A DNA stretch of 64,000 nt from assembly GCA_018296165.2 (NCBI GenBank), contig JACKQL020000001.1, positions 62,001 to 126,000 on the forward strand. Direction: 5' to 3'. Positions 1 to 64,000 of the stretch are shown piece by piece; position 1 is the first letter of the stretch; the number at the start of each line of letters is the position of its first letter. The translations under genes were made by a program, and so were the position numbers. The notes under the pieces were generated by a model that saw nothing but the letters and a program-made list of their open reading frames with translations, was not told where the DNA came from and did no database searches. The DNA comes from Termitomyces sp. T153. Lineage: Eukaryota > Basidiomycota > Agaricomycetes > Agaricales > Lyophyllaceae.

Positions 1-311
1 CTTGATTGATCCCCCCATCAAACTCCAGCTCCACTCCCATCACTCATGAAGCCTCTGCTTACTCTGCAGCCCATACACTTGCTTACAGGCTTGTACCTGA
101 TGCTTGCCCAAGCTCAATGTTTAATATACTTGGTCTTAGACTTCCCTGGACCACTCCAGACTTGCTCAGACCACTTATCTGAGCTTCCCCTCACAAATAT
201 GTAAAGTCTGCACCAACCCCAGAGTGCTAGATTATAAGTGCAGGACATTGTGTCTGCCTATTAAGGACTTGCCCAGTTAAGCTAATCTCCTATAATCAGC
301 AGGACCTGATA
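1..311 (+). mobile_element. Family A LTR, cut by the window edge
   Basis: This is the last ~310 bp of a family A long terminal repeat in plus sense. It aligns by eye with the end of the complete plus-sense copy at 51913-53058, and its terminal CCTGATA corresponds to the CCTGACA end there. CpG sites are almost all lost, so it is an old copy. The sequence after it does not carry the family's primer-binding motif, so it is a solo LTR or a 3' LTR rather than an intact 5' LTR. Confidence 0.75.
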
Positions 312-779
312 AAACCCTCAACCTGAGCATATGAAGCTGTGGACATTAGCAGACCCCTAACATTTAAACTCATTAAGCTACAAGGGCCTGATGTATCAGG
401 CAAGGTTAATAGCCTCTGTAAAGCAATGTTGGCTGCAGAACACAGCCTGAATACCCAAACCATGAGGGTATTTGGCTAAACAATGGTCAATTGAAATGAT
501 TACTAAAAATGTTTCTATACCATTAAAATCAAGCAAGGGATTCAAACCCACAACCAGACAGATGGTTGAACTGGAGTAATGAACAATCCAGAACAGTGAA
601 CCATAGTGCTTTGGAACATATTTTAGAGCAAACAGTGGACAATCAAAAATAAATTTATAGACAACAATGTTAAGCAAGGGATAAACCATGAGAGTTGCTT
701 CAGAGTGTGCCTAAACATTGGTTAGAGCACAGAAGAAAAAGCACGATAAATAAAATGAAAGATCAAATCAGTAGACAAT

Positions 780-865
780 TGGCAGATCAGGGAGTCAAAC
801 CCTCATCCTGACAAAGAGAAGCATAACCTTATGGCACTTTGAACCACTAAGCCATAATGCTGTCC
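780..865 (-). repeat. tRNA-derived repeat (SINE-like or tRNA pseudogene)
   Basis: Read on the minus strand this 86 nt segment has an A-box match (TGGCTTAGTGG) near its 5' end, a B-box match (GGTTTGACTCC, the form expected if GGTTCGACTCC lost its CpG), and ends in ATCTGCCA. The acceptor stem pairs only partly, so it is not a working tRNA. B-box-like words also occur near 535-548 and 4438-4450, which would fit a dispersed tRNA-derived family. Confidence 0.45.
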
Positions 866-1141
866 TAATAATGATATTTTTACAAATCATTTGCAGAGTG
901 CCCAAATCATTGGCATGGTCATTTCTACTGGGCTTGCAATGGATGAACAGTTCTGTGACAGCTTCTTGCCCCTATAAAAATGCTTCTGTGACAGCTTCCC
1001 ATGCCTAACACTTTGACAGATTTCAACAAATATCTATACAGACAAACCAAAAGCTTTTGAATGGAAATGCTTCTGTAATGAAAATGCTTTTGTGATGGGA
1101 TCTGGCAATGGACAAAAAATCAACAATGGAGTGGCCTCAAA

Positions 1142-1300
1142 AGTTATATGACAGCACACACTAGCTAATGGAACTGCTTTTTGCAACAGATGTCATATAG
1201 CAATGGAAAGTGGAGACAACAGAAAGAGTTATATGACAGCACACACCAGCTGACAGAACTGCTTTTTGCAACAGATGTCATATAGCAATGGAAAGTGGAC
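1142..1300. repeat. Two-unit tandem repeat, 85 bp period
   Basis: Two copies of a segment running from AGTTATATGACAGC to CAATGGAAAGTGGA begin at 1142 and 1227. They differ at a few bases around CTAGCTAATG versus CCAGCTGACA. The family A solo LTR is inserted right at the end of the second unit. No coding potential is seen. Confidence 0.8.
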
Positions 1301-2479
1301 TGTCAGGTTCCACTGACCCCGGGGGCTCAGCTGCACTGGGCAGGTCCTTACTAGGTGGGCGTGATCCCCTTGCACTGGCAACTGGACACTTGAAAGCGTT
1401 CTGGACACTGATTGCTTGTGTGGATAGTCAGTGGGATGTGATCTGAACAGGTCTGGGGAGGTCTGGAGAAGTCGGATTGCGAGGAAACAGGACAGGCTTG
1501 GTGGGGTTCAGGCAGAAGACCATATGGGAGATTTGCAGATGCAAAGGGGTAGGAGGCTACGCGATCAATGGGAGCGGAGCCGGGGTTTGATGGAAGATCA
1601 ATTGGGGTTGATGGAGTCCGGGACCGAGCGAAGAGCAAGGTTTGGATCTGGTGAAAGAGTGTCGGGGTTTGTAATCATAATCGCGGAGTTCGTGAGGTTG
1701 TTAAGGTTGAGGAAGACTTGGGCACAATGGCCGGATGGAGTCACCGAGACAGCGTCAGACGAAATGAAATGGAGTCAAGATGGAACAAGAATAGGTTTGA
1801 GCGGAGATACGAAACAATAACGAGAATGATAACGAAATGGAGACAAGACAAGACCAGGAGACTGAGATAAGACTGGGAGACTGAGATAAGACCGGGAGAC
1901 TGAGAGTAAGGAAAACAAGACATGGAACACGGAACACAAGAAAGAAAACAATAAGACCATAGGTAACGTTAACAATAGGTAGGTAATATCAAGACTAGAG
2001 TACAAAGAGCTACTCGACGTCTTATATACTGACTACTGGAGAACTTCAGAGTACGTTGGCTGCAGCGGCGGGGCTTGGCGGAGCTCGACAGAGTTGGTGG
2101 GTGTTGGTTGTGATCAAGGGTTGGGCTGCATTGATATGTTGATGGGATCATTTGGGAATGTGGGTCGCCCTGAGGTTGTCGTGATACTCCGGAATGGGTC
2201 GGAGGAGCCAGGGTGTTGAGTTGATGATGGGTGGCAAAGATTGGGAACAGCGGGGGTGGTCCTTGGGGTTTGGGAGATCCAGGGTAAGTGTCAGTGGCTG
2301 CGGGGAAGGTGTCGAAGTTGGCCAGGGGGCCATCAGAGTTAGCCAGGGAGGCGTCAGAGTTAGCCGAGGTTGCGTCAGGGCTAATCAAAATAGGCGCAGG
2401 GCATGGGTGGAAGTTTGGTGGAGCATTGGGGGTTTTGTTGCTGGACAATGTGTGGGGGTCCAGGGGACAGGTCGTGACA
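1301..2479 (-). mobile_element. Solo LTR, family A (1,179 bp)
   Basis: A complete long terminal repeat, starting TGTCAGGTTCC and ending GGTCGTGACA on the plus strand; element sense is minus. It is flanked by a perfect 5 bp target-site duplication TGGAC (1296-1300 and 2480-2484) and neither PBS nor PPT follows it, so it is a recombined solo LTR. It is CpG-rich, unlike its surroundings, hence relatively young. Open frames inside it belong to LTR composition and are not genes. Confidence 0.93.
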
Positions 2480-3000
2480 TGGACTGCAGATGTCTGCTGA
2501 TACTGTTGACAACAATACAATGTACAACTCCCACAAACTAAGAGGGCAGTTAAAGATGTCTGCTCAGAGTGTTTATAATTACACATTGTAACCTTGCAAT
2601 GGCACTGTTGCAGGCAGAACATTGTTAACTTCTGCTACAATGCAGAGAACTTCACTGGACATGTAGCATACAATACAAAACATGTTCCACTACAATGTCT
2701 GACACATGCACTTGTAGTGCCTTATCCTGTATTGCCTGCCCAAAGTTCTTCTTAGCACTGACCTTGGTCTTGGTCTTAGATTCTTTCAACCTACAGTGGT
2801 CTTTTCTCTTGTGCTGACTAGTGATTAATCTCCTGACAATTCATCTGACAAACTAGATTTTTTGCTGGTTGAATTGCTGTCAGAGTATTCCAAACTGCTT
2901 AGGAGCTATTGAGATTGTTTTTGATGATGAAAGATTCTTATGAGCTGGAGTCCCTCAGGTTGTGGAATGCTTCTTTTAGATAGATATCCTTTCTCAAGTG
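2480..3000. other. No gene seen
   Basis: AT-rich, CpG-poor sequence between two family A LTRs. I see no conserved frame, repeat or RNA in it. Confidence 0.6.
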
Positions 3001-4005
3001 TGTCACAACCCACTCCCAGACCTCTGTACCCCTCCTCAAGCCACTCTGCTTTTCCAGAGTTCCCCCCCAATACCCCCCCAACTCACTCCAGCCTTTGTCA
3101 ACCCATGGTGCCTGCCCCAGCTAACTCCAATGTTTTCCTGGCAAACTCTGATGACCTTTTGGCAAACCCTAGCACATCCCCTGCAGGCTTTATCAGTTCT
3201 CCTTCTCTTTTTACAAAGCCCTAAGCCTCTCTGACATCCCTCCTGACCCAGGCACACATTGCTAGCTTGGCCCCTTGATGCAATTGACCCCTCTGGAACT
3301 TCCTAACAATCACAAAGCAGACTGTGTTCCCATCAGTTCCCAGCAGTTCCCATTAGAACATCAATGCAGACCACTATCTGATCAGAACTGACACTCATCA
3401 AACCTGTGCAACTCCAATGAGTCCCACTGTTGCACCCCAATCCTTAAAGGAGTCCAGTAGTTAGTATATAAGTCATAGAGTAGCCTCCATTACTCTAGTC
3501 TTGATATTGTATTACCTGTGGTTACTTGTTACATTTCTTCTCTGTTTCCATGTCTAATCTTGTGTCTCTTGTCTCAATTCTATTTCATTCTTGTCTTGGT
3601 CTCATCTTGACTCTGTCTTGCCCTGTTTATCACTATTTCCTTCATTGTTCTTAAGTTCTTTTCAACTCTAACATTGTTACAAACTCTGTGCACACATCAC
3701 AACCCTCAAACATTTATAAATTAACTCTGGACCTCACTCTATACTTGGCCCCAGAACTCCTCACCATTAACTGATCCCCCATCAAACTCTGGCTCCACTC
3801 CCATCACTTGTGTAGCCTCCACTTGCCCCACAGTCTGTATATTTGCCTATGGACCTGTGCCTGATGCCCCTCCAAACCCAACCCTTATCATTCCTAGTCT
3901 TAGACTTGCTCAAGCCACTCTAAACTTACTCAGGCCACTTCCCTTGACTTATCCTTGCAAGTATCTGAAGTCCAGACTGCCCAGGAGTGCTAAGTGTTCA
4001 AGTAT
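3001..4005 (+). mobile_element. Family A LTR, plus sense, 3'-truncated and decayed
   Basis: It starts TGTCACAACCC and follows the family A LTR through its TATA region (TATATAAGTC near 3466) and the presumed transcript start AGTCTTGATATT near 3499-3510. It loses similarity about 100 bp before the expected end, near 4005. CpG is nearly absent, so this is an old copy. Confidence 0.8.
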
Positions 4006-5699
4006 GAATTTCTGAGATATGATCATCTGAATCATTGTAAGTAAAGTCCATGAAATAAGGAGGAATGGTAATAGTGAGTGCTAAGTGACTAACCCACAAC
4101 AATCTGCTTGTTGATTAGAGCAAATTATCAGCATCTGCTGTTTCCAGCACCTCACAATTTGCAACAGGTTTGTGCTGGATCTAAAGTGGCAGTGGTCACC
4201 TGTCAATTGCCACTGAATTCCAGAGTAGCTGCCTTGCAATTTGTGGTGAATTTGTAGTGGATCTAGAACCCAAATGATCTGGCCATGTGTTAGGTACAAA
4301 AAATACCCAAGAATAATTTGCTATTAATTGCACATGGTGTGAGAGCAAAGGCTGTGTGCCATTCTTCCTAAATCCAGGAGGAATGTCAAGGTCATTGATT
4401 TGGAATAGTTCAGGGCCCATGGAAAGAGAATAAGCTGGGGTTCAAACTTGCATCACTTAAATGAAATTGGCCAGTATGGCAGCTCACAATCACATGTGAA
4501 GCAAACCTTGATCACTAACAAAAAATCTAGGTCTGCAAAATTTGAAGAGGGAAACTATGTATATCTATATATTGATGTTGTTAATATTCTGATTCAATTT
4601 TAGAAGTGAAAAGAGTGGATTCAAAAAGGGTTTCTAAGTATATATCAGCTTTCTGACAAAGTCAAGAAATGACTGCAAAATTGAAAACACAGTGATGTAA
4701 ATGAAATGATAGGACTCTGAATACTGTATATACTTATATACTTGAGTGTAGCATGGTGGGAATATCCCTCTTTGATTAAACACTTTTCTCACAGTGTACA
4801 AAAAAAACAAGTATTCACAAGTCACATCAATCAATCAATCAATCAATCAATCCAGCAGAGTAAAATTCCAATTTTCAGTCATCAGAGAGAACATGAGATT
4901 TGAGAACAAGTTGTTAATGAATTCCTACCTTTTTATAGCCCACTGGCAGCAGCCTCTGTAATTGTAGAGAGAAACAATAAATTCAGTCCTCAGATATTAA
5001 AGAGAATGTAGTTCTTAGCAACCACCTAGAATCTAGTAATCAATTAGATCTGTTCAGGATCTCTAGTAAATCCAAGAGAAATATTTCAATAGCTTTCAGC
5101 TCAAATACTCAAATTCAAATCAACTCATGTTTTCATGTGGAGTATAATTTGTCAAATGTTCCAAATGGATTGATCTAAGAAGAAATGCAGATAGCAGTAA
5201 GTTTGCATTATAAGTTGAGATAACATTATAAATACATTTAGAGGGGCACAGCCAACAACATAAGGTATGATGTGACCACCAAAGCACTGGGTCAACACAG
5301 GGCCCCACTAAATAAATATGGACACAGTCATTTTGCTGTTTTTCAATATCACATTCACAATTATATGGTCAAGAAGTAGGTTTGCTATATATACAATATC
5401 TCAAACTCCCCCTTTATTTTTAGTCTGTTCACCATCCCCTTACAGGCTAAGGCCCAGATTGTCACAAGGGCATGCACAAACAGACAATGCCACTCAATGG
5501 CCCAAGTCAAGGTTCCTACTTGCATATCCAGCATGTCCTGGGTCATATGATACTCAAGTGACAGAGATATCATCATGGTATCAATGTGATATGTCTGGAT
5601 AGAGTCATACTAGCTTGATAATGTTCTGGGATGTCCAGGGACTTCATATCTCAGAATGGTATTAGATGATTTAAGAAATTCAGAATCTCTCTTGATATA
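4006..5699. other. No gene seen; holds a (TCAA)n microsatellite
   Basis: AT-rich, CpG-poor sequence without a frame I recognise. A tetranucleotide repeat of about six ATCA units lies at 4826-4852. Two short, partly repeated blocks at 4085-4260 share the words TTTGTxxTGGATCTA. Small frames here have no domain signature. Confidence 0.6.
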
Positions 5700-5722
5700 C
5701 AGTGGCTCAAAAAATTGTTCCA
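5700..5722. repeat. Terminal inverted repeat end of a Tc1/mariner element
   Basis: CAGTGGCTCAAAAAATTG preceded by the dinucleotide TA (5698-5699) looks like a Tc1/mariner terminus with its TA target site. It lies about 200 bp beyond the stop codon of the transposase remnant, on the expected side. The opposite terminus was not found. Confidence 0.6.
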
Positions 5723-5917
5723 ATGTTTTATACTTTTTGAAAGATGACATTGGATTGCAAGTGTTTAAAATTCTGGTTAAATCATGTAAATACTATGGCA
5801 TCATAGCTACAAATTGCATTTTAGTTTATGTAATTCAAATCAAAATTGATGGAGTAATGGCCATTTTAGAATATTCACTCATTGGGACAGTTTACTGAGC
5901 ATCTCTAATTTTGGTAT

Positions 5918-6438
5918 TTAGTACTTTGTATGTCCTCCATTTGCCTTGATAACTGCTTGAAACCTTCTAGGCATGCTTTCTATCAGTCTTTGGCATACCT
6001 CTGCTAGTATTTCATCCCACTCTTTTGCAACTCTCTCCCACAATTCATGCACACCATGAGGAGGTGTTTCATACTGCCTAAGCTGCTTCTTGAGGTACTT
6101 CTAGAGGTTTTCAATAGGGTTAAGATCAGGGGATTGGGCTGGCCACCAGAGGACATCAAAGTTGTTGTCTTCAAACCACTTGTTAGCCCTCTTAAAGTTG
6201 TGTTTAGGGTCATTGTCCTGTTGGGAGTAGCAGGCACTCTATTCCATATCCAACTTTTCAAAGCTCTCCTTTGCTCTGTCATCCAAAATTTCACAGTACT
6301 GCTCTGCATTCATGATTCCCACCACCTCTACCAGCTTTCCCACCCCATTCCAACCCATACAGCCCCATACCATGAGATTATTCCCTCCTTCATGTTTCAT
6401 AGTAGGTGTTGTAATTCTATTAGCCAGTCTGAAAGTTG
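5918..6438 (-). pseudogene. Tc1/mariner transposase, C-terminal remnant
   Basis: The minus-strand translation gives the catalytic half of a Tc1-family DDE transposase, the enzyme that cuts and rejoins the ends of a cut-and-paste element. Visible motifs in order are NNLMVWGCMGWNG (after TMKHEGG), QQDNDPKH with the second catalytic Asp, [15 protein letters not shown] with the third acidic residue region, and a C-terminal GVHELWERVAKEWDEI followed by IKANGGHTKY and a stop. Two in-frame stops interrupt it: one after KLDME and a TAG in place of the Trp that normally follows NPIENL. The N-terminal helix-turn-helix half is missing upstream. It is a dead fragment; family assignment is firm, exact subfamily is not. 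Confidence 0.9.
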
Positions 6439-7060
6439 AATTGTAATAATCATTATTTCTGACTTTTGATTCACATTGCTATCTATTGTCTGAACTTTAT
6501 GTTTCCATTGGCCAATGGCTAAGCCCAGGCTATATATGGCCAAATATTACAAGCCTCAAAATGGTGATTTTACAGAAGAAACACCATATCAGAAAGAATG
6601 AGTCTTCATAATATGCTCCTTTTTTGAGAGCTGAACATGTCTAGTTGTAATTTTCAGAGTTTTGATTTTCAGAGTTGTAATTTTCAAAGTGGTAGTTTTA
6701 AGAGCAGCTGACCCTATCATTTTAATGCATCATTCTATGTAGTTACAGTGAAAATGTAATGCATTATCCTCTGTAACTGAAATAGCCTAAAACACCTACA
6801 AGCTTTACTGAGATCAGGTTACAAACATGTCCTAAGGGACATTATAATGAAAAATGGACAAACTGTAAAGTCATATTCTCTATCTCACCCTAGTCTCTGA
6901 AAGCACAATTTGCCCCCATGTGTGGGCCAAGGATCACAAATCTCAATTTGTTGACTGAAAAGTATGAATCCTTTGGATCACCAGTGTAAAAGACATACCA
7001 GATCTATCACACTCATCTTAGGGCTGTCATGTAGTTTCCACAGTCTTCATACCCAACACC
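6439..7060. other. No gene seen
   Basis: Low-CpG sequence between the Tc1 remnant and the family B protease remnant. Nothing recognisable. Confidence 0.5.
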
Positions 7061-7834
7061 TCACATATCCTTATAGAGAGCCTTCCTATGAGGGAATGCC
7101 AGAGAGGGAGGACTCAGGAGGTCAAGATCAGCATAAGAGAGATGCCCAGCATGACAGGCATGCATAGCAGCATACTCACAAACCTTGGCTCTCTGCTCCT
7201 TATGGACTTCTTCTGCACAGGTAATGCAGCAATATGGGCAATGACTCATCTTCAACTCACCCTTAGTCCAGTCAATCTCTGGGTTGTATTCACATAGCCA
7301 GGTGAACCCCAAGATCATGTCTTGTTTTTCCAAACTAGTGATGGAAAAAGCAGCTCATTCTGAGTAGTCTTGGTAGCAGAGGACCAAGTCCACCATGGAG
7401 CAAATAGAGCCAGCTTCATTGAGCATGACATCAACATTATGTACAAAGATAGGACAGGAAAGGGAGCAAGTGGTCAGGCAGTGTTGTTGCATGTAGTCAG
7501 TATCAAAGAAGAGGCCTGTTGCACCACTGTCAAGGAAGGCAACCACACTTCAGATCTGCTAGGTGTCCATTATCTCAATTTCCACCTGTAGCTTCAGAGA
7601 GTTGGTAGAAGGGGTGGAAGCAACAACATAACAATGGGGGAGGTGGCACTCCCATGCAGGGATCTGAAGGTGTGGGCTAGGGAGTGTGTTTCCAGCTGAG
7701 ACTTTAGCTGGAGAGGGAGTTTGTATGTCTGAGGAGAGGCTTATTGTTTCAGGCATAGTATTAACAATAGCAACAGATATATTTGATTCTATGGACAGGG
7801 GGGCAAACCAATCAGTACTGGGCAATGGGAGCAT
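7061..7834 (-). pseudogene. Family B retropepsin-like protease remnant
   Basis: Minus-strand fragments carry the aspartic protease of a Ty3-type polyprotein, which releases the mature element proteins. The active-site motif reads FLDSGATGLF near 7530, and the C-terminal part reads DMILGFTWLCEYNPEIDW followed by a Cys-rich stretch, as in the family copy at 53.5-54.2 kb. Stops and frame breaks separate the pieces. It lies directly downstream of the gag remnant in the expected order. The reverse transcriptase that should follow at lower coordinates is absent, so the element was truncated here. Confidence 0.85.
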
Positions 7835-7999
7835 ACTGGTTATCTGTTGCCCTTTTAAAAATCCTCAGACTCTATAGGAACCTCCTCCAATACATTGGCC
7901 ACTTCATCAGAATGGACAGCTATAGGTGCATATGGAGAGGGAGTTTCTGTAGAATCCCAGGCTGCAAGGAGTTGGATAAGCAGCTCTTCTTGCTCTAAT

Positions 8000-9156
8000 G
8001 CTGACAGGTAGCAGACTTCTAGCCCTTACAGTAGCGGGCAAAATGACCTGTCTTCTCACAGCATCAACACAGCAAAGGAGTAGAGGACTGCTGTCCAGAA
8101 GCATTGACATTCATTTGGACTCCTTGGAGTAGGGAGCACAGGGGAGCAGCATGAGGCATAAAGGGAGGAGCTGCACCTGCTTGTAGGGATGCTAATACAG
8201 GTGTGAAAGAGGGAGCTTGGGGGATGAACCCTTCACAAGAGAAAGAGAAGGTTGAGGGTTGCATCTGCTGCAACTCACATTGCAGTTCCATAAGCTGCCA
8301 CTGCTCATGTGCCACCTTGTACCAGGTTGACATGCCCATCATCTGGATGCCCCTCTGCCATGCTGTTCATGCAATCCCTGAGAAAGGAGTGGAGTCCATC
8401 ATGGAAGGTTAGGCAGAGCTGTAGACTGTCCAGATATCCAGCCTGTTTAACTAAGGCCAGAAAAGAGTCAATGTACTCATCAAGTGACTGCTTTTCTTGA
8501 CCATACTAAGTTTGGTCTTGAAGGGAAAGAGCTGCAGTTTTAGCAGGGTCAAGGAGGAAGAACTCTACTTGAAACTTCTTCTCAAACTCCATTCAGCCAG
8601 AGAAACTTTCAACTCCTCCTGAGCATCAGAAGATATGCAACACATAGGTTGAAGCTTGACTGGCCTTCATGTAGGAGAGAATCCAGGCAATTTTCAAGGC
8701 ATCCAAGGTAAAGGCTTCACTGTTCAGCTGGATATAGGTGATACAGGACTAGAAGAAATGTTTTCCAGCCTTATAATCTCCATCATATATATCAGGGAGT
8801 GCAGAATGAGGGAGTTCAGAATGAGGAGGTGAAAGGCCTAAGCTAGATGCAGATACAAACTGTTCTACAGCAGCTGGAGCTAACAAGCCTGAGCTAAGTG
8901 CAGACACAAACCATTCTGCATCTGCTGGGGGCATCAGAGGTGTGGTAGAAGCAAGGGGGAGATGTTCCAGAAGGGCTTGGAGAGAAAGAAACACTGCTTC
9001 AATAGTTTGATGGAGTCCAGTGAGTTTAGCTGTGTGGGAAGTAAGGGAGGCTTGAGTAAGTTGAACCTGTGTCTCTAGGGATAGCAAATGACTCCAGGCA
9101 TTGTCCTGGGGGCTTGAAGCATTAGGGGGAGGTGCTGGAGGGGTTGGCTGGGTCAT
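8000..9156 (-). pseudogene. Family B gag remnant
   Basis: The minus-strand frame starts at 9156 (MTQPTPPAPPPNASSPQ) and corresponds to the Gag capsid protein that packages element RNA. An N-terminal Pro-rich and helical segment is followed, in broken frames, by the retrotransposon gag domain and by a CCHC zinc knuckle at about 8015-8060 (C-stop-CCEKTGHFARYC; the stop replaces one residue inside the knuckle). Near-identical order is seen at 14.5-15.4 kb and 54.4-55.5 kb. Stops and frameshifts make it non-functional. The family B LTR at 9274-9714 lies just upstream in element sense. Confidence 0.85.
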
Positions 9157-9273
9157 AGGAGGAGCACAGGGGGCACTAAGACACTGGTGAGGAAGAGACC
9201 TTTTGAGAAACCAAGTAGAAGCTCAGGTAATTGAAAAGGAGGCTCCCAAACCAAATCTAGAGACTTATTCTGC

Positions 9274-9714
9274 TGTAAGGGTGACCTCTGGAGGCTGTGG
9301 TTCAATCACACAACTGGCAAAGGAAAATCCAAAGTCTATTCAGTACTGTACAGTGTCTACTGAGATAACTACTCACCTGGCAAAGGAAAATTCAAAGAGA
9401 ACAAGTCTGGGGATTCCCTAGGCCAGGTGTGATGCTTTAAAGGCTTCAGAAGCATGAGAAACAACTATATAGTATGACAGAGAAAAAAGACAAAAGTGAT
9501 GTGTCAGCAATTGGTCATTAGTTACATAAGCTGGTGGCAGTGCCAAAGGGGCCACACTTGTCTGAATTATTGATAGAGAACAGGTGCAGCCTGAGGGCTG
9601 AAACTAGGACCAATAGATAAGGGAAAGGAAGGAGAATGAAGGAAAACTATAGTGGGGGACATCTGACAAGAACTGGAGAAGGAGAAGGGGAACCAAATGG
9701 GATGTCCCCTGATA
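9274..9714 (-). mobile_element. Family B LTR (441 bp), shared between two internal regions
   Basis: On the plus strand it runs from TGTAAGGGTGACC to CCCCTGATA (CTGACA in a better copy). On the low-coordinate side lies gag with a decayed primer-binding site; on the high-coordinate side a chromodomain frame runs straight into it. It therefore serves as 5' LTR for the element to its left and as 3' LTR for the pol fragment to its right. It matches 55646-56087 closely. Confidence 0.85.
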
Positions 9715-10900
9715 TCTACTAGCCAAAATTTCCTTCACCTTGTACTCCTTCTCATTATTGACCATAATTGATAAGGGTGGTGCCTCAGGATTGCAGCTAG
9801 GAATAGGGTCATCTGAAGCTGGGCACACCTTGACAACATTGAAGACTGGGTGCAGTTGACACAGGCTTGTAAGGAGCTTGAGTCAGTATGCTAAAGGCCC
9901 TACCTTCCTCTCCACTACAAGGGGCCAGGGTGACAATTTGACAGCTTCTGCAATGGCCTTATTGTCTTTGTATCAGGGCTGTCCAAATACACATGATCCC
10001 CAGGCTTGTATACAGAGGCTAGTGTCAACTGGCAGTCATAGTACCATGCCATGTCATCATTTGCCTTTATCAATGCTGCCTTTGCCTCCTCTTGTGCCTT
10101 TTTCATCCTGTTCACAAATTTTCTCACTGAGTCATTCTCTGAGGAATGTCCCTGAGGTTTGAATACCATGTGAGGGTGTCTGCCAGTATCCAGGAAGAAT
10201 GGAGTCATCTGAGTGGAAGAATGGACATGGCTGTCATACTGGAACTCAGCATCTAGTAGGAGCTCATCCCAGTCATCCTGCCTCTCATTACAAAACAGGT
10301 GGAGATACTGTTTCAGTTCTTAGTCAACACATCTTGTCTGTCTGTATGACTGAGGGTGAGAGGCAGTAGTGTGGACCTTCACTCCAAGCAGGCAGTACAG
10401 TTCTTGAGTGAACTCTGATACAAACTGAGGGCCTCAATCAGAGAGATATTTATCAGACAGACTATAGAGATTTCAAACATTCTTCCAATACAGGCTGGCT
10501 GTGGCAGAGCAGGTGGTGTGGGTAGTGATAAAGTGGGCTCATTTACCAAAGAGGTCTACTACTGCCATTATCACATCATACCCATGAGCATCCAGGAGTT
10601 TGACAATGAAGTCCACTAATGCAACACTTTAGTGGCAAGATAGGGCATGAGTGACTGGCAATGAGGCTTAGTCCAGAGGCAGAGATCACAGGTGCTGGTG
10701 TAGGTGCCTACATATTGGAATATCTGAGGCCACCAGTAGTTCTGGGACACCAGCTCCAGTGTTTTCCATCTACCAGAATGTCCAGCTATACAAGAGTCAT
10801 GGTGTTGCTCTACAATGCATTGATGGAGTTCAGGAATGATAGATACAAGAAGCCCATCCTAAAGACTCCACTCATCTGCATGCACTGACTTAACTCTGCT
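9715..10900 (-). pseudogene. Family B integrase and chromodomain remnant
   Basis: The minus strand encodes pieces of the integrase that inserts element DNA. In order are VALVDFIVKLL with the first catalytic Asp, DLFGK...HFITTHTT, GPQFVSEFTQELY (second acidic site region), HTTASHPQS, then NERQDDWDELLLDAEFQY and TPFFLDTGRHP of the C-terminal region (9915-10208). A chromodomain start, NNEKEYKVKEILASR, lies at 9720-9780 and is cut off by the LTR. Chromodomains direct such elements to modified histones. Many stops interrupt the frame; CpG is absent, so this is an old copy. Confidence 0.87.
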
Positions 10901-11990
10901 GGCTCATTGGGTGTATAGGGCCTGAGCAGCCTGGGCAACTGCATCCTCTTGTGCACACTCTCAGTTTCCTCACCAGATGTCCTTGAGGATGTTTGCCTCA
11001 TCCCCCTAGAACACAATCCCTTCTAGAGCATGAATAAAAAAGAGCTCAGGCTTGAGGAGAATGATGTTGTCATTATCCTTTGCCCCAGTGCTATGATCAA
11101 CATGCCCAAACAATATGTCTGGTTTGCCCATGCTCCATCCAGGTTTGTGATGCAATGAGAAAGTTAAAGTTGGCCAGATACAGGGACTACCAAGCTTAGC
11201 ATCAATTGAGCTTCTTTGCTGTATAGAAGTACTCAAGGTTCTTGTGGTCTGTTCAGACTTCAAACTTATGCCATGCACCCTCAAAAAAATGCTGCCATCC
11301 TTCAAAGGACCAAATAATAGCAAGTATTTCCTTGTCATGGATCTCTTAGTTCCATTCTACTGCATTAAAGCTGTTAGAGTAGAAGGCCATGGGATGCCAC
11401 TTGCCATCATCCTTTGACCACTGAGAGAGAACTGCTCCTATAGCAAAGTCAGAGCTATCAGCTTCAACACAGAAGGGAGAGTCATCATCAGGGAAGGAGA
11501 GGAATAGGTTTTGAGATAACAGCTTGAAAGAGTCCACAATTGGTTTGGAATGCTGCCTTCTACTCATCTCCTTCTTTGATGCACACATTGTTGTAGCTTC
11601 AATGGACATCCAACTTGATGAAGTAGTATGCACCTCAAAGGTTGTTGACAAGTTTAAAGATGAGCAGTAAGGAATAGCAGTTCTTCACCATCATTGCATT
11701 CAAGACTCAATATTCCTGAACCAGACAAAGAGACCCATCCTTCTTCTTAATAAAAAAGACTGAGGCCATTGGGGACTTTAAGGGTTGTATCCTGTCAAAA
11801 CTCAGATTCTCCTGCAAAAGCACATCCAGCTCATCCAGCTTACAGGGCACAAGTAAATAAACTTTGCAGCTAGAAGGCTCTGCACCAGGTATCAGCTTCA
11901 TGGTCCCATTGCTTGTGCCATGAGAGTGAGTCAAATGAACCTTTGGAGAATATATCCTCAAAATTGTGGAGGTGGCTGGAGATGGAGTTG
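10901..11990 (-). pseudogene. Family B reverse transcriptase and RNase H remnant
   Basis: RNase H motifs are visible on the minus strand: FCVEADSSDFAIGAVLSQW (11346-11651) and further decayed blocks at 11006-11338 including HHKPGWSMGKPDILFGHVDH. The start of reverse transcriptase lies at 11707-11990, with NFEDIFSK-like sequence, EPSSCKVYLLVP and [16 protein letters not shown]. The polymerase core between the two (palm with the Y-x-D-D box) is missing, so the piece is internally deleted as well as broken by stops. The same N-terminal block occurs at 53.1-53.3 kb. Confidence 0.87.
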
Positions 11991-11999
11991 GCCTGGGGA

Positions 12000-12899
12000 T
12001 GAGCAGAGAGTGCCAGGGTGTGAGCAGCAGGTTGGTTAAAGGGGCCTTCAGCAGGGTTGAGGGACTTTAAGATATTTGATGTGGTGTTGAGTTCCTCTTG
12101 TTGGTAGGAAATGGGGGCCAGGGCTTCTGCTTTATCTTGGTGGGTTCCTCTTGTTGTATTTGAAAGGAGTGGGCCAAGTCCAATGGGTCCTCAAAGTATC
12201 AGAAGTTCAGGCTCATGTGGATTTTGTCAACTAGGGTGTAGAGCTTGTTCCAGAGGTTGGCATCAATTCCCAAAGTGCCTTAAGTGGTTTTGGGGAGGGT
12301 GCCCTGCTGGTAACATTTGTGGAAGTCAAGGAGTCAGTATGCCCAGACTTCTGGAGTTGCTGGAGCATCATGGTAACTCAAGCCAACAAGGAGAGCACAA
12401 GCACATCATGCAAAGCCCACAGGAGAGAGGCAGAGGGAGTGGAGGACTTTGTTGCACTGCTGAACATAGGCTTCAACTCATTGCTGTCTAGGAGAGAGAA
12501 GAACTTGAGTGGTGAATGAGAGTCAAGAAGGGAATAATTATCTGGCTGCTCTGGAGGAGCTGGGACTGCAGTGGGGATTGGATAGGCATAGTAGTGTGCT
12601 GGGAGGAGGTAGGCAGAGTTGGATGCAGCTGGGAGTGCTCCAGGGAATCCTCTAGGGTACATGTGGGGGTAGGCCCCATCAGCAGAGAATATTGGGGGGT
12701 AGTGCCAGCCTGGTAGTACTCTTTGACTGATGGAGGGGGCATAGAAGGCCTGATTTAGATCTGGGGTCTAGTGACAAGGAACATAGTGATCCATGGGCAG
12801 GCCTGGACAGAATGAGGCATAATGATTTTAAGGGACCAGCCTACTGTAGATGTTGGTTAGATAGCTGGTGGGGTTGAATGCAGAGTTGTATGCAGACAT
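12000..12899 (-). pseudogene. Gag-like remnant next to a family A primer-binding site
   Basis: A minus-strand frame starting at 12899 (MSAYNSAFNPTSY) encodes a Pro/Tyr/Ser-rich N-terminus typical of Ty3-type Gag leaders and continues, with many stops, toward the reverse transcriptase block at 11.99 kb. It begins 20 bp inside the PBS of the LTR at 12933. No zinc knuckle or protease motif was found in it, so the assignment as Gag rests on position and composition. Confidence 0.5.
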
Positions 12900-12919
12900 T
12901 GAGAATGGAGTAAGGGGGG

Positions 12920-12931
12920 AGTCTTGATATT
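12920..12931 (-). promoter_or_regulatory. Family A primer-binding site (self-priming type)
   Basis: The 12 nt AGTCTTGATATT on the plus strand lie one base from the LTR edge. On the element strand this is the reverse complement of the presumed first 12 nt of the family A transcript. It is preserved despite heavy decay around it. Confidence 0.75.
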
Positions 12932-12932
12932 A

Positions 12933-13500
12933 TGTCAGGTTCTGCTGACCATGGGGGCTCAGCTTAACTGGGCAATTGCTTACCAGGCAGATGTGATGTC
13001 CTGTGCTTATAACCCAGCACTCTGGGGTGGTCTGGACTTCAGATACTTGCAAGAATAAGTCAAGAGAAGTGGTCCAACAAGTCCAGAGTGGTCCAAGCAA
13101 GTCTAAGACCAGGTACAATAAGTGTTGGGTTTGGAGAGGTGTCAGGCACAAGTCTGTAGGTGAATGTATAGACTGTGGGGCAAGCAGAGGCTTTGCAAGT
13201 GATGGGAGTGGGGCCAGAGTTTGATGGAAGATCAATTAATGGTACTTGGTTTTGGGGCTAAGCATAGAGCAAGGTCCAGAATTAACTTATAAATATTTGA
13301 GAGTCATAATGTATGCACAGAGTTTGTAATGATGACATGCTGAGTTTGCTAGAAGATTGTCAGGGTTTTCCAGGGAAGTATTGAAGATATCCAGGGCAGG
13401 CACCATGGGTAAATGAGAGTTGTAGTGAGTCAGGAAGGAAACTCTGGGGAAGTGGAGTGGCTTGGAAAGAAATCTGAAGGGCTGGAAGTGGGTTGTGACA
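12933..13500 (-). mobile_element. Family A LTR, internally deleted and decayed
   Basis: It begins TGTCAGGTTCTGCTGACC beside the PBS and ends GGTTGTGACA beside a polypurine tract on the other side. At 568 bp it has about half the family length. CpGs are gone. With PBS on one flank and PPT on the other, it joins two internal regions, as the B LTR at 9274-9714 does. Confidence 0.78.
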
Positions 13501-13795
13501 TCATCCCCCCTTCAGTGTCAAGACCCTTGGGGCATGGGACATGAGTTGGGGATTGTTGGGGTGTGGAAATTAAAGTGCAAGCAATATTGATCAAACTGCA
13601 GCAGCAGCAGTGGCAGTATGGGGAATGAAGTTGAAGCAGGATTGTTATTCATCAAGAAGCCTCAAGAAATTAAAAAGGGTCAGGACATATCCTAGTGCTT
13701 TGCTAACTTTCCTCATGTCCTCCTCCACTTCTTCCTCAGCATTGCCATCTCCCACTCTTTCCCCTTCCAACAAGAATTGCATGAGTGTCTGAGAG
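13501..13795 (+). pseudogene. Family A internal end with relic of the antisense gene
   Basis: After the LTR come the polypurine tract region TCATCCCCCCTTCAGTGTC and a decayed copy of the leader seen at 20257-20467. At 13715 an ATG starts MSSSTSSSALPSP, in the position of MSSPSVPVVSP of the family A antisense gene. The frame stops within 30 residues. It shows that the antisense gene was already in the family when this old, CpG-depleted copy inserted. Confidence 0.65.
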
Positions 13796-14461
13796 GAGTA
13801 CAAATATTGGTAGGAGCAGTTTGATTGTCATTGGGATCAATGGAGGGTCAACTCAATGTATTATTGTTGTAGGTCTGGAAGCAAGTATTAGAAGTGTGAG
13901 GCAAATGGAGGCCATGCAAGTGATGGGAGCAGGGCCAGAGTTTGATGAGAGATCAATGGATTTTGATGGGTTTTGGAGGCAAGCAAATAGCAAGGTCCAG
14001 AGTTGGTTTATGAATGTTTGGGATCATAATTGTAAGCATGGAGTTTATAATAGGACTTGGTCACAATAAAAGAAATAGAGATGATCAAGATCAGACAGTG
14101 TTGAAGAAAGATTGAGACAAGAACAAAAATAGATTCAAGTGGAGATACAAAATGATAACAGGACAATAATGGAGATAGAGACAAGACAAGACCAGGAGAC
14201 TAAGATAAGACCAGGAGACTGAGAGAAGAGGAAACATAACACAAGACATAAAAACACAAGAGACAAACAATCAGAAACACATCAGGTAAGGCAATATCAA
14301 GACTAGAGTATGGGATGTTACTCTATGACTTATATACTAACTACTGGAACATCTCTGAAGATAGCAGGTCCAGCAGTGGGGCTTGTTAGGGTCATGCAGA
14401 GCCAACAGGTGTCAGTTGTAATTAGGGGGTAGGCTGCAATGATATACTGATGGAATCATAA
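13796..14461 (-). mobile_element. Family A LTR fragment, decayed
   Basis: It aligns with the middle and U3 part of family A LTRs, including GCAATATCAAGACTAGAGTA near 14290 and the TATA region TTATATACTAACTACTGG near 14330. It ends abruptly at about 14461, where family B gag sequence begins. Confidence 0.75.
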
Positions 14462-15350
14462 TGGGCAGTGGGGTGCTGTGTTCATCACAGCTCATGTTGC
14501 AGCTCCATCAGCTACTACTGCTCACATGCTACCTTGTACCAGGTTTCAACATACTTATTTTCTGGGTGCTCCTCAGCCATACTATTGATACAATCTATGA
14601 GAGAGGGGTGGAGTCATTGTGGAAGGTTAGGCAAAGCTGCAGACCATCAGGATATCCAGCCTGCTTGACTAAGGCACAGATCAAGTTGATGTACTCATCT
14701 AGAAACCACTTCCTTTGACCATACTAATTTTGGTCTTGAAGAAAAAGAGTTGCAGTTTTGGCAGGGTTGACAAGAAAGAACTTGGCTTGGAACTCCTTCT
14801 CAAACTCCATCCAGCCAGTGAAACTCTCTACTCCTCCATGGCATCAAAAGATGTGCAATGCATAGGTTGAAGCTTAGCCAGCCTTCATGTAAGAGAGAAC
14901 CCAGGCAATCCTCAGGGCATCAGAAGTGTATGCTTCACTTCTCAACTGAATATAAGTGATGCAGGATCAAAGGAAACATTCCTTGACCTTACAGTCCCCA
15001 TCAAATACACCAGAGAGTGCCAAATGAGGAAGTTTGGAGTGGGAGGCTAAAAATGCTGGGCTAAGTGTAGAAGAAAACCTTTCTACGGCTTCTAGGAGTT
15101 CAGAGAGAGGGCAAAGTGCATAGGGGAGGTGTTCTAGAAGGGCCTGGAGGGGGAGGGATACCACTTTAGTGGTTTGACATAGTCCAGTGATTTTGGCAGT
15201 GCAGGAAGTAAGAGAAGCTTGAGTAAGTTGGGCCTGTATCTCCAAGGACAGCAAACATCTCCAGGTATTGTCCTGGGGGCTTGAAGCATTAGGAGATTTG
15301 CTGGATGAGTTAGTTGGGTCATAGGAAGAGCACAGAGAATAGCAAGACAC
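14462..15350 (-). pseudogene. Family B gag remnant, third copy
   Basis: A minus-strand frame of 127 residues from 15350 contains NASSPQDNTWRCLLSLE and LTQASLTS, parallel to the gag N-termini at 9156 and 55528. Downstream, in broken frames, come SCITYIQ..., a WALSYMKAG-like block and EKEF...LDPAKTA-like residues of the retrotransposon gag domain. It is cut at 14461 by a family A LTR piece. Not functional. Confidence 0.83.
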
Positions 15351-15437
15351 CAGTAGAGGAGAGATTTTCTAAAAACCAAACAGAAAACTCAGGCAGTCAA
15401 AATAAAGCTCCCAGACTAAATCCAGAGACTTCTTCTG

Positions 15438-15971
15438 TTATAAGAGCAACCTCTGGAGGCTGTGGCTCAATCACACAACTAGCAGAAGGAGATTCAAAGT
15501 CTATTCAGCATCTACAAGAATTTCTAGAATTCTAGCTACTCACCTGGCAAATGGAGATCCAAATAGAACAAATCTAAGGATTTCCAATGCCAGTGGTTAG
15601 AAAACTTACTCTAGAGCTTCTAGAAAAAAACACTCAACAGCAGCCAAATCTGGAATCTGATTGAGAAACAGAAATCCATTGTAAATGGCCTTGATCTCCA
15701 GACTCCCAGCATGTAACCACATACAAATATAAATAAATGATATCCCTTGGTTGTAAGTACTTGTGACTAAAAAATGGGATGTTTGATAATGAACAGCAGG
15801 CTTGGAATAAAGAAAACAATTAGAGGGTCTAGTAAGAGGCAGTGTGGAAGGGGCAACACTTGTCTGAATTATGAACAGAGAACTGGTACAGCATAAGGGC
15901 TGAAATTAGGACCAAAAGAGAAGGGGGATAAAGGAAAACCATAAGGAGGGAAAATGGAAAGTTCCCTGCAA
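15438..15971 (-). mobile_element. Family B LTR, long subtype, decayed
   Basis: It aligns with 50176-50733: it shares the opening GAGCAACCTCTGGAGGCTG, the block CATCTACAAGAA, and the tail with ATGAACAGAGAACTGGTGCAG-like sequence. It lies upstream of the gag remnant in element sense, as a 5' LTR should, with a decayed self-priming site (AGAGACTTCTTCTG) beside it. Confidence 0.78.
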
Positions 15972-18627
15972 TACTACATTGTCCTTGGATATTCCCCAGC
16001 AGTTCCAACAAGAGCCAACAGGTATATTTTTCTTGAGGGAACTAAGTCATTGCACCAGATCAAATTCCTATTAAACACAATTAAGAGGATTGTTCTCAAG
16101 GGGGTAAATGGATAATGGTTATGGTCCCACCAGCATTTCTCATCATTAGCATTATACTTTATAAAATTAAAACAGCAGAAGCTTACCCTCTGGAGAGCTC
16201 AAATTTTTTATCATGGCAGGAACACACTGCAGATGCAACTTTCAAATCAGTCAGTCTCACTTTGTAAATGGACAATCAATAAGTGTTCAAACACACCAAC
16301 TGTACTAAGGAAAACAGAAGTATGTTTCTACTCACTGGTGAATATTGCACAGGACAAGCCCTGTCTTTATATAAGTTGACTGGAACATCCATCCACCACA
16401 TTATTTAGTATTTCATATGCCTCTGCAGAAGAGGATTGTTTCCAACTACTAGCTAATGTGTCTCTTTCAAGGTCAAACTATGTATACAAGAAACAAACTC
16501 TAGTTGAACAGGGTTATAAGTGTCAGTCCTTTGGTTTGATATTGTAAATGGATGATGAACATGCCATTGTTTGCACAAGTGACCATGAGAACAATTTCCA
16601 ACATATATGCACTATCCTCAAAGTCTTGGCAACAAGAGGGTTGATACCTCTCACCTAGTCCTCACTCAAGTGTTTCCATATATTGAAGATATCAAAACAA
16701 CATTCCAGCCACTTATTAGCTGATAAAGTTCTGAAAAGAATGTGGGAGAGTCAAGTGGCATTAACAGTGAAAGAGATGTGCTAAGAAAGCTGAGTACATG
16801 TTCTTCTAGAAAGAAGTCATTGATTTTGTCAATAAAGATAGAGTTGTGTGCAGTGCTAAACTTGTTGGCAAGGTTGTAAGATATAGAAATCATGACAGTA
16901 TTTGTAGTAAATAAAGTAATGGAACAAAAAAGAGTCAATAATGGAGAACTAGTCACCAGCAACAAAGGCAAGTCAGGAGGAATGGCTTGTAAAAGTCAAT
17001 AACCCAAATTTGAGCTTGATTCTACACCTGGAATGACAGTCAGCATGCTGGTTGCTAGGGTGTTGCATAGTAAGTAAATGAAATTGTATGTAGTAACACC
17101 AAAACCATGCCAATAATACCAAGAAAAGAAATATGATTAGTGACCTTGCTAGGAGGTCATTAGAGGTTGCTAGGCTTCAAAAAAAGAAAGCTGTCCAATG
17201 GGTTGAGAGCTTAGACCACACGTGACAAAGTGATGTTGCATTCACTGCATTCAAAGTGGCTCTACACCTTGTTCAACCAAAGATCCCCTTGAAACTCCTT
17301 ATCAAGTCAGAACATATGTATTTCCTGACCACTCACAAAAAGGACACTTATCCTGAATATTTTGAGCCTCACAACCTTCTGGTCAGGCTGCAGATGGCAG
17401 TCCTTGCCCTTATAAAAGCACTTTGGAATCTCCTGGGTAATTTCTGCTCCTTTGGATGCCAGCAAGCTGATTGTCAAAATGGTCCTTGAATTCATGCTTG
17501 GAGAAGGATCAAGATTGGTCTATTGTTTGAATAAATGAATGAATCTTTGATTTATTTACTTCAAGACCTATTTTACACATGAACAATTGTGTCCTAGGTC
17601 CCACAGTTTGAAGGGGAGTGGTAATTATGGACACATCCAATAGGTACGTCAGCCTGACACCTTTTCAAGTGTGCCAGTTATGCCTCATAGCCACTTTACT
17701 ACAATTTGATCCTTCAGAGTTCATACTACTTCCCACCTGTAAATCCCCTCCCCTTCTGCAACTAATGTGCCATCCCAATCTCTAAACTCAGCTATGCTTG
17801 GCACAGCTTGGTTGGAGTTGATTGGTGTAGGGCTTATTAACCCAATTGGCATGCTCATGCCTTCCTCTAGTCAACCCACAACCAAGGGCAGTCATGACTC
17901 TACCCTTCCCCATGCCCAGATGCTACTTTCAGAAGGTCAATCAATTTGGAACCTGCAACAGTATGAGCCAGCTAATGACCCCAACAGCCATGCCAACTCA
18001 TCTGATGGACCACACACTACATTGGCAGCCTGATCAATCTATATTGACAATCCCTAAGGACATGATGGTGCCAGCTGAGCCACCATGCCCTTGATCCCAT
18101 GTCTGGAGTCCTTCCCTCTACAATCATCTTCATTTGACCTCCTGGAGCCAATGAAGACCATGTCCAAATCTTGATGGACATGGGTTTTTTGTGGCCTGCT
18201 GTGCTCCACAAATGTACCAACAACAGCCTCAATATAGCCACCAAAATTTTCCTTCTACAGCCATTTTCACTGCCTCTAAATCCAGATCCAAAGCCTGAGG
18301 TGGAACACCTAGTGGCTGATCCTCCACTTAAACCAACCACTTGGAGACTTGGGCAGTGAATAAGAAACTAGTGATTTTCAACCTTCAGAGACTTCTCAGC
18401 AGGGAAGAATGCAGAGGAATGAAATGAATGGCAGGACTTGGATGAAGCATGGAAGTCTTTGCATGCTGGATTCAGCTGGCAAGTGCTGCTTCTGATTGAT
18501 GAATTTCTTTCTCCATTAGATTGTGTAGACAATGTCAAAGCATTCTCTCCCTTAGTCAATGCCAAAATAACTAGAAATAGCCAGGCTATGCTATATTTAC
18601 TTACATCTTTTACTTCTTTGTCTCAGG
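15972..18627. other. Degenerate sequence without a recognisable gene
   Basis: CpG-poor sequence with many short frames and no domain I can name. A block at 16522-16606 is clearly similar to 43731-43816 (see findings). Small minus-strand frames at 16666-16971, 17307-17495 and 18368-18565 and plus-strand frames at 17767-18094 have no motif. It is probably old transposon debris. Confidence 0.45.
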
Positions 18628-18628
18628 C

Positions 18629-18823
18629 CTATATACACAGGAACCAAATGGTCTTCCTTTCAAATAGCATCCATTTTAACATTTCCCTTGCATCAATAGC
18701 TGCATGGTATAGTAGGTTAAGCACATCCACATACATTTTGTTCATGAATCCACTTCTCATTTCCACCAGTCTTTTAGAGTTGGAGCATTCTAAGAGAACA
18801 TGTTCAGAACTTTCCACTTGCAT
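18629..18823 (-). pseudogene. Possible non-LTR retroelement tail
   Basis: A 64-residue frame contains VESSEHVLLECSNSKRLVEM, similar in kind to the E-x-x-x-H-x-L-L-E-C block near the end of many LINE-type polyproteins. Only this short motif supports it. It lies between unrecognised sequence and the copia RNase H tail, and could equally be chance or a copia 3' flank. Confidence 0.2.
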
Positions 18824-18927
18824 ACCTACATAGTAGTCATAGTCTCCATCTATAATCCTGAATTGCAGATTATCTGTGCTCTGGCCATCTCAGTTTTTCT
18901 CCTGCTAAGTGTTAGAAAATGGCATAA

Positions 18928-19083
18928 CTATTGAAGACCTGGACAAGAACATAGGTACTGAAAGGCAGAGATGGGAAGGGCTTTTGTGAAGATGTTGGCT
19001 ACATTTCCTTTTGAGGGAACTAAATGTAGAATTCATTCATGAGACTGAACTCACTCACATAGGAAATGATACTTGATGATGAC
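18928..19083 (-). pseudogene. Ty1/copia RNase H, C-terminal end
   Basis: The minus-strand frame reads VIIKYHFLCE, then VPSKGNVANIFTKALP and ISAFQYL, ending at a stop at 18928. This is the end of copia RNase H (usually H-I-D-x-R-Y-H-F and A-D-I-x-T-K-A-L-P). The frame begins at the ATGAC duplication of the family A element and continues on the far side of that element at 36690, where the preceding residues DPLLHA-stop-VKH are found. The interruption is therefore a clean insertion. Confidence 0.88.
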
Positions 19084-20256
19084 TGTCAGGTTCCGCTGAC
19101 CCCGGGGGCTCAGCTGCACTGGGCGAGTCCTTACTAGGCGGGCATGATCCCCTTGCACTGGTAACCGAACACTCGAAGACGTTCCGGGCCCTGGTGGCTT
19201 GTGCGGATAGTTGGGGGGATGTGATCCAGACAGATCCGGGAAGGTCCGGAGAAGTCGGATTGTGAGGAAACGAGACGGTCTTGGCGGGGTTCAGGCAGAA
19301 GGCCGTACGGGAGATTTGCGGAAGCAAGGGAGTAGGTGGCTGTGTGATCAATGGGAATGGAGCCGGGGTTTGATGGGAGATCATTTGGAGCTGATGGAGT
19401 CCGGGACCGAGCGAAGAGTGAGGTTCAGACCTGGTAAAGGAGTGTCGGGGTTCGTAATCGTAATTGCAGAGTTCATGAGGTCGTTAGGGTTGATGAAGAC
19501 TTGTGCACAATGGTCGGACAGAGTCACCGAGACAGCATCAGATGAAATGGGATGGTGTTGATAGGGGACAAGAGTAGATTCGAATAGAGATACGAAACAA
19601 TAACAAGAACGATAACGAAATGGAGACAAGACAAGACTGGGAGACTGAGATAAGACTGGGAGACTGAGATGAGACCGGGAGACTGAGATAAGACCGGGAG
19701 ACTGAGATAAGAAAACAAGACATGAGACACGAAGCAATCAGACCATAAGTAACGTTAAGCAATATCAAGACTAGAGTACGAAGAGCTACTCAATGACTTA
19801 TATACTGACTACTGGAGGACTTCGGGGTACGTTGGCTGTGGCGGCGGGGCTTGGCAGAGCTCGACGGAGGGGGTGGGTGTCGGTTGTGATCAAGGATCGT
19901 GCTGCGCTGATACGTTGATGGGATCATTGGAGAACGCAGGTTGCCCCGAGGTTGTCGTGATACTCCGGAATAGGTTGGAGGAACCAGGGTGTTGAGTTGA
20001 TGATGGGTGGCGAAGATCGGGAACAGCGGGGGTGGTTCTCGGGGTTTGGGAGGCCCAGGGTAAGTGTCAGTGGCTGCGGGGCAGGCACCAAAGTTGGCCA
20101 GGGGGCCGTCGGAGTTAGCCGGGGAGGCGTCGGAGTTAGCCAAAATAGCCACGGGGCATGGGCAGAAGTTCGGTGGAGCGTTGGGGGTTTTTTTGGGGGT
20201 TCGGGGTTTGGGGGTTGATGGGCGATGTGCAGGGTTTCGGGGAACAGGTCGTGACA
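19084..20256 (-). mobile_element. 3' LTR of the family A element (1,173 bp)
   Basis: It runs from TGTCAGGTTCC to GGTCGTGACA on the plus strand. Compared with the partner at 35513-36684, many of the differences I noticed are C/T or G/A changes at CpG sites (for example GAAGACG versus GAAGACA and GGTCCGG versus GGTCCAG). Confidence 0.93.
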
Positions 20257-20273
20257 TCACCCCCCTTTCAGCG
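20257..20273 (-). promoter_or_regulatory. Polypurine tract, family A
   Basis: TCACCCCCCTTTCAGCG on the plus strand reads as a purine run (GAAAGGGGGGTGA) on the element strand, directly before the 3' LTR. Such a tract primes plus-strand DNA synthesis. The same tract follows the LTR at 63081. Confidence 0.85.
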
Positions 20274-20467
20274 TTGAGACCCTTCGAGACGCGGGGGCAG
20301 GACGGGGATCGGCGGGGTGTGGGAGTCAAAGCTGAGCAATATTGATCAATCCGCAGCAAGTGATAGCGGCGTGGGAGACAAAGTCGAAGCGCGGCCGCCG
20401 TTTTGTCAGGGTTCTCCTCAATCAATTCAAAGCTTTGGGCATGCCTCGGGGTTTCCCAAATTTCGTC

Positions 20468-20951
20468 ATGTCTTCCCCCAGCGTTCCAGTAGTTTCTCCT
20501 GCCGATTTAGACGAGGTGGTGGTGTACGACAGTGGGGGTGAGGAGTTCGAGCGTTGGCGCCAGGGTAGCGTCAGGGACCGGAGTCGTAAGTGTTGTCAAC
20601 TTTTCTTTTCGGGATGGTTGACAGGGTTCCTGTAGAATCGTCCGTGGTAGTAGTAGTGGATTTTCCAGGGGTCCCGAAACGGACCAAGTTTCATCCCGCG
20701 TTGCCAAAGGGGAAGGGGGCGTCCTCAGCGATGGTTTGGGGGAAGCGTCGAGCCTCCCCGCCCTCGGGGGCAGGACCCAGCAAGAGGCCGTGTGGGCGCG
20801 AGTTGTCGGTGGGGCCTCCGGAGTCCTCCCTCTTTTCTCCTGTCCCAGGCGTCCCCTTGGAACGGTTGTTGAGTCCCCCCATGCCGATCCCTTCGATCAC
20901 GGAGGTCTTTCTTCGCAAGCATGTGGAGGCCTTGACGACGTCGTTGGCAGT
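20468..20951 (+). pseudogene. Family A antisense gene, 5' part (split by insertion)
   Basis: This gene of unknown function lies opposite to element sense. Exon 1 is 20468-20585 (MSSPSVPVVSPADLDEVVVY...), followed by an intron of 50 nt (20586-20635, GTAAGT...GTAG) and exon 2 from 20636. The AG at 20624 is not conserved in the copy at 63 kb, while the AG at 20635 is, which decides the acceptor. Exon 2 encodes a Val-run, a basic stretch (VPKRTKFHPALPKGKG, GKRRASPP) and the start of a coiled coil. The family C element interrupts exon 2 at 20951; the frame resumes at 32277 (...LTTSLAV / REGEL...). The leader of about 200 bp from the LTR is conserved with 63093-63291, so the promoter may lie in the LTR. 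Confidence 0.8.
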
Positions 20952-22015
20952 TGATGTGCTCCTATGCCGCCTAGTGCCGTGCAGGAAACCTAACACTTGT
21001 CACTAGATAGGGTAGCTGGCAGTAGGAAGTTAATAGTTGAGGGCGAGTCAGTAACCGTCCCAGAGAACTAGAGCAAAAGTGGTGGCGTGGAAGTGAAGTC
21101 GAAAAGAATCACTACTGCTAACGATAGTCGCAGCGAAACTGAAATGGTGGCAGGGGGAATAAAGGAGAGAGACAGCGATAAGAGTAAAATTGAGATTGAA
21201 GGACGAACGTAAACTTGTTGCTAGCCGCAATTGCTAGCGTCACTAAGTTGAAATAACGTTTATAGGCACCTGTAGTCGGTACCACACTAAGTCGAGGTCG
21301 AAGTTGAAGAGGTTTGTCGCTAAACCAAGGTCGAAGACGAGATGAGGGAAAGAGATGAGGTAAATGAAACCTTTAAGCTGGTAGCTTATAGATAGGGGAG
21401 TGATACAATGGTGATTCAATGGTAAAATTTGATGGGGTGATGTCTATGTACAGGCAGTATTTATACGTTTTCAAAGTATAGTAAGGGAAGGTAGGTAATT
21501 GAGCGCCCCTAGCGGCGGTGTCTGCCACTCTGTTTAGGTTGCGTGCCAGGCGTCAGCCCGTAACTAAGTAAAAAGTCATAGGTGAAGCCTTGGCGACGAC
21601 TAATTGCTAATAAGAACCAAAAAGAGAACAAGTCCGATGTCAATACCTGAAGTATGAACACCGTTCGGGGATGTCGGTAAGCTCGACAAGGGGAATGATA
21701 GTAACAAAAATACGCTTCTGGTAATATGTCCATATATAGTAAAGGAACACCGTCTTGTCGCCAGGATCGCTAAGGTTGCTAATAATCGTCGCCAAGGGGG
21801 TCTAGGCCTTGATGGTCCAGGCCCAAGTTCCAGGCTTCGCGTGATGTTCCCCGTGATCGATAAGTCTCGTGGTCGCTAGAGTCTTGTGCTTCGGTCCAAT
21901 CCTCGGGCTAAGTCCCATGCGCTGAGTGTTGTGACTTGTGTCAAATTTGAAGTAGTCAGCTGCCGCTAAGTCCAAACTGCCGAAAAAGGTGCTCAGCGAT
22001 AACTGGGGCTCATCA
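20952..22015 (-). mobile_element. 3' LTR, family C (1,064 bp)
   Basis: It has the same length as the partner at 31209-32272, with four substitutions by eye (near 21112, 21167, 21430 and 21991). It is followed inward by the polypurine tract. It also lies immediately upstream of the plus-strand spliced gene and could supply its promoter. Confidence 0.95.
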
Positions 22016-22027
22016 TCCTCCCCCATA
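22016..22027 (-). promoter_or_regulatory. Polypurine tract, family C
   Basis: TCCTCCCCCATA on the plus strand gives the purine run TATGGGGGAGGA on the element strand, directly before the 3' LTR. This fixes element orientation as minus. Confidence 0.8.
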
Positions 22028-22188
22028 CTGAAATATTGACTGTCCTCAGTCAACCCAAAAGTCACGGGCTTGATTGCTTGGTCCGTGCGCCCAAGGGCTT
22101 CAAATAAAAGTGGTTGGCGGTATCGCTTGAACTTCATCATCCCCCTTCCTTACCATCTAATCTCTTCTAGCATCTCAATCTTATCGCT

Positions 22189-24191
22189 ATGTCCGATCTT
22201 GCCTCCCAATTTGAGAAGATCACCATGGCCCACGCCTTCCTTGATCGGGTCGACAGGTTGCTCGCGGTGGCCCGTGCATCGTTGGCGAAGGATCCTCGCT
22301 TGGCGGTCACCGCCATCTTTCAGACGTGGCTCCAGTGGTTCAAGACCTCGGGGAGCGGAGTCGAGTGGCCAGAGTTGGCGACTGTCGAGAAGGAGTGTCA
22401 CCAGTTATATGAGAAGTACAAGGGGGAAGAATGGGTTCGCCCATTCGATGTTCACTTCGTAAGTTCCTTTTCTTCCTTTTAGCGCCAACTTCTAATGCGA
22501 TCGCTAGGCGCCAATTGACCCTTCGCTAGAGTTCCTTATGGACGATCTCATGGCAGGAATGACGGTAAGTGCCCTGGCAGTCGCTAGTGCTAGCGACCCC
22601 GCTAAGGTACGTTAGCTCTTTGAAGACTTGTCACCGAATGACCAGTTCCTCTTCCAGCACCCGGTAGGTGCGTTAGCGGTGGCGAGGGGGGAGGGACAGA
22701 GCGAGGGTCATAGGAATGAAGAGGCGGCGAATCGTGGGGACATTCAAGAGGCGGGCCCCTCAACTCCCAAGGCTGCAGCTGGCGGCGTCGCTAGGGGGTT
22801 GGCGACGTCGCCAAAATTGGCGACAACCCCGAAGAGCAAAGGGAAGGGGAAAGGAAAGGCAAAGGCACAAGATGAGGAGGACGAGGATATTGAGGTGAGT
22901 CGTTTTCTTTCCTTTCGCTGATTCTTGGCGACGACCGCTAACCTTTCCTGCAGGATCATGTTGAAGAATCGTTTACCAACAAGCGCTTGGCAATGCTCCT
23001 TTGATGGCGAAGGACGACGACGGTGGTGAATACGGGGCTGGGAGCAGGAGTGAAGTTGGACAAGGCCAAGGGCAAGGTAACAGTGTCGCTAGAGAAGCGG
23101 CAAGAGTATAAGTACACGCAAGTAGCAGTGAGGACTTAGCGGTTCTTTTTCTCTTTTTGTTGCTAACGCTTTCTTTTAGTGCAACAATTGCTGGGCAGAT
23201 AACGACCCAGAAGGCTGCTAGTACCCCACGGGGGTCCAGCCTTGCTATCGTTGCGATAGCACTAGGAAGAGCTGCTCGCACAGCAGCCTGTCATCGAGGA
23301 GCACAGGCAGCAAATTCGCTAAGAGGATAGCAATCAAGGCGGTGTTGGTAAGGAGTGTGAGGGCCTTCGTGGAGAGGCAGAGGGAATTGGCGAGGAGAGG
23401 GGAGCCGATCAAGGTCAAGCGTTCGAGCTTGACCTTGCCGATGTCGCAGGAGGAGGGCTTGGTTGGAGGTAGTGGAGGCGCTAGGGTGAAGAGTAGGGAG
23501 ATGGTGGAGAGCGACGAGGACGACGACGACAATGGCAGTGACGGCGACACGCCCCGAGCGCTGAAACGAGCCGCAAGCCCATCATCGGTTGCTAGCGCTA
23601 AGCGACCTCGGATGGTCGCCAGTGAGGAGGGAAGGGAGGACGTGGAGATGAGGGAGACGACTCCCTTGGCGACGGTCGCCGAGGTGGAGGCGAGTGACAT
23701 GGAGATCAAGGGTGAGGAGGAAGTGGAGGCCGTACCCATCGCTACTGAGGAGGAAGAACGAGCTGAAGAGGTTGAGGTCGTACGACAAGTAAGTTATTTT
23801 CTCCCGCTAGCTACCTGATCGCTAACCGCTTTGCTAGGGAACATGGAGTGACACACCGTTGCGTCAGGTGGGCGACAACAAGCTGGAGTGGCTGGGCGAG
23901 GACCTCGGATGGCCGACGCCGCTAACGTCGGCGGCGTCGCTACTGGACTTCGACGAGAGGGTGGTGGGAGTGGAACGACGGTTCCGAAGGGAGCTGGAGG
24001 CGGCGAGGGAGGAGTTGTTAGCGGCACGGGCTCGCTACATGGTTGCTAGGCGGATGCTGGCGACTCTGGCGGGATATCAACACGACTGCCAGGCCTTCCT
24101 GGCCTGGCAGGAGGAGAACAACATCGGTGAGGGGGATTGGGAGGAGACGGAGGCGATGGAGGTTCCTGACAACGCTGACCTCGATGCTTAG
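22189..24191 (+). pseudogene. Six-exon antisense gene with Zn2Cys6-like cluster, family C
   Basis: This gene of unknown function is encoded opposite to gag-pol. Exons: 22189-22458, 22508-22564, 22616-22894, 22954-23121, 23180-23788, 23838-24191. The five introns (49, 51, 59, 58, 49 nt) all start GT, end AG and are phase 0, giving about 578 codons. Exon 1 starts MSDLASQFEKITMAHAFL. Exon 3 ends in a Lys/Gly-rich basic stretch and an acidic DEEDEDIE. Exon 5 opens with a cysteine cluster C-x2-C-x8-C-x8-C-x2-C-x6-C, like a fungal Zn2Cys6 domain, then basic and acidic (DEDDDDN) tracts. Exon 6 is a charged helix (FRRELEAAREELLAARARY). Two stops break this copy: TGA at 23002 (a CGA losing its CpG would give it) and TAG at 23219 (Trp expected). 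A pyrimidine-rich leader precedes the ATG. A nuclear, nucleic-acid-binding role is inference. Confidence 0.82.
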
Positions 24192-24635
24192 CGACAGTCG
24201 CCTCCTGTATATAAATTTTATATTTTTGTTAGTAATTTGGACCTAGCTTGGCCCCCTTAAGGGGCTCCAAAATGTATAGTATCTTTGGCGAGCGATCAGA
24301 AAGTGAAACGAAACAGAAGAAAGAAAGCAAAAATCAATTGGGCATACTAGCGACTGTCGCCTAATGCTAGCGACATCTTGAAGGCAAACGCTCAGTAGAT
24401 CATCATGGCGAATTACCCCTAGAGGCGTGCCGAGCGCTGGCGACAGAATAGCCTAGCGCAGCATCGAAACAAGACAATAGTAAAGTAAAGTGTCTGTGAA
24501 AGGCTTTTTTTTTTTTTTTTTTTAACTGTGTCAAAAGTAAAAAGTAACGAAACGAAAAGGACTTAGGTTTTGTAAAGTAATTGTTGACGGTTTTTCTGGG
24601 TAGTAGAGATGAGAGCGGTAAGAAACGAAGCAGAG
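24192..24635. other. Convergent intergenic region with poly(T) tract
   Basis: The antisense gene and pol end tail to tail here. AT-rich sequence TATATAAATTTTATAT at 24209 probably serves the antisense gene's 3' end; a similar motif follows the family A antisense gene at 32981. A run of 19 T lies at 24505-24523 (A-rich on the pol strand). CCCCTTAAGGGG at 24253-24264 is a perfect palindrome. Confidence 0.6.
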
Positions 24636-27600
24636 TTAAGATTTGTCGCTAAGGCCTAGCAAAAGGTAGTTTTCTTCTTCACTGGCATTTTTGCCAGTGT
24701 CATCGTCGTCAACAAGTTCGGTTTGTTCCAGTTCTTGGAGACGCGAAGTGTCGATGTCAAAAGTGTCGCTAGGCACGGTTATGTGTTCTCTAGCGAGATA
24801 GGGGATTAAGTGGAAGGCAGCAACAGGGTGATGTAGAACTGAGCCATCTAGTTCTCAAAGAATGTAAGCTCCTCCATGTTTGCGAGAGATTACCACAAGT
24901 GGGCCTAGGTATCGCGGCTTCATTTTCTTGTTATGCGTTACTTCGATTCTCGTATTCCTCATTAGTATGAGGTCGCCTGTTTTGAAGTTGTAATCGCAAA
25001 TCGTAGCGGCGTGATCTTTCTCAAAGCAAATGGTGGCCAGGCGACGGGCGCTAAGCACTTGGCTATGCAGACGGTCGAGATCTTCTTGGCGGCGCTGAAG
25101 GTCAATCGCTCGGCGGGCTATGAGATCGGTGGTTGATAATAACGAGTTTGGCAGCGGTTGCAAATATGTCGCTTCAACTATGTCAGCAGGCAGGAGAGGG
25201 TGGGTACCAGTCGTCACGTAGTAAGGGGAGCAACCCATTCGCTTGCGCACTGTAACACGTTCTGACCAAAAGACCGAGTAAGTAGCCGTACTCCACCTAA
25301 ACTGATCGCCATCGACAGCTTTGAAAAGGGCTTGGCAAACGTCGAAGTGAGGCCACTCGACTATTCCATTAGCGCGCTTATTATAACCAGAGATCCGGAT
25401 ATGGTGTAAGTTATACTTCTTCGCCAAATAGGTAACCGCCTTTAGGATCGGGGGTCCATTGTCAGTCACGATTTCGCTAAGTGCTCCCCAACAACAAATG
25501 ACGTCCTCGTATAGCCACTTGGCGATAGCTTTGGTGTTTTCTCGGCTGAGCATGCGAAATTCCGGGTAATGAGTTAGCGAACAACATCCTTGGATGATGT
25601 ACTTGAACTTATTGGAGGGCGGCATGAACATGGTATCGATGTATATCTTGCTGAACAAAGGCGCCGGGGTAGCGACAGTTGGCGGAATAAGCACTTTAGT
25701 TGTCTGGTGTATCTGACAGAGATGGCAGGTCCTAAGGTACCACATGATGTTGGCGCTAACTTGGGGCCACCAGAATCGTTCTAGAAGAGCAGAGCGAGTA
25801 GCGAAGAAGCCTCTGTGTCCCAAGTCGTCGTGCATCGCCTTCAAGACCCATAAGCGACTGGCGAGATGGCAGGTCCTAAGGTACCACATGATGTCGGCGC
25901 TAACTTGGGGCCACCAGAATCGTTCTAGAAGAGCAGAGCGAGTAGCGAAGAAGCCTCTGTGTCCCAAGTCGTCATGCATCGCCTTCAAGACCCGTAAGCG
26001 ACTGGCAATAGGGACGAACACCTTGTGAGCACCGTCTCGACTTCTTCGCCAAAGTTTGCCTCCCGTAACAAAAAACATAGATGCATAGCGAACAAAAGTG
26101 GCATAATCTTTGTCGCTAAAGCCTTTGGGTCGGATTAGATCGTGAAGCCATTTCTCAACTAAGAGTACATGGGCATCGTTGGTGGTAGCTTTGGCACTGC
26201 GGGGTACATCGCTATAAGTAGTGGTGCCATCGTCTCGGAGGGGGGTTATATCGTTGCTGGTCTCTAATCGTGGAGCAGTGTCGGTGTCGCTGGCGAAAGT
26301 TGCTAAAGTAGGTGAACAGCCGAGATCGGCCACAGGGGATAAGCAACGTGCGGCCATTGAGAGATGGCGAAGGAGCGGCAGCGGTAACTGGACCTGGTGG
26401 ATGAACCCATGCAAACGATCAATCCAATCCTCATAGACAGAGTTGTCGCTATCGTCGACAGGGGGATCATCAGGCTGTGGCAGGCGCCACGACAGACCAT
26501 CCGGGCCATGGAAAGTTCCCTTGACGTGCACCAGCTCGAAATGGAACATCAGAATCGCCATAATCCAGCGGTTCATGCTAGCGGAAGGCTGAATGTTGGA
26601 GTTCTGAAGCATACCCTTAATGTAGCGAGCGTCTACTTTGATGATGAGGTTCCTAACGCCAATTAGGTACATCCGTAAAGCTTGTAGCGCTCGATAAAGG
26701 CCGTAAAGCTCCAACTTAGGCTGACTGAATCGTGCTTCTCTGTCGTTTAGCGTAATTGACCCGAAACGATTGTAGCGGCACTCCTTGCGATTATTGCTAG
26801 CACACTGGCAAAGGTAATATCCGACTGCTATATATGACATATTGACCGCTAAGATGACGGGGTCAGGCGATTCATAGTCAATAGGAACAAGGGGCTTAGC
26901 GTCTTGTAAGGCCTTCACGAGGTCACGTTGAGCATTAATCTGATCGGGACCAAACTCAAAAGGGACGCCAACGTGAGTAAGTTTCGTCAGGTTATGGGCT
27001 CGATGGGCGAAGTTTTTGACAAAGATCCTTAGCACCCCAACGGTACCTAAAAAGGCGCGGACTTCCGATAGTGACTTGCAAGGACCCCATCGCTCGATTA
27101 GCGCTAGGCGACTTTCGTCGGGGATTCGACCGCTAGGAGTACAAACGTGACCGAGAATCTTGAATGTCAGGGCGCAAAGGACAAGTTTGTGACCGGAAAA
27201 AGTGCCACCGCAATATTTCATCCGCTGAAGGATCCTGTTAAGAAGTTCAAAGAACTCCCAGAGCGCTAGGCGGATGTTTGGATTAGCGGGATGCTTAGCG
27301 GGTTTACTGTTAACGATCTTCCAGTCCTTGGGTCCTTTAGCGCCAACGTCATTGATAAAGCTGAGCACGTTGTGGGGTATCTCTGGCTGCAGAATAAAGG
27401 TAATGTCGTCATGAAATATAGGCACAGAGTTGGTCCACCCCATTGGCAAGGTTACTAAGCAAAGAGCGCCAAACGGAGTCTGGAATGTCGTTAAGTCACA
27501 TGATGCTGGGTCGATAAGTCGTTCGTCGTAGCCAACGTAGAGGTCGAGAGTGGCACCACAAATGCGTCCAGCGAAAGATTCAGCGACGTGATCTGGAAAA

Positions 27601-28583
27601 GGTGGTACTCCAGAATGGCAAATGGTGACACGGTTGAGCGGCTCTAGACTGTGTACAATCCTGAGCTTACCGTTTTTCTTGAGAACGCAAAACCATTGCG
27701 AGTGATAAGCGGAATTCGAGGGTTCAGAGACGCCAGCGCTGATCTTGTCGCGAATAATTTCGCATACTTCCTTTTCTAGTCCTGGGGGTATGGGGCGATT
27801 GTGCTGAACCCAAGGTACGTGCGGAATTGTTGGTATGCGTACTGGCGGGAAGAAGTCGGGGCGCAAACTTCCTCGTTCGGAATCTTCCCAAGCAAAGGCT
27901 TTTTCTTGCTTGGCAACCATGTCGACCAATACATTGATTTCGTCGCTAGTGAGGAACCCAGTGTTGTGGTCTCTAACCAATTTCGCTTGTCGCTCACTGG
28001 TGAATCGCTTTGTCGGGACAAAAGGTGGCAGGTTTGGGTTAAGCAGAGGAATGGTCGCTAGTGGATCGCCTATAACTTGACGCTTGATTCAAAAGTCTTC
28101 GCTAACGTGGCTAGCGACCAGTTTGGTTTTCATGACGACGGATTTATACTTCTTCTTGACCTGTACTCCTTTTCACTTAGGAGGTTCGTTAGCGACATAC
28201 TGAGCGGGGAATGAGATGTTAACATAGGTGGGGGTAGTGTCCGTAACACATGTATCAAAGGGCAAAGTCTGTCCAAGAATCAAGGGATTAGAGGTATCAG
28301 TAGAAACGAGATAAGAACGAGGTGGAAGGGACAAATCAGAAATGTCGCTAGCCGTAGCGTAAAGGTATGCTAGCGCGGGATTAGTCTGTGTGTTAGAATC
28401 GGTAAGCAAAATGTCTTGGTCCAAATCACAAGAAGCTATACACGTCGCTAGACCAGTTGAATGGTCATAGCTGATAACGATCATTAGGTTGCTATCTTCT
28501 TCATTGCCGGAGGCAATGAAAGCAGCGGGGTGCCTCGGTTTTGAAGCGAACATTTTGACGGTTGTTTCTCTTGGTTTTGCCAC
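24636..28583 (-). pseudogene. Family C Pol: reverse transcriptase, RNase H, integrase
   Basis: One frame of about 1,315 codons encodes the polymerase polyprotein. In-frame TGA codons at 28173, 28089 and 24855 interrupt it; the longest open piece is 24855-27980 (1,041 residues). Reverse transcriptase shows LDLYVGYDERL with its first Asp and, at 27348-27353, FIND where the catalytic box should be F-I-D-D. RNase H shows AVNMSYIAVG (first Asp lost at 26841), ELYGLYRAL and KVDARYI. Integrase has an HHCC region duplicated in tandem (25719-26006), then IYIDTMF, IVTDNGPP and the NKRANGIVEW block holding the glutamate. It overlaps the Gag-protease frame by 83 nt in the +1 frame, as in Ty3-like +1 frameshifting. 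The element cannot move by itself with these changes. Confidence 0.93.
25719..26006 (-). repeat. In-frame 144 bp tandem duplication in integrase
   Basis: Two 144 bp units (25719-25862 and 25863-26006) encode 48 residues each, from ASRL(R/W)VLKAMHDDLGHRG to LRTCHL. They cover the histidines and first cysteine of the integrase zinc-binding domain. Only the unit at 25719-25862 continues into the second cysteine (CHLCQ). The units differ at three positions, each a CpG to TpG or CpA change. Confidence 0.95.
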
Positions 28584-31134
28584 GTGGAAAGGTAGGGATA
28601 GTGCGCCGGAGGCCAGTATTGGGGTCCGTGATTGTTATAGTTGTTTCAATGTTGCTAATTGTATTAACCGTACTTCGGGTTAATACGTCGAACGGGCGAC
28701 CGAGTAGGATGTCGTAAGCGGGAGACCGTAAAACGTGGATTTGAAGATAGACCGTCACGTCGCCAATCGTGCATGGTACGTTTCTAGCTAGTCCCAGTGA
28801 TCGATCCATGGTACCGTTGGCGCTCTGCATGTTTAGCACGATGTTGGGGTCATAGGATAAGCCAATGTCGCTAGCAATTTCGGCAGACATCGAAATAATC
28901 TGAGAACCGCTGTTGTGAATGCATTCAACTTCCTCTTTATTGTCGATCAGCATCATGACGGTACGAAGTGACTGAGATTCCTTAGCGACAGTGAGTACCA
29001 CAGGCTCTTCTCCGGGGGGTAGCAAATCAATATAGGCCTCGACAGGGTCGACTGAAGCAAATGGTGCCTTGTCCGTGGTAAGTCCTTTAGCGGTATCAGC
29101 GTTGGACCCAAGCGAAAACTGGGGTTCTTCGATAGCGAACGTCAGCAAAATCTCTTCAAAAATGTTGCTGGAGTCCTGTACTGTATTAGCACTAGCGCCA
29201 ACCGATTGTTTGGGCGTAACTGCTGTCCTAAACTGATTCCTGATGTCCTGGGATACAGAGCAAAGTTTGCCAACCGATATCGTAACCTGGGTGCGTAAGA
29301 CTCGTTTGAAAACCGCTTTGGATTGCTCGATGTCGTAGATGGGTGGCATAGTTCGATATGCGCCGTCATTAGCTTTGTCGGGAGCAGCGAAATTCTGGTT
29401 AGCGGGTGGGGCGTAGTGACTAGGGATGCCAGAAAATGGATGAATAGGAGGCCGAGCAACAGGTTCCTTAGCGACGGTACGTTCAGGTGCTTTGCCTTTG
29501 TCAGCAGGCTTAGCGGCAGGAACTGGAGTGGAATCAGAAGGGGTGGAGGTTGCCGGAGGGTCACTGGTCGAGGGTGTTGCCTTTGAAGCATCACTTGCTG
29601 GTTGATAAGTCGCGCGGGGGACTTGTACGCCGTCAAATTTTTCGCCGTTTCGCCAGAGTGCAAATAGTTCGCGTTCCAAAGCCTCGATCCGTTCTTCCTT
29701 GCTTAGCGCTCGGCCTGTGGCGACGTCCTGTTGCATTACCTCGTGTATTAGCGACTGCTGCATAGCCGCCTGCTCCGGGTCGGGGTTAGCGTTGGAAGAC
29801 AGTCTGCCTGTAACGGTTTGTCCTGGATTAAGCCGGTGCCATTCCTCAATGCGTTCGATGTATAGTCGCTTGCCAAAATAGTTGGGAATCATGGTGCCAG
29901 ATGGTAAAATGATCTTGCCTTCGGCGTTACGACGGATCTTACCCTGTCGGATCATTTGCTCAAGCTTGATACAAGTGCCTCGGACCATAGTGTGACCCAT
30001 TTCCCCGCAGAAGTGGCAAGTGCTGTTAGCGAACTGTTGGTGAGGTTGGGCGTTACCACTGGTCAAAAGGGCTTCCAAACGTTCCAAGGCGCTGACGATT
30101 GCGGTAGTGGTCGCTAATTCCAATGCTTCTTGCTTAGGTGCAGGCGAAGGGACGGTGGGCGGGTTAGCGATGGGCGATGACGAATGAATGCCGGTGGTGC
30201 CATTGCTAGTCTTAGTCGTAGAAGTGTCTGTTCCTTTTAAAACCCACTTAGCGCCTTTGAAGACTTGGTCAACATCGTAAGGGTCCTCAGGATGGTGATC
30301 GGGAAGGGTGATTTCGAGGCGGCGGACGACTTTAGACCATAGCAATGTGGGGATACCTTGTTGGAACAAGCGACGTTCCTCGTTATGATATAGCTTGCCG
30401 TTAGCGAGTAACCATCTAGCAATACGTTGGAAGTCCTGGTAGTAGTCAGAGAACCTTCCCAAAGTCGCTAAGCCGCTGTTGAAAGTCTGGTTAACTAGTT
30501 GTTCCAGATCGCCAAGATTATAACGAGTGCTAGCGTCAGCGCCAGGGTATAACCTAAGCACTGCCGCTTTCCATTCCTGGTAAGTGTAGGGTCAAGGAGC
30601 GTCATTGCCGATAATAATATTGTTGCCAAATTCAGGTAAGTGAAGCCAAGTTTCTGCCGTGTCATAGGAAACGTATTGAGATGCGTATTCTTTCTTTTGT
30701 GTGTTGTCAGCGATACCGCAATCAGCGAAGAGGTATTCCAGTTCTTTGAAGTATTGGGGGAGTTCCCTAGGGCGACTCTCATCCCACTTAGGTGCAGTAG
30801 TGTCATTGCGAGGCGGCATTCTAGCGCGCCGAGCAACAGGGTCATTGTTCATGTTAACAATTGTCGGATTTAGCGGAGGACGGGGGATAGTTGGCAATAC
30901 GGGAATAGAGTGAGCTTCGGGGAAGAATATAGAGTCGGTTGGAGTTAAAGGTGAAAGCAGCTCGTCGAGAAAACTTTCAATGAGAGCGCCTGGGAAGTCG
31001 GCAAGGATTTCGCTAACGTTGTGAAGGTTTTTAGTGGTTTTGAGTTCGTCGGCAAGGGGTCGAGGACGGGCTGCTGGCAAAGAATGCTGGGGGGTTGAAA
31101 GGGAAGACTGGGGTGGTTCAAAAGGGTTTTTCAA
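28501..31134 (-). pseudogene. Family C Gag-protease
   Basis: The frame begins at 31134 (MKNPFEPPQSSLS) and ends at 28501, with one internal TGA at 30592 where Trp is expected (..NDAP-stop-PYTYQEW). Gag features: an N-terminal Pro-rich part, a capsid-like helical region (YFKELEYLFADCG, then QEWKAAVLRLYPGAD), and a zinc knuckle CHFCGEMGHTMVRGTC at about 29980-30027, in which the last spacing is six residues instead of the usual four. A Pro/Ala/Ser linker leads to the protease region near 28.9 kb, whose active site reads HNSGSQ at 28912 instead of H-D-S-G. SPAYDILLGRPF is the usual C-terminal protease block. The presumed shift into Pol lies within 28501-28583. Confidence 0.92.
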
Positions 31135-31188
31135 GTGACGTTTCGCGTGAGCTCTTGTTTCTGGCAGAATGGTTAACTTCTAAACACC

Positions 31189-31208
31189 CCTCGCGGTGGG
31201 CTCCAAAA
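31189..31208 (-). promoter_or_regulatory. Primer-binding site candidate, family C
   Basis: On the element strand the LTR is followed by TTT and then TGGAGCCCACCGCG, which starts with the TGG expected to pair with a tRNA CCA end. I cannot name the tRNA. Unlike families A and B there is no match to the element's own LTR transcript start. Confidence 0.5.
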
Positions 31209-32272
31209 TGATGTGCTCCTATGCCGCCTAGTGCCGTGCAGGAAACCTAACACTTGTCACTAGATAGGGTAGCTGGCAGTAGGAAGTTAATAGTTGAGGG
31301 CGAGTCAGTAACCGTCCCAGAGAACTAGAGCAAAAGTGGTGGCGTGGAAGTGAAGTCGAAAAGAATCACTACTGCTAACAATAGTCGCAGCGAAACTGAA
31401 ATGGTGGCAGGGGGAATAAAGGAGAGAGACAGCGGTAAGAGTAAAATTGAGATTGAAGGACGAACGTAAACTTGTTGCTAGCCGCAATTGCTAGCGTCAC
31501 TAAGTTGAAATAACGTTTATAGGCACCTGTAGTCGGTACCACACTAAGTCGAGGTCGAAGTTGAAGAGGTTTGTCGCTAAACCAAGGTCGAAGACGAGAT
31601 GAGGGAAAGAGATGAGGTAAATGAAACCTTTAAGCTGGTAGCTTATAGATAGGGGAGTGATACAATGGTGATTCAATGGTAAAATTCGATGGGGTGATGT
31701 CTATGTACAGGCAGTATTTATACGTTTTCAAAGTATAGTAAGGGAAGGTAGGTAATTGAGCGCCCCTAGCGGCGGTGTCTGCCACTCTGTTTAGGTTGCG
31801 TGCCAGGCGTCAGCCCGTAACTAAGTAAAAAGTCATAGGTGAAGCCTTGGCGACGACTAATTGCTAATAAGAACCAAAAAGAGAACAAGTCCGATGTCAA
31901 TACCTGAAGTATGAACACCGTTCGGGGATGTCGGTAAGCTCGACAAGGGGAATGATAGTAACAAAAATACGCTTCTGGTAATATGTCCATATATAGTAAA
32001 GGAACACCGTCTTGTCGCCAGGATCGCTAAGGTTGCTAATAATCGTCGCCAAGGGGGTCTAGGCCTTGATGGTCCAGGCCCAAGTTCCAGGCTTCGCGTG
32101 ATGTTCCCCGTGATCGATAAGTCTCGTGGTCGCTAGAGTCTTGTGCTTCGGTCCAATCCTCGGGCTAAGTCCCATGCGCTGAGTGTTGTGACTTGTGTCA
32201 AATTTGAAGTAGTCAGCTGCCGCTAAGTCCAAACTGCCAAAAAAGGTGCTCAGCGATAACTGGGGCTCATCA
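31209..32272 (-). mobile_element. 5' LTR, family C (1,064 bp)
   Basis: It runs TGATGTGCTCC...CTCATCA on the plus strand, followed by the second CAGT. It is the promoter-bearing copy in element sense for Gag-Pol. Confidence 0.95.
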
Positions 32273-32276
32273 CAGT

Positions 32277-32923
32277 ACGGGAGGGTGAGCTCCAATGGGC
32301 GAGGGAGGATCGTGACGCGGCGCGGACGGATAAGGAAGCGATGGAGCGGGAGAGGAACACTTCGGTGCACGTGGTGACGGAGCAAGCGTTAGAGGTGCGG
32401 GGTTTGTGGAAGCGTTTGGCGCAGATGGAGGGGCAGCCCATGGGGGAAGTGGAGGGGCGGGGACGAGTTCCAGAGGGGGATGCGTTGTGGGTGGAGCTGG
32501 AGGCGGCGAGGCAGAGGGAGGATTGGTTGGCCAACGAGGCCACCTCGGGTCGCGTGGGGATCCTTCATGAGTTGTCTCCCGTTCCTCCGTTCGTTATTGA
32601 CGGTTCATTTTCTGGGTTTAGGCTGGGTGTGGGAGCATTGGGTCCTCTTGGATGGTGCCTCCGCAGCGTTCGCGTTGATTCAGGACAGGTTGACGCAGGG
32701 GTCCGCAGTCCAACCTCCAGAGTTGCAGCAGGGGATGGCGCGATTGGAGAGGTTGTTGGCAGGGCATCGGCAGCGCAATGCGGTGGCCCCGGGGTCGTGG
32801 TGGGAGGTGGCGGTCAACGCGGGGGAGGCATTGCCAGGGTTGGCGGAGATCTTAGCGGTGGTGCGGGCCCAGATGGAGGTCGACCTGGGGGTTGGGTTGC
32901 TGGGGGGTCCAGGGAGGGAGTGA
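32277..32923 (+). pseudogene. Family A antisense gene, 3' part
   Basis: The frame of exon 2 resumes after the family C insertion with REGELQWAREDRDAAR and continues as a charged coiled coil (MERERNTSVHVV, GLWKRLAQMEGQ, WVELEAARQRED). It then changes frame; the downstream frame to a stop at 32921-32923 reads HWVLLDGASAAFALIQDRL, MARLERLLAGHRQRN, and WWEVAVNAGEALPGLAEI. The shift is explained by an intron ending TTTAG at 32621; the only start giving the right phase is the weak GTCGCG at 32549, so that splice site may be damaged or wrongly placed. Function is unknown; no catalytic domain is seen. Confidence 0.7.
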
Positions 32924-35480
32924 GATGGGTGTGGGCCTCGTTTCTTGTTGCTCTTGGACTTGCTGCCTCCCCCACCTATTGTATATATAATTTTTTGTAC
33001 GCGAACATGTCCTTTCTTGGTCCCTGGGTGTGTGAAGTGAGATTTTAGTTTTGTATGAGGGCGAAGTAAGTGAAACACGCAGGGGTGTGAGAGGGAGTTG
33101 AATCCCTAGTGAGTCCAGAGGTGAGGGTTATGCCCGCTAGTGCCGTCTGCACTGGCTAGTCCCGGGGTTTGTTGGGACAGGGCGGGGCATCACAGGAGGG
33201 CTCCCAAGGTCCGGCGGGGGTGGTGGGAGTTCTCCAGTGGGGTTCCCGGCATTTCGGGCAGTGTCATTGAGTTCGATTCTCGGAAATTCCAACTGGAGGT
33301 GTAGGGGTTTTCTTTTGTCTGTGGCGGGGACATGCGCCGTATTGGTATTGGAGGGTGGGCCTTCGAATCTTTCACGGTGCCCAACGGGTTCAGGGTTTTA
33401 GTTGTCTTTGCAGTGCGGTTGGCGGGGGGTAATGGGGATCTTCCCATGGTCTAGCCCTTATGCCGGCACTGGTGGCAAGGGCGGCGGGGCCTTCTTCATT
33501 GGCGGGGTTCAGTGAGGCGAGGTTCGTCCTCGCAGTATAGTTGGTCCGGGTCGGGGTCGTGTTCTGGAGTGTTGCGTCTGTGGGCGGGCATGCTTCGAGT
33601 GGCGCTTTGGTGTGCTCCGGAGTGTCGATGACCGAGGGGGTGGGATGCGGGGTGATCAGTCCCAACCAGTTCCTTCAGGTCCAGGGCCGAAATTTGGGGT
33701 TCCGGGTCATCTACGTGATATTGCTCTCCTGACCAAAGGTAAGCCCGAGACGGACAAAGGGGGTCTTACGTATTTCTGATACTTCCTCGAGTTCGGAGGT
33801 CCGGGAGTTGGTGGTTCCTTCATTGGGGAAGAAGTGGGGGGTCCCGGAGTCGACACAAGGGTTACTCGGTGGGGATTTGTTGGTTGTTCACGGTTGTTGG
33901 AGCGGCGGGGAGGTCGGCCGCGGGGAGGCACTGGAGTGGGGTTTCCCAGGAGATGCGGCAGGGTTGAGGCTACTCTTCATTTGTGTTCCGGAGCGGCCCG
34001 GAGATTGTTGCAAGTGTGGGGGTGGCAGTGGGGAGAGGCACTGCTCGCTTTTCTGGAGGCTCCGATGATGTGGTCCCTGTTCGGCAGACATATTCCGGTG
34101 TAGGGGCGGGATTCAGAGTGGGTGGTGATTTCTGTTGCGGAGTTGGGGCTACCAGGGCATCATTGTCGAGCTGGCGCCGTGAGTTCTCTTGATCAAATGT
34201 CGTGGTCGGAGCGGAGGCCCTGGAGTCGTGTCGCCAGGGTCCGGAGCTGTGTTGAAGGGTTCGGAGGGGTCTGGGTTGGATAGTTTTGGGCTGGCGCGGG
34301 GTTGTTTGGGTCGTCAAGCCAGGTGGGGGAGGTCCTTTGAGGATATTGGAGTGTGTGCCCTTTGGGTCGTCGGGTCGCTTAAACAGCCGTTCATCGTTTT
34401 CTGGATGATGGTGGGGCTTCTCCCTCCCTTATATGAACATGTCAGCAAATTTAGAGTACTTAGGGAACTACTTCGTATAGGGTCCTTTTCCCTATAGTTA
34501 GTTCGGGGTGGCTCCTATGCTGGGGATTCCTTCGTGGGAGGTGGCGTAGTCTGGTGGTGGAGTTTAGGCTCAGGGGTGGCATGTGGGGGGGTTTTGGCGT
34601 CCAGGGTCCTCATTGTTGGGGGCTCCGGATCGTGTGGGGGAGGGTGGTGAAATAGCGGTGTGGTCCGGAGTGTCTTGTTCCAGGGTTGTTGGGGTCGGGT
34701 CGGAGGTGTCGGGGCCCCTTCATTTGTTGGGCGGAGGTGACGGCCAAATCGATTGAGGTCCGGAAGCAGGTCCTGGGGTTGGAGCGTAGCCTAGGTCTGA
34801 GGTTCTTGTTCGGTGGTTGGGGTTGTTGGGTCAAGCTTAATTTTGGTGGTTTCGGGGCTAGTTGTCAGAGGGTTTAGTTCCTCAGAAAGGGGGGGGGGTC
34901 GGGGTGAGGGTCGGGGGTCGGTAGTAGGATTCGGTGATGTTGTTGACGTTTAGTCACATTCGTTGGTCTGCGGAGTTGCTAGTGGGTCGGCAGATCCACA
35001 GGCGTGCTTTGGAGAAGCATGTTCTCAGTAGTCTCATCGGGGTTGGCGAACTTCATGCAAGGGGTGACTGTTTTGCGGCGGGTTGGCATTATTGTTTGTC
35101 GGAGGGTTGGCACGGTGCCGGAGACATTGTTGCTTGTTTGGTCGGATGGTCGTCAGGTTTTAGGATGTTGTTCTTGGGGTGATGTCAGGGTCAACTTTGT
35201 GCGAGAGAACGGAGTTGGCAGAGAGGGTAAGAGTGGGATGGGAGATGATTTGATGATTTGCGCGAGGGGTTGGAGGTTGGGTGTGAGTGGGGGAGGGTGT
35301 CCGTGGGAGGAGCCGTTGTATGAATGTAACCGGAGCAGAGGGGACGTTTGGTGTTGGGTCTGCAACTCAATGTGCCTCGGCAAATTGAGCAGGGCCATAC
35401 GAATCATAGGGATTTCCAGGCACGGGTAGACCATAGACATTGGAGTTATTTGATTGTGTGGGCGGAGATAATGAGGGCAT
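32924..35480 (-). other. Family A internal region, Pro-rich frame fragments
   Basis: Between the antisense gene and the primer-binding site lie about 2.5 kb that are G-rich on the plus strand. On the element strand, short Pro/Thr/Ser-rich frames follow one another, starting at 35480 with MPSLSPPTQSNNSNVYGLPV (stop after 37 residues). This resembles a decayed or never-coding Gag leader. No zinc knuckle, protease or polymerase motif is present. AT-rich sequence near 32981 (TGTATATATAATTTTTTG) probably ends the antisense transcript. Confidence 0.5.
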
Positions 35481-35499
35481 CACGGACAGGGTAAGGTAG

Positions 35500-35511
35500 A
35501 GTCTTGATATT
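35500..35511 (-). promoter_or_regulatory. Family A primer-binding site (self-priming type)
   Basis: AGTCTTGATATT on the plus strand lies one base inside the 5' LTR. The same 12 nt occur on the minus strand at 36189-36200, about 31 nt downstream of a TATA box, so the start of the transcript can pair with this site. This is the arrangement known for Tf1-like elements, which prime with their own RNA instead of a tRNA. Confidence 0.85.
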
Positions 35512-35512
35512 A

Positions 35513-36684
35513 TGTCAGGTTCCGCTGACCCCGGGGGCTCAGCTGCACTGGGCGAGTCCTTACTAGGCGGGCGTGATCCCCTTGCACTGGTAACCGAACA
35601 CTCGAAGACATTCCGGGCCCTGGTGGCTTGTGCGGATAGTTGGGGGGATGTGATCCAGACAGATCCGGGAAGGTCCAGAGAAGTCGGATTGTGAGGAAAT
35701 GAGACGGTCTTGGCGGGGTTCAGGCAGAAGGCCATACGGGAGATTCGCGGAAGCAAGGGAGTAGGTGGCTGTGTGATCAATGGGAACGGAGCCAGGGTTT
35801 GATGGGAGATCATTTGGAGCTGATGGAGTCCAGGACTGAGCGAAGAGTGAGGTTTGACCTGGTAAAGGAGTGTCGGGGTTCGTAATCGTAATCGCAGAGT
35901 TTGTGAGGTCGTTAGGGTTGATGAAGACTTGGGCACAATGGTCGGACGGAGTCACCGAGACAGCGTCAGACAAAATGGGATGGTGTTGATAGGGGACAAG
36001 AGTAGATTCGAATAGAGATACAAAACGATAATGAGAATGATAACGAAATGGAGACAAGACAAGACTGGGAGACTGAGATAAGACCGGGAGACTGAGATGA
36101 GACCGGGAGACTGAGATAAGACCGGGAGACTGAGATAAGAAAACGAGACACAAGACACGAAGCAATCAGACCATAAGTAACGTTAAGCAATATCAAGACT
36201 AGAGTACGAAGAGCTACTCGATGACTTATATACTGACTACCGGAGGACTTCGGGGTATGTCGGCTGTGGCGGCGGGGCTTGGCAGAGCTCGACGGAGGGG
36301 GTGGGTGTCAGTTGTGATCAAGGATCGTGCCGCGCTGATACGTTGATGGGATCATTGGAGAACGCAGGTTGCCCCGAGGTTGTCGTGATACTCCGGAATA
36401 GGTCAGAGGAACCAGGGTGTTGAGTTGATGATGGGTGGCAAAGATCGGGAACAGTGGGGGTGGTTCTCGGGGTTTGGGAGGCCCAGGGTAAGTGTCAGTG
36501 GCTGCGGGGCAGGCACCGAAGTTGGCCAGGGGGCCGTCGGAGTTAGCCGGGGAGGCGTCGGAGTTAGCCGAAATAGGCACGGGGCATGGGCGGAAGTTCG
36601 GCGGAGCGTTGGGGGTTTTTTTGGGGGTTCAGGGTTCGGGGGTTGATGGGCGATGTGCAGGGTTTCGGGGAACGGGTCATGACA
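35513..36684 (-). mobile_element. 5' LTR of the family A element (1,172 bp)
   Basis: It runs TGTCAGGTTCC...GGTCATGACA on the plus strand and is flanked on the right by ATGAC. From the presumed start at 36200, U3 is about 484 bp and R-U5 about 688 bp. Long open frames within it (e.g. 35563-36165) are shared by all copies with frame breaks and are not taken as genes. Confidence 0.93.
36189..36232 (-). promoter_or_regulatory. TATA box and transcript start of family A
   Basis: On the minus strand TATATAAG (36225-36232) is followed 31-32 nt later by CTAGTCTTGATATT. The spacing is usual for TATA promoters. Equivalent pairs are seen in the copies at 3.47, 14.3, 19.8, 52.35 and 62.6 kb. Confidence 0.75.
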
Positions 36685-36689
36685 ATGAC

Positions 36690-37300
36690 ATGTTTGACTC
36701 ATGCATGCAGGAGAGGGTCTTTGAATAACACAATAACAGAATTATTGTCACCTATTTGGGTTGCATCCCAACCTTTGGCAACCACAAGATGAAGCAGGAT
36801 ATGCCATAATTCTGTGCATGCCTTGGGTGAGATTGCTTTTGTGTAATCTCATCCATGAATCTGCTCATATCCTCAGAACACAAGTCTGAACTTGAAACAT
36901 ATGGCCTTCCCCTTCTCATTGTGTTGGATCTTAAAGATGGGTCAGCCTGTTCTGATTGTGGCTTGCACAGGAACTGCTGAACAAGGGATAAGCTTGTAAA
37001 CACCCATCTTGAAAAATGACTCAAGTCCATCACAATAAGCAACTTCCCACTTCTTTAAATCCCCAGATAACTTTGCCTTGGCCCATGTATTTGGCTCATC
37101 ACTCAATTCAAATAGGTACTGGGTCTTTTTGGGCTGTTCTACTGCTGCAAGAAGTTGTTCTATATCCTCCATGTATTCAATGTTTTCCAGGTCAGGAACA
37201 CAAGCTCCTTGATTGAAACCTTGATTGTGTATCTCTAGTCTCTGATTTGTATTTTGGACCTGATCTGAATCTTGGACTTGATCAACCCACACAGTATTCC
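36690..37300 (-). pseudogene. Ty1/copia reverse transcriptase start fused to RNase H
   Basis: The minus strand reads DEPNTWAKAKLSGDLKKWEV, GLESFFKMGVYKLIP, then HILLHLVVAKGWDATQI of copia reverse transcriptase, and next GDNNSVIVLFKDPLLHA and VKH of RNase H. About 1.5 kb of the usual protein, including the catalytic palm, is missing between them, so the element was internally deleted before the family A insertion. The RNase H frame continues at 19083. CpG is absent and stops are common. Confidence 0.88.
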
Positions 37301-37539
37301 TCTTGGCTTGTCTTTTGGCATAGGCAGCTCATACATGTTTACCAGCTGCTATTGATTCATGCACTGCTTGTTCTACTCTTGTGGAGGGTGCATTATCTGG
37401 ACTTGCCTTGGCCATTGGTATTAGTACCTGGCCAAACCACTGTAGTTGAGGGGCTGGATGTTCTTGAGGTTTGTCACTTGGTCCTGGTCTTGCCTGTGGT
37501 AGCATATATCCTCCTGGAGGTGTAAGGTTGCCATCATCA

Positions 37540-38320
37540 AGCATTGCTTTGTCTGATTGTTTGTTGGGGAGTTCATAGTATGTCTTTCACTTACAACATC
37601 ACTGGAGATAGGTATTGTGGAGTGTGGATGGCCATCATGACTTTCACAAAATCTGATGTGTTTAGTTCAGTCATTCTGTGATAGCATCTATAAGCTTTTT
37701 AGTCCTGTCTGTATCCCACCAGAATGGATTCAATTTATTGGACATAGATTTTGGATTATGAGATGCAAGAATCAACACAAAGGTCTGACATCCAATTTCA
37801 TGCATGTATGAGTAATTAGATCTTTGTCCAGTCCATGCCTCATGTGGAGTGATATTTGCAAGAGATTTGAATAGCATTCTTCAGTCAGTCAAATAGAATT
37901 TGTTCCATTTGTTAGGTGTACATCCTACTTCAATGTGCAGGACTTGTGCCTTCCCCATGAGAGTCAAATGCATTTGTTCCCCATGCCCTACCTATTGTGT
38001 TCTGACATATATGCTGCTTACTGATGTTTTGATCCTTGCAAAAGAAGTCATGATTCCATCTGGTACCCATTGATTTCTCTGTTGTGTCCTGTGCAGTACA
38101 TGCCAAGCTTTCCTTGAATTTCCATTTTGGAGGCTGTCTGACATGCCTTGAGGCATGCTAACCCATCACCCTTTTGCTTGGGCAGAATTGTCCAGTGCTC
38201 ACTGGTGTAGTCATCAACAATATTCATTACACATACATATCCTCTGCATGATACAACAGCCTGTGGCCCTGTGATCTACCCATAAAATCTCTGACTTCCA
38301 TGTTGCTTTCTGCCCTCCTT
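37540..38320 (-). pseudogene. Ty1/copia integrase remnant
   Basis: Minus-strand frames show IVDDYTSEHWTILPKQKGD with a catalytic Asp (near 38200), and the C-terminal copia block LANITPHEAWTGQRSNYSYM followed by EIGCQTFVLI at 37671-37877. Several stops interrupt it. It sits between the protease/pre-integrase and reverse transcriptase remnants in normal copia order. Confidence 0.88.
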
Positions 38321-39290
38321 CCTACTGATAAAACCATACTCTCACTAAGCACCAATTTCTATTATTTCCTATGTTTTTGGCAACTTCCAGATTTTCTGGT
38401 TTTTACATGACACAATGGTCATATGACAAAGTCACATGTGGTCTAGACTTTCAGCCCATCAGACAACTTTTCCCTTAGGAAGACTAGCAACCTCTAGTGA
38501 TGCCCTAGCAAAGTGGCCAATCACATTTCTTATTTTGATATTATTGACATGGTTTTCTTGTTGCTTGATTCAGTTTTATTCCTATACTATGCAACACCCT
38601 GGTGACTGGCATACTGACTGTCATTCCAAGTGTCTACTTTAGCTATATTTTGAGTTATCAACTTCCACATGGCATTTTTTCTGACTCACCTAGGTTGCTA
38701 ACAATCAGTTCCCTGTTGTTTTACCAACATGATCTCCTTTTATTACCTTTACTTACTATAAATACTGTCCTGTTTTCTATACTACCATCAAAGAATCATA
38801 CACCATTGTAGCTCCAGACTTCAGATCTAAGTCTTTCAATTGGACATCATTGAGTTAGTGTCCACATTGCTTTTGTTTTGCTAGTACCACTTATGAGTAC
38901 TATTCTGCCAAGTCTACATTTCACACTAGAACCTACAGCTAGTTCTCATTTGCTATTCCCTCTTTCACTAATGCCTTTGCTACCATCCAGTACCTCTTCA
39001 GACCCTCTGACCTTTTGCTAGTGACTTTAGCACTTGTGACCTTTCATTAACATCTAGGATCTAACAACACATTTCCCTCTTAAATCTCCTACATTTATTA
39101 TCACCTTTACTAAACCAGGTTCTCTGGGACCTAGCTCAATTTGCCACATTCATTTCTATAGTCTGTTCATACACTACTTGCAGACTGCTAGTTTATGTCC
39201 TTTGCACAGCAGCTAGGTGGCAATGGACAACATCACTGCACCTTGGGTGCAGTTTTCTGAGTCTGTTTTCCAGGAATGCATAAGTCATAT
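38321..39290 (-). other. Decayed stretch inside the copia element
   Basis: CpG-free, AT-rich sequence between the integrase core and the pre-integrase block. It is longer than expected for an intact copia polyprotein, so it may hold an old insertion. I cannot identify it. Confidence 0.4.
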
Positions 39291-39960
39291 TCAGGTGGTT
39301 TGGAAGTAAAGATAGAGGGCATACCTCATACAATACCAACTTTTGCTATATCTATGACTGTTTTTTGGCATGCCTGAGGCAGCAATACCAAGTTTCCAGA
39401 TCAGTGGAGTGCTGAGAGGTGAATGCTTGATGTTCAGTGAGCATAGAAGTGAGGTTGAGAGTGTAAAGTCATTGGTTGTGTATGAGTGGGCCTTGGGCCA
39501 CAATTGCATGGGTGGATTTGTTGATTAATTCTATGGATTCATCATCAAAGAGTGAGTTGAGGCCAGAGTGTTTAGCAAGTGAGCTGATGGAAATAAGTCA
39601 GACTGTAGCATTTAGAAGATACAGAGCATCTTCTAAGAGGATAGTTGCTCCTCTTGCAACATGAAGACAAATTTTTCCAACACCAATTGTGGTAACAGAT
39701 GATCCCCCTAGACCTTTAACAGTGTGAGGTGGAACAGGTTAGAGGGTTAAGAAGTCATCATGGCAGGAAGAAATGTGTTCTGTCACACTGGAGTTGACCA
39801 GGAAAGGGTTGGATTAAGACAAATTGAGGGGTGCATGCTTTGGGAGAGACATTGGTTGCCATAACATGTTCTTGAATTAGATTTGCATATTCTTTCCAGT
39901 CCATAGTTGCATGTGCCTCCTCAAATGCCATGAAGTCCATATATTTCCAACATTCCATGG
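39291..39960 (-). pseudogene. Ty1/copia protease and pre-integrase remnant
   Basis: The minus strand carries FLVNSSVTEHIS, the decayed protease active site (usually D-S-G), then TVKGLGGSSVTTIGVGKI and LEDALYLLNATV. The pre-integrase block follows with FTSQHSTDLETWYCCLRHA, where copia elements have L-x-T-W-H-x-x-L-G-H. Substitutions are largely those expected from CpG loss. Confidence 0.85.
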
Positions 39961-40054
39961 ATTGGTATGTGTGGATGAGGGTAAGGATGAAGTTGCAATG
40001 CCTGCAAATGCAGCAGTCTCTCAGGGAGTAGGTAGTTGTCCAAGATTGGAGGGA

Positions 40055-41200
40055 TCAGCATACCACAGTTTCCCATCTAACCCAATTAACAGTAACAAAT
40101 GATTTTGCCAAATTTACTGGGTTAGAGGTATTATTTGATGTGGTTATCTCCTTGGAATCTTTTAGTGCTGCACATGCATCAGAAAGAGATTTTCTTCCAT
40201 ACCCTCTCCTTTCTAAATACAAAATGGTTTTTGAGTGACCCCTACATGACTGTCCAAGCAGATGACAGTTGTTGCAGCATATTGCTCCTGGACTGTGATT
40301 GTGACCAGCTAAGTCAGAACTGTGAGATTTCCCACCCCCTTTTTCACTAAATGCCATGGCTTGTTTGTTGCTGGTCTTTGAGTTCATGATGATTTGTACA
40401 TTCTCCATAAGACAGATATTAGTCAGGTCACAGGGTTTTTCCTTTGTGCTCTTGCTGAGGACAGCCAAAACAGAGTTCTGCAAAGCCTCAAAGGATGCAT
40501 CATTCATACTGTTGAGAAGCGCTATGCAGGTGAACAGTTCCTTAGTGATTTCAAGGCTCTTTTAACAATATTGGTGATCCAGGCAGCTGTGGTAGGAAGG
40601 CTTCTGACTGGGAACAATACATTGACAGGGCCTCCTGGAGAAGGGTGATCTGCTTCATGGGCCATTCTCAATATGAATGGTGCTTCAGATCTTCATAGCA
40701 CTTCACTGCCCCTTTGTCTGTGACCAGATCTCGATGTTTGATGTCATCAAGGGCAGACCTCATGAATGTTATAGCCAGTTGATCATTCAAGTGCCAGTTG
40801 GCATGGGCTCAGAGTTTGGCAGTACTGTTGAGACATGGAAGTAATGGAGTGAAGACATATGCATAGATACCATTGAGGATTAAGGTTGTTCAGAGATAGA
40901 AGGGTTGGATATGTCAGTAGACAGAATGAATGTGGTTGACATAGTGAGAGAATAAGCAATTGAGCAGACAAAGAGATGCTCCTTTGGATGCATATGGGAT
41001 CAGCCCAATAGTCTGGATTTGAAACGTTTAACACTTTCTTCAGAAAATCATTGAGCAGCAAATACCCATTTCATCCGTGAAGGGTGCCCTGTTTGGCTGC
41101 AATACCCACTACTATCTGGACCCCATTCCATTGTGACAATTCTGTTGCAGCCCTATACATAAAATCTTCAAGTTGCTCTGACATTACTCACCATTTCTTA
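40055..41200 (-). pseudogene. Ty1/copia gag remnant
   Basis: The 150-residue frame 40055-40507 contains CCNNCHLLGQSCRGH, a damaged CCHC zinc knuckle, and GGGKSHSS, in a Gag of the copia kind. A frame just upstream (MNDASFEALQNSVL) and further broken frames to about 41.2 kb would be the capsid part. The beginning of the element and its LTR were not identified. Confidence 0.7.
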
Positions 41201-42235
41201 TTCCTGTTCAAAAATTGTTGTTTAATAGTTATCACTTAAAAATCACATTGTAAACATAAGCCGTTTAATTCATGTTCATGTTTATTTCTCTTTCTGTTCA
41301 GGGGCAGTTGGCTTTAAATGGGTTTAGACTACAGTTCTATGAGCACATGACAGGCATGTCGAGTAAATTATTCAAGGCAAGTTCAATCCTTCTACATTGG
41401 AGCTTGTGCCCTGCCTATGTCCACAATCACACATCAACATAATGTTTTCTAATAACATATACTGCACTTGTTTACTCCAGTTTAAACTTGTCATTCCATT
41501 CAGCCAAGCCAGAATAGAAAGGTAACATCTGCCACAGATTTTCGCGGAGAGCCTGGTAAAAACAGAAGCGTGAATACGAAATATTGAATTGCTGACCAAC
41601 AAGACTAAATTCCCATCAGAAAAAAAAACAGAATGGACCTCAGATAACATTGGTTCTGAGGACAAAGGGTAATAGCATGCAGGTAGAGGAAAGATGGACA
41701 TTGTTGCAGTAGAATATCGAGTCAAAGGACATGTGCATGGCCAAAGGGGCATATGAAACGACGGATAAAATCACATGTGATACACAGAGAAGACAAAAGA
41801 CATACCATTTGAGGAGATCAAGATGGGGCAATAGCAAGGGAAACGAATGCAAATTTTCTATTGAACAGTGGATTGCAGGTCTAGAAACGGCACGGACTGA
41901 AAGGCATATAGAAATGAAAACCAAAAAGGAAAACGATGAGCAAACGGGAAGAAACGGGCCGGCCGGATCAGCGGTCCGGAAAGCGTGACTTTTTATCTGA
42001 ATCAACCTTTGACGTTTTTTTCAATAGAGCCACAAGAAACCCACTGCATAGTAGCGGGAATAACCTGTTAGAGATCAAGACAGGGTAGAATAGGACAGAT
42101 CTATAGATCAGATGTAAATATGATGCCTCAGTCCTGGATAAATGACTTTATTAGACTATACCTATAGATCAGATGTAAAATATGATGCTATGGTACAAGT
42201 CAGTGTGTGTAACAATAAAGTATGTGTAAATTACT

Positions 42236-42267
42236 CACCCTCAGTCCCAGATGAATGACTGAGGGTG
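42236..42267. repeat. Perfect 11 bp inverted repeat
   Basis: CACCCTCAGTC and GACTGAGGGTG face each other across a 10 nt loop. No T-run follows and there is no gene next to it, so a role is not evident. Confidence 0.7.
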
Positions 42268-44260
42268 CTGTCTACGAGAGTCCAAATATATATGTAAAGG
42301 GGTATAGACAATGGACCATTGTCTACAGTGGCCAGGAGACAATGCATGACCGAGTACAATGAGTGTGTGTGGTGCCGCTGTTTGAGTCCAACACTAAGGA
42401 GTGACCAGTAATGGTAGTGGACTCCGATGGCAAAAATGATGTGTCTCACAGTAGGGTACTGAGGTCCAACAACACAACTGAAGTGTGAACCATTGTAAGG
42501 CTTGACATACTGTCCCATGATGAGGAAATTGCTTCTCCCGATATCTGAGTAAGGCCTCAATGTCTTGAACAAAAAATGCAACCTGTCTGGGCCTGAACAA
42601 AGAAACTGAAATTTCGGTCTCAAGTTATTTCGTGTGATTGCAACGTATGAAGGATGTCGAGTAACTTGTCAAACAACCCAGTATGGGCCCAATTTCAAGT
42701 TAGCCGCAAATACAGACAGCAAGAGGATACATAACCTGTGGATAGGGAGGAAATAAAGAAATGCTCAACGGATTGGACTCTTGGACTTATGAAGACCTTG
42801 GCCGGCGGACGTAGATTTTATTGCTCTACTGATGATGATGACCCAGGGGGGCAAGTGGATGCATTCTGATGAAAGGTTTCACCAAAAATGGTCAGCGCAG
42901 ATCAGCAGCCACATTGCGTCACTGACAGCTTCCTCGCCGGGATAATCCTTTATTTGAAGACTCCTCGGTAAGGATGACTAGGAGCATTCAAAAAATCCCT
43001 AGTTCCGTGAAAAATTCAAGTCAACATTTGCCAGCTACAGCATGTGATACAGAATGTGCAACGCAATCCAAATCATAAAAGTTGTGTAGAACTCGGTCAA
43101 AAAAAGTTGTTTGCAGAAATAGGTTGAACTAATGACACCGCTGCACTAACATCGCATGCGGAATGTAGCGACCGGCATTAATGATGTGTGGAGCTGTGAC
43201 GTTATAGTGGAACTGAGCATCGACAATTTATCGAAAATTCTATAATATGGGTCAACCTCGGCTTCTAATCACCGAGTTCTCCTCGCCACAAACGAATAGT
43301 GCAATTGTTAACCTGAGGACAAACCTTCTCCGAGACAGGCGCTGAGGACTGAGTCGCGCAGCCAGGTGTTCTTAGGAACGAGTGGTGTCATGAGCGACCG
43401 TCATATCTCTTCTAGACTCGGAACGCCGAGGGTGACAAGATCTAAGAGATATCGTTGCACAGTCAGCGCACAGGCTTAGCAGTTACGAGGACAGGCGATG
43501 GCCAACGTGGTCAGGTCTGCCCTCTTGAAGATGTATAGAATATGAAAGGCAATGCTACTCACAATGTTGATGAGTATTCAAATTATGCTGTAATTGTAAC
43601 GTAGAGAGTCTGGAGAAGAGAGGGAAGTTTGCCGAACCATTCGGACACAACAATCAAATTTTCAGCTGGCTGGCTTGCGGCCACAATATTATATTGTCAT
43701 CATATCTCCAACGGCTACCCACGGATTGCCAGTCTTTCAATTCGACACTGTAAATGGAAAATGGACATGCCATTGTTTACACGACCAACAAACGGAGAAT
43801 ATATTTCCCAATATCCCGCGCTACGCTTTGATAATCGCTAGAGTCCGGCATTTCTCTGCTGGTACCGGCTCGATCGCCTCGGTTGTTGAACCCCAGTGTG
43901 TTCGAACCCATAGTATTCAAGGACTGAACACGACGATGCAGTTCGCGAATCATCGAAATGATGCCGTACGCTATCGAGAAGCAGGAAACGTGTTTCATTC
44001 GTGATATCCGACGTTCTCCGGATACATGGTCAGGAATTTTCATTATGGACCGAGCCAAGTTGAGTTTGGCTGCCCCCGGCGTTAAGGAGGCATGCTGCGT
44101 GCTACTCAGAAATGTTTCGACCGTATGCACTGACGCCTCAAGGTCGCCTTCGAAATATCCAGCGTTAACAGCACGAAATGGGGCAAAGGGCTCAAGAGTC
44201 GAGGCCAGTGGTCATGGGTCCACATTGTAAGCAGTCGAGGCCTGACATTGTCACGACAGG

Positions 44261-44818
44261 TCAGTCGTTATATTCTGCTTTCTGTTGAATTCTTTGACGT
44301 ACCACCGGGAATGGGATCGCCGTCCCCTTTTCACACTCGAGAAGTTGATTTGGGCCGCAAAAGGTCTTTCTAATTCTCCACCGGACCCTATTGTCGCCGA
44401 CGAGAAGAGTTTCCGGCACGCCGAACGCTTTTTGATAGGCCAACGGTACCTTGAAATCGGATCTGCTCCAATCTCACGGTTCTGAGGGGGGCCTCAATCT
44501 CACGTCTCTGAGGATGAAAACGTTGCGTGGGGACAATATGACATCCGTGAACCCGTGCCTGTTCTAGATTTCTGTTGAAAAATACAGCGGAGGAAAGCTG
44601 TTCTTGCCCCGACAATTTACTCACGGTGATGCTCTCGATCGGACACAACATTGAGAATCAACCTTAACCTCAAAGGAGAGTTGTACATGCGAAATGTTGA
44701 GGGGAGGGTCGTTGAAGAGAGTCTGACCTTCTTCTGAATAATCAAGCGGAGAAATCGGTGCTTTTTCATAAGATCCAACGTCCTCTGCGATGTCTACGAC
44801 ATCGAAGGCCAGGGTCAT
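44261..44818 (-). CDS. Weak spliced gene candidate, hypothetical
   Basis: On the minus strand an ATG at 44818 starts MTLAFDVVDIAEDVGSYEKA and runs 64 residues. A good 53 nt intron (GTGAGTAAATTG...TTTTTCAACAG, about 44585-44637) joins it in phase to NLEQARVHGCHIVPTQRF and FHPQRREIEAPLRTVRLEQI, which ends at a stop near 44388. A third frame to 44261 (VAYQKAFGVPETLLVG) could be added by another intron. No domain is recognised. Splice signals are the main support; without transcripts this may be chance. Confidence 0.25.
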
Positions 44819-46201
44819 TCCTTGGTACTACTATACATCATCGCCACGGGTCGAGACTGGCTATCCTCAAGTTCTTCTATAGATGTTTGCAATTCATGTG
44901 TCCTCAGGACCATCGTTTGATGTGGCTGCTGCAAGCGTTCGTAAATCCACAAACTTTTTGTCCCTTAGAAGGGTACCACCATACATGTATACTAGTGTCA
45001 CAAGGGACGAGGTAGTCACTTGAAATTCTTCACTGTGGAATATCCAAAAACTAAATGAAACGAAGACAATTGGATATAATGAAATCCTCTTCAGTTGTAT
45101 CACCATGCATGGACTCGACTCGAAGAGTTTACATGTATCATTGTCGAGCCCGCGCGTTTGTGACTGTCAAATGCTTAGAGTCGGAAATTTACCGGGAATT
45201 GAGAATCTACGTGAGACAGACGTGTGTAGCATGTTGCGCTATCAGTTGTGACAGGGTCACTGTTCTTCAAGAACTTCCTTTTTGCCTCCAAAAGGACTGC
45301 CTGTTCCAGCCTCGTGGCGCACCTGGATCTCACAGTTTTCCGGATCCCATGAGGGCTCGTGATTATTGCAAAGACCCCAAGGACAGGGGTGACAATTGCG
45401 AATACCCCAAGGACAAGAATACCGCTGAGCATATCTGGTGTCCCCGCTCGTGACAGAGCCGTATGTCAGTGATTTGCGAATATCATATATATGACGCAAA
45501 GAAGACAATGCATGCTGGATTTTCCGATATTTCTAGGTAACACATTGGTCAAACTGCATCCGACGCATCAATCTCTTCATATTGAGAATAAGGGAAAGAA
45601 TTCATTGGATCAAGAGAATCACGTTAAGCTAGAGGCTGATGAGACATTCGTGTGGTCGTGAGTCATGCAAAAAAGTGAAGGAGGCGCCAGCTGATAGGTG
45701 CAGTTGTGCCGCTGTTTGAAAGTGTTCCCATACTCGGTGACTTTGTACTATCGTAAATCTGGGAACGGCAGAAATGATCATAAATCAACGATCACTGCCG
45801 AGATTGCCGTCCAGGTGACGACAAAGTACCACGAGGGCCTATTATCTCGATATAGAAAAGATAACGGGTGATGCCAGGTCAAGAAAGTGACCAAGCGTGT
45901 ACATGCTTGGAAAATCAATGGAAGTCTTTGACGTACGGCGTGAGGCGGAGCAATGAAGACCCCGAACAACACATGCTCAGAAAAAAATAAGGGAAGCGAC
46001 TTTTCTTAAATTTTAAATCCTTGACCTTTTTGGGGACATTGTGACTAACCCCGCTGATCAACGCAAACACATAAAAGCACCTCATGCTACGTTTCGTAGA
46101 TCACTTCCTCACCCACTTCCTTTCTAGTTCAATATCCACTTCTCACTGTATGGATCGCTTGGTTACATGCTGTCGCTAGCACCAGTGTTCACCGCCTACC
46201 G

Positions 46202-46525
46202 TTGTCCATTATCTTCGCTGTAATCCTTGGTCGGTGTCCATCCTCCCCGTGTTGTACTCTGTTTGCTGGCTGCCTTGCATCTTGCAAGGTGGCTTCGGGA
46301 GTACATTACCATGGGAATGGAGGATTCCGACCATGGTGTCACTGTGTTGTCTGGATAAGTAGCGGGGAGCAATGTCGCTTAGCATATAATATAAACCAGT
46401 TCAGAGGACTATACATTTTGTATCGGAATTTCGGCAATTACGAGCAATTGAAGTTGGGCTCTGCCATTCCCCAAATTCTCCGCGTTGAACTTAACGGTGA
46501 TGCTTCTTGTTGTCTCGTTAGTTGA
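46202..46525 (+). CDS. Weak ORF candidate ending in a CaaX-like motif
   Basis: A 107-residue frame, Cys-rich, ends in CCLVS before the stop, so its last four residues fit a C-a-a-X prenylation box. Upstream lie a TATA-like element near 46070 and a pyrimidine-rich stretch. Fungal pheromone precursors end this way but are usually shorter. The match is only four residues and may be accidental; the start is uncertain. Confidence 0.15.
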   Translation: MSIIFAVILGRCPSSPCCTLFAGCLASCKVASGVHYHGNGGFRPWCHCVVWISSGEQCRLAYNINQFRGLYILYRNFGNYEQLKLGSAIPQILRVELNGDASCCLVS

Positions 46526-47995
46526 TCATGGAAATGGCCGCCACACGCTTGGCGAGGACGGCATTCAATTTTTTATAGCGTCTCGATGTCAAAAAGCTCG
46601 TTGGAGGTAAAGCGACTGATTGCCATACCCCTGACAAGAATTGACATGTGCAGGCAAACCATGATTACAGAGTAGTTGCGTTTCTACGTCGAGGGCTCGA
46701 TGGGTGCTTTGGGGTCAAACCTTCCATCCGTACTCCTACAACCTCGCAAGCCGAGCCTGAGTTGGAGGTACTAACAGTGTATGGTTCCATGGATTTAGAG
46801 GGAGCCAACATAACATGATGACACCACAACGCCCGAAGGTCGGAACGTCCGCAGCATACCCGGTACGCGACCGATGCTATGTTGTATGTAGTACGGACCC
46901 CTGCTGTTCGTGCGCGGACCGCGCTGGGAATCTGATCTTATCCTACCCTATGTATATGCCCTTCTCCGACCAGTAGAGCTCCTGAGATGGTTTCTAGCCG
47001 CCAGATTTCCACATCAAGGTAAATTTCGCCAACGATCTTGACGCAACAATTGACAAAAGAGAAAACGTTCGCGAAGATATCTACCATGTCCAATCATCCA
47101 TCAAGGCTAAAATTAGCCGAGTAATGAGAAGCGTATTTTCTTACTCATGCTTATAAACGATTGCAATCAACAACTCGTTCACTGTGCTCCACATGCAACT
47201 GTTTCCAATTTCATAAGGTTCCACGGCCCTCTTCTTGCTCAACCTAATCGATCTTTGTCAGAACTGAAGGCTGGGGCCGTGCTCTGAAGGCACACTGTTG
47301 TCTGCCCTACTAGCGATATGTGAGAAAGATTGGAGTTATAGGATAGGAAAAGACGGGGAGCGGAAGACTTTGGTCTTTCATCCCTGGCAAGCACATTTTT
47401 GACCTTGCAGCGGGCGCATATATGTATTGACACACACTATTACCGAAAGCAAGGGAAGACGAGCGATTTGCCCTTGATCATCTAGATAATTAGCGCAGCA
47501 TACAAGGATGTTCCAAGCTTCGACCCCGAGAGAGAAACGCGGTGTCATAAGCAATTAAGTGTCCGTTGTCGACTGGATTCTCGTTAGTGAAGATGATAGA
47601 AAACAATGCCATTACATATGTACATGTAATATATAGTTGATGCGTGTATATGTGTTACAATATTCTTCTTCGTTCATTGAAAAAAGCCTACATTCCATTG
47701 TTGACGTTGAGATGGTGGGATGATAAAATGCTGTCCTTTGGAATAATCACTTCGGCGGTTGCTGAGAATTGCTAGAGTTAGAAAGCGATTACGCTGATCA
47801 TTTCGTCCCGACATTGAGATTTTACTGCTTGATCACGAGGTTGAGGCTTTTGTATACCTCGTGCGATATGAAGAGTGCTCAGGTCGATCGAGGCCCGGCG
47901 ACAGAATCCAGTTTCTTCTCATGGCTGTCCAGCGAGCGTGATAATACGTCGTTGTTCATGCCACGAGACTTGTGCTGAGCTGCAGATGGTGTCGT

Positions 47996-48055
47996 CCTTT
48001 TGTGTAGGGCGTCTCCCTTTTGTGTAGGGCGTTTCCCTTTTGTGGAGGGCTTCTC
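47996..48055. repeat. Minisatellite, three 20 bp units
   Basis: Units read CCTTTTGTGTAGGGCGTCTC, then the same with TTTC, then with GGAGGGCTTCTC. The 20 bp period does not keep a reading frame, which argues against a coding role for the minus-strand frame across it. Confidence 0.9.
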
Positions 48056-48960
48056 TGACGTGTATCGAGTAAAAGTTGTGGCCGGCATTGGTGGGAAGTG
48101 GATGTCTACGGCCGAAAGGTTGCGCATGGGGATAGGGACCAACACCGTAATTGGGGTGTGAACCGTCGGGCCCTCGTGATAAGAATGCCGCTTCTCCTGC
48201 GCTGAACCCAGAAACTGAGACTTGGAGTGATAAGGAAGCGGACGCCTTGTCTTGACTGATGTTTGTGGGGCATCTAAGCCTTAGCGAGGGGGTGAAGAAA
48301 AGGACAGCTTTGATAGTCGCAGCGTGACGCCTTTGACTTTATAGTCTTCCGACAGTGGCTGACATGGCTGCATAGGCATTGCGCCTGTGACCAAAAATGG
48401 TCAGCGCAGATCATTACTCACATTGCGTCACTGTTGGCGACACCAATTCAACAGTAACCGGCACCTCTTGCTCCCGGGGGTGGCGCTAGTATCATTTCTG
48501 ATATGTCAGGTCAATTTCTCATGGGATATGGAATCTAGGGTGTAAAATTGAAAAACGTACTGAGAAACGATGGCGCCTCCGGCGCAGGTGCAGGCGGGGG
48601 ACAGTTCAACACTAGAATCGCTATGAGTGTGTCCCAAAGAGCGTGAGTGAAAAGTATGATGGCAGCTAGTGCTGTACATGTGTTGTGACGTTATATATGT
48701 TACAATGAATTCTATTTGTCGAAAATCTCACCTCTTAACTTCCGGTCACGGAGCCACACTCTGAATCGGAAGTGGAGTTTTATTAGCGTTAGGATGCACC
48801 GAGTCATAATGAACGTTGTGTCGTCAGGCAATGTGTTCGGATGAATTTGAAAAAAGAGTCTCCTATCATTTATCGTGACGGGTCACGGGAGCAGTGATAC
48901 CGGACGCTACCTTGCAATTCATGCAAAGTATGTGTGGGAACAAGACGGATCTACTGGAGC

Positions 48961-49440
48961 GGAGAAACTGGGCCGGGCCAAGTAGATTGTCCCTCTAAAG
49001 AATGTGTACATGAAAGGGGCTGCCCTCGCTAGGGATGGAAGTTGTGGAGCAGAAGAAACCGAGAGCAAAGTTTACTCATATACTTAAAGGCATCAACTAA
49101 ACTTGGCTGACTTGCTCGGAGGTCACAAATCAATACTGTTATTTTGTCCCCAATGCCTCCCAAAGGTGTTGCACCTGCTCGCAATCTATCTATCAGAACA
49201 TCCATGAGATCCTTAATCTTGAGGAGGTGGCATGGGGTAGTAATTTGCAAGGCCTGGCTCAGCTCAAAAGCCCAGGCTTGGGCAAGGCTCACAAGGCTTT
49301 CCAAAGCTTTGAGCCATGCACAGGCAGATTTGACCGCTGTGGAGGGGCCAATCCACATCTATTGTGCATGAAGATGGAGCAGGGATGGAAATCTCCACTT
49401 GCAAACACATTGTAGCAGGTTGTTGCATACCTGCCATGCT
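48961..49440 (-). other. Return to CpG-poor sequence; unclear frame
   Basis: A 109-residue minus-strand frame (49029-49358, with FELSQALQITTPCHLLKIKD) has helical character but no recognised domain. It sits at the border where CpG content drops again. Confidence 0.3.
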
Positions 49441-49880
49441 TGTTGAGTCCAGCTGACCCAGGGGACTCTCTCACTGTAGAGCAAGCAACCTGCTAGTTGG
49501 AGCACTACAATGTCTAAAGGAAATTACAGAACATTGGAGTTGGATGGGGGTCAGACAGACAATCTGGAAGTTTGGGGCTGGTGAGAATACTAAGTCCAGA
49601 GGTTGATGGGGGTCAGAGGACTTGGGAGTCAAGCCAGAGTTTTGTTAGAGGTTAAGATCAATAAATAGATTATGGTTTGGAGTTATTAGAGTTAGGAGCA
49701 TTGGCAATACACCACTCTCAAGTAGGGATACTGGCAGACATGACAACAATGGGAGAAGATGGACCAATCACTGGAACCTACAACAATGACATCAGCTGTG
49801 CCAGCAATCTCTGGAAAACTGACTGGAACCCCAATTGATCACACATGCATCTCAAGACAATGTTAGAGGAAGAGTACTGT
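49441..49880. mobile_element. LTR-like fragment of another family
   Basis: It begins TTGAGTCCAGCTGACCCAGG, reminiscent of a family A LTR start, but most of the rest differs. The block 49633-49698 (CCAGAGTTTTGTTAGAGG...TTAGAGTTAG) recurs at 57409-57475. It ends near TACTGTCATGACCC. Probably a related but separate LTR family. Confidence 0.4.
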
Positions 49881-50175
49881 CATGACCCACCATGGCCCCA
49901 TCCCCCTCCTCTGACTTACTTCCATCACCAGACCCTGCCATCAAAACTGCCATCAGATCCTGCCATCAACTCATCAAGTCTGCATCCAACAACCTTCCCC
50001 ATTAGGGTGAGAACTCCAAACTTGCTTTGCAGAACCCCTGCACCTGTTCCACACTTGCCCAAGACCCCTCGCAGCACCACCAAACCTTGTTTTGGCACTG
50101 CTGCCCTGCTCCTAGTCTCAGAACACACCTGAGACCCCAGAGCTATGTTCCATATCCTCATCCCACACTCCAAAC
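49881..50175 (+). other. Pro/Ser-rich frame of unknown origin
   Basis: A 95-residue plus-strand frame (49845-50132) rich in Pro, His and Ser lies between two LTR pieces. It resembles Gag leader composition but has no motif. Confidence 0.3.
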
Positions 50176-51063
50176 TGTAAGGGTGACCTCTGGAGGCTGT
50201 GGCTCAATCACACAACTGGCAGAGGGAGATCCAAAGTCTATTCAGCATCTACAAGAAGTTCTAGAGCCCTAGCTACTCACCTGGCAGAGGGAGATCCAAA
50301 GAGAACAAGTCTAAGGATCCCTAACCCCAGTGTTTGGAAAATTTACTCCAGAGCTCCTGGAAAAAACACCCAACAACAACCAAATCCAGAGTTTGATCAA
50401 AAAGCAGAAACCCATTGTAAATGGTCTTGATCTCCAGACTCCTGGCACATGACCACATGCAAATATAACCAAAAAAAGAGTCCTTGGTTGAAAGTACCTG
50501 TGGTTCAGAGATGGGAGGCCTACCATGAGTGGTAGGCTGGGGATGCAGGGAACAATCTAGGAGTCTGGTGAGAGGCCATGTGGAGGGGGCAACACTTGTC
50601 AGAATTATGGACAGAAAACTAGTGCAGCCTGAGGGCTAGAACTGGGACCAGCAGATAGGGAAAGCAAGGGAGAATAAAGGAAAACTATAAGGAGGGAGAA
50701 CAGGACAGAGGGGGAATGGGACATCCCCTAACAGTGACCACATACAAATATGATCAAAAGATAGTCCTTAGTCAAAAGTACTTGTGGGCCGAAATATAAT
50801 CAAAAGATAGCCCTTAGTCAAAAGTACTTGTGGTCCAAAGATGGGAGGCCTACAATGAGTGGTAGACCCAGAATGCAGGAAACAATCCAGGGGTCTGGTA
50901 AGAGGCCATGTGGAAGGGGCAACACTTCTCATAATTATGGACAGAGAACTGGTGCAGCCTGAGGGCTAGAATTGGGACCAGCAGATAGAAAAAACAAAGG
51001 AGAATCAAGGAAAACTATAAGGAGGGAGAACAGGACAGAGGAGGAATGGGACATCCTCTGACA
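50176..51063 (-). mobile_element. 3' LTR of a family B element, with duplicated tail
   Basis: It starts TGTAAGGGTGACC. A first complete end (CCCCTAACA) is reached at 50733; the tail of about 290 bp is then repeated, with its own short ATCAAAAGATAG duplication, to the real end CCTCTGACA at 51063. The polypurine tract follows inward. Confidence 0.85.
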
Positions 51064-51080
51064 TCACCCCCCCTCTAGCA
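51064..51080 (-). promoter_or_regulatory. Polypurine tract, family B
   Basis: TCACCCCCCCTCTAGCAT reads as a purine-rich AGAGGGGGGGTGA on the element strand next to the LTR. The same sequence in plus sense precedes the LTR at 58520. Confidence 0.8.
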
Positions 51081-51912
51081 TGTGGCATCTTGATGTGTTA
51101 GGTAGAAGAAGTCACAAATTGCCTGGTCAGCTGCTGAAATAGGGTAGATGCTTTGGATGACTTTTGGGCATTGGGATGCTTACAGTAGAAGTCCCAGACC
51201 AGGGCTGGTGCATGTACAGTAGCCTGTGGTTCCCAAGAGATGTCTTCAATGCCATATCCCTTCCATTTCACCTTGAACTGCAGCTTTCCTCAGAATATCC
51301 TGCTATCCAGAATTTCCTCCACTTCATACTCCTCCTCATCATTGACCACATCTTGGCCATTCCATGTGAGATGATCAATGCTAGGTACTCCACCTTAGAC
51401 TGCTCAAATTCACATTCCTCAGGCTTTCAATTAGAGCTGGTGTTGGTGGAGGCATTCCAAGACAATGTGCATGACCTGGCAAATGCTCCTCCAAGGTTTT
51501 AAGTGTAGATGAGGATATCATTAAAATACATGCAAACAACACCTTCTACAATCAGATGTCATTCATTATAGTCTGGAAGGTGGCTGGGCTGTTCATGAGG
51601 CCAAAGAACATCATCAGAGGTTCAAAGAGTCTGTGATTGGTTCAGAATGCTGCCTTCTACTCATCTCCCTCTTTGATGTGCACATTGTTGTAGCCCCAAT
51701 AAATGTCCAACTTAGTGAAGTAGCATGCACCTCAAAGGTTGTTGATGAGTTCTGAGATGAGTGGCAAAGGATAGCAATTCTTCACTGTCATTGCATTCAA
51801 GACTTGATAGTCCTGAACTAGACAAAGAGACCCATCCTTCTTCTTGATGAAAAAGACTGGAGAAGCCATTGGGGACTTAGAGAGTTGTATCCATCCAGAG
51901 CTAAGATTCTCC
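51081..51912 (-). pseudogene. Family B chromodomain fused to reverse transcriptase
   Basis: From high to low coordinates the minus strand reads reverse transcriptase ([16 protein letters not shown], then FFGLMNSPATFQTIMNDI, and YFNDILIYT where Y-x-D-D-I is expected), its thumb (EECEFEQSKVEYLALIIS), then directly a chromodomain (NDEEEYEVEEILDSRIF, ISWEPQA). RNase H and integrase are missing, so a deletion of roughly 2.5 kb joined thumb and chromodomain. The catalytic Asp to Asn change again fits CpG loss. Confidence 0.87.
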
Positions 51913-53058
51913 TGTCATGACCTGCTCCCTGGACCCCCGCACATCGTCCAACGACCCCCCGCCCCCCCAGAACCTCCCCCAATGCCTCGCTGAACTTCCA
52001 CAGTGCTCTGCGCCTACTCCAGCTAACTCCTATGCATCCTTGGCTAACTCTGATGGCCCCCTGGCCAACTCCAACATCTTCCCTGCAGTCAGTGACGCTT
52101 CCCCTGAATCTCCTGAGCCCCTGGGACCATTTCCCTGCCATGCCCAACTCCATCACACATCATCAACTCAACACCCTGGTTCCTCTGACTTACTTTGAAG
52201 TATCACGACAACCTTGGAACAGCCCACATCACCAATTGATCCCATCAACATATCAATGCAGCCCGCCCTCTGATCATAGCCAACACCCGTTGACTCCGTC
52301 AAGCTCTGCCAAGCCCCGCCGCCACAGCTGACATTCCCTGGAGCTCTCCAGTAGTCAGTATATAAGACATAGAGTAGCTCTTTGTACTCTAGTCTTGATA
52401 TTGCTTAACATTACCTATGGTCTGATTGTTTCTCTCTTGTGTTTTGTGTTCCATGTCTCATTTTCTTACTCTCAGTCTCCCGGTCTTGTCTTGTCTCTAT
52501 TCCATTATTGTTTTCATTATTGTTTCATATCTCCACCTGAATCTATTCTTGTTCTCGTCTTCATCTTGTCTCGACTCCATCTCATTTCATTCAACTCTGT
52601 CTCATCTCATTTGATCTGTCCCATCCATCATATTCCTACCTTTCCCAACCTTAATGCCTCCGTGAACCCCACAGTTACAATTACAAATCCCAGACACTCT
52701 CTAACCAACTCCAGACCTTGCTACATGCTTGGCTCCGAACTCTATCAACCTCCATTGATCCCCCATCAAACTCCGGCTCTGCTTCCATCACTCGCATAGC
52801 CTCCACCTTCTCTGCACCCACAATACTTGCATACGGACTTGTGCCTGAACCTTGCCAAGCCATTACCCTTCCCACAGCTTGTCCCCTACTCCTCCGGACC
52901 TCCCTGGACTTGCTTAGATCAATCTCCACCAACTATCCTCACAAGTCCCCAGTGTTTGGAACACCTCCAAATGCCCAGTTGTCAGTGCAGGGAATCATGT
53001 CTGCCTAGTAAGGACTTGCCCAGTATAGCTGAGCCCCTGTGGTTGGCAGAACCTGACA
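51913..53058 (+). mobile_element. Solo LTR, family A (1,146 bp), inside family B
   Basis: In plus sense it runs TGTCATGACC...GAACCTGACA, with a perfect 5 bp duplication TCTCC on both sides (51908-51912, 53059-53063). It splits the reverse transcriptase of the family B element; the uninterrupted sequence is seen at 11.8 kb (CAGATTCTCCTGCAAAAG). TATA and transcript start motifs are present near 52355-52400. Confidence 0.93.
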
Positions 53059-53375
53059 TCTCCTGTAGAAATGCATCCAGCTCATCCTGATCATGGGGCA
53101 CAAGAGAATAGACTTTGCAGCTGGAAGGTTCTTCATCTGGTATCAGCTCAATTGCATGATCCCACTGCTTACACTCTGGGAGTGAATCAAAGGATGCCTT
53201 GGAGAATACATCCTCAAAATTGTGGAGGTGATCAGGAACTGTGCTACAAAAAGGCTTGAGCTGGGAGTTTGCCACAAATGCCCCAGCCAGACATTGAGAA
53301 GTGGTCTGACTGGCTCAAATCTCTGCCACCATAGGAGGGGAGCAGAGGATTGTGACATAGATCCTATCACCTACC
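53059..53375 (-). pseudogene. Family B reverse transcriptase, N-terminal part
   Basis: The minus-strand frame 52982-53275 contains LHNFEDVFSKASFDSLPE, QWDHAIELIPDEEPSSCKVY and DELDAFLQE, the start of Ty3-type reverse transcriptase. It is cut by the solo LTR; the continuation lies below 51912. Confidence 0.9.
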
Positions 53376-53439
53376 ACAATGGTTTTGTCTGGAAACTCTG
53401 GGTTCAGAGCACTGATGGATTCTCCTTTGCATTCATCTT

Positions 53440-54245
53440 CCTCCTGAGGTTCACACCAAACACCTCAGACATCCTCATAGAAGGCCTCTCCATGAGGGAA
53501 TGCCAAAGAGGGGGATTCAGGAGGTCAGGATCAGCATGAGGGAGATGCCCAGCACAACAGGCATGCATGGTAACATGCTCACAACCTTTGCTCTATGATC
53601 CTTGTGGGCTTCTTCAGCACAAGTCATGCAACAACAAGGGCAGTGGCTCATCTTCACCTCACTCTTAGTCCAGTTAATCTCAGGGTTGTGTTCACATAAC
53701 CAGGTGAACCTCAAGATCATGTCTTGTTTCCCCAGATTAGTGATGGCAAAAGTGGCTCCCTTGAAGTGGTTTTTGTAATGGAGGACCAGGTCCATCACAG
53801 AGTGAATAGAGCCAGCTTCATTGAGCATGCTATCAACATTGTACACAGGAATAGGACAAGATAGGGGGCAAGTGGTGAGACAATGTCATTGCACATAGTC
53901 TGTATTGAGGAAGAGGCTTGTTGTGCCACTGTCAAGCAGGGCAACCACACTTCAGGTCTGCTGGGTGTCTGTTGTCCCAATTTCTACCTGTAGTTCCAGA
54001 GAGTTGGTAGAAGGGGTAGAAGCAACAATGTAACAATGGGGGAGATGGCATTTCCATGCAAGAATCTGGAGGCATGGGTTAGGAGGTGTGTTTTCAGCAG
54101 AGACTTTAGCTGGGGAGGAGGTTTGTACATCTGAGGAGGGGCTTATCATTTCAGGCATAGTATTGAAAGCAGCAACAGATATATTTGATTCTACAGACAG
54201 GGGAGCAAAGTGATTAGCACTAGGCAATGGCAGCATAAGGGTCAT
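53440..54245 (-). pseudogene. Family B protease remnant
   Basis: Frames 53517-53846 (DMILRFTWLCEHNPEINW, KMSHCPCCCMTC) and 53952-54245 (LPLPSANHFAPLSVESN) match the protease region at 7.06-7.83 kb. The active-site loop lies near 53930 (LLDSGTT-like). Frame breaks separate the parts. It lies between gag and reverse transcriptase in the usual order. Confidence 0.85.
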
Positions 54246-54399
54246 CTGTTGCCCTTTTGAAAATCCTCCTCCAACTCCATAAGAAACTCCTCTGATACAT
54301 TGGCTGCCTCAGGGAATGGGACAGCTATAGGTGCATCAGGAGAGGGGGTTCCTGTTGCAATCCTAGGCTGCCAGGAGTTTGATGAGCAGCTCTTCTTGC

Positions 54400-55528
54400 T
54401 CTGATATGGACAAGTAGCAGACTTCTAGCCCTTGAGGACAGTAATGGGCAAAGTGACCCACCTTTCCACAGTGTTGATACAATAGAGGAGTAGAGGATTG
54501 TTGTCAGGAGGCATCAACATCTATTGAGACTCCCTAGGGTAGGGAGCACAAGGGAGCATGGAAGAGAGCAATGTGAGATGGATAGGGAAGAGTTGCACCT
54601 GATTGTGGGACCACTGGAGCATGGATGGGAGGGGGAATTTGGGGTGTGAACCTGCCACAAAGAAAGGAAAACATCAAGGATTGTGTCCACCACAGCTCAC
54701 ATTGCAGTTTCATCAACTGTCAGTGCTCACATGCCACCTTGTACCAGGTATCAACATGCTCATCATCTGGGTGCCCTCCACCATACTGTCAATATGGTCC
54801 ATGAGAGAGGGGTGAAGTCTGTCATGCAAGGTGAGGCAGAGTTGCAGGCCATTTGGATAGCCAGTCTGTTTGACTAAGGCACAGAAAGAGTCAATGTACT
54901 TGTCCAGTGACTGCTTCCCTTGACTATACTGGGTTTGGTCTCAAAGGGAAAGAGCTGCAGTCTTGGCAGGGTCAAGGGGAAAAAACTCAGCTCAGAACTC
55001 CTTCCCAAACTCCATCCAGCCAGAGAAACTCTCAACTCCTCCTAGGCATTGAACAATGCACAGCACATAGGTCAAGGCTTGGCCTGCCTTCATGTAGAAG
55101 GAGACTCAGGTAATTTTCAAGACATCAGAGGCATAGGCTTCACTGCTCAACTGAATATAGGTGATGGAAGACTGGAGAAAATGTTCCCCAACTCCATAGT
55201 TTTCATCAAATACATTTAGGGAGCACAGGGCAAGGAAGTTTGGAGAAGGATGCTAAAGCCTCTGAGCTAGGTGCAGAAGGAAATCTTCCTGCAGCTGCTG
55301 GGGGTCCAAGGGGAGGAGTAGGAGCAAGGGAGAGATGTTCCAGGAGGTCCTGGAGAGAGAGGGACACCACTTTGGTGGTTTGATGGAGACTAGTGAGTTA
55401 GGCAGTGTGGGAGGTAAGGGAAGCTTGGGTAAGTTGAACTTGTGTCTCCAGGGACAGAGAATGACTCCAGGCATTGTCTTGGGGGCTTGAAGCATTAGGG
55501 GGAGGTACTGGAGGGCTGGTTGGGTCAT
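54400..55528 (-). pseudogene. Family B gag remnant, second copy
   Basis: It starts at 55528 with MTQP and continues in broken frames that match 8.0-9.16 kb. The zinc knuckle HCGKVGHFAHYC lies at about 54440-54480, with the first cysteine changed. Stops and shifts are frequent and CpG is rare. Confidence 0.85.
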
Positions 55529-55632
55529 AGGAGGAGCACAGGGAGTACTAAGATACTGGTGGGGGAAAGACCTTTTGAGGAACCAAAGAGAAACTCAGGC
55601 AATTGAAAAGGGGGCTCCCAGACTGAATCTAG

Positions 55633-55643
55633 AGACTTGTTCT
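55633..55643 (-). promoter_or_regulatory. Family B primer-binding site (self-priming type)
   Basis: AGACTTGTTCT on the plus strand lies two bases from the LTR. Its reverse complement AGAACAAGTCT is found on the plus strand inside the LTR at 55770-55780, so an element transcript starting with AGACTTGTTCT could pair with this site. No clear TATA box precedes it. Confidence 0.65.
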
Positions 55644-55645
55644 GC

Positions 55646-56087
55646 TGTAAGGGCAACCTCTGGAGGCTGTGGCTCAGTCACAAAACTGGCAAAGGGAGAT
55701 CCAAAGTCTATTCAGTACTTTACAGTGTCTACTGATATAACTACTCATCTGGCAGAGGAAAATTCAAAGAGAACAAGTCTGAGGATTTCCTAGGCCAGGT
55801 GTGATGCTTCAGAGGCTTCAGAAGCATAAGAAACAACTTTACAGTATGATAGAAAGAAAAGACAAAAGTGATGTGTCAGCAATTGGTCAGCACTGACATA
55901 AGCTGGTAGCAGTGCCAAAAGGGCCACACTTGTCTGAATAATGCACAGAGAACCAGTGAAGTAAGAGGGCTAAAACTAGGACCAATAGATAGGAATAAAG
56001 GAAGGAGAACAAAGGAAAATTATAAAGAGGAGAATCAAATGAGAACTGGAGGAGGAAAAGGGGGAACACATGGGATGTCCCCTGACA
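55646..56087 (-). mobile_element. 5' LTR of a family B element (442 bp)
   Basis: It runs TGTAAGGGCAACC...CCCCTGACA on the plus strand, and PBS and gag follow on the low-coordinate side. It is clearly shorter than the LTR at 50176, and flanks do not match (CAAAC versus GAGCC), so the two ends may come from different subtypes joined by recombination. Confidence 0.87.
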
Positions 56088-57400
56088 GAGCCTGCCCCTA
56101 GTTGGCACTTAATGGCCCTTCCCAACACACAAGGCTCTAACCAGTGGACCTATATAGCAGGGCAGCCCACATTCCCTTTGGCTGCCTCATTGTATGCAAG
56201 TACTGGCCCATTTGCAGTGGCTCCAGTGTATGCTGGGATGATCATGGAGGGCTCCTAACCCCTACTGGCACCCTTGAAACTATAGCCCCCCTGTTGAGAA
56301 ACTAGAACAGTTCCAGCTGCCTCCAGTCTCCTCAAAATCCCCAGAAAAGGAAACACATCTGGAATAGGCATGGATCCTTTGCTCTGGCAACAGGAGCAAC
56401 TTGCAGCCTATACTCAGCACCACAATAAAATCTGGTGGGAACTCTGGCTCTCACAAGCTGAATTTTCCCAATGGACTCAGAATCTTCTAAAGAATCTGGG
56501 GCAGCCCACCTAAAAGGCTACTGCCAAAGTATGGGCTGATTGCATCCTGGTATTTTACAAGCTCTACAAGCTCTACAAGCACAGGAACCTTTTGATGCAT
56601 ATGCATGGCCTTCTCTGGAATGATGCTTCACTGAGAAACAAGCTACAGGAACTGATAGCAGGAATCTATGTCTCCCCTTTGCCCAGACACTTTGAAGACC
56701 TGGTCAACATGGCAGTCTCCTTCTACATGCAGAAGGATCATACCATCACCATACAACCCCCTACCAGAACCCAGCCTCAAATGTGGAGCAACATCTCTGG
56801 GACAACTTGGAGGCCACATCAATTCTTTGTAGACTTCATCCCATGGGGAGCTTGTTCAAGCCACCCACTGCTCATGTGGTAGGTCTCTTAGCACATCTCC
56901 AGTCCAACTTGGCTCCAGGCACTAGCACTTTCTACACCTGGGCTCAATCTGCAGAAGGACTCCCAGCTGCTCTGAAACCCCCAGTGGACCTGACAAGCTG
57001 AGACTTGCTTGAAGACCCCCAACCCTTGGAGGAGTCTGATGCCTGCTATGAGCACATGCTAAGCTACATGAATGAAGCTCCCCCCACTCTCTGGACTCCA
57101 GGACAAGTTGACTTCAAGAACATTTGGGGCTACCCCCCCACCTGAACCTCTAGCCCCCCAGATGTCCCCATGAACATGGTTTGCCAAGCCTCCCACCTTC
57201 TCTGAAGCCCAATGCCACCCCAGCCCTGGCCACCCTCCAATGTGGCCTTGGATCCTAAGACCTGACCATCCAGAGCAGAGGCCCTCCCTTTCAGAATCCT
57301 AAAGAAACTGGGCAGATGACACCCTGCCTCTATGGCTTCAGAGTGGACCCCTGACTAGCAGCAGAGCCCTGGGAGGACCTCCAGGAGGCCTTGATGGTGG
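56088..57400 (+). pseudogene. Gag-like or unknown mobile-element protein remnant
   Basis: Plus-strand frames follow one another with stops: ASLYASTGPFAVAPVYAGM, LWQQEQLAAYTQ..., HRNLLMHMHGLLWNDASL, LQELIAGIYVSPLPRHFEDL and MAVSFYMQKDHTITIQ. The order Pro/Ala-rich leader, then helical segment, resembles a retroelement Gag, but I do not recognise the family and no zinc knuckle is visible. Confidence 0.35.
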
Positions 57401-57408
57401 ACCCCTGA

Positions 57409-57633
57409 GAAGCCAGAGTTTTCTTAGAGGTTAAAATCAATGAATAGATTATGGTTTGGAGTATTAGAGTTAGTAGTGATAAGTGCTGGGAAATAGATAA
57501 GGCCAGGAAATGGAGAGTGCTGGGAAACCAGAGGCTGGGGAACATCTGTAGGCTACAGGCAATATTGAGACTAGCATACTGACTATGGTGGTACTGTATT
57601 TATAGGAAGGTATTTGAGTCTCAGAGTGGTTTG
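57409..57633. mobile_element. LTR-like fragment, second copy of the 49.6 kb family
   Basis: 57409-57475 repeats 49633-49698. A following stretch, GCAATATTGAGACTAGCATACTGACTA, resembles the transcript-start region of family A LTRs (GCAATATCAAGACTAGAGTAC), so this is likely a relative of family A. Confidence 0.45.
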
Positions 57634-57788
57634 TGTCAAGGGATGTCTCATTCTCCCTCTGTCCTGTTCTCCCTCCTTATGGTTTTCCTTCATTCTCCTT
57701 TGTTTTCCCTATCTGCTGGTCCCAGTTCTAGCCCTCAGGCTGCACTGGTTCTCTGTCCATAATTTTGACAAGTGTTGCCCCTTCCATC
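57634..57788 (+). mobile_element. Family B LTR fragment
   Basis: It starts TGTCAAGGGATGTC and aligns with the first 155 bp of the plus-sense LTR at 58520, then joins RNase H sequence directly, so a rearrangement fused them. Confidence 0.75.
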
Positions 57789-58200
57789 AAGAGCCTTGAT
57801 ACAACAAAATGGAACTATGGAATCCATGACAAAGAAATGCTCACTATTATCTGGTTGTTCAAACAATGGTGGCATTTTCTTGAGGGTGCACAGCATAACT
57901 TTGAACTGGACAGACTACAAGAACCTCACATACTTCTATACAGCAAAGAAGCTCAATTGATGCCAAGCTGAGTGATTCCTGTATCCAGCCAACTTCCACT
58001 TCTCACTGCATCACAAACCTGGACTGAGCATGGGCAAACCAGATGCATTGTCTAGGCATGCTGATCATGGCACTAGAGCAGGGGATAATGACAACATCAT
58101 TCTCCTCAAGCCTGAGCTCTTTGCCATTTATGCTCTAGAAGGGATTGCAGCCCATAAGTCAGTGCATGCAGATGAGTGGGGTCTCCAGGATGGGCTTCTG
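57788..58200 (+). pseudogene. Family B RNase H remnant
   Basis: The plus strand reads IKSLDTTKWNYGIHDKEML, FKQWWHFLEGAQHNF and then, in another frame, DHGTRAGDNDNIILLKPELF. These are RNase H and connection residues of the chromodomain Ty3 group. The N-terminal part is missing at the LTR junction. Confidence 0.85.
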
Positions 58201-58204
58201 ACCT

Positions 58205-58470
58205 TCCAAGGATAAGGCACCACCCCCACCAATCCTGGTCAATGATGAAGAGGAGTATGAGGTGGAGAAAACTGTGGATAGCAGGGTATTCTGGGAGAAG
58301 TTAGAGTTCAAGGTAAAATTGAAAGGATATGGCATTGAGAACATCTCTTGGAAACTGCAGGGCAATGTATGGGCACTGGCCCTGATTCAGGACTTCTATT
58401 GCAGGCCCCAACACACTAAAAGCAATTTGAGGCATTCACTCCATCTCAACAGCTGATCAGGCAATCCATA
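58205..58470 (+). pseudogene. Family B chromodomain remnant
   Basis: VNDEEEYEVEKTVDSRVF, FKVKLKGYGIENISWK and LALIQDFYC form a chromodomain in plus sense. It follows RNase H after only a few bases, so the integrase was deleted. The frame ends before the polypurine tract at 58505. Confidence 0.85.
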
Positions 58471-58504
58471 ACTTTTTCTTCCCCGTATGTCAAGATGCTG
58501 CATG

Positions 58505-59079
58505 CTAGAGGGGGGGTGATGTCAGGAGACATCCCATTATCCCTCCATCCCATTCTCCCTCCTCATGGTTTTCCTTTATTCTCCTTCCCTTTCCCTATCT
58601 ATTGGTCCTGGCTTCCACCCTTAGGCTGCACCAGTCCTCTATTTGTAATTCAGACAAGTGTTGCTCCTTCCACATGGCCTCTTACTAGACCCCTGGAATG
58701 TTAACCTTATTCCAAGCCTGCTGTCCATTGTCAACTCCCCATCTTGCAAATCACATATTTTTCAAATTAAGGGCTATCTTTTGGTTATATTTGTATGTGG
58801 TCATATGCTGGGAGTCTAGAGATCAAGGCCAATTACAATGGATTTCTGTTTTTGGATCAGAGTCTAGATTTGGTTGTTGTTGAGTGTTTTTTCCAGAAGC
58901 CCCAGAGTAAATTTCCTGAACACCGGCATTGGGAATCCTCAGACCTGTTCTTTTTGGATCTCCCTCTGCCAGGTGAGTAGTTAGAACTCTAGAACTTCTT
59001 GTAGACACTGAATAGACTTTGGATCTCCCTCTGCCAGTTGTGTGATTGAGCAACAGCCTCCAGAGGTCACCCTCTTCTG
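58505..59079 (+). mobile_element. Family B 3' LTR with polypurine tract, plus sense
   Basis: The tract AGAGGGGGGGTGA (58507-58519) is followed by the LTR from TGTCAGGAGACATCCC (58520) to about 59079, where the expected CACCCTTACA end reads CACCCTCTTCTG. Length about 560 bp, the long subtype. Orientation is opposite to the element at 50.2-56.1 kb. Confidence 0.85.
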
Positions 59080-59740
59080 TTGGCACACTCTGTCTGTCTG
59101 TCCATTTGTGGATAAAACAACATTGACATTGGAAGCTTTGCTCCTCATATCTTGTGCAATTCACACTACCATTTGGACATGAATTCTGAATATCTTTCAC
59201 TTACAATAGAACTAGGGAGACCATGGAGTCTCACTATTTCTTGCAAGTATATCCATGAAAGTTGCAAGGCTGTCACAGTAATGTGCACTGGAGATTATGT
59301 GCACCATGCTGGTCATCCAACAAATGACTACCCATAGATAGTCAAATGCTTTGGACTCTAGGAATGGACTTATTATTGAAACTTAGAGTTTCATAGGCAG
59401 GGAATGCAACTTCCCAGCAGGAAGTTGATTGTCTCCTTTCATTCACTGACACAACTGACAAGTTGTGCAGAATGTACAAGTATCTGCCACCAGTGTTGAC
59501 AATCAGTACCAACAACAGAGGTATTCTGTTGTATTGGTCAGGATCTGTGCTTCCTCACATCACAAAGTTTGTGGCAGTCCTGCAACTGTTAGCTCTAATG
59601 TCTAAGTACATCATTGAATATGCAAATCTGATCCAGTTGCACCTCCATCTCTTAGAAGTGATCATCCCCATCTGGGTCAATTTGCACATCTGCTCATATA
59701 TGGTCATAGACATGGAGTATGTCTTTGGAGGTGTCACTTT
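59080..59740 (-). other. Decayed 3' part of a fourth Ty3 element
   Basis: On the minus strand, sequence following RNase H continues with ADVQIDPDGDDHF and further broken frames where linker and integrase start are expected. No integrase catalytic residue can be pointed out. Confidence 0.4.
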
Positions 59741-60741
59741 CAAAGTCATAAGACAAGCAGTCCACTACCTTGTTGAGGCTCTCCTTTTACATAAGTGATG
59801 TCAAAATTGAACCTCAACATGTAATCCATCCTTTGTTGTTCATGGGATGATAGATTTTGTTGAGTTTTGAAAATTGAAGAGTCTTACGGTCTATGATAAC
59901 ATGAATCTTGTATCCCAGGAGTTTGTCCTCCCATTCAAGAAGGGCCTCCAGGATGGCCAACATTTCCAACTCATGCACAGCATAATTTTACTGTGTGTTG
60001 GTAAACTCTTTGGACATGAATCTGGCTGGCCAACATTTCTGCTAGCTAGGTCCTTGTCCATACATGACACTGATGCCTGTCTTTCAAATGTCACATATGA
60101 GCCAAATTGGATCCTATTTTTGAGGATCAATGGATTGAATCATGGGTGTTTTGCTACAGATCCTCTTGATCATGTGAAAATGCCTTTGGTAAATAGAGTG
60201 CCAGTAAAATGACAACCCATTCCATCAATGGCCCTGTATACACAGATATTTTGGGCAGAAAATACCCAACATAGTTCAACAACCCAACAAACCACTGGAT
60301 ATCATTGTATGTCCTGAGTGTATACCATTCCTAGATACAGTTCAACTTGTCCACATCAGGGTGTATACCATGCAAGTTGATTACATGGATGAGGCACTCT
60401 ATGTACTCAGCATACAGTTCACATTTTTTCCATTTGAGGTATAGCTGAGAAGATGAATATATTGTCTAGATATACATGCATCTACTTCCTGATGATGTCT
60501 CAAGAGATGGACTTTTGCTTGCCAGTATATCTCTGCTGCAGGTCCAGACCATCTCAGTCCTTTCTGTGGTCAAGTCTGCTATCACCTGGTTCTCCTCTGG
60601 AAGCATGCATGGGTTGTAGGCCAGCCAAAGTCTTGGTTTTGGAATTAGTCTATCCCAAATTCTTTGTTTAATTGATCCTGAGGTATTGTGTTGCTCCCTC
60701 ACTTCTGATTTCTGTATCATCTTCACTTTGCTGCTTGTCAT
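59741..60741 (-). pseudogene. Fourth Ty3 element: reverse transcriptase end and RNase H
   Basis: The minus strand carries the reverse transcriptase thumb (YLKWKKCELYAEYIECLIH, HGIHPDVDKL), then YNDIQWFVGLLNYVGYFLP, and the RNase H block NYAVHELEMLAILEAFLEWE in broken frames, followed by KLLGYKIHV-like residues. The polymerase core seems deleted: the frame at 60466-60741 (TCSRDILASKSPS) joins the thumb directly. This protein differs from families B and C, so it is a separate Ty3 lineage. CpG is nearly absent. Confidence 0.8.
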
Positions 60742-61917
60742 GGTGCTTTTTCACTGTACAAACCCCCAATCACTGAGCTGACATATACATTCCATTAATG
60801 ACCATTCTGTCATTTTGGCAATGTCTATATAGACATTGTTATACTCAGCAGGGACCTTCATAGTTATCCTGGCATAGTGGACAATGGAACAACTACCAAT
60901 TATTCCTAACTGCAGGGTGACTGGTGTGGCCAATAAAGCCACATGCAAACTAGCCACATGAGCAAAGGATGGGGTAAGGTCCAAACTTGTACTCCCCAAG
61001 TCACACAACATCTATGCCTTATGGCCATTTACCTTCACCCAAGTGATGAGACACTCTTTGTCTCATGTAGGCAATATTAGTCAGTCCATTTAGATTTCAG
61101 AATCCAAACCTTGTACATACAAACCTTGCTAGTAGGTTCTTGCACCTTCACCTTGGTGACAGGCACTTTGGTGAGGGCAAATAATCCCTCACTGTCACTG
61201 TCTCAAGTTCTCAAATGTAGTAGTCATTTTTGTACATCTTGAATTTGATGTACTCATCCTCTTGCCCTGGGCAACATCAGATTAATTCACATGCTCTGCC
61301 ACCTCAACATCAACAGAATTGTCATCCTGCTTGTTGTCACCTCTCCCAGGCCCAAAGGAGTCAGTTTACCTAGCTCCTTGTACTCCTATGCAAAGTGCCC
61401 TACCTTTCTTTACTTGTAACAAGTTGCAGATTGGCCAGCATTCTTGCCTGCTTGGCCCAACACTATGGCCAAGACCTTGTTGTGATTCCTTGCTGCCTGC
61501 ACAGCACCACTTAGAAGAAGGTTTACCTCCTCATGCTCATAGTACATGCAGCCATAAGACAAGCCTGAAGGCTGGTCTCCTAACCCCTTTAAGCAGCTAT
61601 GGATGAGCAGCACTATGTCCTGTCAGCTCAGTCCATTTGACAAATGTAGTCTTGGAAGACTGCACTGCCACCAAGGACTGACCCTGTCCAGCCCTATGCT
61701 TTGAGCTGTGCTTCAAATAGTGTGCAGCAGTCTTGATGTGATTCTTTTAGGCCTTTGCTTCTAAGACAAACTCCTCAACAGTATTGACTTTAGGAACTAG
61801 TCCACTGTTGCATATTAATGCAATGAGCATATTGGAAATCTTCAAAAACTACTCACAAACTGTGAACTCATTGGGGAATACAAAGACCTGACTGAACATA
61901 ATGAGGTGGGTTGGATC
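60742..61917 (-). pseudogene. Fourth Ty3 element: gag zinc knuckle and protease
   Basis: Protease-like residues lie at 60751-61020 (LGSTSLDLTPSFAHVASLHV, TPVTLQLGIIGSCSIVHYA, YNNVYIDIA), where active elements have D-S-G-S/A-T. A knuckle lies at about 61385-61430, reading CYK-stop-RKVGHFA-stop-EYK, i.e. C-x2-C-x4-H-x4-C after loss of CpG. Family A inserted at 61918 within or beside this gag. Confidence 0.7.
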
Positions 61918-63081
61918 TGTCAGGGTCCGCTGACCTCGGGGGCGCAGCTGCACTGGGCGAGTCCTTACTAGGCGGGCGTGATTCCCCTGCATTGGTGACC
62001 GGACACTCGAAGATGTTCTGGGTCCTGGTGGTTTGCGCGGGTAATTGGGAGATGTGATCCAGACAGGTCCGGGAAGGTCCGGAGAAGTCGGATTGTGGGG
62101 AAATGAGACGGTCTTGGCGGGGTTCAGGCAGAAGGCCGTACGGGAGATTTGCGGAAGCAAGGGAGTAGGTGGCTGTGTGATCAATGGGGGCGGAGCCGGG
62201 GTTTGATGGGAGATCATTTGGAGTTGATGGAGTCCGGGACCGAGCGAAGAGTGAGGTTCGGACTTGGTAAAGAGTGTCGGGGTTCGTAATTATAATCGCG
62301 GAGTTCGTGAGGTCGTTAGGGTTGATGAAGAATTGGGCACAAGGGTCAGACGACGTCACCGAGACGGCGTTGGACGAGACATTATGGAACAAGAGTAGAT
62401 TCGAGTGGAGGTACGAAACGATAACGAGAACGATAACGAAAAGGGGACGAGACAAGACCGGGAGACTGAGATAAGACCGGGAGACTGAGATAAGATCGGG
62501 AGACTGAGATAAGACCGGGAAACTGAGAGTAAGGAGAAAAAGACACGAAAACGAACACGAAACACAAAAAGGAAGCAATCAGACCATAGGTAACGTTAAG
62601 CAATATCAAGACTGGGGTACGAAGAGCTACTCGATGACTTATATACTGACTACCGGAGGACTTCGGGGTACGTCGGCTGTGGCGGCGGGGCTTGGCGGGG
62701 CTTGACGGAGTGGGCGGGTGTCAGTTGTGATCGAAGATCGTGCCGCGCTGATACGTTGATGGGATCGCGGGTTGTTCCGAGGTTGTCGTGATATTCCGGA
62801 ATAGGTCGGAGGAAGCAGGGTGTTGAGTTAATGATGGGTGGGCGAAGATCAGGAATAGCGGGGGTGGTTCTCGGGGTTTGGGAAGCCCAGGGTAAGTGTC
62901 AGTGGCTGCGGGGCAGGCACCGAAGTTGGCCAGGGGGCCGTCGGAGTTAGCCAGGGAGGTGTCGGAGTTAGCCGAAGTAGGCGTGGGCATGGGCGGAAGT
63001 TCGGCGGAGCGTTGGGGGTCCTTTTGGGGGTTCGGGGGTTTGATGGACGATGTGCGGGGTTTTGGGGAACGGGTCGTGACA
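61918..63081 (-). mobile_element. 3' LTR of a second family A element (1,164 bp)
   Basis: It runs TGTCAGGGTCC...GGTCGTGACA on the plus strand. The element continues to the right past the window end. The 5 bp to its left are GGATC; the same five should follow the other LTR outside the window. CpG-rich and hence young. Confidence 0.9.
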
Positions 63082-63098
63082 TCACCCCCCTTTCAGCG
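63082..63098 (-). promoter_or_regulatory. Polypurine tract, family A
   Basis: TCACCCCCCTTTCAGCG, identical to 20257-20273, borders the 3' LTR. Confidence 0.85.
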
Positions 63099-63291
63099 TT
63101 GAGACCCTTCGAGACGCGGGGCAGGACGGGGATCGGCGGGGCGTGGGAGTCGAAGCCGAGCAATATTGATCAATCCGCAGCGAGTGATAGCGGCGTGGGA
63201 GACAAAGTCGAAGCGTGACTGCCGTTTTGTCAGGGTTCTCCTCAATCAATTAAAAGCTTTGGGCGTGCCCCGGAGTTTCCCAAATTTCGTC

Positions 63292-64000
63292 ATGTCTTCC
63301 CCCAGCGTTCCAGTAGTTTCTCCCGCCGATTTAGACGAGGTGGTGGTGTACAACAGTGGGGGTGAGGAGTTTGAGCGTCGGCGCCGGGGTAGCGTTAGGG
63401 ACCGGAGTCGTAAGTGTTGTCGAATTTTCCTTTCGGGATGGTTGACGGGGTTCCGGTAGAGTCGTCCGTAGTAGTAGTGGTGGATTTTCCGGGGGTTCCG
63501 AAGCGGACCAAGTTTCGTCCCGCGGTGCCAAAGGGGAAGGGGGCGTCTTCGGCGGTGGTTCGGGGGAAGCGTCGAGCTTCCCCACCCTCGGGGGCGGGAC
63601 CCAGCAAGAGGCCGCGTGGGCGCGAGTTGTCGGCGGGGCCTCCCGAGTCTTCCCTCTTTTCTCCTGTCCCTGGCGTTCCCTCGGAGCGGTCGTCGAGTCC
63701 CTCCGCGCCGATTCCTTCAATCATGGAGGTCTTCCTTCGCAAGCAGGTGGAGGCCTTGACGACGTCGTTGGCAGTACGGGAGGGGGAGCTCCGCCGGGCG
63801 AGGGAGGATCGTGACGCGGCGCGGACGGAGAAGGAAGCGATGGAGCGGGAGAGGAATACTTCGGTGCGCGTGGCGACGGAGCGGGCGCTAGAGGTGCGGG
63901 GTCTGCGGGAGCGTCTGGCGCAGGTGGAGGGGCAACCCGCGGGGGAAGCGGAGGGGCGGGGACGAGTTCCGGAGGGGGATGCGTTGTGGGCGGAGCTGGA
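63292..64000 (+). CDS. Family A antisense gene, open to the window edge
   Basis: Exon 1 63292-63409 (MSSPSVPVVSPADLDEVVVY, then NSGGEEFERRRRGS), intron 63410-63459 (50 nt, GTAAGT...GGTAG) and exon 2 from 63460 to the window end without a stop. Exon 2 encodes a Val/Asp stretch, basic blocks (VPKRTKFRPAVPKGKG, GKRRASPPSG, KRPRGREL), a Ser/Pro-rich linker, then a long Arg/Glu coiled coil (REGELRRAREDRDAAR, MERERNTSVRVATERA, VRGLRERLAQVEGQ). It is the intact version of the gene split at 20468-32923, and shows the unbroken junction ...TSLAVREGEL. The gene is antisense to its element. Function unknown; basic N-terminus plus coiled coil suggests a nucleic-acid-binding or self-assembling protein, which is inference. 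Confidence 0.8.

Follow-up and report, generated by a model that had tools for sequence, protein, structure and literature searches.

The window analysed here, a stretch of 64,000 nucleotides from Termitomyces sp. T153, carries between positions 20952 and 32272 one Ty3 retrotransposon, here named family C, on the minus strand (Table 1). Its two LTRs are 1064 bp long each, 99.6% identical and bounded by TGATG...CATCA, the 4-bp target duplication CAGT stands on both flanks, and the empty insertion site is present in the same window, at 63772-63775. Two LTRs with a short target duplication are typical of Ty3 elements (Metaviridae), as is the order protease, RT-RNase H, then integrase, which family C follows: RT_RNaseH precedes Integrase_H2C2 among the profile matches of its pol (RVT_1 itself being absent from these matches at E<=0.1), and gag-asp_proteas is matched below the cut-off in the window copy and at the cut-off in copy L015. 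The pol open frame runs for 1077 codons in the window copy and for 1284 codons in 9 of the 20 long copies; a 144-bp tandem duplication (98%) lies in the integrase part of the window copy, at 25719-26006.

Table 1. Features of the family C element in the window (positions of the window unless a locus is given) and of a copy with a deleted gene
Feature	Position	Strand	Basis
3' LTR	20952..22015	-	99.6% match to 31209-32272 over 1064 bp
Probable promoter/leader of antisense gene	22016..22188	+	AATAAAAG-like box, CT-rich stretch
Exon 1, helical N-terminal domain	22189..22458	+	dN/dS 0.03; AlphaFold pLDDT 82
Intron 1	22459..22507	+	GT-AG in 36/40 copies
Exon 2	22508..22564	+	57 nt in 40/40 copies
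Intron 2, palindrome GTCGCTAGTGCTAGCGAC at 22580-22597	22565..22615	+	GT-AG 40/40, pattern search
Exon 3, basic tract then acidic tract	22616..22894	+	
Intron 3	22895..22953	+	GT-AG in 39/40 copies
Exon 4, in-frame stop in window copy	22954..23127	+	
Intron 4, abuts first cysteine codon	23128..23179	+	GT-AG in 39/39 assessable copies
Exon 5, cysteine cluster 23180-23275, then helix, acidic tracts	23180..23788	+	One in-frame stop (window copy)
Intron 5	23789..23837	+	GT-AG in 39/39 assessable copies
Exon 6, charged C-terminal part, stop codon	23838..24191	+	dN/dS 0.09
pol (RT, RNase H, integrase)	24855..28088	-	RT_RNaseH, Integrase_H2C2
gag with protease, as open in window copy	28501..30591	-	gag-asp_proteas match
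5' LTR	31209..32272	-	CAGT flanks, empty site 63772-63775
Dispersed GTCGCYAR-type sites	20952..31208	both	LTR, gag, pol, introns, exons
Deleted-gene family C copy	L054, L055 (G000:C5:362300-363440)		pol and sequence comparison

Family C has inserted into a further Ty3 element, related to L052 (a second family described below), and interrupts the antisense gene of that element. Matches to the L052-type antisense gene in tblastn flank family C at 20713-20946, 32266-32571 and 32600-32881, and the part with the cysteine cluster is absent among the matched stretches of this interrupted gene (20713-20951, 32266-32881). The CpG observed/expected ratio is 0.01-0.10 at window positions 1-19080 and 52001-61867 and 1.01 in family C, the extreme depletion around the element being the result of strong CpG-directed mutation of older sequence. 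The LTRs of the window copy are as similar as given above despite stops in its antisense gene, a shortened pol and a lower gene CpG (148 in the antisense gene, versus 162-192 in intact copies); this copy was perhaps mutated beforehand and then mobilised in trans. The sequence TTTTGGAGCC (minus strand) adjoins the 5' LTR at 31199-31208, on the primer-binding-site side, and recurs at 24261-24272, in the interval from the antisense gene to pol, next to a CCCCTTAAGGGG palindrome; most of the family C copies displayed show this recurrence too.

The antisense gene and its predicted product

Between pol and the 3' LTR, on the plus strand, lies the six-exon gene that a first-pass annotation, made from the sequence of the window, had reported inside this Ty3 element; its ATG is at 22189, 174 nt from the 3' LTR, and its stop codon at 24189-24191. 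The exons of 270, 57, 279, 174, 609 and 354 nt are all divisible by 3, and the five introns of 49, 51, 59, 52 and 49 nt are GT-AG and in phase 0 throughout, in agreement with that annotation (which gave 49-59 nt). The spliced length is 1743 nt, or 581 codons with the stop included, so that the 578 or so codons first given hold as an approximation rather than as an exact figure. Exons 4 and 5 of the window copy each contain an in-frame stop, so this copy of the gene is broken. The opposite (element) strand has, within the gene, a single frame of at least 150 codons, one of 182 codons.

About 85 nt upstream of the ATG, in a region that also has a CT-rich leader, stands a AATAAAAG-like box, which reads AATAACAG in many young copies and AGTAAAAG in L029 and is visible in 31 of the 33 copies fetched from the genome, L035 and L037 being offset in that display. 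Together with an AT-rich stretch 3' of the stop codon, this looks like a putative independent promoter and end of the antisense transcription unit. Intron 2 is less variable than the other introns, being 51 nt long (in frame) in 39 of the 40 copies compared, and its palindrome has the form GTCGCTAG-YR-CTAGCGAC; this intron may serve regulation or be used optionally as an exon.

The predicted protein of about 580 residues has a basic tract, acidic tracts and a charged C-terminal part. Exon 5 opens with six cysteines spaced C-x2-C-x8-C-x8-C-x2-C-x6-C, exactly as the first-pass annotation had spaced them. These cysteines are invariant in the eight aligned exon-5 copies; among the six deep copies, four have them and two are out of frame there. 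AlphaFold models the exon 1 domain as four helices (pLDDT 82) and the cysteine region poorly (pLDDT 59), with a helix after the cysteines. The exon 1 fold gave no significant match in PDB (best E 1.3) or BFVD (best E 1.2); the best PDB row is an MIT domain, not interpretable at E 1.3. Pfam lists no family at E<=10 for the whole protein, and the 91-aa cysteine-cluster region, submitted separately, has no Zn_clus match; NCBIfam likewise gave no match for the protein, and a sequence search of PDB was without usable match. The spacing in Zn2Cys6 proteins (PF00172) is C-x2-C-x6-C-x(n)-C-x2-C-x6-C, and membership of this family was rejected for the antisense protein, its first spacing being x8 rather than x6 and a profile match being absent; the description 'Zn2Cys6-like' given at first is therefore apt as to resemblance and wrong if taken as membership. 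A bZIP domain, which defines HBZ of HTLV-1, is likewise without a Pfam match in the antisense protein.

Another young Ty3 family with an antisense gene is found in the same genome (L052, and L053 at G000:C136:104100-111000). It is a chromovirus with a chromodomain, and its pol is about 25% identical to that of family C. The antisense gene, again located 3' of pol, encodes 548 aa in a two-exon model of one copy, and its six cysteines are spaced C-x2-C-x6-C-x15-C-x2-C-x6-C, which approaches the Zn_clus spacing and gives a Zn_clus match in Pfam at E 0.0073, below the cut-off. As is the case for intron 4 of family C, a predicted 49-nt intron abuts the first cysteine codon. The last 323 residues have at least 125 matching stretches in the genome (124 of 2254 candidates scored), many of them uninterrupted. 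The two antisense proteins give no significant BLAST alignment with one another, and what would speak for a common descent of the two genes is limited to their architecture and one predicted intron position.

Copies, selection and presence beside pol

A DNA search of the 72.4-Mb genome gave at least 41 matches to the gene at no fewer than 40 places (40 of 256 candidates were scored, and one place was split in two). Of the 39 places outside the window 33 were fetched; the other six are the split place and all but two of the seven 86% copies. The spliced frame is uninterrupted in 15 of the resulting 34 copies (the window copy included), L040 being ambiguous at its last base. A protein search gave at least 173 matches (75 of 752 candidates scored), and among the matches listed are relatives of the antisense protein at 51-75% protein identity; six deep copies chosen from this search make up, with the 34 others, a set of 40.

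All six deep copies are decayed; their exon plan is preserved, as are nearly all of their splice sites. A deletion in L044 removes the 3' end of exon 3 together with some of intron 3, and one in L045 the 3' end of exon 4 together with some of intron 4; L045 is moreover unalignable after the middle of exon 5. The numbers of copies in which GT and AG are both present are given for each intron in Table 1, L045 being not assessable for the last two introns. Exon lengths are multiples of 3 in 40, 40, 39, 39, 38 and 38 of the 40 copies for exons 1 to 6, and the introns range over 48-57, 51-52, 30-67, 48-54 and 43-50 nt (L045 excluded from the last two). Precise intron loss was seen in none of the 40 copies compared, which is to be expected if the RNA intermediate carries the complement of the introns and bears out the earlier suggestion that a gene in antisense keeps them.

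Selection was measured as dN/dS (Nei-Gojobori) in 13 intact copies versus the subfamily copy L029, with the exclusion of L030, whose exon and intron lengths are the same as those of L029. Between the subfamilies the antisense gene has a dN/dS of 0.14-0.15, which amounts to the purifying selection in the antisense frame that the first-pass annotation had proposed to look for and shows that the protein itself matters. For L015 versus L029 the values by exon, from 1 to 6, are 0.03, 0.09, 0.29, 0.13, 0.20 and 0.09, and over the whole gene that frame has 0.15 versus 1.36, 1.40, 1.46 and 1.77 in four other frames; the fifth, which is complementary and has its third positions in common with the gene frame, has 0.27. 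In pol, dN/dS is 0.062-0.070 for three copies versus L048 (the pol of L029's own copy), and the closer pair L015/L010 has 0.17 in gag, 0.16 in pol and 0.24 in the antisense gene. That the antisense gene is real is close to certain. The idea of a chance open frame opposite other signals is refuted by the conservation of splice sites and frame and by dN/dS, and we leave it practically no probability.

Since the gene copies had been collected by means of the gene itself, a cross-check was made from pol, whose search of the genome, in which 103 of 1822 candidates were scored, gave matches at a minimum of 103 places. Thirty of these places are at least 92% identical, and for 29 of them the gene matches listed include one no more than 5 kb away. 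The exception, C5:364297, has a pol frame of 1283 codons and an internally deleted antisense gene: LTR and leader are present, and the first part of exon 1 is joined directly to sequence within exon 6, most of the gene being absent. At 77-88% identity, at least 18 of 73 pol places have a gene match within 5 kb among the matches listed, and for two of the other 55 (C187 and C162) the palindrome of intron 2 occurs at a distance of about 2.3 kb. Starting from the gene, antisense pol lies alongside two of the three deep copies checked, with none within 2.4 kb of the third. Of the 20 long copies, 12 have an intact antisense frame, 9 an intact pol and 7 both. Copies lacking the gene, or its neutral decay beside a conserved gag-pol, had been named in the first-pass annotation as what would speak against its reading; the outcome, one deletion among 30 close pol places, leaves that reading standing.

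A captured host gene travelling as a passenger, useful to the host or to nobody, would account for the introns and for a zinc-cluster-like motif, both of which resemble those of a host gene, and for the loss of most of the gene from one close copy. We nevertheless hold it to be very improbable, as the gene is kept at all close pol places except that one, has relatives at the protein identities given above, six deep ones among them keeping the exon plan though decayed, is under selection across subfamilies and stands beside antisense pol in two of the three deep copies checked. The word 'cargo' used at first is too weak for a gene kept in this manner: judged from the sequences, it is a selected, lineage-wide accessory gene of this Ty3 lineage. 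It serves the element, since it persists under selection together with pol.

The deletion at C5:364297 means that the gene is not needed in cis, and suggests that its product is either supplied in trans or dispensable. A role in copy-number control, in which antisense transcript or protein would keep the activity of the element down (much as HBZ represses Tax-driven transcription) or double-stranded RNA formed with gag-pol RNA feeds silencing, would be compatible with the full pol frame retained by this gene-less copy; position and splicing of the gene recall HBZ as it appears in the available text of PMC1459196, and the double-stranded RNA idea has been discussed for plant elements (PMC7264820, in the part available). 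A pure RNA effect, however, needs no conserved frame of the kind indicated by a dN/dS of 0.14-0.15, and we judge copy-number control to be distinctly unlikely.

It seems probable instead that the antisense gene is an accessory gene of the Ty3 lineage encoding a spliced, trans-acting nuclear DNA-binding regulator. A promoter of the gene's own, adjoining the 3' LTR on the inner side, would drive its transcription, and the host would splice the transcript; the introns of the gene would persist because, as retroelement biology implies, the genomic RNA of the element carries only their complement. Cysteine cluster, basic and acidic tracts and helices would suit a nuclear DNA-binding regulator, a role to which both this architecture and the second family point, and the product would act in trans on the whole of family C.

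The GTCGCYAR array

Family C is rich in a short word, GTCGCYAR, which occurs 37 times in the window element; CGCTAA is found there 47 times versus 6.5 expected, and GTCGCTA 27 times versus 2.1 expected. In the window element CGCTAR sites occur in LTR, gag, pol, introns and every exon except the first; the gap before exon 1 has none either. Counts of k-mers elsewhere in the window make an unfair control, these stretches being CpG-poor (o/e 0.01-0.66), and better controls are provided by synonymous shuffles, by the count of the reversed word and by the CpG-normal L052. When protein and codon usage are held fixed, CGCTAR numbers 28 in pol versus a shuffle mean of 6.2, 21 versus 4.7 in the gag part and 11 versus 2.2 in the antisense CDS, and in each of the three the observed number was reached by none of 2000 shuffles; the excess of CGCYAR is similar. 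Genome-wide there are 2881 GTCGCTAR versus 1887 for the reversed word, and the paired form GTCGCTAR...YTAGCGAC is found at 43 places versus 1, 42 of these 43 being the 18-bp palindrome of intron 2. L052 (positions 1-5501; CpG o/e 1.10, 61% GC) has in its 5.5 kb 0 GTCGCYAR, 2 CGCTAR and 19 CGCYAR.

In L015, GTCGCYAR sites lie on both strands (24 and 20), and CGCTAR occurs in every reading phase of pol. This spread over both strands and all frames makes DNA, not RNA, the likely substrate; an origin of the motif in codon bias or in an RNA signal was rejected on the same grounds.

The sites also tend to stay in place between subfamilies. In gene and pol together, 39 of the 53 CGCTAR sites of L015 recur in place in the L029/L048 copy, versus 473 of 1027 other CGNNNN words (Fisher p=1e-4). 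For CGCYAR in pol, retention from L015 to L048 is 37 of 43 versus 313 of 585 controls (phase-matched expectation 21.4; p=2e-5), and in the opposite direction it is weaker, at 37 of 56 versus 313 of 598 (27.3 expected; p=0.051). Motif sites are thus retained above controls, clearly in one direction and at the borderline in the other. The gene stretch of the five oldest copies has 4-13 CpG versus 162-192 in the 15 intact copies, and the old copy L044 contains 48 sites in decayed form versus a mean of 16.5 in Markov resampling; the presence of decayed sites in old, nearly CpG-free copies indicates that the motif array is itself old. Across 15 old copies, the retention of motif CpG does not differ significantly from that of other CpG (odds ratio 1.25, p=0.054, with cells that are not independent).

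Tentatively, the antisense product may recognise these scattered GTCGCYAR sites and in this way mark the element's own DNA. Such marking would most likely maintain expression of the element despite the heavy CpG mutation of repeats in this genome, in a VANC-like anti-silencing role in which the protein would bind the motif and remove methylation. What links protein to motif is their co-occurrence alone, and there is a second antisense-gene family without the motif. This last point, like the density of the motif in gag and pol, would equally suit a gene that acts for the element by some other route while integrase or a host factor binds the motif. No further accessory DNA-binding candidate was recognised in the element, though, and sites so evenly divided between strands fit a binder of double-stranded DNA, not an RNA signal; we regard another binder as rather unlikely.

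Recognition of the motif by the antisense product would, in its fullest form, make family C a self-marking retrotransposon, in which an intron-bearing antisense zinc-cluster protein and its own recognition word GTCGCYAR, placed at dozens of positions, protect all copies of the family, gene-less ones included, antisense zinc-cluster regulators being moreover recurrent in the Ty3 elements of this fungal lineage. All of this taken together we consider somewhat doubtful. Family C illustrates how a retroelement can take a multi-intron gene through an RNA intermediate, by carrying it in antisense, the orientation in which passage through RNA does not remove its introns. For the question of what antisense genes of Ty3 elements do, it supplies a selected gene with a measurable dN/dS, and the antisense protein with GTCGCYAR makes a testable candidate protein-DNA pair. 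The presence of a second family with the same plan in the same genome leads us to conjecture that such genes may hide among the hypothetical and zinc-cluster proteins of fungal annotations.

Comparison with known systems

Antisense genes between pol and the 3' LTR (aORF-3R) are known from plant elements, namely gene23 of maize Grande, rice RIRE2, Silene Retand (with TRP28) and Phaseolus PvRetro13, according to the available parts of PMC7264820 and PMC11963269; the antisense frames of plant Ty3 elements of the Grande and RIRE type, to which the first-pass annotation had referred, are thus documented (PMC7264820). In family C too, most copies have a coding gene that lies on the strand opposite gag-pol, in the interval from pol to the 3' LTR, and this gene resembles the aORF-3R of these sources in position, orientation, presence in most copies and putative nuclear or DNA-binding product; for Grande gene23 an own promoter has been reported as well (PMC7264820, in the text available). 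The gene of family C differs from them in having five conserved introns and a cysteine cluster in place of TRP28 or SMC domains. The word 'intron' is absent from the available text of PMC7264820 and PMC11963269.

Within fungi, the brtn gene of Boty (Botrytis cinerea, Sclerotinia) is an antisense gene in a Gypsy/Ty3 element (PMC7264820, PMC8365987) and resembles that of family C in lying antisense within a fungal element of this group, the comparison being with its description in the accessible parts of these citing papers. A fungal Ty3 element with an antisense gene is thus already on record, which qualifies the claim of novelty in the first-pass annotation; what sets family C apart is the multi-intron, cysteine-cluster type, as a literature search of titles and beginnings of abstracts, with few subscription papers, turned up no fungal LTR element with an antisense zinc-cluster gene of several introns.

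HBZ of HTLV-1 and the other deltaretroviral antisense genes are antisense and spliced (PMC1459196, PMC8622228, in the parts available), and HBZ is nuclear (PMC11963269, likewise in part). The gene of family C shares with HBZ its antisense orientation, its splicing being predicted from conserved sites. HBZ transcripts start in the 3' LTR, whereas the ATG of the family C gene is 174 nt inside, with five introns and no bZIP domain in the product. With Zn(2)-Cys(6) proteins (PF00172) the protein of family C has in common six cysteines in a CxxC...CxxC arrangement, and it departs from them in the x8 of its first spacing and in the lack of a Zn_clus match.

The nearest precedent for the putative protein-motif pair of family C is VANC of the Arabidopsis VANDAL elements, an element-encoded protein with a short motif that has accumulated in its own element (PMC5735166, in the text available to us). 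A short motif has accumulated specifically in family C as well, without the single-orientation arrays of VANC21. As far as that text goes, VANC motifs are mainly non-coding and often form tandem repeats in one orientation (PMC5735166), whereas the sites of family C are dispersed, occur in both orientations and extend into coding sequence.
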